Positions 1 to 48,819 of a DNA stretch of 48,819 nucleotides are shown here, piece by piece (within the stretch, counting starts at the first letter, position 1; each line of letters opens with the position of its first letter). The notes under the pieces are model-generated. The model was not told the DNA's origin, searched no databases, and saw only the letters and a list, made by a program, of their open reading frames with translations. A program made the translations under genes and the position numbers. The DNA is from Acidaminococcus intestini DSM 21505. Its GTDB lineage: Bacteria > Bacillota > Negativicutes > Acidaminococcales > Acidaminococcaceae. The stretch spans positions 1-48,819 of the forward strand of contig NZ_AULA01000016.1 of assembly GCF_000425045.1 (NCBI RefSeq), in the 5' to 3' direction.

Positions 1-2
1 AA

Positions 3-257
3 TGGTTAGCTATGGTAATGGGCTACAACTTAGATGCTTTTAAAGGGATTTTAAGATCTTTTAAAGATTGGGAGGCTGCAATTATTCAAGCAATTATCCA
101 GCCATACTCCAATGGATTCACAGAAGGCTGTAACAACCTGATTAAGACGGTTAAGAGAGTTGCATTTGGAATGCGTGATTTCAACAGATTTAGGAACCGG
201 ATTCTCTATGTGAATTGGCAAAAAAGGAACTCGGCAAATGCCTTGCCGAGTTCCTAA
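3..257 (+). pseudogene. ISL3-family transposase, C-terminal part cut by window edge
   Basis: The frame is open from the left edge to a TAA stop at 255-257, giving about 85 residues. The sequence around residues 30-65 (NGFTEGCNNLIKTVKRVAFG, then a region rich in Arg and Phe ending RNRILYVN) is the typical C-terminal end of ISL3-family (DDE) transposases, where a Glu in the NG..EG.N motif is the last catalytic acid. The N-terminal part lies outside the window, so it is unknown whether the gene is intact. A terminal inverted repeat follows 17 bases later (274-301), which fits an element inserted immediately downstream of the decarboxylase operon. I call it partial because of the window edge; no internal stop is visible in the part present. 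Confidence 0.82.
220..254 (-). terminator. Hairpin terminator inside the IS, facing outside-in transcription
   Basis: A perfect 12-bp stem (GGAACTCGGCAA / TTGCCGAGTTCC) with a 5-base loop overlaps the last codons of the transposase. On the minus strand it is followed by six T residues (220-225 as A on the plus strand). It is therefore a rho-independent terminator for minus-strand transcripts, such as read-through from the decarboxylase operon, and not for the transposase mRNA. Confidence 0.6.
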
Positions 258-273
258 AAGGCGATTTAGTTGT

Positions 274-301
274 GGGGCACCCCAACATTTGACAAAGAAC
301 C
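274..301 (+). repeat. Terminal inverted repeat of the ISL3-type element
   Basis: The stretch GGCACCCCAACATTTGACAA followed by AGAACC reads, on the other strand, as GGTTCTTTGTCAAATGTTGG and GGTGCC. A GG-TCTTTGTCAA start is typical of ISL3-family ends. It sits just after the transposase stop. The partner repeat is outside the window, so the assignment rests on family resemblance. Confidence 0.6.
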
Positions 302-302
302 G

Positions 303-342
303 AAAAAAGGACCGCTGCAGAAACCTGCAGCAGTCCTTTTAT
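303..342 (-). terminator. Terminator of the decarboxylase operon
   Basis: A GC-rich stem (GGACCGCTGCAG / CTGCAGCAGTCC, one mismatched pair) with an AAAC loop is flanked by A-runs on the left and T-runs on the right, so it can work in both directions. It lies about 33 bases beyond the stop of the beta-subunit gene and is the natural end of that minus-strand operon. Confidence 0.85.
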
Positions 343-374
343 TGATGACAGAGAATTGTGCGTCATGCACAAAG

Positions 375-1505
375 TTATTTGGCCGCGCCAATCATGGCCA
401 GCATGGTACCAGCCGCAACAGCCGTACCAATAACACCGGCTACGTTCGGGCCCATGGCATGCATGAGCAGGAAGTTGGACGGATTGGCTTTCTGGCCGAC
501 AACCTGGGAGACACGAGCTGCCATCGGAACGGCGGAAACACCGGCACTGCCGATTAGCGGATTGGTCTTGCCATGATCCAGGATGCACATGAATTTGCCG
601 AAGATGACGCCAGCAGCGGTACCACCGGCAAAAGCGACGAGCCCCAGGAAAATAATCAGGATTGTTTGCGTCGTCAGGAAGCTTTCGGCCTTCATCGTAA
701 GGCCGGTCCCCGTTGCCAGCATGATGGTCACGATGTTCATGAGGGCATTTTGAGCCGTGTCGGACAGACGGCCCAAACAGCCTGCCTCGGTAAAGAGGTT
801 ACCCAGCATGAGCATCCCAATCAGGGAGCATACGGAAGGAAGCAGTAAGGAGATGAAAATGGTGCAGACAATGGGGAATACCACTTTTTCGAAGTGGGAA
901 ACCGTACGGAGCTGAGCCATTTTGATCTTGCGGTCTTCCTTGCTCGTAAACAGCTTCATGATTGGCGGTTGAATAAGCGGTACAAGGGACATATAAGAAT
1001 ACGCAGCTACAGCAATGGCACCTAGCAGATGCGGAGCCATCTTGGAAGCAAGATAAATGGAAGTCGGACCATCAGCACCGCCAATGATGCCGATTGCAGC
1101 GGCTTCCCTTACGTTAAAGCCAAGAAGCATAGCGCCAAGAAGAGCCACGAATACGCCAGCCTGAGCAGCAGCACCAAGAAGCAAGGTCTTCGGGTTAGCA
1201 ATCAGCGGACCAAAGTCCGTCATTGCCCCAACACCCATAAAAATGAGCGGTGGAAAGACTTCATACTTGATACCAGCCAGGATCAGCTTCATAACACCAG
1301 GATCGGTTTCAAACCCGGTTCTGGGGATATTCGCCAAAAGGCACCCGAAAGCAATCGGGGTAAGCAGCAACGGTTCAAAGCCCTTGACGATGGCCAGGTA
1401 AAGCAGGATGCACCCAACCAGGATCATAATGGCATTGCCCGCTGTAAAAGCCATGAAACCACTGTCCGTCAGGACAGATTTCAGAGCTACCAGAAAAGCA
1501 TCCAT
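375..1505 (-). CDS. gcdB: Na+-translocating decarboxylase beta subunit (GcdB/MmdB type)
   Basis: Integral membrane subunit (376 aa) that decarboxylates carboxybiotin and couples this to sodium export. It is strongly hydrophobic along its length, as expected for the roughly 11-helix OadB/GcdB/MmdB family, and has the usual length. Family motifs are visible: GGADGPTSI at 142-150, with the Asp that is essential for Na+ transport at 145; AYSYM at about 168-172; and [13 protein letters not shown] near residue 320. The start has a good ribosome site (GGAGG upstream of ATG). It is the last gene of the operon, 37 bases after the biotin-carrier gene, and is followed by a strong terminator. The beta subunits of glutaconyl-CoA and methylmalonyl-CoA decarboxylases are nearly interchangeable in sequence, so the substrate cannot be read from this subunit. 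Confidence 0.93.
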
Positions 1506-1542
1506 AATCTAAACGTCCTCCTTTGATATAGGTGGCGTGAGA

Positions 1543-1980
1543 TTAGAGAACAACCATCACGTCGCCAGTGGCAACCGTATCGCCAGCGCTGACGCGGACA
1601 TCAGATACAGTACCATCTTCCGGAGCCATGATTTCGTTCTGCATCTTCATAGCTTCAAGGATCAAGAGGACATCGCCAGCTTCAACTTTGTCGCCAGCTT
1701 TGACGTTGACGGACAGAACCTTGCCAGGCATCGGAGCTTCAACCGTAATGGAACCGGCAGGAGCAGCGGCAGCTTCTTTCTTAGGAGCCGGAGCAGGAGC
1801 AGCGGCCGGAGCGGCAGCAGGAGCCGGAGCAGCAGCAGGAGCAGCGGCAGCAACAGGAGCAGCGGCCGGAGCAGCAGCAGGAGCAGCAGGAGCAACAGGA
1901 GCAGCAGCGACGGTGCCGCCGACTTCTTCAACTTCTACAGAATAAACCGTACCGTTAACGTTGACATTGAATTTTTTCAT
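1543..1980 (-). CDS. gcdC: Biotin carrier subunit with long Ala/Pro linker (GcdC/MmdC type)
   Basis: Biotin carboxyl carrier protein of the decarboxylase (145 aa). Residues 1-22 are a short N-terminal segment. Residues of about 24-78 are almost only Ala and Pro, a flexible linker that lets biotin swing between the alpha and beta subunits. Residues 78-145 are a biotinyl domain with the EAMKM motif at 109-113, biotinylated on Lys112. A linker of about 50 Ala/Pro residues is a known trait of GcdC from Acidaminococcus fermentans, which supports the taxonomic guess. The start is set by AAGGAGGG eight bases upstream. The gene lies between the delta and beta subunit genes. Confidence 0.93.
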   Translation of the reverse strand: MKKFNVNVNGTVYSVEVEEVGGTVAAAPVAPAAPAAAPAAAPVAAAAPAAAPAPAAAPAAAPAPAPKKEAAAAPAGSITVEAPMPGKVLSVNVKAGDKVEAGDVLLILEAMKMQNEIMAPEDGTVSDVRVSAGDTVATGDVMVVL

Positions 1981-2058
1981 GAGAAAACCCTCCTTAAAAA
2001 TGTAACTGAACTGTTTGCCTAATGGCGAATGATTGGTGAATAGTCCCTCTTCTATTCA

Positions 2059-2385
2059 TCAAAAGTAGTGATGAGGCAGCGCCATCGGTTCCATCTTCCG
2101 TTTGTGTTCGGCAATGGCGGCCATGAGTGCTGCAGCAACTGCGTCATCCTCATCCTGGATCATAGCCAGGACAGCTGCGATGGCAGCTACTTTTTCTTCC
2201 TCTTGGCGCTTTTGAGCGGCATTGGAAGCCGGTTTTACTGGGACGGCAGCTTTCTTAGGCTGCGCTTTCTTTTTTTTTGTCGGATCGATCCAGTAAATCA
2301 CTTTCATCAGGATTCCAAGGATGATCAACACACCAAATACGATGGTCATGTTGATGACCGCAATGAGCCAAGGATTCTCTGTCAT
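2059..2385 (-). CDS. gcdD: Decarboxylase delta subunit, membrane anchor (OadG/GcdD/MmdD family)
   Basis: Small subunit (108 aa) with one transmembrane helix near residues 8-27, then a Lys-rich and Ala/Pro stretch and a helical C-terminus ending in LPHHYF. In this family it anchors the carboxyltransferase and biotin carrier to the membrane beta subunit. I start it at the ATG at 2385, which has GAGAGG eight bases upstream; a GTG three codons earlier overlaps that ribosome site and is less likely. It lies between mmdA and the biotin-carrier gene in the same operon. The small epsilon subunit known from Veillonella methylmalonyl-CoA decarboxylase is not present here. Confidence 0.85.
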   Translation of the reverse strand: MTENPWLIAVINMTIVFGVLIILGILMKVIYWIDPTKKKKAQPKKAAVPVKPASNAAQKRQEEEKVAAIAAVLAMIQDEDDAVAAALMAAIAEHKRKMEPMALPHHYF

Positions 2386-2432
2386 GAATGTCACCTCTCT
2401 TTCCTTTTCGTAGGTAATGGTTTATATCAAAA

Positions 2433-3959
2433 TCACAGAGGAATATTACCGTGTTTTTTCTTTGGCCGGTCTTCCTGCTTGGATTTTAACATACGCAGCG
2501 CTTTGATCAAGGTCGGACGGGTCGTCTTCGGTTCAATGACCATTTCGACCATCCCGTGTTTAGCCGCATAGTAAGGTGTTGCAAAGTTCTCGATGTATTC
2601 CTCCGTCTTTGCTTCGACATCTTCCTCATGACGGAAAATAATCTTAGCAGCTCCCTGAGGACCCATAACGGCAATCTCGGCTGTCGGCCAAGCAATGACG
2701 TGGTCGGCGCCAAGATCTTGGGCGCACATGGCAAGGTAGGCCCCACCATAAGCTTTGCGGGTCACAAGAGTAATCTTGGGAACCGTGGCTTCACAGTAAG
2801 CATACAGCATCTTGGCCCCGTGACGGATGATGCCGCCGTATTCTTGATCTGTTCCCGGCAGGAAGCCCGGTACATCAACAATGTTGATGAGGGGAATCCC
2901 GAAGGAATCGCAGAAGCGAATGAAGCGGGCCGCCTTATCGGAAGCATTGATATCAAGACAGCCAGCCATGATACGCGGCTGATTGGCAATGATGCCGACC
3001 GTACTTCCGTCCAAGCGGGCCAAACAGGTAATGATATTGCGGGCATACATACGATGCGGTTCCACATATTCACCGTTATCGACGATACTGCGAATGATCT
3101 TATACATGTCGTACGGCATATGGGACCCATCAGGAATGATGGTATTGAGTGATTCATCCATGCGGAACGCGCTGTCACCTGTATCATAGACCGGCGGCTT
3201 TTCCCGGTTGTTCGAAGGCAGGAAGCTTAAAAGATACCGGATCTGTTCCAAGCAGTCCGCATCGTTTTCCGCCGCAAAATCAGCCACGCCGGAGCGGGTG
3301 CTGTGCGTGAAGGTTCCACCCAGGTCCTCCTGACCAACATCCTCGCCGGTTACGGATTTGACGACTTCCGGACCGGTAATGAACATCTTGGAGCTCTTTT
3401 TCACCATGTAAATGAAGTCTGTCAGGGCCGGGCTGTAAACAGCACCGCCGGCACAAGGGCCCATGATGGCCGAAATCTGCGGAATCACACCGGAAGAAAG
3501 GGTGTTCTGCTTGAACATCTTCCCAAAGCCAGCAAGGGCATCCGTAGCTTCTTGAATCCGGGCCCCACCGGAATCCGCCATGCCAATGATGGGTGCACCC
3601 GTTTTTAAGGCCATGGCCTGAACCTTGGCAATCTTATTGGCATGCATCTCACCCAGGCTACCGCCTTCGACGGTAAAGTCCTGTGCAAAGACAAAGACTG
3701 TACGACCATTGACCGTACCATAGCCAGTTACAACCCCATCACCAGGCAAGTATTTCTTTTCCTGGCCGAAATTGGAGCAACGATGTTCCACAAATTTATC
3801 AAGCTCTACAAAACTGCCTTGGTCCAAAAAAGAATTGATGCGTTCACGAGCCGTCATCTTTCCGGAATCGTGCTGTTTGGCAACTCTTTTGGCACCGCCG
3901 CCAGCTTCTATTGTTTCGTAGCGCTGCAGCATATCATCGATTTTTTCTCTAGTAGTCAA
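2433..3959 (-). CDS. mmdA: Methylmalonyl-CoA decarboxylase alpha subunit (carboxyltransferase)
   Basis: Cytoplasmic carboxyltransferase (508 aa) that moves the carboxyl group of an acyl-CoA to biotin on the carrier subunit. It has the two-crotonase-fold layout of the family, with oxyanion-hole glycines in MGPCAGGAVYSPAL near residue 165 and RKAYGGAYLAM near 405. Length and the C-terminus (KKHGNIPL) match the MmdA/PccB type, not the larger (about 587 aa) GcdA of glutaconyl-CoA decarboxylase. The start is a TTG at 3959 with AAGGGGG eight bases before it; no in-frame ATG fits. It is the first gene of the operon. The substrate is most likely methylmalonyl-CoA, although the shared D, C and B subunits could also serve a GcdA encoded elsewhere. 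Confidence 0.92.
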   Translation of the reverse strand: MTTREKIDDMLQRYETIEAGGGAKRVAKQHDSGKMTARERINSFLDQGSFVELDKFVEHRCSNFGQEKKYLPGDGVVTGYGTVNGRTVFVFAQDFTVEGGSLGEMHANKIAKVQAMALKTGAPIIGMADSGGARIQEATDALAGFGKMFKQNTLSSGVIPQISAIMGPCAGGAVYSPALTDFIYMVKKSSKMFITGPEVVKSVTGEDVGQEDLGGTFTHSTRSGVADFAAENDADCLEQIRYLLSFLPSNNREKPPVYDTGDSAFRMDESLNTIIPDGSHMPYDMYKIIRSIVDNGEYVEPHRMYARNIITCLARLDGSTVGIIANQPRIMAGCLDINASDKAARFIRFCDSFGIPLINIVDVPGFLPGTDQEYGGIIRHGAKMLYAYCEATVPKITLVTRKAYGGAYLAMCAQDLGADHVIAWPTAEIAVMGPQGAAKIIFRHEEDVEAKTEEYIENFATPYYAAKHGMVEMVIEPKTTRPTLIKALRMLKSKQEDRPKKKHGNIPL

Positions 3960-4033
3960 ATGCGATACCCCCTTATGGATCTGTATCGAAAATCTAAAAA
4001 TTCATTAATTTACTAAATATTTAAAACAGAGTC

Positions 4034-4062
4034 ATTGTAACATAAATTGCAAAAACTGACTA
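4034..4062 (-). promoter_or_regulatory. Candidate sigma-70 promoter of the mmdA operon
   Basis: On the minus strand TAGTCA (4057-4062) and TACAAT (4034-4039) are separated by 17 bases. Transcription would begin near 4027 and leave a leader of about 70 bases before the TTG start of mmdA. Confidence 0.5.
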
Positions 4063-4321
4063 GTTGTTTTCACCAAATAGCCTATAGGAAAAAGCTTGCC
4101 CCCCCATGGGATTTTTCTTATATATCCAAGAAAGGCAATGTAACGGTTTTCGTTCAAGGCACTGCATTGTAGATGATAGCAAGATTTCTGACAACTTGCA
4201 AGCAAAGGGGAAGCGCATTTTTCCCACACGTTTTTCAAGCCCGCATGGGTTCTCATTCTCTTTCCCTTCAGCCCATAAGTTTTCTCAGTTTTGCCTTCAA
4301 TATGAGTTGACACCCCAGCCG
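4063..4321. other. Intergenic stretch without a recognised gene
   Basis: Between the hydrogenase-like gene and the mmdA promoter I see no convincing coding sequence: the only open frame (4032-4325, minus) has no ribosome site and unlike composition. No strong terminator for the upstream operon is obvious either. Confidence 0.5.
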
Positions 4322-5611
4322 TCATTTCTTTCGAGATTGGCGCGACCGGATGATGCAGTCTTCCTCCTTGGCAAAGCCCCGAATGACATCCTCTGCAAAG
4401 ATGCGGCAGGTTGGCGCCCCGCAGGCTCCGCAGTCAAGGCCGGGGAGCCGTTCCGCAAGGGCCGTCAGCCGCTCCATCTTTTCCATGGCCGTCCCAAAAT
4501 CAGGGTCAAGGGGCGGAGCCGGTTTTGCCTGGAGGGACTTGATAAAGTCCTTGGACCTTGGGAAATTTTCACAGATGCGGGCGGCCTGCATCGCTTCCCT
4601 GCGGTCCTCCCGCTCCCGTTCATGCCGCAGCATGGCCCGTCTTTCAAGGTTCTTTGTCCCGACAAATTTATTGACGGCCACACTGGGCCCACCGACACAG
4701 CCACCGTCACAGATATAGCAGCTGACGTATTCAACGTCGGTGAGACTCCCCAACGTAATCTGCTTTAGGACCTCATCCACGTCTTCCGGTCCGCTCACGC
4801 TGAGTCCATGACGGCATCCCGTAGAAAGCAGTTCTCCTCGCTCGGTGCCCCAAAGCAGTTCATAGCTGGTTCCCACGAGAGCTTGGGGCAGTTCATTTTT
4901 TTCTTTCCGGATCTCACTGATGACAACGGAAAGAGGTCCATAAAGGGATGCCAGTGTAAAAGAGCCGGTTACGGCCGTATGGGCTACATCCACCGACTGA
5001 TGGATATTCGTGCCCTTCGCGGGACAGGGAGAAAGGAACCATATGCCTACATCCTCCGGCACCAGATTCAAGCGCTTCATGGTTTCACGCCGTACATAGA
5101 TAGCGGCCGCTTCAGCCGGTGCAAGGGCTGGAACAACGTGACAGATGAGTTCCGGATATTTTGTTTGAATCAGGCGGAGCACAGCAGGACAGGCAGAGGA
5201 AATCACAGGATAGGACCCTTCATAGGAATCAAGATAGGCTTCGATTTCCTCACTGATATAGTCCCCGGCAAGGGGCACATCAAAAACACTGTCAAACCCA
5301 ATTTCCTTGAGTCCCTGCCAAAGGATGGATGCAGAAATGTTTCCATCAAACTGGGCATAGAAAGACGGTGTTGCCAAAGCAATGTTGACCTTGTAGCTTT
5401 TCAATTCCTCCAAAGGTTCCACCAAAGCGGCAATGGCTCGGGTCGGACAGCAGCGGATACATTCCCCACAGTCAATGCAGCGGTCGGAAATAATGACCGC
5501 TTTGCCATCCCGGACCCGGATGGCCTGGACAAGGCATTTCTTGACACAGAGGAGACACCCGGTGCAACGGTCCTCTTCGACACGAACGGAATTCAAATAG
5601 GAACGATCCAC
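4322..5611 (-). CDS. [FeFe]-hydrogenase-like iron-sulfur protein, likely redox sensor (HsfB-like)
   Basis: 429 aa. Residues 10-60 hold two ferredoxin clusters (CTGCLLCVKKC and CIDCGECIRCC). The middle is the large-subunit domain of [FeFe] hydrogenases, and the C-terminus (about 390-425) has an extra Fe-S domain (CGACGAPTC followed by a distant Cys). The H-cluster motifs are altered: SSACPAV where hydrogenases have TSCCP, SPCPAKG for the second motif, and CYICDGGCVGG for the third. With one ligand cysteine missing it is unlikely to be an ordinary H2-producing enzyme. It sits behind a DRTGG protein and an anti-sigma-type ATPase, an arrangement seen next to hydrogenase genes in anaerobes. I infer a sensory or regulatory role; the reaction is unknown. 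Confidence 0.7.
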   Translation of the reverse strand: MDRSYLNSVRVEEDRCTGCLLCVKKCLVQAIRVRDGKAVIISDRCIDCGECIRCCPTRAIAALVEPLEELKSYKVNIALATPSFYAQFDGNISASILWQGLKEIGFDSVFDVPLAGDYISEEIEAYLDSYEGSYPVISSACPAVLRLIQTKYPELICHVVPALAPAEAAAIYVRRETMKRLNLVPEDVGIWFLSPCPAKGTNIHQSVDVAHTAVTGSFTLASLYGPLSVVISEIRKEKNELPQALVGTSYELLWGTERGELLSTGCRHGLSVSGPEDVDEVLKQITLGSLTDVEYVSCYICDGGCVGGPSVAVNKFVGTKNLERRAMLRHEREREDRREAMQAARICENFPRSKDFIKSLQAKPAPPLDPDFGTAMEKMERLTALAERLPGLDCGACGAPTCRIFAEDVIRGFAKEEDCIIRSRQSRKK

Positions 5612-5632
5612 AGAGGGTCACCTTCTTTCTCG

Positions 5633-6046
5633 TTACTGACAAAGGAAGGTCATGATGACCGTAGTTCCTTCCCCTACCTTTGTCTGGATTTCAAACGCAT
5701 CGGATACTTTCTTCATATTGGGAAGACCCATGCCGGCCCCAAATCCCTTGGCACGGATTTCTTCCGAAGCCGTGGACCAGCCTTCCTGCATGGCCTTCTG
5801 TACATCCGGGATCCCCGGACCATGGTCGATGACCCTTACAGTAATGGCTTTCGGCGAAAAATCCGCAAGGACCTTGCCCCCGCCGCCATGGATCAGACAA
5901 TTGATTTCCCCTTCGTAGGTTCCAATGGCAACGCGGCGCACAAGTTCCGGCGAGAGCCCCAGCTGCTGGAGCATTTCCTTGATGGAAATTGACGCCGCAC
6001 CGGCCCGTTCGAAATCGTCTTTTACAACAGGATATTCCTTTTCCAC
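5633..6046 (-). CDS. Anti-sigma-factor-type ATP-binding protein (RsbW/HATPase_c)
   Basis: 137 aa, a single GHKL ATPase domain. The N-box (YEGEINCLIHGG) and the G1/G2 boxes (DHGPGIPD; GAGMGLPNMKK) are clear, so it should bind ATP and may act as a serine kinase or switch, as RsbW and RsbT do. I start it at GTG 6046, one base after the TGA stop of the DRTGG gene, because GGAGAG lies eight bases upstream; an ATG at 6064 has its purine-rich sequence touching the start codon. The gene ends 21 bases before the hydrogenase-like gene, so the three form one unit. Partners and targets are not identifiable from sequence. Confidence 0.75.
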   Translation of the reverse strand: MEKEYPVVKDDFERAGAASISIKEMLQQLGLSPELVRRVAIGTYEGEINCLIHGGGGKVLADFSPKAITVRVIDHGPGIPDVQKAMQEGWSTASEEIRAKGFGAGMGLPNMKKVSDAFEIQTKVGEGTTVIMTFLCQ

Positions 6047-6047
6047 G

Positions 6048-6416
6048 TCAGCGACTCTCCGCATCCTTCGCGGTGCAGCCTCGCAGTCCCAGACTGTAGA
6101 GACGGCCACAAGCTTCGAACATGGTGCACTTCGTGTAAAGAACGGGGATATCCTTTCTCTTGGCGGCCATGAGAACATCGCTTTCAGGATGCTTGTCACG
6201 AACAAAAATAATGGCAGCAATATCGCTGACATCAGCCGTACGGACAACTTGGATATTGAGAAGTCCCGTCAAAAGCACTGCCTTGTTCTTGGCATAGGCC
6301 AGGACATCACTCATCATATCACTGCCGCAGGCCATTTTTACTTCCCGGTTCAGGAGATTTTCCCCACTGGCCACTTGGGCATCCAGGACTTCCACTGCTT
6401 GTTTCAAAGTAATCAT
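6048..6416 (-). CDS. DRTGG-domain protein
   Basis: 122 aa, made of one DRTGG-type domain (named for a motif in some members), a small nucleotide-associated fold also found next to CBS domains and in PTA-like proteins. Here the fold is suggested by DVLAYAKNKAVLLTGLLNIQ and by the phase of hydrophobic strands, and the end is Cys-rich (KCTMFEACGR). DRTGG, HATPase and hydrogenase-like genes in this order form a recurring cluster in fermentative Firmicutes and are thought to sense or signal redox state. The function of this protein is not established. It starts 35 bases after the SARP-type regulator gene. Confidence 0.65.
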   Translation of the reverse strand: MITLKQAVEVLDAQVASGENLLNREVKMACGSDMMSDVLAYAKNKAVLLTGLLNIQVVRTADVSDIAAIIFVRDKHPESDVLMAAKRKDIPVLYTKCTMFEACGRLYSLGLRGCTAKDAESR

Positions 6417-6451
6417 GTTTTTTCCTCCTCTTGGTGATCAATCAAATCGCG

Positions 6452-9400
6452 TTAGGAACGTCGTGTAATACAAAACAGACTTTCCAGCTGCTGCCGTTCC
6501 CAAGCATCCCGATGGGAGTCAAGGGCCTGCAGCGCTTTGGTCGCATAGCTGGACATACTTCCCGGGTAATGGATACTGATGGAACGTTGGGGATACTGAT
6601 GCTTGATCAGGGCAATCGCCATATAGACATAGCCCGCTTCCCGGGGATTATTCATCTTACTGAGTTTCTGCACAGCATCATCTAGGAAGCACTCAGCCTC
6701 CTTTTCCTGCTCCTTGCGCATGGAAAGCAGCGCCAAATAGGCTTCCACGATTGGATGGCGCCAGCAGAAATTATAACGGGGGAAGAGTTCATAGGCCTGG
6801 CGAAAATATTTCTCAGCCTGCTCATAACGACCCATGGCATAACAAACGACACCGGCATTACAGGAAAAGACAACCCAAGAGCTGTAGGCATCCTGGTCCC
6901 GTGCGTATTCCATGGCCTTGTCATAGTAGTCAAGGGCTTCTTGGTAACGGCCCATGCCGCGCCGGATTTCACCCAAATAATTATAGGCACCAGCAATATT
7001 CAGGGCATACCGCCGCTGGACGCTCTGGGTCACCATGAAAGTGGAAATTGATTCCTTGAGGAGCCGTTCCGCTTCAGAGAAATTCCCCTGCATGATCATG
7101 TTAAGCCCTTTGAGACGAAGGAGAATACCCATTTCCTTATGATAGTTGCACTCATCGGCTACATTGAGGGCAAGTTCCAGATAGTTCCGCATCTCTTCCG
7201 TATTGCCAATCTGGATGTCGTAGTAAATCATCTGCTTGTAGCCCATAAGGAGATAATCGAGATTTCGCACCTCGGAAGCAATCTCCACAAGGCTCAAGAT
7301 GTTCCGGACCCCTTTTTCATATTCACCGGTCCGGATATAATGGCGGCCCATAAGGTGCAGGTAAGTCATATCAAGGTCCTTGACCTCACTGGTTTCCCCA
7401 TAGGTCCGATGGATGGTGTGCATCATCTCATCGACTTCACTCACCAGTTCATCCAGGTGCAGTTCCAAAGAAGAGCTTTCAAGCCGGCTTTCTTCCACAC
7501 CGCCGGTCACGTCAAGGACAGGAAACAGTTCATTGCTGAAATTGAGGTAATACATGAGGGTCTTGAGCTTATAGCGCCCCATGTTCACCAGTTCCCCCGA
7601 CTCCTTATAGTGATATTCCAGATGGCGATAGATCCGGATATCCTGAGTGAAATGAGTGAGTCGTTTTTCCCAAAGTCCGGCCACGTAGCTATGAAGGATC
7701 CGCCATTTTTCCGGTGAAATCTGCTGTTTGACATAACTTGCCAGTTTCTGCTGAATGATTTCATAGAGCACTTCCGGCTGTTGGGGAATGGCCTTGATAA
7801 AGCCTGTTTTTTCCAGAACTTCCAGGCTTTCCAGGACCTGAAGGTTATTGAGGTGCATATATTCCGAAATCATGGCCAGCGGCGCGCCGTCGTAGAAAAG
7901 AGCGATGAAGTCAAGAATCTTGCGCTCTTCATCGGACAGAGCAGCACAGCCATTGCGGAAAATGGTTCGAACATTTTCCGTCAAGTTGTCGAGGCTCCCC
8001 GTCGTTTTCAAGGCCATAAGGTATTCCTTGAGAAGAAAAAGATTGCCCTCCGAATCCGCAAGGAGTTGACTAATGATGTCGTCTGTAAGGGGAACGCCCG
8101 GTTGGGAGGCTTCACTGACAGCCTTGACCGTGTCCTTCGTCAAGGGCAAAAGCTCCACACGGTGCACTTTTTCATACATGGAAACGGTTGAGACAAATTG
8201 CTGAAAGTCCTTGTCCTCACTGCTGCGAGCCGTGAGAAAAAAGAGGAAGCGATGGGATTTTTGATGAAGGATCAGGCTTGTCAGAAGCGACAGACTGAAG
8301 GGATCCATCCACTGCAGGTCTTCAAAAACAATCACGAACGGTCTTGCAGCCGCCACTTCTTCCAAAAGGGAATAAAAGGTATGGAAAATGGCATCAAATT
8401 TCAGCATTTCCTTGATTTCGCCAAGACCTGATTCATGTCCATCCGTCACGTCAAACTGTGGAAAAAGTTTGTAGATCCGGTTGGGATCGATGGTGGAGAC
8501 CCGAATATGTTCCTTTTGGATCAGGCTGCGCAGCGCATCAAGGATGCTTGTCCACGGACGTAGGAGAATATTGCGTTCCGGCTGAAAGCAATTGGTCTGG
8601 ACGATAGCAAATTCCGGAGGCAGCTGATCCAAAGCCGCATCTTTCACAAGGGTCTTGCCGCTGCCCGCATTGCCATAAAGGAATATGGCTGTGTTTTCCC
8701 CCGCCCTCACAAAGCGATCCAGTTGGTTCCGAAGCAGCTGGGTTTCTTTTTCCCGCCCCAAAACATTCGGTCCCAGGCTGCTCAAGGTGGAATGTCCCTT
8801 GGCTTCTTTTGCCGAAGCCTCCTTCATCATGGTTTCAATTTCTGGCGGTACGCTGCTCTGGAGTTCTTCACGGAAGAGTTTTTTCATCTCATCGTAAAGC
8901 TCCAACGCCTGCCGCATATTGCCCTGCTCACAATAAGTACGCAGCAAGAGGATATAGATGCTTTCATCATAGGGGTTATGGGTAATGAGCTGCCGGCCGT
9001 AGCGCGTGACTTTGGCCATGTTGCCAATGGCAACAGCTTCCTTGAGCTTTTGAAAAAGAACGTCCAGATAAAGGCCTTCAAGACGGTCACGTTCCGTAAG
9101 ATACCAGGATTCATATTCCGGGGAATCCTTCACATAAAAACCTTGGAGGAAACTTCCTTGGTAAAGGTCCAGCTGGTTGCCCGGGTCCCTTTCAAATTCC
9201 GTAACGTCCACCTTAAAGTCAATGTCCGGATTGACCTTGATAATCGCCTTCCGTGGGGAGACAAAGACATTGGGTCCCAAGAGCTTTTTCGTTTCATAAA
9301 TGGCATTGCGGAGATTTTTCCTAGCAATGGCATCGGATTTATCTCCCCAAAGGATTCCACTCAGCTCATCACGCATGACCGTTCCTTTGACGAGAATATA

Positions 9401-9502
9401 ATATACGAGGGCATTCACTTTATTGTACGGAAAAAAGACTTCCTGCCCATCTTTTTTGATTACTGGTGCGCCTAAAAAACGCGCCTCAAGAGTATGCGCC
9501 AT
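6452..9502 (-). CDS. SARP/BTAD-type transcriptional regulator with AAA ATPase and TPR domains
   Basis: 1016 aa. Residues 1-95 look like a winged-helix DNA-binding domain (LWGDKSDAIARKNLRNAI is typical), 95-225 a bacterial transcriptional activator (BTAD) helical domain, about 250-520 an AAA-type NTPase with Walker A (YGNAGSGKT) and Walker B (VIVFEDLQWMD), and the C-terminal half a series of TPR-like repeats ending in a helical tail. This is the build of large SARP/MalT-like activators that respond to a ligand or partner protein. The ATG at 9502 has GGAGGG and correct spacing; an ATG at 9550 lies too close to the promoter. It is the first gene of a likely four-gene unit and may control it. The effector is unknown. 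Confidence 0.8.
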   Translation of the reverse strand: MAHTLEARFLGAPVIKKDGQEVFFPYNKVNALVYYILVKGTVMRDELSGILWGDKSDAIARKNLRNAIYETKKLLGPNVFVSPRKAIIKVNPDIDFKVDVTEFERDPGNQLDLYQGSFLQGFYVKDSPEYESWYLTERDRLEGLYLDVLFQKLKEAVAIGNMAKVTRYGRQLITHNPYDESIYILLLRTYCEQGNMRQALELYDEMKKLFREELQSSVPPEIETMMKEASAKEAKGHSTLSSLGPNVLGREKETQLLRNQLDRFVRAGENTAIFLYGNAGSGKTLVKDAALDQLPPEFAIVQTNCFQPERNILLRPWTSILDALRSLIQKEHIRVSTIDPNRIYKLFPQFDVTDGHESGLGEIKEMLKFDAIFHTFYSLLEEVAAARPFVIVFEDLQWMDPFSLSLLTSLILHQKSHRFLFFLTARSSEDKDFQQFVSTVSMYEKVHRVELLPLTKDTVKAVSEASQPGVPLTDDIISQLLADSEGNLFLLKEYLMALKTTGSLDNLTENVRTIFRNGCAALSDEERKILDFIALFYDGAPLAMISEYMHLNNLQVLESLEVLEKTGFIKAIPQQPEVLYEIIQQKLASYVKQQISPEKWRILHSYVAGLWEKRLTHFTQDIRIYRHLEYHYKESGELVNMGRYKLKTLMYYLNFSNELFPVLDVTGGVEESRLESSSLELHLDELVSEVDEMMHTIHRTYGETSEVKDLDMTYLHLMGRHYIRTGEYEKGVRNILSLVEIASEVRNLDYLLMGYKQMIYYDIQIGNTEEMRNYLELALNVADECNYHKEMGILLRLKGLNMIMQGNFSEAERLLKESISTFMVTQSVQRRYALNIAGAYNYLGEIRRGMGRYQEALDYYDKAMEYARDQDAYSSWVVFSCNAGVVCYAMGRYEQAEKYFRQAYELFPRYNFCWRHPIVEAYLALLSMRKEQEKEAECFLDDAVQKLSKMNNPREAGYVYMAIALIKHQYPQRSISIHYPGSMSSYATKALQALDSHRDAWERQQLESLFCITRRS

Positions 9503-9567
9503 GATCCCTTTCCCTCCAATCATCCGGCACGCATCCGCATCAGATGTCATTACTCAAAGTCTCCTCC

Positions 9568-9596
9568 ATTATAATATAAAAACGCCGATATGACAA
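9568..9596 (-). promoter_or_regulatory. Sigma-70 promoter of the SARP-type regulator operon
   Basis: TTGTCA (9591-9596) and a perfect TATAAT (9568-9573) are 17 bases apart on the minus strand. The leader to the ATG at 9502 would be about 60 bases. Confidence 0.8.
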
Positions 9597-9721
9597 AGGA
9601 ATCCGGTCGTAACGTTGGCTTATTTCCTACCGTTTCCGCAATTTGCAGTTTGGATGATCGAAGCTTTTCCTTACGTCTTTAGAGAAGCAGCATACAAAAG
9701 CCTTGCGCCGCGCAAAAAGGC

Positions 9722-9758
9722 AAAAAAGGAAGCTCCCACCCGAAAGCAGGAGCCTCCT
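9722..9758 (-). terminator. Terminator after hutI
   Basis: The stem GGAGGCTCC / GGAGCTTCC (minus strand) is followed by six T residues (9722-9727). It lies about 5 bases past the stop of hutI. Confidence 0.75.
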
Positions 9759-9762
9759 TTGA

Positions 9763-11013
9763 TTAAACGGAAGCCGTATGAACGAGCTCACCTTTCTTGA
9801 TGACTTTTTCTACAATGTTGACGCCTGTATGATAGGGGAGGAACTTATAGGAAGGATATTGAAGAATCGTCAGATCTGCCTGTTTACCGACTTCAATGGA
9901 CCCAATCCGGTCAGCTCTCCCTACGGCAGCAGCCCCATTCAAAGTAAGGGCCGTAATGGCTTCCTCGGCCGTCATATGCATATAGATCACAGCCAGGCCA
10001 AGCATGAGCGGTACGGAGAAGGTAAAGCCGCTTCCCGGGTTGAAATCCGTTGCAAGCGCCACGGCACAACCCGCGTCAATCATCTCCCGAGCCCGGGCAA
10101 AAGGTTCACGCAAGCAGAACGCGGTCGTCGGCAAAAGGGTCGAAACGACACCATTTTCAGCCATGGCCTTGATGCCTGCATCGGACGCGTGAAGGAGATG
10201 ATCTGCACTTGTGGCTTTAAGTTCACCAGCAAGTTCCGAACCGCCAAGGGATACGATCTCATCTGCGTGGATCTTGAGCTTGAACCCCATCTCCCGGGCT
10301 TTCTTAAGGTACTGACGGCTTTCGTCAACGGAGAAAACCCCTTCTTCACAGAAAATATCACAAAATTCGGCAAGGTTTTCCTTTTTGACAACAGGCATGA
10401 CTTCCTTTAGGAGGAAATCCAGAAACGCTTTGCTGCGCCCTTTATATTCAGGCGGGACCGCATGGGCCCCAAGGAAGGTAGAAACCAATTCAATCGGCTG
10501 GGAAGCATTCAGCTTCCGCGTCACATGAAGCTGCTTGATTTCTGTGTCGTAGTCCTGCCCATAACCGCTTTTGGCTTCGACCGTAGTCACACCCATGGCG
10601 AGCATCTTCTTGAGATGGTCCATGGCATGATCGGCAAGTTCCGCTTCCGACGCTTCCCGAGTTGCTTTCATGGTGTTAATGATTCCGCCGCCGCGGTTCA
10701 TGATGTCCATATAGCTCATCCCGCCCATACGCCAGAGAAATTCATCTGGACGATATCCGCCAAAAACAAGGTGGGTATGGGAATCAACAAATCCGGGGAG
10801 GACCGCTTTGTGAGCAGCATCGATCTGGTTTTCCCGGGGAACTTCCTTTTCCCATTGGGCTGGGTCACCAATTCCTTTGATGATTCCATCCTCGATAAAG
10901 ATGGAAGTATTTTCATAGACCTTGACATCACCCATTGCCTTGCCAAAGCAGGCCGAATGGCCTTGGGGCGTCACAATTTGGGATGCATTGCGAATCAATA
11001 CTTTTTTCGTCAT
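9763..11013 (-). CDS. hutI: Imidazolonepropionase
   Basis: Third enzyme of histidine degradation (416 aa): opens 4-imidazolone-5-propionate to N-formimino-L-glutamate in the cytoplasm. It is an amidohydrolase-fold enzyme of the usual length. The metal-binding HTH at 79-81 (GFVDSHTHLVFGG), the His in KIHADE near 250, and the Asp in ATDFNPGS near 325 are all present. The start is supported by AAAGGAG seven bases upstream. It follows hutU on the same strand, separated by 121 bases that hold a hairpin, and is the last gene before a terminator. Confidence 0.95.
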   Translation of the reverse strand: MTKKVLIRNASQIVTPQGHSACFGKAMGDVKVYENTSIFIEDGIIKGIGDPAQWEKEVPRENQIDAAHKAVLPGFVDSHTHLVFGGYRPDEFLWRMGGMSYMDIMNRGGGIINTMKATREASEAELADHAMDHLKKMLAMGVTTVEAKSGYGQDYDTEIKQLHVTRKLNASQPIELVSTFLGAHAVPPEYKGRSKAFLDFLLKEVMPVVKKENLAEFCDIFCEEGVFSVDESRQYLKKAREMGFKLKIHADEIVSLGGSELAGELKATSADHLLHASDAGIKAMAENGVVSTLLPTTAFCLREPFARAREMIDAGCAVALATDFNPGSGFTFSVPLMLGLAVIYMHMTAEEAITALTLNGAAAVGRADRIGSIEVGKQADLTILQYPSYKFLPYHTGVNIVEKVIKKGELVHTASV

Positions 11014-11065
11014 AGTGGGCTCCTTTTTCAGAGGGGGGAGAAGACTCCCCCATCATATCGTCAAA

Positions 11066-11093
11066 GAGATTGCCGCCTTAAGGCAGCAATCTC
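11066..11093 (-). other. Intercistronic hairpin between hutU and hutI
   Basis: A 28-base inverted repeat (GAGATTGC ... GCAATCTC around GCC-TTAA-GGC, one mismatch) lies between the two genes. On the minus strand only three T residues follow, so it is a poor terminator; it could be an mRNA-processing or stability element, or reduce read-through into hutI. A second small hairpin (GGGGGAG / CTCCCCC) lies at about 11034-11052. Confidence 0.4.
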
Positions 11094-11134
11094 CCGACCA
11101 AAATGATGAAGTTGAAGAGGAATTGAAGGGAAAC

Positions 11135-13183
11135 TCAATCTTTGATGACATGAGCCGTCGGATATACCTTGGCAACAGCCTCCTTGACCTTCTTATCATC
11201 AGCCAAGTAAGGAATCGTCAGGTGCCCAATCCCAGCGCGGGTACCATTGAATTCAACAGCCGTTTCCATAGCATGTTCGTTGCGGGCCCAACTGCGGCGG
11301 GCAACCCCGCTCATAACATCCCAGCTCAGTGCGCTGCGAATGATTTCATCAACTCTGTGGCTGCCGTCAAGAACAAGGCCGAAGCCGCCATTGATGGCTT
11401 TACCAATCCCGACGCCGCCGCCATTGTGGAGGGCAACAAGGCTCATGCCGCGGGCCGCGTTACCCGCATAAGTTTGAACGGCCATATCAGCCATAACGTT
11501 GGAGCCATCTTTGATGTTGCTCGTTTCACGGAACGGGGAGTCCGTACCGGATACGTCGTGATGGTCACGTCCCATCATGACAGGACCGATTTCACCTTTG
11601 CGGACCAGTTCATTGAACTTGAGGGCAATATTGACACGGCCGATTTCATCCTGATAGAGGATACGGGCCTGGGTACCAACGACCATCTTGTTCTTTTCAG
11701 CGTCGCGGATCCAGATGTAGTTATCGCGATCTTGATAGCGACGGTTCGGATCGATGCAGCTCATGGCAGCCATATCGGTCTTATGCAGATCTTCCGGCTT
11801 GCCGCTCAGGCAGACCCAACGGAACGGGCCATAGCCGTAATCAAAGAGCTGCGGTCCCATGATATCTTCGACATAGCTCGGCCAAATGAAGCCGTCCTTA
11901 TCATCAACGCCGTTCTTGGAGATTTCCGTTACACCGGAATCAAAGACAGCTTTCATGAAAGAGTTGCCATAGTCAAAGAAATAGATTCCTTTGCTGGTAA
12001 TGCGTTTCAGTGCATTGTAATGGGCATGGAGGGTCTTATCAACGAGTTCACGGAAATGCTTGGGATCTTCGGCAAGCATCTTCGTACGTTCTTCAAAAGT
12101 CAGGCCCTGCGGGCAGTATCCGCCGTCATATACGTTGTGGCAGCTGGTCTGGTCGGACACAAGGTCAACATGGACATCATGGTCAGCGATATATTCAAGA
12201 AGGTCGACAATGTTCCCATGATAAGCGTAGGCTTTGCCTTCCTTTTTAGCCATTGCATCCTGAGCCAATTTGATGACCTCCGGAATGGAATCAGAGACTC
12301 CCGTAATCCAGCCCTGATCAAGACGGGTCTTGATGCGGGATGCATCGACTTCAGCAATGATGGCTGCGCAGTTAGCAATGATAGCCGCCTTGCCCTGAGC
12401 GCCACTCATACCGCCCAAGCCGCTCGTGACAAAGAGTTTGCCGCCCAGGTCCCCATCTTCTGGAATCCCCAGTTTCATACGTCCGGCGTTGAGGATCGTA
12501 TTGAAGGTCCCATGGACAATCCCTTGAGGGCCAATATACATCCAGCCGCCAGCAGTCATCTGACCATAGTTGGCAACGCCCATTTCTTCGGCGATTTCCC
12601 AATCATGGAGGTTATCATATTCGCCAACCATGATACCGTTGGAAATAATGACACGCGGAGCTTCCGGTTTAGAACGGAAGAGGCCCAGGGGATGACCGGA
12701 TTCCATGACAAGGGTCTGATCCTGTGTCATTTCTTCCAAGTAGCGTTTGATCAGAAGGTACTGCATCCAGTCATGGCAGACGGATCCTGTTTCACCATAG
12801 GTGACCAGTTCATACGGATAGAGGGCAACTTCAAAGTCCAAGTTGTTGTCAATCATGACCTGGAAAGCTTTGCCTTCCGTGCATTTTCCTTTATATTCAT
12901 CAATTGGTTTGCCATAGATGCGGCCTTCCGGGCGGAAACGATAGCCATAGATACGGCCGCGAGTCGTCAATTCTTCGAGGAACTCTGGGATAAGTTCATC
13001 ATGATATTCTTCAGGAATGTAGCGCAGGGCATTTTTCAGTGCCAGTTCAGTCTGGGCAGGGCTGAGGCGGAAGCCGCGGTCAGGGGCTCTGCGGATGCCT
13101 TCCTGGAAAGGTTTCTTCGGAGGAAGTCCATTGGGGAATTCCAGTTTGATTGTCATTGCCTTTGCGATATCAGCATTTTTCAT
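11135..13183 (-). CDS. hutU: Urocanate hydratase, long form
   Basis: Second enzyme of histidine degradation (682 aa): hydrates urocanate to imidazolonepropionate with a tightly bound NAD+. The glycine-rich NAD site GLGGMSGAQ is at 255-263, and the family's conserved Cys-containing stretch GGYCPQGLTFEERTKML is present. It is about 120 residues longer than the classical 550-560 aa enzyme of Pseudomonas and Bacillus, with an N-terminal extension and insertions; longer forms are seen in several anaerobes. The start has AAGGAG ten bases upstream. It is separated from hutH by about 280 bases with its own candidate regulatory sites, so it may be transcribed separately. Confidence 0.94.
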   Translation of the reverse strand: MKNADIAKAMTIKLEFPNGLPPKKPFQEGIRRAPDRGFRLSPAQTELALKNALRYIPEEYHDELIPEFLEELTTRGRIYGYRFRPEGRIYGKPIDEYKGKCTEGKAFQVMIDNNLDFEVALYPYELVTYGETGSVCHDWMQYLLIKRYLEEMTQDQTLVMESGHPLGLFRSKPEAPRVIISNGIMVGEYDNLHDWEIAEEMGVANYGQMTAGGWMYIGPQGIVHGTFNTILNAGRMKLGIPEDGDLGGKLFVTSGLGGMSGAQGKAAIIANCAAIIAEVDASRIKTRLDQGWITGVSDSIPEVIKLAQDAMAKKEGKAYAYHGNIVDLLEYIADHDVHVDLVSDQTSCHNVYDGGYCPQGLTFEERTKMLAEDPKHFRELVDKTLHAHYNALKRITSKGIYFFDYGNSFMKAVFDSGVTEISKNGVDDKDGFIWPSYVEDIMGPQLFDYGYGPFRWVCLSGKPEDLHKTDMAAMSCIDPNRRYQDRDNYIWIRDAEKNKMVVGTQARILYQDEIGRVNIALKFNELVRKGEIGPVMMGRDHHDVSGTDSPFRETSNIKDGSNVMADMAVQTYAGNAARGMSLVALHNGGGVGIGKAINGGFGLVLDGSHRVDEIIRSALSWDVMSGVARRSWARNEHAMETAVEFNGTRAGIGHLTIPYLADDKKVKEAVAKVYPTAHVIKD

Positions 13184-13295
13184 GTCGTAACCACTCCTTC
13201 TTTCACACGATATCCTGATGAACGGGGCTTTTCCCCCATCTCGTTTACGACCTTATTCTATCGATTCATCATCTAAAAAACGTCGAATTTGAACA

Positions 13296-13341
13296 GTCAA
13301 AGAAAATCATTTTAAAAATATTTCCGACTGTTTTTTGACGG
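13296..13341 (-). promoter_or_regulatory. Candidate hut operator pair upstream of hutU
   Basis: Two short elements read on the plus strand as GTCAAAGAAAATC (13296-13308) and GACTGTTTTTTGACGG (13326-13341). Near-copies occur upstream of the histidine permease (16574-16587 and 16631-16647) and of ftcD (25705-25718 and 25752-25767), each about 90-115 bases before the start codon. I infer sites for a shared regulator of histidine genes; no such regulator gene is in the window. Confidence 0.45.
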
Positions 13342-13400
13342 AAAAACGCTTCACCGTCAGAAAAACCGTCCAAAAAGGAAGTACTTTTCCGCCTTATGAA

Positions 13401-13431
13401 CAAGAGCAGCCGCCCAAGGCCGCTGCTCTTG
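13401..13431 (-). terminator. Hairpin after hutH
   Basis: A 31-base inverted repeat (CAAGAGCAGC / GCTGCTCTTG) lies about 32 bases beyond the hutH stop. The T-tract after it on the minus strand is weak (TTGTTC), so termination may be incomplete. Confidence 0.5.
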
Positions 13432-13462
13432 TGTAACCGATAACTCCGGTTCAAAGTATGGA

Positions 13463-15025
13463 TCAGAAGAACTTGAGGTCTGCCTTATCTTCAACGGCTT
13501 CAAGGATGTCACCACGCTTGACGACGTCCGTAATCTTTTCGAGTTCCTTGAACATTTCAATATCCTTATCATAAGCGATGAAGGCATTGGTCTTACGAAC
13601 CGTGTCGTAAGCAGCCTGTGTACCATCACCCAGTTTGAAGCCTTCACCAGCACGCAGGTCGATAGCTTGGCAGGCGGCGAGGATTTCCGTTGCAATCACG
13701 CGGCGGACGTTGAAGCAGATTTCTCCCGCTTTGCGGGCTGCCGCAGCGCCCATGGAAACAAGATCTTCCTGATTTTCGCAGCTTGGGATGGAGTCGACCG
13801 ATGCCGGATGGGCAAGAACCTTGTTTTCACTGACAAGGGCAGCGGCTGCATATTGGGTGATCATGAAGCCGGAGTTCAGGCCCGGATGAGCAACGAGGAA
13901 GGACGGGAACCCACTGAGGGAGTTGTTGATGGTCCGTTCCAAACGACGTTCCGAAACGTTGGCAATTTCCGAAAGACCAATACCAAGGAAGTCAAAAGGA
14001 AGGGCCATCGGTTCACCATGGAAGTTGCCTCCGGAGATGACTGCGCCATCAGGCAGGACAATGGGGTTATCCGTAGCGGAGTTGATTTCGATATCAACCT
14101 TTTCTTTGACAAAGCCCAGGGCATCCTTGCTGGCGCCGTGGATCTGCGGTACGCAGCGGAGGGAGTACGGATCCTGAACCTTCAGTTCCCCCTGATGGGT
14201 AACGTAGGTAGAGTTTTTCAGGAGGCTGCGGATGTTGTAGGCCGTATCAAGCTGGCCGCGATGAGGACGGATCGTATGGAGCCGTTCGTCAAAAGCATCA
14301 ATGATGCCGCGGTTAGCTTCCATCGTAAGGGCAGCAGCGATATCACTCTGCTTGAGAAGGAGCATGCCATCCCAAAGGGCGAAGGTACCCATAGCCGTCA
14401 GGATCGGAGTCCCATTGATGAGGGCCAGACCTTCCTTGGCAACAAGGCGGATGGTCGGGATCCCAGCGCGATCCATGGCTTCCTTGCCGCTCATCAGTTT
14501 GCCCTGATATTCAGCATCACCCAATCCAAGCATCGGAAGGACCATATGAGCTAACGGAGCAAGGTCACCGGAAGCCCCGAGGGACCCTTTTTCGGGAATA
14601 TAGGGATGAACACCCTTATTGATCATATCGACGAGAACATTCAAAGTTTCCAAACGGATACCGGAGTACCCTTTGACCAAAGCATTGGCGCGGATCAGCA
14701 TGGCAGCGCGGGTCACTTCACGGGACAGGGGATTGCCATAACCGCAGGAATGAGTGCGGATGAGGTTTTCCTGGAGCTGGCTGCAGTCTTCCTTGGAAAT
14801 GGAAACACGGCAAAGGGAACCGAACCCGGTTGTCACCCCGTAAACAACTCTTTCATTATCTACGATATCATCGATAAGGGCACGGGAAGCCTTGATGCGG
14901 TCAATAGCGTCAGGATCGACCTTGATCTTGGCGTCGTAGCGGCTGACAGCCACCAATTCTTCGAGGGAAAGGTCATTTCCGGTCAGGACTACTTCTTTAA
15001 TGTTCTTTACATCTTTCAACAGCAT
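13463..15025 (-). CDS. hutH: Histidine ammonia-lyase
   Basis: First enzyme of histidine degradation (520 aa): removes ammonia from L-histidine to give urocanate. It carries the complete MIO site, Ala151-Ser152-Gly153, in GSLGASGDLAPLAH. The catalytic Tyr in YGVTTGFG (62-69), the Asn in ALINGT, the Tyr and Arg in QDPYSLRC and the Glu in ENQEDLVSMG are all kept, so it should be an active HAL. It differs in these positions from the second HAL-like gene at 17125-18651. It lies 130 bases downstream of the permease gene, with a weak hairpin between, and is probably co-transcribed with it. Confidence 0.96.
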   Translation of the reverse strand: MLLKDVKNIKEVVLTGNDLSLEELVAVSRYDAKIKVDPDAIDRIKASRALIDDIVDNERVVYGVTTGFGSLCRVSISKEDCSQLQENLIRTHSCGYGNPLSREVTRAAMLIRANALVKGYSGIRLETLNVLVDMINKGVHPYIPEKGSLGASGDLAPLAHMVLPMLGLGDAEYQGKLMSGKEAMDRAGIPTIRLVAKEGLALINGTPILTAMGTFALWDGMLLLKQSDIAAALTMEANRGIIDAFDERLHTIRPHRGQLDTAYNIRSLLKNSTYVTHQGELKVQDPYSLRCVPQIHGASKDALGFVKEKVDIEINSATDNPIVLPDGAVISGGNFHGEPMALPFDFLGIGLSEIANVSERRLERTINNSLSGFPSFLVAHPGLNSGFMITQYAAAALVSENKVLAHPASVDSIPSCENQEDLVSMGAAAARKAGEICFNVRRVIATEILAACQAIDLRAGEGFKLGDGTQAAYDTVRKTNAFIAYDKDIEMFKELEKITDVVKRGDILEAVEDKADLKFF

Positions 15026-15112
15026 TGTTCGTCATCCTCCTTACAAGATAAGCACATGGTTTATGGAATGTATGGATCCAGCATTACAAAAGAGAGAATT
15101 TCCAAAGGAATC

Positions 15113-15141
15113 GGCTGCCTCTTTGCAGGGAAGGGGCAGCC
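15113..15141 (-). other. Weak hairpin between permease and hutH
   Basis: GGCTGCC ... GGCAGCC forms a 7-bp stem with no T-tract on the minus strand. It is more likely to tune transcript levels or protect the mRNA than to stop transcription. Confidence 0.35.
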
Positions 15142-15155
15142 GGCCAGGTAAAGCC

Positions 15156-16466
15156 TTACCCGAGAATCATGGCGCCAATGACGCCGCCAATCAGCAGGGT
15201 AATATCGTAGAAGATAAAGGTAGGTACACAGGTGTCCCAAATATGGTTGTGCTGACCATCTGCATTCAGACCGGACGTCGGGCCCAAGGTAGAGTCAGAA
15301 GCCGGGGAGCCAGCATCACCCAAAGCGGCAGCAATACCGATGAGCAGGATGATGGAGCCAGTCGAGAAACCAAGTTTGTAGCCCATAGGAATGTAAATGG
15401 AGGCGACAACCGGGATGGTCCCGAAGGAAGTCCCAATCCCCATAGTGATGAGCAGCCCAACAAGGAGCATGACGATAGCACCGCTCAGCTTGGTGTTGAT
15501 GACAGCCGTCGTCGCATTGACAAGGGATTCCACAGAGTGGGTTTCACGAAGGACCTGAGCATAGCCAGCAGCTACGAGCATAACGAAAGCGATGAAGCCC
15601 ATCATGGCAACGCCGCCATCAACGTATTTGTCGATTTCTTTCCATTTGATGGCACCCGTAAGGATCATGACAAGAAGTCCACAGGAAGCACCAATCGGCA
15701 GGGATTCGAAATGAAGCTGGGCAACAAAGGCAACGATGGCAGCAGCAAGGGCCTTCCAGCAATCAGCCGACATCTTGACATCTTCTTCGGAAATTTCATT
15801 GGCACCAGCAATGGGCAGATCTTCATATTCACGGTCTCTCGTGCCATAGAGCATAACGGCCAAGACAAGACCCACAAGCATGGAAGCACCGCCGATCCAC
15901 ATAACGGAAGAAATATCTCCAATTCCTACATCCACTTTATTGGCAACCATCTGATCTTTGATGATGGTCATGAAAAGCAGACCAAACCCAACAGGCAGGG
16001 AAACATACGGAGCTTTCAGGCCGAAGGTCAGTGCACAGGCAACGGCACGGCGGTCCAGCTTCATTTTGTTCATAACGTGCAGCAGGGGCGGGATCAAGAT
16101 AGGAATGAAAGCAATATGAACAGGAATCAAGTTCTGGGAGAAGCAGGCAAAGAAAGCAATGGTGAAGCAGAAAAGGATCTTCTTTGTGCCGACAGCCTTT
16201 GCAATCTTGCGGGCTGCAATATCAGCCAACCCGGAGCGGCCAATGGCAACGGCCAAGATTCCCAGCAGAATGTAGCTCAAAGCCGTTTCCGAGTTTCCCC
16301 CCATCCCAGCAATAAGGGTGCTGAATGTCTTGGGAAGATCCATGCCGCCCGTCAATCCAGCAATGACACCGGAAATCAGGATGGCCAGCAGTACGTTCAT
16401 TTTCATCAAGCAGAGGGCAGACATGACAACAACAGATATGACAATTGGGTTGGTCAAAATATCCAT
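15156..16466 (-). CDS. Probable histidine/amino-acid permease (Na+/H+ antiporter family, YuiF-like)
   Basis: 436 aa with about 11-12 hydrophobic segments. It belongs to the ion-transporter superfamily that includes NhaC- and YuiF-like proteins; the two repeated re-entrant regions are recognisable by LIPVHIAFIPILIPPLL near residue 115 and by SFGTIPVVASIYIPMGYKLG and ALGDAGSPASDSTLGPTSG in the C-terminal half. Many members are labelled Na+/H+ antiporters but are found beside amino-acid catabolic genes. Its place directly upstream of hutH makes histidine uptake the best guess. The start has AAAAGGAG upstream. Substrate and coupling ion are inferred from context only. Confidence 0.75.
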   Translation of the reverse strand: MDILTNPIVISVVVMSALCLMKMNVLLAILISGVIAGLTGGMDLPKTFSTLIAGMGGNSETALSYILLGILAVAIGRSGLADIAARKIAKAVGTKKILFCFTIAFFACFSQNLIPVHIAFIPILIPPLLHVMNKMKLDRRAVACALTFGLKAPYVSLPVGFGLLFMTIIKDQMVANKVDVGIGDISSVMWIGGASMLVGLVLAVMLYGTRDREYEDLPIAGANEISEEDVKMSADCWKALAAAIVAFVAQLHFESLPIGASCGLLVMILTGAIKWKEIDKYVDGGVAMMGFIAFVMLVAAGYAQVLRETHSVESLVNATTAVINTKLSGAIVMLLVGLLITMGIGTSFGTIPVVASIYIPMGYKLGFSTGSIILLIGIAAALGDAGSPASDSTLGPTSGLNADGQHNHIWDTCVPTFIFYDITLLIGGVIGAMILG

Positions 16467-16573
16467 GTAATCCTCAACTCCTTTTCATTTTGGTTTTTCC
16501 GTACCAATCAAATCATCGGGAAGCTGCCTGCTCAACTTCCTGTTAATTTACGTTTTCATTTTAGTCAGTGTCT

Positions 16574-16647
16574 GACAAAAAAACGTCAAAAAGATTTTTG
16601 TTGTCAGTTATTTTTCTTTTCTGCAAAAAGCCGATTTTTTTTGACGA
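16574..16647 (-). promoter_or_regulatory. Candidate hut operator pair upstream of the permease
   Basis: GACAAAAAAACGTC (16574-16587) lies 108 bases before the permease start, and CCGATTTTTTTTGACGA (16631-16647) is further out. They match the elements in front of ftcD and hutU in sequence and order. A GAC...GTC inverted repeat with an A/T core suggests a dimeric regulator. Confidence 0.45.
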
Positions 16648-16900
16648 AAGACAATGATATACCACGCTAAAGCACTTTTACCGTCACAAAAGGCTCACAG
16701 AGCCATTATTTCTTTATAACTGCATTCTGTATACAGTTTATCGTTTTAGATGATTTGCTTTTTCTCAAACGTAAAATTACGAATATAATAGGTATTACTT
16801 ATATTTTTATTTATATCATATCGAATAATAAAGAGTTTATTTTATTTTCTATTTTCCCTCTTGATTTTCTTTAAATTTTATAAAGTCCATTTTTACTCCC
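16648..16900. other. A/T-rich spacer without a recognised gene
   Basis: This is the most A/T-rich part of the window (especially 16780-16880). I see no open frame with a ribosome site and no clear promoter pair. Confidence 0.4.
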
Positions 16901-17045
16901 TTATTTAGCATTTTTTCGTTCTGGATGCCCATACACGTCATAAGTAATGGTGCCCCTTTTTCCATATAGAAGGAATGTTTCATCAATCAATGAGTAAAAA
17001 GAACGTAAACTTTCTCCTTCTCCCTGCTTTTTATACCGCTCCCAG
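16901..17045 (-). pseudogene. Short orphan coding remnant
   Basis: A minus-strand frame of about 48 codons ends in TAA at 16901-16903 and reads like real protein: ESLRSFYSLIDETFLLYGK, then RGTITYDVYGHPERKNAK. There is no plausible start codon with a ribosome site, and upstream it runs into the terminator of the lyase gene. It may be the surviving 3' end of a lost gene. I do not recognise the family. Confidence 0.25.
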
Positions 17046-17054
17046 CATATCACA

Positions 17055-17101
17055 CAAAAATAGGACCGCAAAGAAATGAACGCATCATTTCTTTGTGGTC
17101 C
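17055..17101 (-). terminator. Terminator of the BCCT-lyase operon
   Basis: A long stem (GGACCACAAAGAAATGA / TCATTTCTTTGCGGTCC on the minus strand, one mismatch) is followed by TATTTTTG. It is 23 bases beyond the lyase stop. Confidence 0.85.
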
Positions 17102-17124
17102 CGTATCAACAGTCGTCCTCTGTT

Positions 17125-18651
17125 TCAGTTCAGTTTCTTTCCCATCCCTTTTTCTGCCCAGTCGATGATCCTGCCTTCATGGATCATATCCCGCAGCCAC
17201 TCGATATGGGGATAAAGGAACATATCATTTTCCATGACGGGTACTTTCTTGCCAATTTCCGCTAAAATCCCAGCAGACGCTTTTCCCCGCTTGATACCAG
17301 GTTGAACAAATGGCTGGGCCTCATAAACAGACAGGAGTTCAATGGCAAGGATATATTCAAGTTTTTCTGCTGCAATGAGCGCTTTTTTGGTTGCATTATA
17401 CCCCATGGCCACGTAATCTTCTTGATTGCCGCAAGTCGGTGTATTGTCAATGCTTGCCGGGGTTGACAGGATGCGCATTTCGTTGAGAAGACCAGCCTGG
17501 GTATATTGAGGAATCATAAGACCGGAATTAAGGCCCGGATTTTTGATCAGGAACCATGGATGACCTGAAAGACTGCCATCAATCAGACGATTGTTTCGCC
17601 GCTCCGACATCTTTGCCAGCATGGTGGCTGCGATAACAGATGAATCCATGGCAAGCCCGACGTAGGAAGAATCCGGATTGCAGGCTGAAATAACGTCAGC
17701 GTCCTTCTTCCCTGGCCAGATAATTGGATTGTCGCAGCAGGAATTGATCTCCGTTTCGATGCTTACGAGCGCGTCGTTCAATGTCTTTTTTGCTGCTCCA
17801 TGAAGCTGGGGAATACAGCGCAGCGAAAGGGCATCCTGAACCCGGCTTCCTGCCGCCTTTTTGATGACAGCAGAATCAGCAAGAAAATTTCTGACGTTTT
17901 CCGCTGTTTTTCCTTGATCTAGATGAGGGCGCACAGACATGACCCGCTCATCAAAAGCATTCATGACGCCCTCGAGGGCTTCTACACTCATGGCGCCAAT
18001 AACATCAGCCGTTCTGGCCGCCTTAAGGAAATCATAAAGAGCGATGGCTGCCATTGCAGTCGGTGATGTCGTTCCCGAAACGAGCGCAAGCCCCTCCTTA
18101 CTTGATAGTTCAAGAGGAGAAAGGCCGACTTTCTTAAGCGCCTCCGCACCAGATAAAAGCTCCCCGCCTGACCACGCCTTCCCTCGCCCCGTAAGGACAA
18201 GGGCCATATGGGCCTCAGGGCTTAAATAGCCGACACTTCCCTCCCCCGGGGCCCAGGGGATCACTCCGAGATTGAGGCACTGCCGGATCTGCTCCAATAC
18301 GCACAGGCGCACACCGCTATAGCCCTGTCCCAAGTTCTGGAGCATCATAAGCAGCGTGCCCCGTACCACTTCTTCTGAAAGGGGCGCCCCCACAGATGTC
18401 GAATGGGAAAGGATGATATTGGTCTGGAGCTGGGCCGTTTCCTTCTTATCGATGGCTTTGGTGCAAAGGGCACCAAAACCGGTTGTCACCCCGTACATGA
18501 CTTTTTCTTCATCCACCCATTTTTCCACCAAAGCCCGGGACGCATTGACCCGGTTTCGATAAGTTGCCGAAAATTCCACCTTGGCGTGACGGCGAACAAT
18601 GTCTATAAATTGATTGAGGCAGAGGTGTTTGCCCAGACAAATCGCTCCCAT
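17125..18651 (-). CDS. MIO-less HAL-family lyase, candidate ergothionase
   Basis: 508 aa with the full-length histidine ammonia-lyase fold, but the cofactor-forming Ala-Ser-Gly is gone: GSVGYLSPEAHMA (138-150) replaces GSLGASGDLAPLAHM. The Asn that contacts MIO is Ser192 (LALVSGT) and the Tyr of QDPYSLRC is Ala274 (QDALSLRC). Tyr53 (YGVTTGFG), His83 (LSHS), Arg278 and Glu411 (GNQEDYVAMG) are kept, so it is adapted and not decayed. Ergothionase, which eliminates trimethylamine from ergothioneine, is the known MIO-independent member of this superfamily; a substrate with a trimethylammonium leaving group does not need MIO. The gene starts 4 bases after a BCCT (betaine-type) transporter. I infer ergothionase; another betaine lyase or an inactive paralogue is possible. 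Confidence 0.7.
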   Translation of the reverse strand: MGAICLGKHLCLNQFIDIVRRHAKVEFSATYRNRVNASRALVEKWVDEEKVMYGVTTGFGALCTKAIDKKETAQLQTNIILSHSTSVGAPLSEEVVRGTLLMMLQNLGQGYSGVRLCVLEQIRQCLNLGVIPWAPGEGSVGYLSPEAHMALVLTGRGKAWSGGELLSGAEALKKVGLSPLELSSKEGLALVSGTTSPTAMAAIALYDFLKAARTADVIGAMSVEALEGVMNAFDERVMSVRPHLDQGKTAENVRNFLADSAVIKKAAGSRVQDALSLRCIPQLHGAAKKTLNDALVSIETEINSCCDNPIIWPGKKDADVISACNPDSSYVGLAMDSSVIAATMLAKMSERRNNRLIDGSLSGHPWFLIKNPGLNSGLMIPQYTQAGLLNEMRILSTPASIDNTPTCGNQEDYVAMGYNATKKALIAAEKLEYILAIELLSVYEAQPFVQPGIKRGKASAGILAEIGKKVPVMENDMFLYPHIEWLRDMIHEGRIIDWAEKGMGKKLN

Positions 18652-18655
18652 ACGA

Positions 18656-20245
18656 TCACTTTCCTTCCCTTTCTACTTGGTCAACACTGTCTACAATATC
18701 CTTTTTCGTCTGATTGTCGAAGAAGAAGACCTTGACAGCAGCCAGTACCTGAAGAATAAAGATGGCTAGAACCACAAATCCCCCACAGGCTGCAAGGAAC
18801 TTGACCCCGTCAACTCCTTGGGCACCGCCGCCAAAAGCAACCATGATGCAGGCAATGGCGCCGATGGAAACGCCCCAGACCACCTTCTGCCAAAGAGCCG
18901 GTTCCTCATCGTGACGGGCACCAGCCGTGCAAAGTGCGGCAATCGTCGTGGACATCGTATCGGCCGTCGTAGAGAAGGCAGCGATGAGTGTGACAATGAT
19001 AACAGGAACCAGGAGCGATCCCAAAGGAATTGCCTGAAGGAAGGTCCAGATCCCAGCCACGGCGCCGCCGGTCTTAATGGCCCCTACGATGTCAACACGG
19101 CCGGAAAGCTGCCAATCAAGAGCGGTGCCGCCCCAAACGGCAAACCAAACAAGGCCAAAGACGGCCGGCAAGATCCAGTTGATGAGCAAAAATTGCTTAA
19201 CGGTGCGGCCATAGGCGATCATGGCAAAGAAAATCCCCATGAGCGGTGCATAGGCAATCCAAATGGCCCAGTCATACATGGTCCACCAGGTCACAAGCGC
19301 CTTGCCGCCTGCAATATAGGGATCAAGCCCCCATGTCCAAAAACGGTCAAGCCAGTAGCCCACACCTACATTGGCTAGGTTCAAGATATAAACCGTCGGG
19401 CCAATGATAATAAGCAGGAAAAGCAGCAAATAAAAAATCTTTGTCGTCAGGTTGGCCAGCCACTTGATTCCCCGATCAATGCCAAGAACCGAAGCAATTG
19501 TGAACGTCGCCGTAATAATAGCCGTCAGGATGATCCAGACAGAAGGACCCTGACTGATACCATAAGCGGCGGTAAGGCCAGATCCAACAAGGGCAAGGCC
19601 CGCGCCTAAGGAAGCCGCAAGACCAAGACCAATGGCTAGGACGGAAAGAGTATCGACAACGGACTTAAAGACGCCTTTTGTCACCTTTTCCCCGAATAAA
19701 GGTGTTAGGGAAGCAGAGACCGAAAGTTCTTCATGCCGATTGTAATACATGTAGGCAATGATCACACCGCTCAAGGCATACATGGCATAGGGAATGAAGG
19801 TCCAGTTATAGAAGCAGCGGGCCATGGAAAAAAAGACAGCTTCTTGGGAATAGGGCTCAATCCCCGAGCCTTCCAGTTCACCATAGATATTTCCCAAATA
19901 AATGATAGGTTCATTGACACCATAGGTAATGAGGCCAGTTGCAATTCCACCGGTAAGCGTCATGGCAAACCAAGCGCCAAAGGAAAATTTTGCCTTGGCA
20001 TGGGGCCCGCCGAAGCGAATCTTGCCCAGGGGAGAAAATGCCAAGATTGTAATGAGGAGCAACGTCCCTAAAGCGACCCATTGATAGAGCCATCCAAACG
20101 TTTCCAATGACCAGCCAAAAATAGCGGACGTAACTTTTGTCAGCCATGCATTATTGACAACACCTAAGATGGCGGCGCCGCCAATCACAAGGAAGCAGGG
20201 AATGAACACATCCCAGCGTACAGCTCTTTCCTTCTTTCCATCCAT
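18656..20245 (-). CDS. BCCT-family transporter, candidate ergothioneine/betaine uptake
   Basis: 529 aa, about 12 transmembrane helices, the BetP/CaiT/OpuD fold. The family's glycine-rich segment is present (GLGLAASLGAGLALVG, 206-221). The aromatic-box segment, usually WTxFYWAWW in BetP and CaiT, reads WWTMYDWAIWIAY (320-332): an aromatic residue is replaced by Asp325 and one Trp by Ile, so the bound cation is probably not plain glycine betaine or carnitine. The N-terminus lacks the long regulatory extension of osmosensing members, fitting a nutrient carrier. The start has GGAGGT nine bases upstream. It is the first gene behind a sigma-54 promoter and is followed at once by the MIO-less lyase, so I infer import of that enzyme's substrate. 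Confidence 0.82.
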   Translation of the reverse strand: MDGKKERAVRWDVFIPCFLVIGGAAILGVVNNAWLTKVTSAIFGWSLETFGWLYQWVALGTLLLITILAFSPLGKIRFGGPHAKAKFSFGAWFAMTLTGGIATGLITYGVNEPIIYLGNIYGELEGSGIEPYSQEAVFFSMARCFYNWTFIPYAMYALSGVIIAYMYYNRHEELSVSASLTPLFGEKVTKGVFKSVVDTLSVLAIGLGLAASLGAGLALVGSGLTAAYGISQGPSVWIILTAIITATFTIASVLGIDRGIKWLANLTTKIFYLLLFLLIIIGPTVYILNLANVGVGYWLDRFWTWGLDPYIAGGKALVTWWTMYDWAIWIAYAPLMGIFFAMIAYGRTVKQFLLINWILPAVFGLVWFAVWGGTALDWQLSGRVDIVGAIKTGGAVAGIWTFLQAIPLGSLLVPVIIVTLIAAFSTTADTMSTTIAALCTAGARHDEEPALWQKVVWGVSIGAIACIMVAFGGGAQGVDGVKFLAACGGFVVLAIFILQVLAAVKVFFFDNQTKKDIVDSVDQVEREGK

Positions 20246-20358
20246 GATCTTTCAACCTCCAAGGGCACATACAAGGTTTTACCAAGAAAGCGGACGGGAT
20301 GCCCCATGACCCTCCCTCTTCTTTTGGCTAAGTCAGCCATTTCTTTACTAAAGTATAT

Positions 20359-20374
20359 TGCAAAAGCCATGCCA
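20359..20374 (-). promoter_or_regulatory. Sigma-54 (-24/-12) promoter of the BCCT-lyase operon
   Basis: On the minus strand TGGCATGGCTTTTGCA matches the consensus TGGCAC-N5-TTGCA with one change, and keeps the invariant GG-N10-GC spacing. Transcription would start near 20347, about 100 bases before the BCCT start codon. The adjacent gene encodes a sigma-54 activator with a GAFTGA loop. Confidence 0.82.
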
Positions 20375-20444
20375 ACTAAAAAAAGAGTTCAGGGGTCTGC
20401 CAAGCCAATAGGTTCTGTTACTTATCTTGCAGATCTTGTACAAA

Positions 20445-20487
20445 AAGCGCTTGGCATGAATTCATTTTCCCATCATTCCAAGCGCTT
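20445..20487. promoter_or_regulatory. Paired dyads, candidate upstream activating site
   Basis: AAGCGCTTGG (20445-20454) and CCAAGCGCTT (20478-20487) are exact inverted repeats. Each contains the 8-base palindrome AAGCGCTT, and the two are 33 bases (about three helical turns) apart. The centre lies about 120 bases upstream of the predicted sigma-54 start site, the usual place for activator binding. Confidence 0.7.
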
Positions 20488-20542
20488 CCTACTTTTTTCT
20501 TAGAAGAATTTTTTGCAGCAAGATTTTCTGGCGCCAATATTT

Positions 20543-22228
20543 CTATTTATCTAATAGCCTATCCCCGCTTTCCGTTTCCTGGAACTTCTTCATATGATAC
20601 TGGAAATTTTGCCGCGTAAGACCTAGGGCCTCCGCTGCTTTTGTTACGTTTTTCCCGCAGGATAGATAGGTATTCCACAAAAGGTTCCGTTCAAAATCGT
20701 CCATTTGCTCGGCAAAGGTCCTTCCCACTGCTGCAGGAACCGGATCCATCTCTTCCCGTCCGGTTTCCTTTCGTTCCAAAGGAGCGGAATGACGCAGAAA
20801 ATAAGAGGGAAAATCACGTTCATCGAGTATGCCATTTTGGGATACACTGATGGCATAGCTCAAGATATGAAAGAGTTCCCGCACGTTGCCTGGCCAATCA
20901 TGTTCCAAAAGACGGCGCCAAAACTTGGACGTTAGTTCATGGATGGGCTGAGCCGTCAGATGTGGATGGTGGTCGATAAAATATTGGACGAGCTCCGGCA
21001 GATCTTCCATCCGTCTGCGGAGAGGCGGAATTTCAAGGATAAGGGAAGATAAACGATAAAAAAGATCCTGACGCATCTTCCCCTCTTGACTTAAGCGATA
21101 CACATCCTCATTGGATGAGGAAAGGATCCGGACATCAATGGGAATAGAACGGGTACTTCCTATCCGCTGCAGCGTCTTTTCCTGCAGGACGCGGAGCAAT
21201 TTTGCCTGCATGAGAGGACTCATGGAGTTCACTTCGTCGAGAAACAAGGTTCCGTGATTTGCCGCTTCGATGAGACCAATCTTATCCGTGGCGCCTGTAA
21301 AAGCACCCTTGACCGTACCAAAGAGCATACTGTCAATGAGGGTTTCCGGAAAAGCCGCACAGTTCACGGCGATAAATTTTTCCTTCTTCCGGGAGCTATA
21401 TTGATGGATGCTCTGGGCAAGGATTTCCTTTCCCGTCCCCGTTTCCCCTTCAATGAGGATGTTCATGTCCCGAAGCGCCATTTTCTGGGCAAGGCGAAGG
21501 GTTTCCCGAAGAACGCTTGAAGACCCGATAAAATCGTCAAAGGTGTAGTGGGCATCACTTTTGACGGTAAAATCTTCTGTCAGATGCCGCATCAGGATGG
21601 CTTCCACTTCATGAAGAACCTGTAGCTGAGTCTTGACAGACTTCATGTCCCGCTCCACGGAAAAGGCCCCAATCAGACTGCCCTTTTCGTCAAAGACAGG
21701 TTCTGCTTCTACAACGGTCATGAGCTCCTTTCCAGTCGTTGACTTGTAGGAGTCGTAGCGGTGATGGACGGGATTTTCGCTTTTAAGAGCTGTAAAGACA
21801 GAACTGTAATCCGGATCCAAGGAAAAAACATCAAGGAGAGCCTGTCCTTCCACACTGTCTTCAAGGGGAATTCCCAGGAAGCGGCGGCTCGTTTGATTGA
21901 AAAAGGAGATGCCGCCGCTTTTGGTGTAGAGCTGGATAATATCCGGTGAGGCATCGAGAGCAGCAGCCATGAGCTTTTTTTGAATGTCTTCCTTCTTTAT
22001 AAGGAAACAAGTTCCCTGGGGGATACCAAAGGAAGTATAGCCATACGTTTCTCCTTCATAGGAAAGGGTCATATCCTTTGCATTCCAAATAAAGCCTGGC
22101 AGGCTCCCCACTTTCTGACCTACATAAAAGGCCGCGTCCCGCTGTCCAGTCCAGGCCATGCCAAAAAATACCTGAAAAATAACACCGTCACCGCCAAGAA
22201 AAATGGCCAGGTCAAAGATTGATGTCAT
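20543..22228 (-). CDS. Sigma-54-dependent transcriptional activator with PAS domain
   Basis: 561 aa. Residues 1-85 are an N-terminal sensing region of unclear fold, about 90-195 a PAS domain, about 230-460 the AAA+ sigma-54 activation domain with Walker A GETGTGKE (261-268), the sigma-54 contact loop GAFTGA (308-313) and Walker B GTLFLDEV, and the end is a Fis-type helix-turn-helix (VTKAAEALGLTRQNFQYHMK). I start it at ATG 22228, preceded by AGAGGTGAG; the longer frame begins before the predicted promoter. It lies directly upstream of the dyads, the -24/-12 promoter and the BCCT-lyase pair, all on the same strand, so it is very likely their activator. The PAS or N-terminal domain may bind the substrate. 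Confidence 0.88.
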   Translation of the reverse strand: MTSIFDLAIFLGGDGVIFQVFFGMAWTGQRDAAFYVGQKVGSLPGFIWNAKDMTLSYEGETYGYTSFGIPQGTCFLIKKEDIQKKLMAAALDASPDIIQLYTKSGGISFFNQTSRRFLGIPLEDSVEGQALLDVFSLDPDYSSVFTALKSENPVHHRYDSYKSTTGKELMTVVEAEPVFDEKGSLIGAFSVERDMKSVKTQLQVLHEVEAILMRHLTEDFTVKSDAHYTFDDFIGSSSVLRETLRLAQKMALRDMNILIEGETGTGKEILAQSIHQYSSRKKEKFIAVNCAAFPETLIDSMLFGTVKGAFTGATDKIGLIEAANHGTLFLDEVNSMSPLMQAKLLRVLQEKTLQRIGSTRSIPIDVRILSSSNEDVYRLSQEGKMRQDLFYRLSSLILEIPPLRRRMEDLPELVQYFIDHHPHLTAQPIHELTSKFWRRLLEHDWPGNVRELFHILSYAISVSQNGILDERDFPSYFLRHSAPLERKETGREEMDPVPAAVGRTFAEQMDDFERNLLWNTYLSCGKNVTKAAEALGLTRQNFQYHMKKFQETESGDRLLDK

Positions 22229-22258
22229 AGGCTCACCTCTTTTTGCATTGTTTTTTTC

Positions 22259-22287
22259 ATTGTAACGGGATCTCCAATTAAGCACAA
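22259..22287 (-). promoter_or_regulatory. Candidate promoter of the sigma-54 activator gene
   Basis: TTGTGC (22282-22287) and TACAAT (22259-22264), 17 bases apart, on the minus strand. The leader is about 25 bases. This would be an ordinary housekeeping promoter. Confidence 0.5.
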
Positions 22288-22321
22288 TAAAAGAAAGGCG
22301 GAGAACCCGTTTTTCCATACA

Positions 22322-22356
22322 AAAAGAACTGCCGCAACCACTGCGGCAGTTCTTTT
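22322..22356 (-). terminator. Terminator of the ftcD-fhs-fchA operon
   Basis: A perfect 14-bp stem (AAAAGAACTGCCGC / GCGGCAGTTCTTTT) with a 7-base loop, A-run on one side and T-run on the other. It ends the minus-strand operon and could also stop plus-strand transcripts. Confidence 0.92.
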
Positions 22357-22360
22357 ATTT

Positions 22361-22981
22361 TTAGAGATTGACTTTGCCAAGAAGGGCCTGTTCCTTCCCA
22401 TCGACTTCTTTCTCGATGGCGGCCATTTTACCATTAAGGTCATCTACAAAAGTCTGGTCCTTAATGCTTCCCAAATTAATCTTGACATTAAGGAAGGCAC
22501 CGCGGACAGCGGCCCGAGTGTTCATCGCAGCCACGGCACCGTCCGTGACAGCATTGGTGTTACCGCGCGTAATGACCACATCAGCCAGGGCAAAGAGTTC
22601 ATTCGCCGTTTCACCAACTTTAAAAGGAACCAGAGCAGCGCCCTTAGTGGCTTCTTGGATGGCTTTGCTGCGAACAGCCTTTTCCTCGTCCGACCCTTTA
22701 GGCATCCTGAAGGCTGCCATGATCTTATTGAAGGCATTGCTGTCTTCGTCAATGAGGGCCAGGAATTGATTCTTGAGGGAAGCTGCTTTTTCAGCCACTT
22801 CCTTCATTTCCTTTTCCACAGCTGCATATTTTTCCTTGCCAAGGGTCAGATGAGCGACCATTTCGATGAGGGCTGCAGCAGAAGCCGCATTCAGGGCAGC
22901 AATGCTGCCGCCGCCCGGTGCGGGAGAAGAAGAACTCGTTTCCTGGACGAATCCCTCCACCGTCATTTTCTTTAATTCCAT
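22361..22981 (-). CDS. fchA: Formimidoyltetrahydrofolate cyclodeaminase
   Basis: 206 aa. Converts 5-formimino-THF to 5,10-methenyl-THF, releasing ammonia. The N-terminal SSSPAPGGGSIAAL segment and the all-helical pattern are typical of this family, which exists as a separate protein in anaerobes and as the C-terminal half of FTCD in animals. The start has GAGGAATCAAGAT before ATG. It lies 29 bases after fhs and shares its operon with ftcD, so it processes the one-carbon unit taken from formiminoglutamate. It ends just before a strong terminator. Confidence 0.93.
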   Translation of the reverse strand: MELKKMTVEGFVQETSSSSPAPGGGSIAALNAASAAALIEMVAHLTLGKEKYAAVEKEMKEVAEKAASLKNQFLALIDEDSNAFNKIMAAFRMPKGSDEEKAVRSKAIQEATKGAALVPFKVGETANELFALADVVITRGNTNAVTDGAVAAMNTRAAVRGAFLNVKINLGSIKDQTFVDDLNGKMAAIEKEVDGKEQALLGKVNL

Positions 22982-23010
22982 ATCTTGATTCCTCGTTTCC
23001 TACTGTTATG

Positions 23011-24681
23011 TTAGAAGAGACCCGAAATCTTGCCTGATGCATCGATGTCCATATTGAGAGCAGCCGGCTTCTTCGGCAGGCCTGGCATGACCATGATATT
23101 GCTTGTCTGGCAGACAATGAAGCCAGCCCCATTGGAAACACGGACATCCTGGACAGTGATCCGGAACCCCTTGGGTGCCCCCAGAAGGGCCGGGTTGTCA
23201 CTGAGGGAGTACTGGGTCTTGGCCACGCAGATAGGCAGTTTATCAAGGCCCCAATCTTCGAGCAGTTTGATCTGTTTCTTGGCGTTAGGCGTAAAATCAA
23301 CCCCATCACCGCCATAGACCTTTGTCACAATCGCTTCAAGTTTATGCGGAATCGTATCGTTTACATCGTAGAGTTCAACCGGTTTGGACGTATCATGTTC
23401 GAGCAGATCAACCAGCTTGTTTGCCATGTCGATACCGCCTTCGCCACCTTTTTCCCAGCACTCGTTGAGGCTGACATCCACACCGTAGCTTTCGCATTTC
23501 TTAAGGAGCATATCGATTTCGGCCGGTGTATCCGTAGCGAATTTATTGATGGCAACCAGGACCGGCAGTCCAAAGCCGCGCATATTCTCGACCTGTTTGG
23601 CAAGGTTCGTAAACCCATCGCTGACAGCCTGGACGTTTTCCTGGGACAGTTCCGTTTTCTTGACGCCGCCATGCATCTTGAGGGCACGGATTGTAGCAAC
23701 AACGACAACCGCGTCAGGATACATATTGCCATAATGGCATTTGATGTCAAGGAATTTTTCAGCGCCAAGATCAGCACCGAAACCAGCTTCCGTAACGGTA
23801 ATATCACCCAGTTTAAGAGCCATCTTGGTAGCAAGAAGAGAGTTGCATCCGTGGGCAATGTTCGCAAATGGACCGCCATGGATGATAGCCGGCGTATGTT
23901 CCAGCGTCTGGACGAGGTTCGGTTTGATGGCGTCCTTCATGAGCATGGCCATAGCCCCTTCGCAGCCCAATTGATGAACGTAGACCGGGTTCCCATCAAG
24001 GTCCGGGCCAATGACAATACGGCCAAAGCGTTCCTTCAGGTCTTCAATATCATAGGCCAGGCAAAGGATAGCCATGATTTCGGAAGCAACAGTGATCATG
24101 AACCCGTCTTCGCGCACAAAACCGCAGGGTTTGCCGCCTAGACCGACAACAACGTGACGGAGGGCTCGGTCGTTCATATCCATGACGCGGCGCCAAGAAA
24201 TCTGACGGGCATCGATCCGCAGTTCGTTGCCTTGATGGATATGGTTGTCAATCATGGCAGACAACAAATTATTGGCAGCCGTAATAGCGTGCATATCCCC
24301 CGTAAAATGCAGATTGATATCGTCCATAGGAACAACCTGCGCATAGCCGCCGCCAGCAGCACCGCCCTTAATTCCAAACACAGGGCCTAAGGAAGGCTCG
24401 CGGAGTGCTACGATGGCTTTTTTGCCAATCTTGTTAAGGGCTTGGACAAGGCCAATGCTCGTTGTGGATTTACCTTCCCCAGCAGGGGTGGGCGTGATGG
24501 CCGTTACCAGGACCAATTTCCCATTGGGTTTCTTTTCCAAGCGTTTCAGTACATCAAGGGAAATCTTTGCTTTATAGTGACCATATTGTTCCAGTTCTTC
24601 GGGATGGATGTCCAGTTTTTCAGCAATCTTACTGATTGGCTCCATAACATTTTTTTGTGCAATCTCGATATCGCTAAACAC
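23011..24681 (-). CDS. fhs: Formate-tetrahydrofolate ligase
   Basis: 556 aa, usual length. Interconverts formate + ATP + THF and 10-formyl-THF + ADP + phosphate. The nucleotide-binding loop [16 protein letters not shown] is at about 63-78, and the family's conserved [21 protein letters not shown] stretch follows. In this operon, between ftcD and fchA, the enzyme most likely runs backwards: the formimino carbon of histidine becomes 10-formyl-THF and its cleavage yields ATP and formate. The cyclohydrolase step needed between FchA and Fhs (FolD) is not in the window. The formate channel at 26429-27058 fits the same idea. Confidence 0.96.
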
Positions 24682-24711
24682 GATAGTTCCCCCTTCCTAG
24701 ATACGGGCCGC

Positions 24712-25617
24712 TTATTCTTCTGCATCAAGCAGACGTTTTTCAAGGATTTCGTCCATATCGAAGTTTTCGATTTGGAGATAGTACTCAGCTGCCATAAGCA
24801 GGCTCTTCATAGGAACCGTCCCAATGACTTCAGAACCAGCTACGGCAACGCCATAACGGCGGGCTTCCATCTTGACCATTTCAAAGGCGCGGTAAACAGC
24901 GGTCTTTTCATAGTTGACAAGGTTCATGGAAACCTGGGTCATGTTGCGGTCTTCCAGCTTCAGGCCAATGGCCTTGACATAGTGAAGACCGCCGCCGATA
25001 TTGCGGACTTTCTTAGCAATGGCTTGAGCGATTTCAACATCCGGCGTATGCAGGTTGACGTTGAAAGCAATGAGGGGAACGCGGGCGCCAACGGCGGAGC
25101 AACCGCTTACAGCGTTCATTTCGCTGGGGCCATAATCCGGTTTCCATTCCGGTTCCTTGATCTTATCAAAGAAGCCTTCGTACTGGCCTTTGCGGATCGT
25201 AGCCAAGTTGCGCCGACCTTCACTCGTAGCGGCATCTTCATAAAGATAGACAGGAATGCCCATTTCACCATAAGCCTTACCGACCTTGTTGGCGATTTCG
25301 ACACATTCATCCATGGTTACGCCCATAACCGGTGTAAAGGGAACAACATCAACGGCACCAAAACGAGGATGAGCCCCATGATGTTCACGCATATCAATCA
25401 AACCAATGGCTACCTTTGCCATATTGATGGCAGCTTCCGTTACCGCTTCAGGAGACCCGATGATGGTAACAACGGAACGATTGTGGTCAGGGTCGCTGGA
25501 ATAATCCAGGATCTTCAGCCCGGAAATCTTGCGGGCTTCATCAACAATCTTTTCTACCTTTGCTTTGTCACGGCCTTCACTGAAATTCGGAACAAATTCA
25601 ACCAACTTTTTAGCCAT
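24712..25617 (-). CDS. ftcD: Glutamate formimidoyltransferase
   Basis: 301 aa. Transfers the formimino group of N-formimino-L-glutamate (the HutI product) to THF, giving glutamate and 5-formimino-THF. It corresponds to the N-terminal transferase half of animal FTCD: FVPNFSEGRD at 8-17 and EHHGAHPRFGAVDVVPF, with the catalytic-type His pair, near 100-115. It is a stand-alone transferase, as in many Firmicutes, with the deaminase encoded separately as fchA. It is the first gene of the operon and shares an upstream region with the divergent hutD gene. Confidence 0.95.
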   Translation of the reverse strand: MAKKLVEFVPNFSEGRDKAKVEKIVDEARKISGLKILDYSSDPDHNRSVVTIIGSPEAVTEAAINMAKVAIGLIDMREHHGAHPRFGAVDVVPFTPVMGVTMDECVEIANKVGKAYGEMGIPVYLYEDAATSEGRRNLATIRKGQYEGFFDKIKEPEWKPDYGPSEMNAVSGCSAVGARVPLIAFNVNLHTPDVEIAQAIAKKVRNIGGGLHYVKAIGLKLEDRNMTQVSMNLVNYEKTAVYRAFEMVKMEARRYGVAVAGSEVIGTVPMKSLLMAAEYYLQIENFDMDEILEKRLLDAEE

Positions 25618-25650
25618 TTGAGCACCTCCATAAGATTTTACCTGTTATGT

Positions 25651-25676
25651 CCGTTCCCCAAAGGGACGGCTTTTTT
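25651..25676 (+). terminator. Plus-strand terminator-like hairpin in the ftcD leader
   Basis: CCGTTCCCC-AAA-GGGACGG followed by CTTTTTT is a rho-independent terminator in the plus direction, although no plus-strand gene precedes it. On the minus strand it is part of the ftcD leader and lacks a T-tract. It may stop antisense transcription toward hutD. Confidence 0.45.
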
Positions 25677-25704
25677 CTGAACGACTTCATTCTATGATGG
25701 GACC

Positions 25705-25767
25705 GACAAAGAAACGTCTGAAAAATAAAAAAAGCGAAAAAAACTTCTTTTGACTAAAATTTGACGG
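25705..25767. promoter_or_regulatory. Candidate hut operator pair between ftcD and hutD
   Basis: GACAAAGAAACGTC (25705-25718) differs by one base from the copy before the permease, and GACTAAAATTTGACGG (25752-25767) matches the copy before hutU in 12 of 16 positions with identical spacing. They lie in the divergent promoter region and could control both transcripts. Confidence 0.5.
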
Positions 25768-25848
25768 TTCCACAATAGCATGGAAGCGACAGCACAGCAG
25801 GGCTGTTCCTGCTTTTCAATGGTTACCATAAAGAAACGAGGTGTCCCG

Positions 25849-26418
25849 ATGACAGTATCAGTAATTTCCAGAAAAGACGCCGTTTCGACGACCTGGTCGG
25901 GCGGAACGACAACTGAATTCTACCTATTTCCCCGTGATGGCTCCTACAAGGAACGTCGCTTTGACCTTCGCATCAGTTCCGCGACGGTAGACCTTGAAGC
26001 ATCCGATTTCACCCTTCTGCCGGATTACCAACGCATCATTACGCCCCTTGAAGGAGGCTTTACCCTCACCTACAAAGAAACAGGGGAAAAGGTGACCCTT
26101 GCCCCCCTGGAAGAAGACTTTTTTGATGGAGCCTACCATACCCATTCCATCGGAAAAGCCATTGATTTCAATGTCATGTATAAAAAAGGCATGCATGCCG
26201 CCTATAGCGTCATCAATGCGTCAAAAAAATTTGGTCTTGCCGATTTCCGCTTTCTTTACGTTCCCTTTATAGACGCAAAGGACCTCACGGGAAGTACCCT
26301 GAATGAACACTCCTTGACGCGGGACACGCTCTATGTCAGCGATGACAGGTCAGATGCCTTCGTCCTCGCCCTCAAAAAGCCGGTTTCTCTCATTTATGTT
26401 TCGGTTCGCAAAGCCTAA
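25849..26418 (+). CDS. hutD: HutD-family protein
   Basis: 189 aa, a cupin-type protein of the HutD/Ves family. The N-terminal WSGGTTTEFYLFPRDGSY and RISSATVDLEASDFTLLPDY segments are characteristic. HutD proteins accompany histidine-utilisation genes; in Pseudomonas HutD is thought to moderate hut induction, perhaps by binding a pathway intermediate, but no enzymatic activity is established. I start at ATG 25849, with GAGGTG six bases upstream; the longer frame has no ribosome site. It is divergent from ftcD and is followed 10 bases later by the formate-channel gene, so those two form an operon. Confidence 0.85.
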   Translation: MTVSVISRKDAVSTTWSGGTTTEFYLFPRDGSYKERRFDLRISSATVDLEASDFTLLPDYQRIITPLEGGFTLTYKETGEKVTLAPLEEDFFDGAYHTHSIGKAIDFNVMYKKGMHAAYSVINASKKFGLADFRFLYVPFIDAKDLTGSTLNEHSLTRDTLYVSDDRSDAFVLALKKPVSLIYVSVRKA

Positions 26419-26428
26419 AGGAGCGTCA

Positions 26429-27058
26429 ATGAGTCCCTTCACACTTTTCCGTTCCGCGGTCTGCGCAGGCTTTGCCATCGGCCTTGGCGGGGCGGTATAC
26501 TTACAGCAGACCAGTAAGGCCTTGGGCGCCCTGCTCTTTACGATTGGTCTATTTGCGGTCTGTGAATGCCGGTTCCATCTTTTTACAGGCAAGGTCTGCT
26601 ATGCCCGGGAACGGTCTTGGCGCAGCTATTGGGAGTACCCAGTCATCTTAGGGGGCAATTTTATTGGTGCCGGCCTGATGGCCCTCCTGCTGTCAGGTAC
26701 GCGGCTTTTCAGTTTTACACAAAAAGCCGCAGCCGTCCTGATTGCCGTCAAGAATGCGGACAGTCTTGGTTCCCTTTTCATTCTGGGGTTCTTGTGCAAC
26801 ATCTTTGTTTTCCTTGCAGTTGAAGGCTATCGTTCCTTTCCACACGCCATTGGAAAATACGCCGCCATCTTTTTGGGGATTGCCGTCTTCATCCTAAGCG
26901 GCTATGAACACAGCATTGCCGACATGTTCTACTACTTTACAGCAGGCGCTATGGACCTAGCCGCTTTGGGACGAATCCTTGTCATTGCCCTGGGCAATAC
27001 CTGCGGCGGTCTCATTTCCCATGAAGCCGTCCAATTTGCCCGCAGAGCACAAAAATAA
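26429..27058 (+). CDS. Formate/nitrite channel-family transporter
   Basis: 209 aa with about six hydrophobic segments, shorter than the usual 260-280 aa FocA/NirC. The family signature SGYEHSIADMFYY (residues of about 156-168, FEHSIANMF in FocA) with the conserved His is present, and GNTCGGLISHEAVQFA is the typical last helix. ATG 26429 is preceded by AAAGGAG overlapping the end of hutD. In a cluster that turns the histidine ring carbon into formate via Fhs, formate export is the most sensible job; transport of another small anion cannot be excluded. Confidence 0.8.
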   Translation: MSPFTLFRSAVCAGFAIGLGGAVYLQQTSKALGALLFTIGLFAVCECRFHLFTGKVCYARERSWRSYWEYPVILGGNFIGAGLMALLLSGTRLFSFTQKAAAVLIAVKNADSLGSLFILGFLCNIFVFLAVEGYRSFPHAIGKYAAIFLGIAVFILSGYEHSIADMFYYFTAGAMDLAALGRILVIALGNTCGGLISHEAVQFARRAQK

Positions 27059-27063
27059 AAATC

Positions 27064-27107
27064 CTGGAATAAAAAAACGGTGCTTACGGCACCGTTTTTT
27101 CATTCCA
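27064..27107. terminator. Bidirectional terminator between convergent genes
   Basis: A stem (CTGGAAT ... ATTCCAG outside, ACGGTGC ... GCACCGT inside) with A-run and T-run arms. It serves the formate-channel operon on the plus strand and the 27100-28695 gene on the minus strand, whose stop codon it overlaps. Confidence 0.88.
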
Positions 27108-28695
27108 GCCCTTTCTGGTCTTTCATATAATTGACAAAATCCTCAAATTCCAGGGTCTTGTGGTTGAGCAGCTCGTCAATCCGCATCCGAAGAATGGGCT
27201 GCGTTGTCAGTTCCCGCGCCCTGACAAGCGCCATTTGCAATTTCCCGTTCCACTTCTTATCGGGCCAAGCCTCAAGGACCTCCACAGCCACGCTGCGGGC
27301 TCCTTCGTGGAGGGAGCTCAAGCACTCGGCAATAATGTCCCCGCCCCAAGGGGGAACACTCATAAGCCCTCGCAGAAGAGGAATGACAAGCCGTTCATCC
27401 TGAAGATATGCATCCAGATGAAGCATAGCAAAAACCGTGACCTTTTCAAGACGTGCCTTGCTGCCCGACTGGAGCAAATAGGGATAAAGGAGGGTTCGCA
27501 TGGGATCTTTCTTAAGCAGGTTCCATACCTGGGTATGGATGTCTATGCCCAGGATATCTGCCAGCTGCAGAGGCAGGATATTGACGGATCCATCTTTTGA
27601 GAGGATTTCCTTGGGAAGGATCTTCTTCCAGTCCCGTCCCATAACAACACCGTCCAAGGTCCCCACATAAAGATGGCACTGATTCATGCTGAGATAATCC
27701 CAATTTTCATGATCGATCATTTCCTGCAGTTCTTCCCGAAGGCTCATGAGACCTGCCACTTGTTCGAGGGTCGTCTGATGCTGCCTAGCGTGTTCAAGAA
27801 GCCGTTCCAGAACGTGGCTATAGGAAAGAGGCGGCAGTTCGAGGACCTTATCCACCCCGCCTTCCACTGGCTGTGCTTCAAAATTGACTAAAAAATCGAG
27901 ATAATCAACCATGGTGTGAAGCACGGCATCAAAGGTTTCATCATCCATCCGTTCTTTTTCAAGCATTTCGAGAAAATTGCTTTTCTCGATGACAAGAAGA
28001 GCCACTGCAGGATAATCAACCGTGAGATCACAGCCATGGAGGAGAAGCCAATGTTTTTCTTCCGGCGTAATAAAATCATAGGTCGACATAGCACAGACCC
28101 GACCCCAGCCCCGCGTATGGGTCAAGATCTCCCACAGGTCCTCATTTTCAAGGAGATGCCCCAGTTCCAGGGCATAGACCACAAAGCTTGTCAGTTCCTC
28201 ACAGCGGGCAAGAAGCATGAGATCCTTGTGGAGGCGTTCCACTTCGTTCAGGTTCTCCTCGTTCAAGAGATGAAGACCGGTCACGGTAATGGCAAGTTTC
28301 AGGACCTCCGGGGCAAAGGCATGATAGAGCCAGCGATGGCAAAGGTTCCAAAGGGCGTCAGGGATTTCCTGCGTGGACAACAGGTCGACAAGGTAATCAT
28401 TATAGATAATAAATGGAACGCTCGAGATGGAAGCATAGAGCTCCTTTTCAGCCTTGGAGTCGGGATTTTTCGCATACGCCGCAAGGGCTCCGGCGATAAC
28501 AGAGCCCACCTCTTCCTGAGGTCGGTCGGGCATGCTGGCCATGTAAGAGTCGCTTGTTCCCGGTTCCCGAAACAGGACCGCATACGTGTCGACAAAATTT
28601 TGATCTTCAATGAGGTCGGGATCAAAATACCCTTCCTGATCAAGGTGATCTTTTATGATTTGGTAGAGACTGCTCTCTTCCTTCCAAAATTCCAT
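27100..28695 (-). CDS. Uncharacterised helical-repeat protein
   Basis: 531 aa, soluble, rich in Leu, Glu and Asp, with no signal peptide and no membrane segment. I do not recognise a named family. The sequence is almost entirely predicted helical, with amphipathic pairs of about 35-40 residues in the C-terminal third (for example around DERLVIPLLRGLMSVPPWGG and ECLSSLHEGARSVAVEVLE) that look like HEAT-type repeats, so a scaffold or adaptor role is conceivable. A good ribosome site (AGAAGGGAA) precedes the ATG. It is flanked by a bidirectional terminator and by ftsH on the same strand, with the ftsH terminator between, so it is probably transcribed alone. Confidence 0.7.
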   Translation of the reverse strand: MEFWKEESSLYQIIKDHLDQEGYFDPDLIEDQNFVDTYAVLFREPGTSDSYMASMPDRPQEEVGSVIAGALAAYAKNPDSKAEKELYASISSVPFIIYNDYLVDLLSTQEIPDALWNLCHRWLYHAFAPEVLKLAITVTGLHLLNEENLNEVERLHKDLMLLARCEELTSFVVYALELGHLLENEDLWEILTHTRGWGRVCAMSTYDFITPEEKHWLLLHGCDLTVDYPAVALLVIEKSNFLEMLEKERMDDETFDAVLHTMVDYLDFLVNFEAQPVEGGVDKVLELPPLSYSHVLERLLEHARQHQTTLEQVAGLMSLREELQEMIDHENWDYLSMNQCHLYVGTLDGVVMGRDWKKILPKEILSKDGSVNILPLQLADILGIDIHTQVWNLLKKDPMRTLLYPYLLQSGSKARLEKVTVFAMLHLDAYLQDERLVIPLLRGLMSVPPWGGDIIAECLSSLHEGARSVAVEVLEAWPDKKWNGKLQMALVRARELTTQPILRMRIDELLNHKTLEFEDFVNYMKDQKGLE

Positions 28696-28795
28696 AGTGT
28701 TCCCTTCTTTTAATCGGAGGATTCCCTCGGCTTTCCGTAGGGTAGTTCGCTTATTATATCACACTTGTCCCCGTTTGTCAGAAGGCGTCGTTTCA

Positions 28796-28828
28796 GAAAA
28801 AAAGCCCCGTCCCTTGCAGGGCAGGGCC
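28796..28828 (-). terminator. Terminator of ftsH
   Basis: A GC-rich stem (GCCCTGCCCT / AGGGACGGGGC on the minus strand) is followed by seven T residues, 12 bases beyond the ftsH stop. Confidence 0.8.
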
Positions 28829-28839
28829 AGCTTATTTTT

Positions 28840-30717
28840 TCACGCCCCTTCTTGGGGGCTGTTGGGAACTTGTTCGGCTGCAGCAGAGGCTGGGTCCGTT
28901 CCTTTCAGGATGGCCATGAATTCATCGCCCGTAATGGTTTCCTTCTTCAAAAGATACTGGGCAAGTTCATCCAGCTTCTGTCTATGGGTCTCAAGGATAG
29001 TCCGGGCCTTCTGGTGGGCCTCCTTGACAACTGAAAAGACAGCTTCATCAATGCGGGCGGCCGTTTCCGGCGCGCAGGCAAGGGAGGTATCACCACTCAG
29101 GTAGGCATTATTCACGGTTTCAAGGGCGACCATATCAAAGTCGCTGGTCATGCCAAACCGGGTAATCATGGCCCGAGCAAGTTTTGTTGCCTGTTCAATA
29201 TCATTGGACGCACCGCTCGTGACCTTGTTGAAGACAACTTCTTCAGCAGATCGTCCCCCTGTCAAGGTAACAATCTTGTTGAAGAGTTCCTCTTTCGTCA
29301 TAAGGACCTTTTCCTCTGTGTCAACCTGCATAGTATACCCCAAGGCACCGCTCGTCCGGGGAATAATGGTGATCTTATGGACCGGTGCCGATGCGGTCTG
29401 ACTTGCAGCCACAAGGGCATGGCCAATTTCATGATAGGCAATGAGCTGCTTTTCCTTCTCTGAAATCACGGCACCCTTTCTCTGGGCCCCGGCAATGACC
29501 ACTTCCACAGATTCTTCAAGATCCTCTTGGATGACTTCCGTACGGCCCATACGAACGGCGCGAAGGGCAGCTTCGTTGACGATATTGGCAAGTTCCGCAC
29601 CGGAAGCACCGCTTGTAGCAAGGGCAACCGTATGATAATCCACATTAGGGGAAATCCGCACATCATGGGAATGAACCTTCAAAATGGCTTCCCTTCCCTT
29701 AAGGTCCGGCAGTTCCACGGGCACACGGCGGTCAAAACGGCCCGGCCGCAGGAGGGCCTTATCAAGGACTTCCGGACGGTTGGTCGCGGCAAGGATAATG
29801 ACGCCCTTGCTGCCGTCAAAACCGTCCATTTCAGAAAGGAGCTGGTTCAGGGTCTGTTCCCGTTCGTCGTTGCTGCCAAAGGCGCCATTATCACGCTTTT
29901 TGCCAATGGCATCGATTTCATCGATAAAGACAATGCACGGAGCCTTTTCCTGAGCTTGTTTAAAGAGGTCGCGGACACGAGCTGCCCCCATACCAACGAA
30001 CATCTCAATGAATTCTGAACCGGAAATAGAGAAGAAGGGAACCTTGGCCTCGCCGGCAACAGCCTTGGCAAGAAGAGTCTTACCCGTACCGGGAGGGCCT
30101 ACAAGAAGCACGCCCTTCGGCATGGTTGCCCCAATGGCCTGGTAGCGGGATGGGTCATGCAGGAAGGACACGATTTCCTGAAGGGCTTCCTTCGCCTCGT
30201 CTTGACCCGCTACATCCTTGAACGTCTTTCCCGTCTGGGCTTCAATATAGACCTTGGCATTGCTCTTACCAAAGCTCATCATATTGCCGCCGCCCAGTTT
30301 AGGGCCCAAAAACCGCATGATCAGCTGACCAATGACCATAAAGAGCAGGAAGGGGAAAATCCAGTTGTTGAAAAATTTGGTCAACGGCGAATCCTCCCGA
30401 GGGATAACCTGGGAAAACTCCACATTAGCCTTGACCAAACGATTGACAAGTTCTGGATCCTCAACGCGGCCCGTGACAAAGATTTCATCTTTACCATCCT
30501 TGTTGCACAGAAGGGCGATGCGGTTCTGATTGATTTCTACTTTGGAAGCCTTGCCTTCATCAACCATCTTCAGGAAGTTGGTATAAGTAACTTCCTGGAC
30601 GCGAGGTTTAAAGAACATGGGCGTAATGATCGTATTGATGACGAGAATGATGAGGATGGCCGCAAGGTAATAATAAAAGACACGTTTGGAATGATCTTGA
30701 TGAGGAGAATCATTCAT
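28840..30717 (-). CDS. ftsH: ATP-dependent zinc metalloprotease FtsH
   Basis: 625 aa membrane-bound AAA+ protease that degrades misfolded membrane proteins and some regulators. There are two transmembrane helices (about 15-35 and 118-138) around a periplasmic/outer domain, then the AAA module with Walker A GPPGTGKT (207-214), Walker [12 protein letters not shown] and the SRH region, then the zinc protease with HEIGH (429-433). The length is normal and the C-terminus is Ala-rich. I choose ATG 30717, which has AGAAGG eight bases upstream; a GTG three codons earlier overlaps the ribosome site. The gene has its own promoter and terminator. Confidence 0.97.
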
Positions 30718-30765
30718 AGTGATCACCTTCTTATTCTAAAAAAATAATATCATGGATTAAGACGT

Positions 30766-30794
30766 ATTATATCATATGAATCCGCACTTGTATA
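30766..30794 (-). promoter_or_regulatory. Sigma-70 promoter of ftsH
   Basis: TATACA (30789-30794) and perfect TATAAT (30766-30771), 17 bases apart on the minus strand; the leader is about 40 bases. Confidence 0.7.
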
Positions 30795-30816
30795 CCCCAT
30801 AAGGGTACTTTGCAGT

Positions 30817-31875
30817 TCACCGCGTAAGTATGACTCCTGGAAGGCAAGCAGCAAGACATTTTTCTGCGGGTCCACAAAGGGGCAAGGTCCCGAGGGTCCC
30901 TTCATCGACCCACACATAAGAGGGATCGGGCAAGCTGCAGGGAATCGTTCCTAAGTAGACCGTCATCTGCCAAATTTGATGGGTAAAGACATGACGATGG
31001 GTCCAGATGATCTTTCCTTCAACTGTTCCAAGCATCCGTTCCGCTTCCTTTCGGCTTTCCTTTTCCGTCTTGCCGAGGAAGGTCGGAAGCTCCCATAAGG
31101 AAGCAAGGAGACCTGTTTCCGGTCTTTTATGAAGAAGCAGGGCTCCTTGCTTACGGATGAAAAGACTTGTCACTTCATAAATGGTCGGTGCCTTTTTCTT
31201 TTTGCGGACTGGCAGCTCGCTGGTCCGATTTTCCAGGAATGCGGTACAGAAATCTTTAAGAGGACAAGATCCGCAGCGCGGGACGTGGGGAATACAAATC
31301 GTGGCACCAAGGTCCATCAATGCTTCATTGAAGTCTCCCGGCCGGTCTTGAGGAATGACGGTTTGAGCGATTCGTCCTATGATTCGTTTGCCCTTAAGGG
31401 AAAGGATATCATCCGAGATCCCAAAAAGACGGGCCATTACCCGCAACAGGTTGCCATCCACGGCGGGGACAGCGTGTCCAAAGGCCATGGATAAAATGGC
31501 ACCTGCCGTATAGTCACCGATGCCGGGCAGGGCACGCACCGCCTCCAGCGTATCGGGAAAAATTCCATGATATTGGAGGACGATTTCCCTTGCCGCTTTA
31601 TGGAGGTTTCTAGCCCTAGAATAATAGCCCAGGCCCTGCCATAATTTGAGGACCTCCTCTTCAGACGCCTGCGCCAAAGCGCTTACGGTAGGAAAAGCGG
31701 CCATCCAGCGAACATAATAATCCTTTACGGTTTCCGTCCGCGTCTGTTGGAGCATGATTTCCGAGACCCACACATGGTAGGGATCACGAGGATGATTGGC
31801 TCGCCAAGGAAGGTCTCGTTTGGTCTCATCGAACCAATGCAAAAGGGCGGGAACCCACTCATTTTCGACTGTCAA
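30817..31875 (-). CDS. mutY: A/G-specific adenine glycosylase
   Basis: 352 aa DNA repair enzyme that removes adenine mispaired with 8-oxoguanine. Visible are the catalytic Glu in WVSEIMLQQTR near residue 35, the helix-hairpin-helix LPGIGDYTAGA with the catalytic Asp in VDGNLLR, the 4Fe-4S loop with C-x6-C-x2-C-x5-C spacing (CIPHVPRCGSCPLKDFC), and a C-terminal MutT-like domain that reads 8-oxoG. I start at TTG 31875 because GGGAGG lies six bases before it; the longer frame runs deep into the Nudix gene. The start overlaps the 3' end of the upstream Nudix gene by 17 bases, so the two are translationally linked. Confidence 0.93.
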   Translation of the reverse strand: MTVENEWVPALLHWFDETKRDLPWRANHPRDPYHVWVSEIMLQQTRTETVKDYYVRWMAAFPTVSALAQASEEEVLKLWQGLGYYSRARNLHKAAREIVLQYHGIFPDTLEAVRALPGIGDYTAGAILSMAFGHAVPAVDGNLLRVMARLFGISDDILSLKGKRIIGRIAQTVIPQDRPGDFNEALMDLGATICIPHVPRCGSCPLKDFCTAFLENRTSELPVRKKKKAPTIYEVTSLFIRKQGALLLHKRPETGLLASLWELPTFLGKTEKESRKEAERMLGTVEGKIIWTHRHVFTHQIWQMTVYLGTIPCSLPDPSYVWVDEGTLGTLPLCGPAEKCLAACLPGVILTR

Positions 31876-32344
31876 GATGAACCTCCCGGAAAACGGCATC
31901 AAGGACCGTGCTGCCATCTTCAGCAAAAGCAATGGTGCCCCGAACCTGTTTATTCTGAAGAATCAAGGGAATCCACGTTTTATCCGCTTCCCACATGTCC
32001 TCATAAGGCAGGTCTTCCAAGGAAAACCAGCGAGGTTCCATTTCGTCGCTGGCTTCAATAGTACCGGTAAATTTCTTGAGTACATAGACCATGCCCCCAT
32101 GGGACCAATTCCCATCAGACGGCTGATCAAAATATAGGTCTGCCACGAGGATCAGGTCCTTTTCCTCGGCAAAAAGACCGCATTCCTCAAATAGTTCCCG
32201 CAGGGCACATTCCCGCATGGATTCGCCGATTTCCATCTTGCCGCCAAAGCCGTTCCATTTACCATAGCCCATACCCCGTTTCTTGCGGCCCAAGAGGATC
32301 CTGCCCTGTCCATCCAGGGGGAAAACCAAGGAAGTATCACGCAT
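31859..32344 (-). CDS. MutT/MTH1-type Nudix hydrolase (8-oxo-dGTP diphosphatase)
   Basis: 161 aa with a complete Nudix box: G-K-M-E-I-G-E then REL-x-EE-x-GL (GKMEIGESMRECALRELFEE and CGL). The N-terminus (RDTSLVFPLDGQGRILLGRK, then GYGKWNGFGG) is very like eukaryotic MTH1 and its bacterial relatives, which sanitise oxidised purine nucleotides. I start at ATG 32344, after AAGGGGG; the frame upstream lacks a ribosome site. Overlap with mutY gives a two-gene GO system: one enzyme cleans the nucleotide pool, the other repairs misincorporation. The exact substrate range is inferred. Confidence 0.88.
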   Translation of the reverse strand: MRDTSLVFPLDGQGRILLGRKKRGMGYGKWNGFGGKMEIGESMRECALRELFEECGLFAEEKDLILVADLYFDQPSDGNWSHGGMVYVLKKFTGTIEASDEMEPRWFSLEDLPYEDMWEADKTWIPLILQNKQVRGTIAFAEDGSTVLDAVFREVHLDSRK

Positions 32345-32533
32345 ATTTGCTGCCCCCTTCACCTTTGAATAATTATCGAATGGAATGATTTTTCGCTTTC
32401 TTCTATCATACCACAGTTTAGGTGCCTTTGCCGGTTCCGCCTTCATTTTACGTAAAATTTTTCCCAGTATAAAACCTCATTACCTTATTATTTTTAGGTT
32501 TTTTATTTTTGTACTATTCATATTATTAAGTTT

Positions 32534-32579
32534 TTGGTAAAATAAGGTTGGAACTGATACAAAACTTACGGAAAGGAGG
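32534..32579 (+). promoter_or_regulatory. Candidate promoter and unusual leader ribosome site before the AbgT-type gene
   Basis: TTGGTA (32534-32539) and an extended -10, TGATACAAA (TACAAA at 32558-32563), with an 18-base gap. Right after the expected start point is a strong AAAGGAGG (32572-32579) followed by a TTG at 32583, in frame with the transporter, and a GAGACA/TGTCTC hairpin. The real transporter start is 135 bases downstream. Confidence 0.4.
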
Positions 32580-32717
32580 TTCTTGAGACAGAGGGGAATT
32601 GTCTCATCACTTGGAACAACGTGCCTATCATGCTCATATCATCATCCAGATTCACATTTCAGAACAAGGAAATCCTCTTATGGACCCTTGTTCCACATGT
32701 ACCCAAGGAGAGAAAAA

Positions 32718-34268
32718 ATGTCTGAAAAAGAAAAAATGAACACACAGAACAAGAAAGAGATCAGCGGCTTTTTAAAAGGAGTTGAAATCATCGGCAATAA
32801 ATTGCCCCATCCTGCCATGCTCTTTCTGCTTTTAGCGGTCATCGTCGTCATCATATCCCATTTTGTTGCTGCCCAAGGCGTCTCCGTCACCTATTTTGAC
32901 GCCCGTGCCAAGGCCGAAGTCACCAAAAAAGCCGTGTCCCTGCTCACCCCGGATGGCCTGCGCTACATGTTCAACTCTGCAACCAAGAACTTTACCGGAT
33001 TTGCCCCTTTGGGAACAGTCCTTGTAGCCATGCTCGGTGTCGGTGTTGCTGAATGGACGGGACTCTTCAATACATCCCTGAAAAAGCTTCTCATGAACGC
33101 TAACCCGAAGTTCCTCACCCCCATTGTGCTTTTTGCCGGGATCATGTCCAACATTGCCTCTGATGCAGGTTATATCATCGTTATTCCCATTGGCGCCTTG
33201 ATCTTTGCCATGGCCGGACGGCATCCGCTGGCAGGGATGGCAGCCGCTTTTGCCGGCGTATCGGGCGGCTTTTCTGCAAACCTTCTCATCGGCACGACGG
33301 ATCCCCTCCTGACCGGCATTACCAACCAAGCCCTCAAGGCAGCGGGAATTGATATGACCCTTGACCCAACCTGCAACTGGTACTTTCTGGCTGCTTCGAC
33401 TTTCGTCCTGACCCTTATAGGAACCATCGTGACGGATAAGATTGTCGAACCGAACCTGGGCACCTACACCGGTAAATACAGACCGGACAACGCCCCTGTC
33501 ACAGACCTTGAAAACAAAGCTCTCCGCAATGCCACCATCGCTCTTATCATTTACGTCCTGATTATGGGACTCCTGATGTTCCCAGCCAATGCCCTTTTCC
33601 GCAGTCCTGAACCAGATGGGGTCCTGACCCTCAAAGCCTTCCTTCATGACGGACTCATTCCAGCCATCCTGCTTCTCTTCCTCATCCCGGGCGCTGCCTA
33701 CGGCTGGACGACGGGCAAACTCCGCACCTCACATGACCTTGTTGCCGCTATGACGGAAGCCATGAAATCCATGGGCGGATACATGGTTCTTGCTTTCTTC
33801 GCCTCCCAGTTCATTGCCTACTTCGGGAAAACCAACCTGGGCCTCATTGTTTCCTTCAAAGGTGCCGATGCGCTTGAAGCAGCAGGCCTTACAGGGCTCC
33901 CACTCATTATTCTCTTCATTTTCCTGTCCGCCTTCCTTAACCTCTTTATGGGGTCTGCATCGGCAAAATGGGCCATCATGGCCCCCATCTTCGTTCCCAT
34001 GATGTATCGGCTCGGTCTTTCCCCTGCCCTGACACAGGTTGCCTACCGCATTGGGGACTCTTCCACCAATATCATTACTCCCCTCATGTCCTATTTTGCC
34101 ATGATTGTCGTCTTCATGAATAAATATGAAGAAGATGCCGGACTTGGGACCCTCACTTCCATGATGCTGCCTTATTCCATGAGCTTTCTCTGCTTCTGGA
34201 CCATCATGATGGCTCTTTGGATGATGGCAGGCCTGCCAGTTGGGCCGGGGGCCGGTCTGTTCCTCTAA
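32718..34268 (+). CDS. abgT: AbgT-family transporter (aminobenzoyl-glutamate type)
   Basis: 516 aa, about 11-12 membrane helices, including the family's conserved segments GIMSNIASDAGYIIVIPIGA near 140-160 and ASAKWAIMAPIFVPMMYRLG near 415-435. AbgT of E. coli imports p-aminobenzoyl-glutamate, a folate breakdown product; some relatives export sulfonamides, so direction and substrate are uncertain. I start at ATG 32718, after AAGGAGAG; a longer in-frame TTG start (32583) would add 45 polar residues unlike the family. It is convergent with an M20 carboxypeptidase gene that could cleave the imported compound to glutamate. Confidence 0.88.
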   Translation: MSEKEKMNTQNKKEISGFLKGVEIIGNKLPHPAMLFLLLAVIVVIISHFVAAQGVSVTYFDARAKAEVTKKAVSLLTPDGLRYMFNSATKNFTGFAPLGTVLVAMLGVGVAEWTGLFNTSLKKLLMNANPKFLTPIVLFAGIMSNIASDAGYIIVIPIGALIFAMAGRHPLAGMAAAFAGVSGGFSANLLIGTTDPLLTGITNQALKAAGIDMTLDPTCNWYFLAASTFVLTLIGTIVTDKIVEPNLGTYTGKYRPDNAPVTDLENKALRNATIALIIYVLIMGLLMFPANALFRSPEPDGVLTLKAFLHDGLIPAILLLFLIPGAAYGWTTGKLRTSHDLVAAMTEAMKSMGGYMVLAFFASQFIAYFGKTNLGLIVSFKGADALEAAGLTGLPLIILFIFLSAFLNLFMGSASAKWAIMAPIFVPMMYRLGLSPALTQVAYRIGDSSTNIITPLMSYFAMIVVFMNKYEEDAGLGTLTSMMLPYSMSFLCFWTIMMALWMMAGLPVGPGAGLFL

Positions 34269-34365
34269 GCACGGTTTATTCCCTGATCCTGTCTCATCTT
34301 GTTTCAAAACCATCGAATACCCGATAGGGTCCCTGCCTCTGCTGGGAGAAAAGGGACGAAAGAAA

Positions 34366-34408
34366 CGCAAAAAACCGCTGTGGCTTATGCTGCAGCGGTT
34401 TTTCGTAT
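34366..34408 (+). terminator. Terminator of the AbgT-type gene
   Basis: AAAAACCGCTG ... CAGCGGTTTTT, about 100 bases after the stop, with a T-run on the plus strand. Confidence 0.8.
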
Positions 34409-34715
34409 TTTTCCAAAAGACAATCAGCGCGTCTTCTAAACAGCCAAAGAAAAACAGATGCATGGATATTCCCCCAGCCTTTACCCTCACTTTGTTTTAT
34501 CGGCGCTGTATATTCCTTGTCGCCAGTTGATCCACCGTCCCCATTTAATGGGCAAAGGGGCAGACCGAAGGCCATCACATTCCATTTTCAAGGCATAATC
34601 AACAGGAAATCAAGAACAAGGGGCCGGACAGGGCCCCTTCATCTAGGACCTATGAGAACAAAAGGCGAAAACAAGGGCCTTTTCTCAGACCCATACAGAT
34701 TACGACCGTCTTTTC
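34409..34715. other. Convergent intergenic stretch, no gene seen
   Basis: There is no frame with a ribosome site. A small GC-rich hairpin (GGGGCC / GGCCCC, 34621-34637) could be a weak minus-strand terminator for the M20 peptidase gene. Confidence 0.4.
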
Positions 34716-35825
34716 TCAAAGAAGGCTGTCAATGAGCGCTTTAACAAAAGCATAACGCGGCATGATGCTGCTGATCTTTCCATATTCATCCACGGAATGC
34801 GCCTTGCCGCCAATGGGTCCCAATCCGTCGATCGTGGAAATTCCAAGGGCAGCGGTAAGGTTGCCGTCACTGCCTCCGCCGGATTTGGTCCAACCAAAAG
34901 AGAGGCCTACCTTTTTTGCGGCTTCTTCCGCTTTCCGGCAGAGGGCCTCTGTTTTTTCCGAAGGGTTCATGGGCGGTCGTTTCATTCCCCCCTCGACCAT
35001 AACTTTGACGCGGTCATCAAAAGGCGTCTTGGCCCAGGCACGAAGCGCTTCATCGATGCGATGCCCTTCTGCCTCATCCTTGACGCGTGCGTCAATGACG
35101 CATTCGCAGTGGTCCGCGACCACGTTAGCAGCGGTTCCTCCCATAATGGTGCCAATATTGACGGTTGTTCCTTTTTGGGGATTGGCAAGGCCAACAATCT
35201 GCTGGCCCCAGCGCATACATTCATGAACAGCGCTGGCCCCTTGATCGGGATTGACGCCGGCATGGGCTGCAATCCCCTCAAAGATAAGTCGGTACTTGCT
35301 GATGCCCTTCCGTTCCTTGACAAGATCCCCATTGGGGCGCGCTGACTCCATGATGAGAACGGCCTTCGCCTTTCTGGCTTCCCCTTCAATGACAGGACGG
35401 GAATAAACAGAGCTGATTTCTTCATCCGGCGTGAAAAGAAGGAGGACATGGCCGGAGCTTTTCTCTCGGGCCAGGTCTTCTGCCAAATGGACCATGAAGA
35501 GGTCGCCGCATTTCATGTCCGAAGCACCAGGTCCTTTAAAATCATCCCCCTCCGTGGAAAAAGGCCGCTCCACGGCAGTGCCCGCCGGAAAGACCGTGTC
35601 CATATGACCTAATAAGAGCACATCATAGGTCTTGCCTTTGCCCCATTCCGCACGCAAGATAGGCCCCACTTCCTTACCGACAGAAATCAGTTTGGTCCGC
35701 CAAGCTGCCGCATCCAGACGTTTTTTGATCCACGCCGCTACCTTACCCGTACCAACCGCATCCCGACTGAACGATTCCAAGGCTACAAGTTCCTTGAGTT
35801 CTTCTAAAAAGATAGTTTCATTCAT
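34716..35825 (-). CDS. M20-family metallopeptidase, glutamate carboxypeptidase-like
   Basis: 369 aa, cytoplasmic (no signal peptide). Two-zinc M20 active site: His74 and Asp76 in LLGHMDTVFP, Asp103 in GPGASDMKCG, catalytic Glu135-Glu136 in FTPDEEISS, and a late His in GGKAHSVDEYG. It resembles the carboxypeptidase G2 (CPG2) and ArgE/DapE group; CPG2 removes glutamate from folates and aminobenzoyl-glutamate. Together with the convergent AbgT-type transporter this suggests glutamate release from folate fragments, but generic peptide or acyl-amino-acid hydrolysis is also possible. The start has GGAGGG upstream. It is followed upstream on the same strand by the 5-oxoprolinase operon, separated by a hairpin. 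Confidence 0.85.
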   Translation of the reverse strand: MNETIFLEELKELVALESFSRDAVGTGKVAAWIKKRLDAAAWRTKLISVGKEVGPILRAEWGKGKTYDVLLLGHMDTVFPAGTAVERPFSTEGDDFKGPGASDMKCGDLFMVHLAEDLAREKSSGHVLLLFTPDEEISSVYSRPVIEGEARKAKAVLIMESARPNGDLVKERKGISKYRLIFEGIAAHAGVNPDQGASAVHECMRWGQQIVGLANPQKGTTVNIGTIMGGTAANVVADHCECVIDARVKDEAEGHRIDEALRAWAKTPFDDRVKVMVEGGMKRPPMNPSEKTEALCRKAEEAAKKVGLSFGWTKSGGGSDGNLTAALGISTIDGLGPIGGKAHSVDEYGKISSIMPRYAFVKALIDSLL

Positions 35826-35860
35826 GAGCTACCCTCCTGTGGAAATTAAAAAGACAAAGA

Positions 35861-35901
35861 CTTGAAAAGGGAGCCCAGCCGCAGCGGGGTTCCCCTTCAA
35901 G
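35861..35901 (-). terminator. Hairpin after pxpC
   Basis: CTTGAAGGGGAACCC / GGGCTCCCTTTTCAAG forms a long stem with a loop of about 10 bases. The T-content after it on the minus strand is moderate (TCTTTGTCTTTTT). Confidence 0.65.
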
Positions 35902-36909
35902 TTAATTTTTTTTCTGCAAGGTTGCCGCAAGGGAGTCCTTAAGTGCCGCCAGATAAGTTTCCTGCTTGGCATAGCTTTTTTCTGCCTCGGTCAGGGTGGT
36001 CCATGCAAAGCAGATCTTATCACCCGGCCTCATCTGAGCAAGACGCGGCAAATCCACCAAGGCCACCTGACCAATCTTGGCATAGCCGCCTGTCGTCTGC
36101 CGATCCGCCATAAGGATGATGGGATTGCCGTCAGCCGGAACCTGAATGGCACCAAAGGTGACCGGTTCAGAAATAAGGTCCCGTTTTTCCCTAAAGGTGA
36201 GCTTCACACCTTCGAGGCGATATCCCATGCGGTCTGCCTGCATCGTAATGGTATAGGGTTCCGTCACAAAGGTGCGCTGGCTTTCCTCTGTGAACCAATC
36301 GTATTGGAGCCCTTCCATGATGCGGATGGGGCCTTTAGCAAAGACAAAGCTGCCATCAATGGACCAGGGAACCGTGACAAAGGAATCTCCTTCCTTGGCG
36401 CTGCGTTCCATTCTTCCCACAAACGCTGCTTGATGAGGACCAATGGTTCCGATAGGAAGTTCATCCCCTTTATCGATGGGACGGCCCTTGACTCCGCCGA
36501 TTTTAGCCCGCAGATAGGTACTCTTGCTTTCCATGACCTGAGGCACGTCAAACCCGCCTGCAACGGAGAGGTAGGCCCGGCTGCCGGTCTGGGCAAAGCC
36601 AAAGGTCAGGATGGCCTCCTTACGGACATAGATAGGACGATAACGGGGCACAGGCTTACCGCCCAAGGTCGCTTTCATATCGGCACCGGTCAGGGCAAAA
36701 ACCAGCCCTGCCGGCAGTACCAGAACAGGCCCGCTCATGGTCATTTCCAAAGCCCCTTCACCAGGATCGTTCTGGACGAGCAGATTGGAAAGGCGCAAGG
36801 ATACATCATCCATGGCCCCACTGACAAGAACACCAAATTTTTGATAGCCGTAGCGTCCCAGGTCCTGGAGGGTCGTCAGGGGTCCGCCTTTTTTAACGAG
36901 GATTCTCAT
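35902..36909 (-). CDS. pxpC: 5-Oxoprolinase subunit C (biotin-dependent carboxyltransferase-like domain)
   Basis: 335 aa. Subunit of the bacterial ATP-dependent 5-oxoprolinase PxpABC, which opens pyroglutamate to glutamate. It contains the urea amidolyase/KipA-like cyclophilin-fold pair of domains; GPLTTLQDLGRYGYQKFGV near residues 10-28 is the family signature, with LTGADMKATLGGKPVPRY further on. PxpB and PxpC together form the ATP-using partner of PxpA. Its start overlaps the pxpB stop by 4 bases (ATGA), so translation is coupled. It is the last gene of the operon. Confidence 0.93.
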   Translation of the reverse strand: MRILVKKGGPLTTLQDLGRYGYQKFGVLVSGAMDDVSLRLSNLLVQNDPGEGALEMTMSGPVLVLPAGLVFALTGADMKATLGGKPVPRYRPIYVRKEAILTFGFAQTGSRAYLSVAGGFDVPQVMESKSTYLRAKIGGVKGRPIDKGDELPIGTIGPHQAAFVGRMERSAKEGDSFVTVPWSIDGSFVFAKGPIRIMEGLQYDWFTEESQRTFVTEPYTITMQADRMGYRLEGVKLTFREKRDLISEPVTFGAIQVPADGNPIILMADRQTTGGYAKIGQVALVDLPRLAQMRPGDKICFAWTTLTEAEKSYAKQETYLAALKDSLAATLQKKN

Positions 36910-37679
36910 TGTGGCCGGCCTCCTTCCTCTTTCTCCTTAAGTTCCTTATATTCTTCCGGCGTAATGGAATAAAACTCAATGCGGTCCCCCGCTTCAAGCA
37001 TGCTCGGATGAGCCAAGTCGTAGGGACGGAAGAGATCCAACGGGGTACGACCAATGAGCTGCCAACCGCCCGGCGTTTCAAAGGGATACGCCCCCGTCTG
37101 GGAGCCCGCAATCCCTACGGAGCCAGCAGGGATGACAAGACGCGGTGTATCCCGCCGTGGTGTTGCAATTTCTGGGGGCAAGCCGCCTACATAAGGAAAG
37201 CCCGGAGCAAAGCCAATCATATAGACGAGGTAATCCCCACTGGTGTGGATGGAAACCACTTCTTCCGGCGTCATCTTATGGTACTCGGCTACATATTCCA
37301 GGTCAGGCCCATATTCACCACCGTAGCAGACAGGAACGCGGACCTTTTCCCGCACCGATGCTTCGCCAAAGCGCAGATCCTTCAAAAGCGCCTCCACACA
37401 AGCCTTGGCTTCGCGGTAACCCTTGGAAAGGCGGCTGTCTTCGGCAAGATGACTTGTGCGCGATAGAATCAAGGGATCATAAAAGACCGTGACTCCCGTA
37501 TAGGATGCTTCCACTTCCCGAAGTCCCGGAAAGGGATGATCCTTTAAGGCCTCTACAAGGGCACTGGCGCAGCGCAGGATCTCAGGATGGATGGCATCGC
37601 CAAAACTGACCATGAACGCGGCCTCCCCAATAGGTTGGAAACGGGGATGACAAACAAGTTCTTTCGCATCGTATTCCAT
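36906..37679 (-). CDS. pxpB: 5-Oxoprolinase subunit B (KipI-like)
   Basis: 257 aa. The C-terminal half carries the family core GFAPGFPYVGGLPPEIATPR, then GSVGIAGSQTGAYPFETPGG and WQLIGRTPLDLF. In Bacillus the homologue KipI was first described as a kinase inhibitor, but the conserved role is as a subunit of 5-oxoprolinase. It starts 12 bases after the transporter gene stop and overlaps pxpC by 4 bases. The protein is slightly longer at its N-terminus than PxpB of E. coli. Confidence 0.93.
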   Translation of the reverse strand: MEYDAKELVCHPRFQPIGEAAFMVSFGDAIHPEILRCASALVEALKDHPFPGLREVEASYTGVTVFYDPLILSRTSHLAEDSRLSKGYREAKACVEALLKDLRFGEASVREKVRVPVCYGGEYGPDLEYVAEYHKMTPEEVVSIHTSGDYLVYMIGFAPGFPYVGGLPPEIATPRRDTPRLVIPAGSVGIAGSQTGAYPFETPGGWQLIGRTPLDLFRPYDLAHPSMLEAGDRIEFYSITPEEYKELKEKEEGGRPQ

Positions 37680-37691
37680 GAAGTTTCCTCC

Positions 37692-38879
37692 TTAGCCCAA
37701 CAATTTTGGCAGCATCTTCATGACGGTCTGTCCTGCCATGTAGAGCATGACCAGGAAAACGCCCCAACCAGCATAGAACAGGAATGAAGAATGCTGGTAG
37801 CTTCCCACAATGGATTTTTTTCGGGCCGCAAGGAGCAGGGCGCCCAGCACAATTGGAAGGATCAGTCCATTGAGTGCGCCAACCACAACAAGGACCGTGA
37901 CCGGGCGACCAATAAACGAGAAGATGAAGGACGAAAAAATGATAAAAGCAATGATGAGATAACGATGGTATTTTTCAAGGACAGGGCTGAAGGTCCGAAT
38001 AAAGGACACAGACGTATAGGCGCAGCCTACAACGGACGTAATGGCCGCTGACCACATGACAATCCCAAAGATCTTGTAGCCCACATCTCCCACTGCCAGC
38101 TGGAATACAGAAGCAGGTGGGTTCTTTGGATCAAGAGTCAGTCCTTGGGCAATGACGCCCAAAGCAGCTAAAAAGAGCAGGATACGCATAAGGCTCGTGA
38201 TTCCAATGCCCATGAGGGAGCTGCGGTTGACCTGGTCCAAGTTTTCTTCACCGGAAATCCCCGCGTCAAGAAGACGGTGACCGCCGGCAAAGGTGATATA
38301 GCCGCCAACACTGCCGCCAACAAGGGTTATAATACTCATGACGTCAATTTTTTCCGGCATGAAGGTATTGGAAAGGGCAAGCCCAATGGGCGGGTGGCTC
38401 GTAAACGCCACATAGATCGTAAGGAGCACCATCAAGCCTCCGACAATCTGGGCAAAGCGGTCCATAAGGCGCCCCGCTTCCTTGTTAAGGAAAATAAAAA
38501 CGGCAATAACCGTACTGATGAGAGCACCAGCAACAGGGGAAATCCCAAAAAGAACATTCATACCGAGACCGGCACCGCCAATATTGCCGATGTTGAAGGC
38601 AAGTCCGCCGGCAACGACAAGGGCCGAAACGAAGTAGCCAAGACCCGGCAGGACTGCGTTGGCAATATCCTGACCTGGTTTTTTGGAAACGGCGATGATG
38701 CGCCACACATTGAGCTGGGTAATCGCATGGATGATGATAGTGACGAGGATGACAAAGCCAAAGCTCCCTTTGAGCTGGCTTGTAAAGACCGTTGTCTGCG
38801 TGAGAAACCCCGGTCCAATAGCACTGGTTGCCATGAGAAAGGCGGCGCCCAAAAGGACGCTGAGGTTGGATTCTTTCAT
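37692..38879 (-). CDS. NRAMP-like permease, candidate 5-oxoproline transporter
   Basis: 395 aa, about 11 helices, NRAMP superfamily by overall pattern (GPGFLTQTTVFTSQLKG at 22-38 aligns with the first helix). The DPGN metal-binding motif that true Mn/Fe NRAMP transporters carry in this helix is absent (TTVFTSQ in its place), so it probably does not carry divalent metal. YcsG-like NRAMP proteins lie inside pxpABC-type operons in Bacillus, and here it sits between pxpA and pxpB. I infer that it imports 5-oxoproline or a related compound; no direct evidence is visible. Confidence 0.8.
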   Translation of the reverse strand: MKESNLSVLLGAAFLMATSAIGPGFLTQTTVFTSQLKGSFGFVILVTIIIHAITQLNVWRIIAVSKKPGQDIANAVLPGLGYFVSALVVAGGLAFNIGNIGGAGLGMNVLFGISPVAGALISTVIAVFIFLNKEAGRLMDRFAQIVGGLMVLLTIYVAFTSHPPIGLALSNTFMPEKIDVMSIITLVGGSVGGYITFAGGHRLLDAGISGEENLDQVNRSSLMGIGITSLMRILLFLAALGVIAQGLTLDPKNPPASVFQLAVGDVGYKIFGIVMWSAAITSVVGCAYTSVSFIRTFSPVLEKYHRYLIIAFIIFSSFIFSFIGRPVTVLVVVGALNGLILPIVLGALLLAARKKSIVGSYQHSSFLFYAGWGVFLVMLYMAGQTVMKMLPKLLG

Positions 38880-38948
38880 ATTGGTTGCTCCTTTTCAGCT
38901 AATATTCAAAAGCAAGGATCGAATCAGGAAGGACCCATGGCCCCAACC

Positions 38949-39716
38949 TTACCGCAAAAACGAACCAGCGGGGGCAATCTCCACACCTTTTTCCGCAAGG
39001 GCCTTACGAATCTTCTGCACAAAGAGAAGAGCCTTCGGGCCATCACCATGTACGCAGATAGAGTCAGCCTTGATGGGAATGACCTTACCGGACAGGCAGG
39101 TCACCTTGTGGTCAAGGACCATGGAAAGCACCTGGGCGATGGACGCGTCTTCATCGGTAATCATTGCACCGGGTTTGGACCGAGGCGTCAGTGTGCCGTC
39201 TTCCTGGTAGCTTCGGTCAGCAAAGACTTCCGCAGCCGTAAGAAGGCCAATCTTTTCTGCCGCCTTGATACTTTCCGTTCCTGGCTGGGCAAAAAGGATC
39301 AGGTCCTTATCGACATCATAGACAGCCTGGGCAATGGCTTCTGCTAGGGCAGCATCCTTGGCCGCCATATTGTACATGGCTCCATGGGGTTTGACATGCT
39401 GCAGCCGTCCACCAGCCGCCTTGGCAAAAGCAGCCAGGGCACCCACTTGATAGACCACCATGGCATAAACGTCCTTAGGACTGACGGCCATGGTCCTACG
39501 GCCGAAGCCGACAAGGTCGGGATAACCGGGATGAGCCCCTAATCCAATCCGGTTTTCGTGGGCAAGGGCAATGGTTTTCTGCATGACCGCCGGATCGCCG
39601 GCATGAAAACCACAAGCAATATTGGCACTTGTGACCAGGGGGATGACCTCTTTATCCATACCAATCGTATACGCGCCAAAACTTTCACCAAGATCAGAGT
39701 TCAAATCAACCTTCAT
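38949..39716 (-). CDS. pxpA: 5-Oxoprolinase subunit A (LamB/YcsF family)
   Basis: 255 aa, normal length. The N-terminus VDLNSDLGESFGAYTIGMD and the segments ANIACGFHAGDP and KPHGAMYN are diagnostic of the LamB/YcsF family, the hydrolytic subunit of PxpABC. The product, glutamate, is a main energy source for this kind of organism. It is the first gene of the operon; the start is preceded by GGGAGGTGCAGTTAC. A promoter lies about 130 bases upstream. Confidence 0.94.
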   Translation of the reverse strand: MKVDLNSDLGESFGAYTIGMDKEVIPLVTSANIACGFHAGDPAVMQKTIALAHENRIGLGAHPGYPDLVGFGRRTMAVSPKDVYAMVVYQVGALAAFAKAAGGRLQHVKPHGAMYNMAAKDAALAEAIAQAVYDVDKDLILFAQPGTESIKAAEKIGLLTAAEVFADRSYQEDGTLTPRSKPGAMITDEDASIAQVLSMVLDHKVTCLSGKVIPIKADSICVHGDGPKALLFVQKIRKALAEKGVEIAPAGSFLR

Positions 39717-39850
39717 GTAACTGCACCTCCCAAAAATAACAACCTAACCGCTCGGACAGTCCCTTTAAAAGTGGTCCTCTCCCTGCGAAATTTTTTTCGC
39801 ACCATTTGTTTTACCACACTAATACGGAACTGTTCTAAATCGACTTCTTT

Positions 39851-39880
39851 ATTATACGGTATCGCCGATTCTTTTGCCTA
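39851..39880 (-). promoter_or_regulatory. Candidate promoter of the pxp operon
   Basis: Perfect TATAAT (39851-39856) with TAGGCA 18 bases before it on the minus strand. The leader to pxpA is about 128 bases and holds a GCGAAA..TTTCGC palindrome. Confidence 0.5.
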
Positions 39881-39887
39881 CTAATTC

Positions 39888-39918
39888 AAAAAAATCCATT
39901 CCCCGAAAGGAATGGATT
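39888..39918 (-). terminator. Terminator of the MacAB-like operon
   Basis: AATCCATTCC / GGAATGGATT stem with a 6-base loop, followed by seven T residues on the minus strand. It is about 100 bases after the small membrane-protein gene and just before the pxp promoter. Confidence 0.85.
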
Positions 39919-40019
39919 CATAAAACTGTCAATTTTTATACAATTCATCGGGGGTTTTTTCACCTTTCCCACAGGCAACGCGAAAAGGGTTTTATCTACC
40001 CGCGCTTGCAAGAGCGGAT

Positions 40020-40160
40020 TCAGTATCCCAATAAACGGACAATAAAATAATAAATGACTGCAAGGATCACAAAATAACAAAAAGCTTTGCCGCGATCCTT
40101 TAAATCAAAACGGGTCTTTGGTGTGTGGAGAAAAGCCCAGAAACCGCGGGCTTTTTCCAT
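40020..40160 (-). CDS. Small single-helix membrane protein
   Basis: 46 aa: a basic N-terminal half (MEKARGFWAFLHTPKTRFDL) and one transmembrane helix near residues 27-45 (CYFVILAVIYYFIVRLLGY). It follows the permease gene by 17 bases and ends before the operon terminator. A start eight codons earlier (40184), overlapping the permease stop, is also possible. No family is recognised; it could be an accessory or stability factor of the exporter. Confidence 0.5.
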   Translation of the reverse strand: MEKARGFWAFLHTPKTRFDLKDRGKAFCYFVILAVIYYFIVRLLGY

Positions 40161-40176
40161 AAGGATTGATTCTCTC

Positions 40177-41391
40177 TTATTCATAACGAAGCGCGTCAAT
40201 CGGATCAAGAAGAGCCGCTTTCTTGGCAGGATAAAGCCCAAAGAAAAGACCAATTCCAACAGAAAAGACGACTGAAATAATGGTTGCAAGGACCGAAATG
40301 ACAATCGGCCAGCCAATGATCCGCGCGGCAATGACAGAAACAATTGTGCCTAGGATCATGCCCGTCGTTCCGCCCGTGACACCAATGACCATGGATTCAA
40401 CGAGGAACTGCAGCAAGATATCATGGTAGGTCGCCCCAAGGGCCTTGCGGATACCGATTTCCCGCGTCCGTTCCGTTACGGAAACAAGCATGATGTTCAT
40501 AATACCGATGCCGCCGACAAGAAGACTGATGGCCGCAATGATAGCCAAAAGCAAGGTGATGGACCCCGTCGTTTCCTGAGCGGTCTTGATGATTTCTGCC
40601 AGATTCCGAACACTAAAGTCATCGTCTTCGCCCGTACGGATCTTGTGGCGTTGCCGCAGCAGCGTGACTACATCGGATTGGACCTGTTCAATCGTATTTT
40701 CATTCTCGCACTGGATCGTGATATTTCGGATATAAGTAATGCCCATCAGCCGCTGCATAGCCGTAGTAAGGGGAACAAAGACCACATCATCCTGATCCTG
40801 CCCCATAGAGGATTGTCCTTTGCTGTTTAGGACACCAACAACCCTAAAAGGGGCTTTATTGATACGGACAGTTTTCCCTACAGGATCTCCTTCGGGGAAT
40901 AGATTGTCTGCAACCGTCTGTCCTATAACACAAACCCTGTCACGGCTCGTCAGTTCTTTTTCCGTATACATACGGCCTGTCTTGATGGTATAGTTCCGGA
41001 TGTCAATGATATTAGGCGTCATGCCCTGGACCTGCGTATTCCAGTTTTGGTTTCCCGCAACAAGCTGGTAGCTGCTTTGTACGCCAGGCGCCACGTATTT
41101 GATGCCATCGACATTCTTTTCAATGGCCTTAGCATCATCATACGTCAAATGTGCCCCGCTGCCGCTGGCAATCCGCTGTCCATTGGCGGTACGTCCGCCG
41201 CTCATGACAATGAGCAGGTTACTTCCCATACTGGAGATGTTTTCCTTGACTTTTTCCTGCATCCCAAGGCCCAAGGAAACCATGGCAATGACAGCACCGA
41301 CACCGATGATGATGCCCAGCATGGTAAGAAAAGTCCGGAGCTTATTGGAAAGCATGCCTTCGAAGGCCATCTTGATGCATTCCTTCAGCAT
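40177..41391 (-). CDS. MacB-like ABC transporter permease
   Basis: 404 aa. One N-terminal transmembrane helix (about 20-42, MLGIIIGVGAVIAMVSLGLG), a large MacB-type extracytoplasmic domain (45-280) and three C-terminal FtsX-type helices with the conserved ERTREIGIRKALGA near 308-321. I start at ATG 41391, two bases after the TGA of the ATPase gene, with GGAGG inside the end of that gene; the longer frame overlaps it. With the ATPase and the HlyD-like adaptor it makes a tripartite-style exporter of peptides, antibiotics or lipids. Negativicutes have an outer membrane, so export across two membranes is plausible. The substrate is unknown. Confidence 0.88.
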   Translation of the reverse strand: MLKECIKMAFEGMLSNKLRTFLTMLGIIIGVGAVIAMVSLGLGMQEKVKENISSMGSNLLIVMSGGRTANGQRIASGSGAHLTYDDAKAIEKNVDGIKYVAPGVQSSYQLVAGNQNWNTQVQGMTPNIIDIRNYTIKTGRMYTEKELTSRDRVCVIGQTVADNLFPEGDPVGKTVRINKAPFRVVGVLNSKGQSSMGQDQDDVVFVPLTTAMQRLMGITYIRNITIQCENENTIEQVQSDVVTLLRQRHKIRTGEDDDFSVRNLAEIIKTAQETTGSITLLLAIIAAISLLVGGIGIMNIMLVSVTERTREIGIRKALGATYHDILLQFLVESMVIGVTGGTTGMILGTIVSVIAARIIGWPIVISVLATIISVVFSVGIGLFFGLYPAKKAALLDPIDALRYE

Positions 41392-41392
41392 A

Positions 41393-42076
41393 TCATTCCC
41401 TCCGTTCATCCTTGATGAGCTTCCCATCCCGGATGGTCAGGATGCGCTGCGTCATATCAGCCAGTTCCGGTTCATGAGTAACCATGATGACGGTCTTGCC
41501 CATATGGTTCAATTTTTCAAAGATATCTATGATTTCCAAGGTTGATTTGGTATCAAGGTTTCCTGTCGGTTCATCGGCCATGATGATAGCCGGGTCATTG
41601 ATGAGCGCCCGCGCAATGGCGACACGCTGACGCTGCCCACCGCTCATCTCATTGGGTTTATGGTAAAGCCGCGCGCCGAGCCCCACTTCAGTAAGGGCCT
41701 TCTCGGCCCGCTCGGTCCTCTCCTTGAGATCGACCCCAGCGTAGATCAGGGGAAGAGCCACATTGTCTACAGCCGACAGGCGGGACAGGAGATTGAAGCT
41801 CTGGAACACAAAGCCAATGCGGGCATTGCGCGTATGGGCCAGTTCATCATCTGTATAACGGGCAATATTCTTACCTTCGAGGATATACTCCCCCGATGTC
41901 GGGCGGTCAAGACAGCCCAAGACATTCATCAACGTCGACTTCCCGCTTCCTGAAGGCCCTACGATGGAAGTAAATTTACCCTTTTCGAAACTGACAGTAA
42001 GATGGTTCAGGGCATAAACCGTCGTATCCCCCATCGCATAACTTTTTACAATATCCTTTAGTTCAATGACGTTCAT
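41393..42076 (-). CDS. MacB/LolD-type ABC transporter ATPase
   Basis: 227 aa, typical length. Walker A GPSGSGKST near residue 40, signature MSGGQRQRVAIARAL near 144, Walker B IIMADEPTGNLD near 165 and the H-loop His in MVTHEP. The sequence VGPSGSGKSTLMNVLGCLD is characteristic of the MacB/LolD/FtsE group. It powers the FtsX-type permease encoded directly downstream. The gene order is adaptor, ATPase, permease, all closely spaced. Confidence 0.93.
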   Translation of the reverse strand: MNVIELKDIVKSYAMGDTTVYALNHLTVSFEKGKFTSIVGPSGSGKSTLMNVLGCLDRPTSGEYILEGKNIARYTDDELAHTRNARIGFVFQSFNLLSRLSAVDNVALPLIYAGVDLKERTERAEKALTEVGLGARLYHKPNEMSGGQRQRVAIARALINDPAIIMADEPTGNLDTKSTLEIIDIFEKLNHMGKTVIMVTHEPELADMTQRILTIRDGKLIKDERRE

Positions 42077-42097
42077 GGATTCGCTTTCCTCCCTTCA

Positions 42098-43162
42098 TCA
42101 AATGGGAGGACCTCCGCGCTGCTGCGTCTTAACGATCACAGTCTTGACTTCAAGTTCATCGCCCTCCTCAAGGTCACCGCTCACCGCAATCCGGTCTTCA
42201 CCCTGCATAAGGACCTTGACGTCCACTTCCCGTGCTGTGCCCGACGCCCGATCAAGGACCTTCACATACTTTCTGTCCCCGCTGGTAAAGAGGCATTTGG
42301 AAGAAATGGAAAGGGCATCATCCACTTCCCCGATGATGACATTGGCCCGTGCCGTCATGGTCGGAAGGAGCTTGTTGTCCACATTGTCAACATCGACATA
42401 GCAAGTATAGTAATTGACATTGTTAGTTGTCGTCGCACTTCGGCTGATGAGGGAAATGATTCCCTTAAACGTTTCATCAGGATAGGCATCAACGGTAAAC
42501 TCAACTGTCTGGCCGTCCTTGATCTGGCCAATATCGGATTCATCGACCATGAGCTCAATCTGCATCTTATCCAAGGTCGCTACATTCATGATGACCTGCG
42601 GCGTCGAAACACCGGGCGATACCGTCTGTCCTACAGGAGTCGGTTTGCCAATGACATACCCGTCAATCGGGGACGTAATGATCGTATCGTTGGTATTTGA
42701 AACAGCCTGTTCATAGTCTGCCTTGGCATAATCATAATTGGCCTTGGCCGTATCAAAGACGCTCTGGGAAATGGCGCCTTCCTCGAGAAGCTGCGCATCC
42801 CGCCGATAAGTGGCTTCCCGGTCTGACAGAGTAGCTTCTTTCATCACCTGGGTCTTCATCAGGGACGTATCATCAAGTTTCAAGAGCGGCTGTCCTGCCG
42901 TAACATGCTGATTTTCCTTGACATAGACCGCAACGATACGACCCGTAATCTTCGAGTTGATTTCAACATTGTCTTGGGCACTCAGTGCGCCTGTAGCCGA
43001 AACAGTCTGGCGTACTGTTTCCCGGCTCACCGTGTCCGTACGGATCTGTGCCAAAGCCTCTTTGGCTTTCTTGTCCTTGTACCAGAGGCCGCCAGCTGCC
43101 GCGGCTGCCAAAAGAACGGCCAAACAGCCGACAAGGATACGATGTTTCTTCAAAAAATCCAC
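42098..43162 (-). CDS. HlyD/MacA-family periplasmic adaptor
   Basis: 354 aa. An N-terminal membrane anchor (about 8-25, Ala-rich), then a biotinyl-lipoyl-like domain (NVEINSKITGRIVAVYVKEN), a coiled-coil hairpin (about 95-150, with DREATYRRDAQLLEEGAISQ), and beta-barrel domains. This is the membrane-fusion subunit of a MacAB-type pump. I start at GTG 43162, with GAGGTGG eight bases upstream; the longer frame begins with low-complexity residues. No clear promoter is seen before it; partial read-through from proA past the 43270-43300 hairpin is possible. Confidence 0.85.
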   Translation of the reverse strand: MDFLKKHRILVGCLAVLLAAAAAGGLWYKDKKAKEALAQIRTDTVSRETVRQTVSATGALSAQDNVEINSKITGRIVAVYVKENQHVTAGQPLLKLDDTSLMKTQVMKEATLSDREATYRRDAQLLEEGAISQSVFDTAKANYDYAKADYEQAVSNTNDTIITSPIDGYVIGKPTPVGQTVSPGVSTPQVIMNVATLDKMQIELMVDESDIGQIKDGQTVEFTVDAYPDETFKGIISLISRSATTTNNVNYYTCYVDVDNVDNKLLPTMTARANVIIGEVDDALSISSKCLFTSGDRKYVKVLDRASGTAREVDVKVLMQGEDRIAVSGDLEEGDELEVKTVIVKTQQRGGPPI

Positions 43163-43269
43163 GTTATTCCCCACCTCATTTACTGTAAGCGGAAGGAACC
43201 CTTGGACCAAGGCTCCTCCCGGCAGGAAAAAGGTCCTGCTCCCCACTCCACATACTGGGTTTATGATAA

Positions 43270-43300
43270 CAATCCTTCATGAAGAAATCATGAAGGATTG
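43270..43300 (-). terminator. Hairpin after proA
   Basis: A perfect 13-bp stem (CAATCCTTCATGA / TCATGAAGGATTG) with a 5-base loop. The tail on the minus strand (TTATCAT) is a weak T-tract, so some read-through to the exporter operon may occur. Confidence 0.55.
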
Positions 43301-43312
43301 TAAAAGATTCCG

Positions 43313-44569
43313 TTACGAACGGATCTGTCCATTTCCACAAATCAGGTATTTGGTTGTCGTCAGCTCCGGCAGGGCCATAGGGCCGCGGGCATGGAGTTTC
43401 TGCGTACTGATGCCGATTTCCGCGCCAAACCCGAATTGGAACCCGTCCGTAAACCGTGTCGATGCATTCACGTAGACGCAGGCCGCATCAACCACTTGCT
43501 GGAAGCGGCGGGCTGTTTCGTAATCGTCTGTCACAATGGCTTCAGAGTGCCCCGTTCCATAGCGGCGAATATGGGCAACCGCTTCTTCCATGGAATCAAC
43601 GATACGGATGCTCAGGCGAAGGTCATTGTATTCCGTGGCCCAATCTTCATCGGTAGCAGGAATCATGCCTTTTTCATAAGCCAAGGCCCGATCATCACCA
43701 ATCATCGTCACATGAGCCTTTTGATAAGCTTTCACCATAGCCGGCATAAAGGCATCCGCAATTTCCTTATGGACAAGAAGCGTTTCCATGGAATTGCATG
43801 TACTGGGCCGATTGACCTTGGCATTGAGGGCAATGGAAACGGCCATAGCCACATCGGCCTTTTTATCCACATAAGTATGGCAGACACCGGATCCGGTTTC
43901 GATAACAGGCACCGAGGCGCCGCTTACAACCGTGCGGATAAGTCCTGCACCGCCGCGGGGAATGACCACATCGACAAGACCGTCGAGATGGATCAGTTCC
44001 GTGACCGCTTCCCGCTCTGGAATATTGATAAACTGGACGGCGCCTTCGGGAAGACCGGCCTTGCGGCCTGCTGCAATGAGGGCATCGCTTACAGCCTTAT
44101 TGGAATGGAGGGCTTCCCGGCCCCCCTTCAAGATCACGGCATTACCGCTTTTCACGCAGAGTGCGATGGCATCGGCCGTCACATTGGGGCGAGCTTCATA
44201 AATGATGCCAATCAGTCCCAGAGGGACGGTAACCTTTGTGATTGTAAGGCCATTGGAAAGCGTCCGTCCGCTCAGGACTTTTCCCACGGGGTCCTCAAGG
44301 TCTGCAACCTGCCGAATGCCTTCGGCCATCTGGGCCAGCCGCTCATGCGTGAGCAGCAGCCGATCCAGGAAGGAATCCTTAAGCCCGCCTTGACGTCCAT
44401 TTTCCATATCAGTGGCATTGGCAGCAAGGATTGCCCTTTCTTCTGCCATGAGTCCTTCAGCCATGGCAAGAAGGATCTTATTTTTTACATCCGCACACAA
44501 AAGGCCAAGAGTAACAGAAGCCTCTTTTGCTCCTTCAGCCTGCATCCGGACCATTCCCTGTTCGTACAC
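43313..44569 (-). CDS. proA: Gamma-glutamyl phosphate reductase
   Basis: 418 aa. Reduces glutamyl-5-phosphate to glutamate semialdehyde with NADPH in proline synthesis. The aldehyde-dehydrogenase-like Cys lies in NRPSTCNSMETLLVH, and YEARPNVTADAIALCVKSGN is family-typical. I start at GTG 44569, because AGGAGG is seven bases before it; another GTG two codons earlier is only one base from that site. It follows proB by 12 bases, so proB and proA act together, making proline from the glutamate pool. Confidence 0.95.
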   Translation of the reverse strand: MYEQGMVRMQAEGAKEASVTLGLLCADVKNKILLAMAEGLMAEERAILAANATDMENGRQGGLKDSFLDRLLLTHERLAQMAEGIRQVADLEDPVGKVLSGRTLSNGLTITKVTVPLGLIGIIYEARPNVTADAIALCVKSGNAVILKGGREALHSNKAVSDALIAAGRKAGLPEGAVQFINIPEREAVTELIHLDGLVDVVIPRGGAGLIRTVVSGASVPVIETGSGVCHTYVDKKADVAMAVSIALNAKVNRPSTCNSMETLLVHKEIADAFMPAMVKAYQKAHVTMIGDDRALAYEKGMIPATDEDWATEYNDLRLSIRIVDSMEEAVAHIRRYGTGHSEAIVTDDYETARRFQQVVDAACVYVNASTRFTDGFQFGFGAEIGISTQKLHARGPMALPELTTTKYLICGNGQIRS

Positions 44570-44581
44570 GGTCACGCCTCC

Positions 44582-45706
44582 TTACATGATGACGAGATTA
44601 TCTCGGTGGATGACTTCATCCGTATGGATATAGCCCAGAACTGATTCCACATCGCCCGTCTTTTTCCCAAGGATCTTACGGATCTCCTGGGCATCGTAGT
44701 TTACAAGTCCCCGAGCCAGTTCATGTCCCTTTTCATCAGCCACGCTAACAGTCACGCCGCTTTCAAAGTCCCCTCTGACAGCCTTGATGCCGACCGGAAG
44801 AATGCTGCAGCTGCCTTTTTGCTTGAGGGCCTTTTCAAGGCCAGCATCGACAATGAGCGCACCCTCCACCTTAGCGCCAAAAGCCAGCCACTGTTTCCGG
44901 GCCTGGAGATGAGAAATATGGGGAACAAAAAGGGTCCCCACGGCATCTCCCCGAAGGATCTGGCGCAGCACCTCCGGGTCTTCCCCGGAAGCAATGACAA
45001 GGGCAATCCCCGAAGAATTAGCGACCTTTGCCGCTTGAATTTTCGTAATCATCCCGCCAGTCCCATTCTTGGAACCAGCACCGCCGGCCATGGCTTCCAG
45101 TTCCGGAGTGATTTCGGGCACCTCCGAAATGAGGCGGGCATCAGGATGGCTCTGAGGATTGGCAGTATAAAGACCGTCCACATCAGAAAGAAGGATATCG
45201 ACATCAGCGTCGACGATTCCGGCTACCAAGGCGGAAAGATTGTCATTGTCACCAATCTTGAACTCATCAATAGCGACAACGTCGTTTTCATTGACAACCG
45301 GAATGACGCCCCATTCAAGCAGTTTTTGGAAGGTATTGCGGGAATTGGCATAATGATGGCGGTCAAGCGTGTCCGCACGGGTCAGGAGGACCTGGGCCAC
45401 GGTCTGGCCATACTCGGCAAAAAGCCGCTCATAAATATGCATCAAAATACCCTGTCCCACGGCGGCGCAGGCCTGTTTACCTGGCATGTCCTTGGGCTTT
45501 CCCTCAAATTTTAGGCGGCCAACGCCAACAGCACCGGCACCGCTGGAAACAAGGATCATTTCATGGCCGCTGTTCTGCAGATCCGCCATAATCCTTGCCA
45601 GCTTTTCAATCTTTTCGTAATTGACCTTGCCATTGGGGTAGGTAATGGTACTCGAACCTACCTTGATGACAATCCGTTTTGCCTTTGCCAGTTTTTCCCT
45701 TTCCAT
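44582..45706 (-). CDS. proB: Glutamate 5-kinase
   Basis: 374 aa. Phosphorylates glutamate to glutamyl-5-phosphate, the first and feedback-inhibited step of proline synthesis. The N-terminal kinase domain shows IVIKVGSSTIT, LVSSGAGAVGVG and NENDVVAIDEFKIGDND, and GTGGMITKIQAA closes the active site. A C-terminal PUA domain (about 280-360) is present. The start has AGGAAGGTGAG upstream. It lies between obg and proA, an order common in Firmicutes. Confidence 0.96.
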   Translation of the reverse strand: MEREKLAKAKRIVIKVGSSTITYPNGKVNYEKIEKLARIMADLQNSGHEMILVSSGAGAVGVGRLKFEGKPKDMPGKQACAAVGQGILMHIYERLFAEYGQTVAQVLLTRADTLDRHHYANSRNTFQKLLEWGVIPVVNENDVVAIDEFKIGDNDNLSALVAGIVDADVDILLSDVDGLYTANPQSHPDARLISEVPEITPELEAMAGGAGSKNGTGGMITKIQAAKVANSSGIALVIASGEDPEVLRQILRGDAVGTLFVPHISHLQARKQWLAFGAKVEGALIVDAGLEKALKQKGSCSILPVGIKAVRGDFESGVTVSVADEKGHELARGLVNYDAQEIRKILGKKTGDVESVLGYIHTDEVIHRDNLVIM

Positions 45707-45756
45707 CTGCTCACCTTCCTATTCCTACTCGTTTGGGATACCTGCGTTGGGGACCC

Positions 45757-47037
45757 TCAGTAACGATCCTCAAACTCAAAGATCATGTCACCGATCTTGA
45801 CTGACTGTCCTTCTTCAATGCCCTTTTCCTTCAGGGCCTTTTCAATGCCGAGACGGCGCCAGATGAGCTGGAACCGGTACACCGCTTCTTCGTTATCAAA
45901 ATTGGTCATGGCCACAAGGCGCTCAATGTTCTTGCCCTTGACTTCAAAATCAGCGTCCTCTGCATCCGTAAGGATCTCAAATGAATCGGGATCCACTTCC
46001 TTGAGGTGCCCCACTTCCAGCATCTCCTCGTCCCGCGGGGCCTTTTGAAGCATTTCAAAAGCCTTATACATGACGGTACGCAATCCATCACCCGTTGCAG
46101 CTAATGCTTTCATGATGGGATAGCCCTTTTCCGTAACATATTTTTCCAAGGCAGGATAATTTTCTTCTGCTCCAGGCAAATCCATCTTATTGGCAACGAC
46201 AAGTTGGGGCCGTTTGACCAGTTTGTCACTGTAAAGGGCCAATTCCTCATTAATTTTCTTGAAATCTTCCACAGGGTCACGTCCTTCACTGCCGCTTGTA
46301 TCGACAATATGAAGGATGACCCGCGTCCGTTCTATATGACGCAGGAAGTCATGCCCCAGACCGACCCCTTTGCTGGCCCCATCAATAAGTCCAGGCAGAT
46401 CGGCAAGGACAAATGAGTTTTCCTCATCAAGGCGCACCACGCCAAGGACAGGAGTCAGCGTCGTAAAATGATAGGCCGCAACCTCTGGTCGTGCCGCTGA
46501 AACACGGGCAACAATGCTTGATTTGCCCACACTGGGATAGCCCACCATACCGACATCGGCCAATAGTTTCAGCTCTAGGCGCAGCCAACCTTTAGTCCCC
46601 GGCTCACCTTTTTCCGCGAAGGTCACGCCCTGTTTGGTACTTGTCACATAGCAGGCATTGCCTTTACCGCCGCGTCCGCCCTTAGCAGCAAGGAAACGGT
46701 CCCCTTCGTGGGAAAGGTCCGCCAAGACGACCCCCGTTGCATCATCAATGACAACAGTGCCCATCGGTACCTTGACTTCCACATCGGGAGCCTTGGGACC
46801 TGTGCAGTTTTTGGCCGAACCATTGCCGCCGCGGGAAGCAACAAATTTTCGTTTATAGCGAAAATCAACAAGGGTATTGAGATCCTTATAGGCTACCAGA
46901 TAAACACTCCCACCGCGTCCGCCGTTACCGCCGTCAGGACCGCCGTGAGCGACAAATTTCTCACGCCGAAAACTGGAAGCTCCGTCGCCGCCGCTTCCTG
47001 CTTCTACATAGATCCTAGCTTTATCCGTAAATAACAT
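45757..47037 (-). CDS. obg: GTPase Obg (CgtA)
   Basis: 426 aa ribosome-associated GTPase for 50S assembly and stress control. The glycine-rich Obg fold is N-terminal (SGGDGASSFRREKFVAHGGP and GRGGSVYLVA), the GTPase domain follows at about 158-335 with G1 GYPSVGKSS, G3 DLPGLIDGAS and G4 NKMD, and a C-terminal OCT domain (about 350-426) is present as in most Gram-positives. I start at ATG 47037, preceded by AGGAAGG; the longer frame would begin upstream of the -10 box. It is first in the obg-proB-proA unit. Confidence 0.96.
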   Translation of the reverse strand: MLFTDKARIYVEAGSGGDGASSFRREKFVAHGGPDGGNGGRGGSVYLVAYKDLNTLVDFRYKRKFVASRGGNGSAKNCTGPKAPDVEVKVPMGTVVIDDATGVVLADLSHEGDRFLAAKGGRGGKGNACYVTSTKQGVTFAEKGEPGTKGWLRLELKLLADVGMVGYPSVGKSSIVARVSAARPEVAAYHFTTLTPVLGVVRLDEENSFVLADLPGLIDGASKGVGLGHDFLRHIERTRVILHIVDTSGSEGRDPVEDFKKINEELALYSDKLVKRPQLVVANKMDLPGAEENYPALEKYVTEKGYPIMKALAATGDGLRTVMYKAFEMLQKAPRDEEMLEVGHLKEVDPDSFEILTDAEDADFEVKGKNIERLVAMTNFDNEEAVYRFQLIWRRLGIEKALKEKGIEEGQSVKIGDMIFEFEDRY

Positions 47038-47085
47038 GATTGTATCCTTCCTAAAAACATAAAAATAATGGAAATGTAGGGTTTT

Positions 47086-47114
47086 ATTATACAATAAAGC
47101 CAGTAAAATTACCA
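47086..47114 (-). promoter_or_regulatory. Candidate promoter of obg-proB-proA
   Basis: A perfect TATAAT (47086-47091) on the minus strand; the -35 region (TGGTAA, 17 bases away) is poor. The leader is about 45 bases. Confidence 0.45.
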
Positions 47115-47262
47115 CGAGGAGCCCCTTTTCCCTATGAAATACGGGCCTAGGCGCATAGCAAGTAACAAAAGAAACAAAAGGCCAAGAAAACGGCTTGCCG
47201 ATAAAAAACAGGGAACCCTTTGCAAGGGAATACTGACCCAGGAAAATATTTTAAAAAAAGCG

Positions 47263-47291
47263 TTGACAAAAATAAGACCATCGAGTACAAT
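47263..47291 (+). promoter_or_regulatory. Strong promoter of tRNA-Arg
   Basis: A perfect TTGACA (47263-47268), 17 bases, then TACAAT (47286-47291); start about 11 bases before the tRNA. Confidence 0.88.
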
Positions 47292-47308
47292 AATGACTGT
47301 TCGGTTAT

Positions 47309-47385
<77 letters not shown>

Positions 47386-47396
47386 ATTGAATTCAG

Positions 47397-47426
47397 CCGT
47401 GGAACAGACGTTCCACGGTTTTTTAT
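47397..47426 (+). terminator. Terminator of tRNA-Arg
   Basis: CCGTGGAA / TTCCACGG stem, 6-base loop, then six T residues, 12 bases after the tRNA. Confidence 0.92.
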
Positions 47427-47448
47427 TGTCCTTTTCGAAGGTTCCCAA

Positions 47449-47500
47449 TTGACAAAAGGGGCAGGCTGGCTATACTATACTCTTGTTAGGTATAACTAAC
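47449..47500 (+). promoter_or_regulatory. Promoter and metal-regulator-like operator of the HMA-ZIP operon
   Basis: TTGACA (47449-47454) and TATACT (47471-47476), 16 bases apart. Just after the expected start point lies the inverted repeat GTTAGGTATAACTAAC (47485-47500), which resembles DtxR/IdeR-type boxes (TTAGGTTAGCCTAA). A repressor bound there would block transcription. The family assignment is an inference. Confidence 0.5.
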
Positions 47501-47532
47501 TTTTCTTGCAATCTAAAGAAGGAGTGACCCTT

Positions 47533-47793
47533 ATGGTAAAAAACATCATCCATATTGAAGGCATGTCCTGTGGGATGTGCGAAGCCCATATTGCCGATAC
47601 GATTCGGCACGCTTTCCCCCATGCCGCCCACGTATCAGCTTCCCGTTCCAAGAAAGAAGCCACTTTTGTGACAGAAACCCCTGTCGAGGAAGCCGTGATC
47701 AAAAAGGCCATTGATGAGACAGGCTACACCTATAAAGGCATGAAGACCGAGCCTTATGAAAAGAAAGGCTTCTTCTCCCGCCTTTTTGGCTAA
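47533..47793 (+). CDS. CopZ-like heavy-metal-associated (HMA) protein
   Basis: 86 aa. HMA fold with the metal-binding motif GMSCGMCEAHI (Cys13 and Cys16). The first 67 residues are the HMA domain; the tail KGMKTEPYEKKGFFSRLFG is short and basic with an amphipathic end that might touch the membrane. ATG 47533 has AAGGAG eight bases upstream. It overlaps nothing and is followed after 3 bases by a ZIP transporter gene, so it is probably a cytosolic metal chaperone or buffer for the metal that ZIP brings in. Copper or zinc are the usual ligands of this motif. Confidence 0.85.
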   Translation: MVKNIIHIEGMSCGMCEAHIADTIRHAFPHAAHVSASRSKKEATFVTETPVEEAVIKKAIDETGYTYKGMKTEPYEKKGFFSRLFG

Positions 47794-47796
47794 GCC

Positions 47797-48579
47797 ATGA
47801 ATGGTTCTGTTTTCTGGGGCGTCATCATCCCCTTTATGGGAACAAGCCTCGGCGCCTGCTTCGTTTTTTTCCTGAAAAAAGGACTCAGCGAAAAAGTAAA
47901 CCGGGCGCTCACGGGATTTGCGGCCGGGGTCATGACGGCGGCTTCTTTCTGGAGCCTTCTCGCACCGGCTCTGGAATTTTCACAAGCCCTCGGCCGCTGG
48001 GCCTTTCTGCCAAGCTTCATTGGCTTTTGGATTGGGGTCTTCTTTCTTCTTATCCTAGATCATGCCATCCCCCATCTGCACCAGATGAGTACGGAACCGG
48101 AAGGCCCTGTGACAAAACTCGATAAGACTCTCCTCATGCTCCTTGCCGTCACGATTCACAACATTCCGGAAGGAATGGCGGTTGGTGTCGTCTACGCCGG
48201 TTATGCAAGCGGCAATTCCCTCATTTCCCTGTCCGCGGCCCTCGCCCTTTCCCTCGGGATTGCCATCCAGAACGTACCGGAAGGGGCCATCATTTCCATG
48301 CCCCTTTACGAACGAGGCTGGAGCCTTAAAAAAGCGGCTTTCTACGGTATCCTCTCGGGCATTGTTGAACCCATCGGCGCGGTTCTAACCATTTACTTTG
48401 CCACGCAGATCATTCCTCTCATGCCTTATTTCTTGAGCTTTGCCGCCGGTGCCATGCTCTATGTCGTCGTCGAAGAGCTCATTCCGGAAATGAGCCAAGG
48501 CCACCACTCTGACATTGGTGTCCTATGCTTTTCCTTAGGATTTTCCGTCATGATGGTCCTTGACGTCGCCTTGTCCTGA
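47797..48579 (+). CDS. ZIP-family metal transporter (ZupT-like)
   Basis: 260 aa, eight helices, the usual size of bacterial ZIP proteins. The two metal-site helices are clear: TIHNIPEGMAVG near residues 118-129 and AIQNVPEGAIISMPLY near 158-173, and VEELIPE near 230 is also typical. The short His-containing loop HAIPHLHQMS lies between helices 3 and 4. ZIP carriers bring Zn2+, Fe2+ or Mn2+ into the cytoplasm. It is the second gene of the operon behind the HMA protein. No terminator is evident before the IS end at 48704. Confidence 0.93.
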   Translation: MNGSVFWGVIIPFMGTSLGACFVFFLKKGLSEKVNRALTGFAAGVMTAASFWSLLAPALEFSQALGRWAFLPSFIGFWIGVFFLLILDHAIPHLHQMSTEPEGPVTKLDKTLLMLLAVTIHNIPEGMAVGVVYAGYASGNSLISLSAALALSLGIAIQNVPEGAIISMPLYERGWSLKKAAFYGILSGIVEPIGAVLTIYFATQIIPLMPYFLSFAAGAMLYVVVEELIPEMSQGHHSDIGVLCFSLGFSVMMVLDVALS

Positions 48580-48703
48580 TAATCCTCTTTTCTTACTCGG
48601 AGCAAAAATCAATCCGATTCGCTGCCATTACGTGCCCCCACTGCTTAAGAATGGAAACAATGCCGTAAAAAAAGAGGCTGTAAAAAGTGCACCGTTCATT
48701 GAT

Positions 48704-48819
48704 GTGTACCCCAAAAACTGGACGCATATAAATTAGTTAAATGGCATTAGTGGATGTTTCCCGATATATTTCGGGAGGCATCCATTTTGTTTTTTTCTGA
48801 ATCCTTTCCTTGTTGAAAT
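48704..48819 (-). mobile_element. End of an insertion sequence (IS3-like), cut by window edge
   Basis: TGTACCCCAAAAACTGGACG (48704-48723) looks like an IS3-family terminal repeat (TG..CCCCAAAA..TGGAC). Beyond it the sequence is unlike the neighbouring gene and holds a hairpin. The transposase, if on the minus strand, would end beyond the window. No transposase residues can be confirmed here. Confidence 0.5.
48752..48796 (+). terminator. Hairpin terminator inside the right-hand IS end
   Basis: GGATGTTTCCCGA / TCGGGAGGCATCC (48752-48783) is followed on the plus strand by ATTTTGTTTTTTT. It would stop plus-strand transcripts arriving from the ZIP operon. Confidence 0.7.

Follow-up and report, generated by a model that had tools for sequence, protein, structure and literature searches.

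Why would a bacterium keep, 2.1 kb from an ordinary histidine ammonia-lyase (HAL), a second protein of the same family whose loop has lost the residues from which MIO is made? The question is raised by the window analysed here (the whole 48,819-nucleotide stretch of Acidaminococcus intestini DSM 21505, contig NZ_AULA01000016.1), where the canonical HutH and the MIO-less paralogue P0001 lie in one cluster (Table 1), as the first-pass annotation of this DNA had pointed out. On the basis of its residues and gene context we propose, with moderate confidence, that P0001 has the HAL fold, works as a lyase without MIO, and most likely converts hercynine (N-alpha-trimethyl-histidine, that is histidine betaine) to urocanate and trimethylamine and thereby feeds HutU and HutI.

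Table 1. Features of the P0001 cluster in the window
Feature	Position	Strand	Basis
HutI, imidazolonepropionase	9763..11013	-	TIGR01224, 475 bits (cut-off 298)
HutU, urocanate hydratase, 682 aa	11135..13183	-	TIGR01228, 429 bits (cut-off 375)
Canonical HutH P0002, MIO motif GSLGASGDLAPLAH	13463..15025	-	TIGR01225, 643 bits (cut-off 539)
Na+/H+ antiporter-family transporter, between both HAL paralogues	15156..16466	-	Pfam Na_H_antiporter 1.3e-63
MIO-less HAL paralogue P0001, 508 aa; proposed hercynine trimethylammonia-lyase	17125..18651	-	Pfam Lyase_aromatic 7.5e-159, residue table, model
Loop GSVGYLSPEAH, P0001 residues 138-148; one Tyr in place of MIO-loop ASGD, Glu146 new	18208..18240	-	Translation, residue table
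Transporter of the BCCT family (P0003, 529 aa), separated from the downstream lyase gene by 4 nt; may import a betaine	18656..20245	-	Pfam BCCT 2.8e-109
Sigma-54-type promoter-like site TGGCATGGCTTTTGCA, upstream of BCCT gene	20359..20374	-	Sole window match with <=1 mismatch; 2.3 expected by chance
Inverted repeat of 15 nt (93%) with 13 nt between its arms, upstream of the promoter-like site above; may bind an activator	20445..20487	.	Repeat match; role inferred
Sigma-54-dependent regulator with PAS domain	20543..22318	-	Pfam Sigma54_activat 1.3e-62, PAS, HTH_8
FchA-like cyclodeaminase/cyclohydrolase	22361..22981	-	NF045657, 195 bits (below cut-off 275)
Formate--tetrahydrofolate ligase	23011..24681	-	NF010030, 929 bits (cut-off 652)
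FtcD, glutamate formimidoyltransferase	24712..25617	-	TIGR02024, 467 bits (cut-off 221)

Active site of the MIO-less paralogue

Translation of the minus strand gave the loop sequence that had been reported for P0001, and in the alignment with P. putida HAL the ASGD of the MIO loop is represented by the single Tyr142, thus the MIO-making Ala-Ser-Gly triad is missing, as had been claimed. Ser-Gly at 143-144 is present in 28 of 28 MIO-type rows and falls in a gap in P0001; Asn195 and Tyr280 are equally invariant in those rows and are replaced by Ser192 and Leu275. The first of these two substitutions had been correctly recognized, the second had been placed at the wrong residue: Ala274, proposed as the counterpart of the tyrosine, corresponds to HAL Pro279, where T. 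acidophilum HAL has alanine too. The residues described as retained, Tyr53, His83, Arg278 and Glu411, are indeed HAL Tyr53, His83, Arg283 and Glu414, and Ser82 is kept beside His83. Three further changes, absent from the earlier list, were found (Phe329 to Pro326, His330 to Asp327 and Leu149 to Glu146), and HAL position 386 is Tyr383. P0001 scores below the NCBIfam HutH cut-offs (TIGR01225, 495.1 against 539.15; NF006871, 506 against 524 bits). The AlphaFold model (pLDDT 93.4, pTM 0.94) has the HAL fold, with Z 45.2 and rmsd 1.9 over 498 residues on P. putida HAL (1b8f), and Z 46.0 and rmsd 1.8 on T. acidophilum HAL (7tqr). HAL numbering is used from here on.

P0001 belongs to a clade of 43 rows (support 100/100) from Bacillota, Acinetobacter, Pseudomonas and others, and some of its lookalikes in other bacteria carry the histidase label. 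Tyr53, His83, Arg283 and Glu414 are fixed in 43/43 rows, together with a signature consisting of a G-S-[VL]-[GA]-Y loop, a three-residue deletion, Glu149, Asp330 and Tyr386. Since every one of the 43 rows, across phyla, has Tyr142 beside the deletion as well as Glu149 and Asp330, these changes are not the product of chance or error. Ser195 (28/43) and Leu280 (31/43) are not universal within the clade, Asn195 being retained in 14 rows and Tyr280 in 8. For the tree, the loop block (138-151) was removed along with columns 195, 279, 280, 329, 330 and 386, and 14 of the 101 candidate rows (near-duplicates, partial rows, L139_9 and L141_5) were left out. L139_9, of the MIO type, carries Gln at 414; L141_5 is ergothionase-like, yet its position 283 is Lys and its position 330 Ile, off the ergothionase pattern.

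The suggestion of a repurposed site rather than decay was supported by these fixed residues, by the model and by purifying selection: in five orthologue pairs dN was 0.17-0.19 while dS exceeded 2 or had reached saturation, and one unsaturated pair gave dN/dS values of 0.051/0.427. A frameshift, a pseudogene or an assembly error could be ruled out by this selection and by the intact gene in 7/9 genomes of the genus. In one relative within the genus (L168) a deletion breaks the module, so the module can be lost.

Could P0001 then still cleave histidine, slowly or to a residual extent, or, having lost catalysis, regulate HutH or serve as its structural partner? Its place in the HutH cluster, the predicted retention of the fold and the presence of at least one further HAL-family match in each of the 27 genomes searched are in line with such a role, which we nevertheless consider improbable, given the strong selection, the retention of Tyr53, Arg283 and Glu414 throughout the clade, and the finding of a canonical HutH within the same locus in only 3 of 38 MIO-less loci. 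Furthermore, according to PMC11432326, activity on histidine is lost in the G. kaustophilus HAL mutants Y52F, H82L, N194D and E411D, and Ser82-His83 is a substrate-switch motif. The asparagine needed for histidine there is serine in P0001, and from a protein in which both this Asn and MIO are missing one would not expect histidase activity.

Gene neighbourhoods of the MIO-less lyases

The genome scan, represented by its best 80 rows, gave 33 MIO-less loci, among them L055 and L060, in which the sequence stops short of the loop and 70-72% identity was the basis of the assignment; among the canonical loci compared a Ser-Gly-Asp loop was found in 44/46, the pattern used giving no match to the loop in L081 and L100. 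BCCT genes were present in 12 of 38 MIO-less loci and 0 of 46 canonical HutH loci (Fisher 2.4e-5), a correlation in which the controls come mostly from other taxa and the independent cases are fewer than 38, because L057 is the same locus as L152, one genome contributes both L035 and L149, and another L044, L146 and L147. BCCT was not seen in the other 26 loci; several loci end at contig ends, and the home-made ORF caller applied to other genomes missed or shortened some genes. The BCCT association suggests a quaternary ammonium substrate, and the ProXWV-type, OsmF/ProV-like and MTTB-family genes found beside MIO-less lyases point to the same class. The MTTB-family methyltransferase (in L037) scores below the trimethylamine-methyltransferase cut-off (297 against 525), and no MTTB was found in the window's genome. 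The nearest solved relatives of P0003 by sequence are BetP and DddT; it falls under the cut-offs of all NCBIfam BCCT models listed.

Canonical HutH has HutU and HutI as neighbours more often (23/46 and 25/46 loci) than the MIO-less lyases do (11/38 and 9/38). All eight neighbouring HutU proteins tested exceeded the urocanase cut-off and none a thiourocanate cut-off, which suggests that urocanate is the product. In the window's own cluster the link to urocanate could stem from the canonical HutH alone; no canonical HutH was called in the locus for five of the eight (L040, L046, L047, L054, L176), and in L040 HutU, HutI, an arginase-family protein, a GDH-family protein and the MIO-less lyase stand in a row.

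Betaine-type transporters would equally suit a lyase for another aromatic betaine, e.g. that of tryptophan or phenylalanine. His83 and Glu414 are, however, retained in 43/43 rows and Ser82 in P0001, and the MIO-less lyases associate with HutU and HutI, hence this substrate is regarded as very improbable. Another histidine derivative, methylated at the alpha nitrogen or modified in the ring (ring-methylated or oxidised hercynine, ergothioneine sulfonate), is unlikely too, with less force: paralogue clades could have divided several betaines among them, as three Y-loop paralogues occur in L046 and two, with an ergothionase-type gene, in L028, and positions 195, 280 and 329 differ between clades. 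A SolA-type gene is a neighbour in 6/38 loci, all of a Bacillus-like subclade, and the one tested matches the NCBIfam N-methyl-L-tryptophan oxidase model. Against this stand the uniformity of the P0001 subclade (24 rows) at 53, 83, 283 and 414, and neighbours which, where tested, are ordinary urocanases.

As for regulation, the sigma-54-like site alone was rejected as proof, given the chance expectation for the window (Table 1). Its support is comparative: such sites lie upstream of 7/20 related units, the window's own site and that of L146 (start miscalled) standing outside the seven.

Ergothionase and the question of sulfur

The T. denticola ergothionase (ergothioneine trimethylammonia-lyase, PDB 6s7j) is a known enzyme in which the HAL fold works without MIO. 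It shares with P0001 Tyr53, His83, Arg283, Glu414, Ser195, Leu280 and an acid at 330, at 26% identity and rmsd 2.4 (structure against model), and to this extent the comparison with ergothionase hinted at by the first-pass annotation holds. It does not extend to the loop (SSIGEGDITTLSH against GSVGYLSPEAH), to Glu149, which is missing in the T. denticola enzyme, or to position 386, where ergothionase has Lys and P0001 Tyr. This Lys (QKT motif), which presumably binds the thione, is present in 8/10 ergothionase-type rows and in 0/43 rows of the P0001 clade, all of which have Tyr. In the best tree the two types form separate clades, each with 100/100 support; the AU test did not reject a single clade of all MIO-less rows (p 0.16).

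In L172, from a sister species, the cluster of the MIO-less lyase also encodes an ergothionase that shows every residue of the T. denticola pattern, and in five other genomes with a MIO-less lyase the ergothionase-type genes lie elsewhere, beside XDH-type genes. P0001 can thus be rejected as a typical ergothionase: it has Tyr in place of Lys386, and several related genomes encode ergothionase by a gene of its own. A modified form, in which an altered pocket would turn ergothioneine into trimethylamine and thiourocanate, the latter being desulfurated by a separate enzyme, is the alternative to be weighed. Lys386 is missing in 2/10 ergothionase-type rows as well, BCCT genes adjoin ergothionase-type genes too (4/6 loci), and in L046 an XDH-type trio adjoins the three Y-loop paralogues, with BCCT and HutU and without an ergothionase-type gene, so some clade members could act on a sulfur compound. 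In the window's genome one 2-thiouracil-desulfurase-family gene, on another contig, lends the thiourocanate route some residual probability. Taken against the absence of Lys386, the separate clades, the coexisting ergothionases and the urocanase identity of the HutU neighbours, we judge this form doubtful, and slightly more so than the modified-histidine substrates above. Sulfur chemistry is not expected for P0001, because Lys is absent in 43/43 rows, the window's genome has two HAL-family matches only (P0001 and HutH), and no XDH-type gene was found in it.

The proposed reaction and its counterparts

Hercynine would be imported by the BCCT transporter and converted to urocanate by the lyase, HutU, HutI and the C1 genes of the cluster would complete the breakdown, and trimethylamine would leave the cell. 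Since trimethylamine is already a good leaving group, we propose that no MIO adduct is required. By analogy with the roles described for HAL, Tyr53 may accept the beta-proton, Arg283 may anchor the carboxylate and His83 and Glu414 may hold a thione-free imidazole, while Tyr142 and the acids at 330 and 149 would line the former MIO/ammonia site. The adjacent PAS/sigma-54 regulator probably activates the BCCT-lyase pair from the sigma-54-type promoter that precedes the BCCT gene. Should the proposal be true, a different reaction lies concealed under a common database label, histidine ammonia-lyase, and the HAL fold can gain cofactor-free elimination through a short loop deletion and a few pocket changes. 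Bacteria would then also release trimethylamine, from which TMAO is formed, by an overlooked route that ergothionase surveys would miss.

No hercynine lyase was found among the matches listed from the open-access PubMed Central literature, and the excerpted hut-gene passages do not mention a MIO-less HutH. According to excerpts of a 2026 article on ergothioneine and TMAO (PMC13405746), ergothionase has been definitively identified in only few microorganisms; these excerpts mention a thiourocanate desulfhydrase and do not describe P0001-type proteins.

A second, MIO-less HutH was found in the hut operons of 20/25 Pseudomonas genomes. Like P0001 it has exchanged the MIO triad for Tyr, carries Leu280 and is accompanied by a urocanase, but its loop reads GSVGYLTHMAH, His330 and Asn195 are retained, and Met stands at 149; it was placed apart from the P0001 clade in the best tree, a single Y-loop clade not being rejected (AU test, p 0.305). 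ProW- and ProX-type genes adjoin it in 4/4 loci examined, ProV was called in 2/4 (NCBIfam on one). Judged by gene order it is probably the hutH1 of P. fluorescens SBW25, which is reportedly dispensable for histidine; if the hercynine reading is right as well, the hutH1-hutXWV module would gain a function, and the dispensability an explanation.

The one HAL-like place found on the Klebsiella plasmid NZ_CP092400 encodes a MIO-less lyase. It is surrounded by hutI, hutU, a formimidoylglutamate deiminase gene, hutC and hutD, with an OsmF-like binding protein and a ProV-like ATPase (both below cut-off) as neighbours. It resembles P0001 in its Tyr loop (GSVGYLIATAH), in Leu280 and in the retained Tyr53, His83, Arg283 and Glu414, and differs in Gly at 195 and 329, His330 and Thr at 149 (36% identity); the tree takes in no Klebsiella plasmid lyase. 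If the assignment is right, these plasmids carry an unrecognised nutrient trait. The Asp330/Glu149 pair is missing in the Pseudomonas and the Klebsiella proteins, so these acids are not essential to all MIO-less Y-loop enzymes, and both lineages fit the hercynine-lyase reading. The MIO-less trait may have arisen more than once (in the Asp330 clade, Pseudomonas HutH1 and the Klebsiella plasmid lyase, besides ergothionase). It is thus a tentative generalization, to which we would give somewhat less than even weight, that a set of genes called hutH encodes MIO-free histidine-betaine lyases, possibly of more than one origin, and that hercynine utilisation consists of an importer and a lyase leading through urocanate into the hut pathway.

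Compared with HutH, P0001 has the catalytic Tyr and the imidazole and carboxylate residues in common, and it is without Ala-Ser-Gly, Asn195, Tyr280 and His330, the last being Asp. With a true HutH 2 kb away, and with an ergothionase in the corresponding cluster of a sister species, the locus offers an unusually clean comparison of the three enzymes.

Active site and fold of the MIO-less lyase

In P0001, the MIO-less HAL paralogue of the window, the loss of the MIO triad noticed in the first-pass annotation was confirmed by alignment to P. putida HAL, the ASGD of which gives way to Tyr142 in the loop GSVGYLSPEAH. The canonical HutH, proposed earlier as a built-in comparison some 2 kb away, does lie so near, and it passed both curated HutH cut-offs, which P0001 failed. 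Tyr53, His83, Arg283 and Glu414 (P. putida numbering, used also for the families below) are retained, as had been claimed, and Gln277 is kept too. Asn195 is lost, its counterpart being Ser192 as previously read; Tyr280 is also lost, and it aligns with Leu275, not with the Ala274 named at first. Further changes are Phe329 to Pro326, His330 to Asp327 and Leu149 to Glu146.

Positions of the lyase genes and associated features
Feature	Record	Positions	Strand	Evidence or content
P0001, MIO-less lyase, 508 residues	window	17125-18651	-	Pfam Lyase_aromatic 7.5e-159, aromatic amino acid lyase family
GSVGYLSPEAH loop of P0001	window	18208-18240	-	translated sequence
Canonical HutH, MIO motif GSLGASGDLAPLAH	window	13463-15025	-	above curated HutH cut-offs; 2.1 kb downstream of P0001
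1032-aa protein downstream of hutI	window	6452-9550	-	weak SARP-type and TPR regulator matches
Second BCCT gene of the window's own genome	G000:C26	4267-5685		27% identity to window BCCT
Second HutH, Pseudomonas	L144	6367-7896
Deletion locus of genome G008	L168	8573-9901
Lyase cluster of genome G003	L172	7401-15882
hut cluster, K. pneumoniae plasmid	L176, NZ_CP092400.1	1-12214
MIO-less lyase, Rhizobium ruizarguesonis plasmid	L025	7932-9437
Ergothionase-type gene	L028	802-2313
Aconitase X region	L170	8981-16882		aconitase X, 3HCDH-family dehydrogenase, 180-aa protein (an L037 protein starts similarly)

The earlier suggestion of a repurposed active site instead of decay agrees with the low dN relative to dS, the kept residues and the predicted HAL fold: five pairs gave a dN of 0.17-0.19 at a dS that was either above 2 or saturated, and in one unsaturated pair dN was 0.051 and dS 0.427. 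The AlphaFold2 model (47 sequences) had pLDDT 93.4 and pTM 0.94, with 86 in the loop region 131-150. Its top structural matches were the MIO enzymes tyrosine aminomutase (Z 47.0) and T. acidophilum HAL (Z 46.0); structure alignment gave Z 45.2 and rmsd 1.9 over 498 residues for P. putida HAL, and Z 43.7 and rmsd 2.4 over 492 residues for the T. denticola ergothionase 6s7j.

Distribution of the Y-loop lyases

A match at 1e-100 was obtained in 9 of 59 genomes of the taxonomic family, all of the genus Acidaminococcus (canonical HutH reaches this score as well); A. provencensis has the P0001 gene too, and P0001 orthologues are intact in seven of the nine genus genomes (G000-G006). In G008 a deletion has left a fusion between the beginning of the gene for the BCCT-family transporter and the last part of that for the lyase, by which both parts of the module are lost together; in G007 (85% complete) HutH alone was found at 1e-100.

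When a nine-sequence alignment was used to scan 84,980 species genomes, the best matches comprised 79 distinct loci. Among the matches listed, at least 33 loci hold MIO-less relatives with at least 43% identity (Bacillota, Acinetobacter, Pseudomonas, Microbacteriaceae and others), and the remaining 46 are canonical HutH, the loop having been read in 44 of them. A tree was computed from 87 rows after removal of the loop columns 138-151 and six further columns; it separated the 43 rows of the Asp330 clade, to which P0001 belongs, from the 10 ergothionase-type rows, and both groups had 100/100 support. Tyr53, His83, Tyr142, Glu149, Arg283, Asp330, Gln385, Tyr386 and Glu414 are uniform in all 43 clade rows, Tyr142 and Asp330 defining the clade, so that the independent observations are the other columns alone. 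Position 195 is Ser in 28 rows, Asn in 14 and Thr in one; position 280 is Leu in 31, Tyr in eight and another residue in four. Since neither one clade of all Y-loop rows (AU test, p 0.305) nor one of all MIO-less rows (p 0.16) was rejected, MIO may have been lost once or several times.

Further MIO-less proteins were observed. In Peribacillus (L150, gene 6) a protein with the loop GSLGYLNHQAH and His330 branches as sister of the Asp330 clade (best tree, 96/91), and stands beside the same MFS type as the Bacillus-like loci. The Rhizobium lyase has Arg in place of His83 and Val at position 195; it is flanked by a repressor annotated as hutC on one side and a glycine-betaine ABC binding protein on the other, and perhaps acts on another betaine.

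A second HutH was found in Pseudomonas BGr12 and in 19 of 24 further genomes of the genus, the others at 72-81% identity, with the loop GSVGYLTHMAH in all 12 loci read (L153-L164). It was accepted by the NCBIfam subfamily model (548 vs 524 bits) and not by the equivalog (537 vs 539). In the four Pseudomonas loci examined it adjoins genes of the ProW and ProX types, with urocanase in the cluster, and ProV was called in two of the four; the order in L166 (HutU, cytosine-purine-type permease, ProX, ProW, ProV, HutH1) matches that given in a review for the hut genes of a Pseudomonas species, and the second HutH is probably the dispensable hutH1 of SBW25. On the K. pneumoniae plasmid, which was typed as conjugative, the cluster consists of hutI, a gene for a cytosine permease, hutU, an ABC transporter of betaine type, the lyase, hutD, hutC and the gene for formimidoylglutamate deiminase. 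The lyase lacks MIO, has the loop GSVGYLIATAH and is the only HAL-like place that the search of this record gave. Related DNA occurs in 203 plasmid records out of 72,556, of which 191 are from Klebsiella and 163 contain 80% or more of the lyase gene, and in two of 5,426 E. coli genomes; the seven plasmid matches read comprise two Y-loop (H1, H14), three ergothionase-type and two canonical sequences.

Gene neighbourhood and its putative control

The minus-strand order in the window is FtcD, formate-THF ligase, an FchA-like gene (FchA model matched below its cut-off), a sigma-54 regulator (PAS), BCCT, the MIO-less lyase, a Na+/H+-antiporter-family gene, HutH, HutU and HutI. Relatives of the 1032-aa protein adjoin ergothionase-type genes (L138, L140, L142) and a hut cluster (L145). 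A BCCT gene is present in 12 of 38 MIO-less loci vs none of 46 canonical ones (Fisher p 2.4e-5), the mean locus lengths being alike (14.5 and 14.0 kb, respectively), the sets differing in taxonomy and the loci being not all independent. An MTTB-family methyltransferase, below the trimethylamine equivalog cut-off, lies near the lyase in L037, and six of the 38 MIO-less loci have N-methyl amino acid oxidases of the SolA type (NCBIfam model on one); both neighbours, like BCCT, fit methylated amines. All eight loci of the Bacillus-like subclade (L047-L054) have an MFS transporter next to the lyase, and three (L047, L050, L054) have HutU and HutI. Aconitase X genes occur near Y-loop lyases in L037, L044 and L170.

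The BCCT start is preceded, at a distance of 129 bases, by a sigma-54-type site with one mismatch; the window has no other such match, and about two would be expected by chance. Of 20 BCCT or lyase starts placed separately, 7 have a site with no more than one mismatch up to 350 bases away, vs 4 of 357 unlabelled genes (Fisher p 1.1e-7, rows not independent). A sigma-54 regulator was called in six of the seven site-bearing loci (not in L149); L024, L030, L031, L037 and L048 have the regulator but no good site, and the site of L045 has two mismatches. BCCT may import the betaine, under putative sigma-54 control.

On the product side, HutU and HutI were found in 11 and 9 of the 38 MIO-less loci, and are commoner in the canonical ones (23 and 25 of 46). 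NCBIfam distinguishes urocanase from thiourocanate and S-methyl-thiourocanate hydratases: all eight HutU tested (window, L038, L040, L046, L047, L054, L144, L176; HutU is present also in L029, L044, L050, L057 and L065) passed the urocanase cut-off and none the thiourocanate ones. Canonical HutH is also in the locus of the window, L038 and L144, therefore it is the remaining five that are informative. In the Acinetobacter locus L040 the order is HutU, HutI, arginase-family, glutamate-dehydrogenase-family and MIO-less lyase, without HutH there; a HutH-like match lies elsewhere in that genome.

Proposed substrate and relation to ergothionase

Hercynine would be the substrate, with trimethylammonium as the leaving group and urocanate as the product, and Asp327, Glu146 and Tyr142 may have roles in this reaction. 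For P0001 itself we favour hercynine by a modest margin; that it acts on some N-alpha-trimethylated imidazole acid, ergothioneine included, is considerably more secure. No hercynine lyase was found among the best matches in the open-access literature searched.

Ergothionase-type genes (48-62% identical to 6s7j) co-occur with the MIO-less lyase in Geosporobacter, C. mobile, UBA6806 and two uncultured Firmicutes MAGs, adjoining XDH-type genes (three subunits in L137, L138 and L140, two in L142 and L143; the large subunit of L138 was also identified by NCBIfam). The cluster of the Acidaminococcus genome G003 has, in this order, FtcD, formate-THF ligase, FchA, the MIO-less lyase, an XDH-type trio (subunits by Pfam), ergothionase and BCCT; the ergothionase has 82% identity to 6s7j and shares all of its pattern residues, Lys386 among them. 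The ergothionase-type genes of L028 and L170 have Asp at 386 in place of Lys, thus neither is a clean ergothionase; the L170 ORF, of 646 aa, appears N-terminally extended. In the window's own genome no third HAL-family gene, XDH-type gene, EgtD-type methyltransferase or MTTB was found; one 2-thiouracil-desulfurase-family gene lies on another contig. Most naturally, the sulfur betaine would be the substrate of ergothionase, and the betaine without sulfur that of the Y-loop enzyme; an exception is L046, where an XDH-type trio stands beside three MIO-less paralogues and the genome search gave no ergothionase-type match.

T. denticola ergothionase resembles P0001 in Ser at 195, Leu at 280 and an acid at 330 (Glu; Asp in P0001), and differs in having Lys at 386 (Tyr in P0001) and the loop SSIGEGDITTLSH. 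With ergothionase, a MIO-free trimethylammonia-lyase on this fold is already known.
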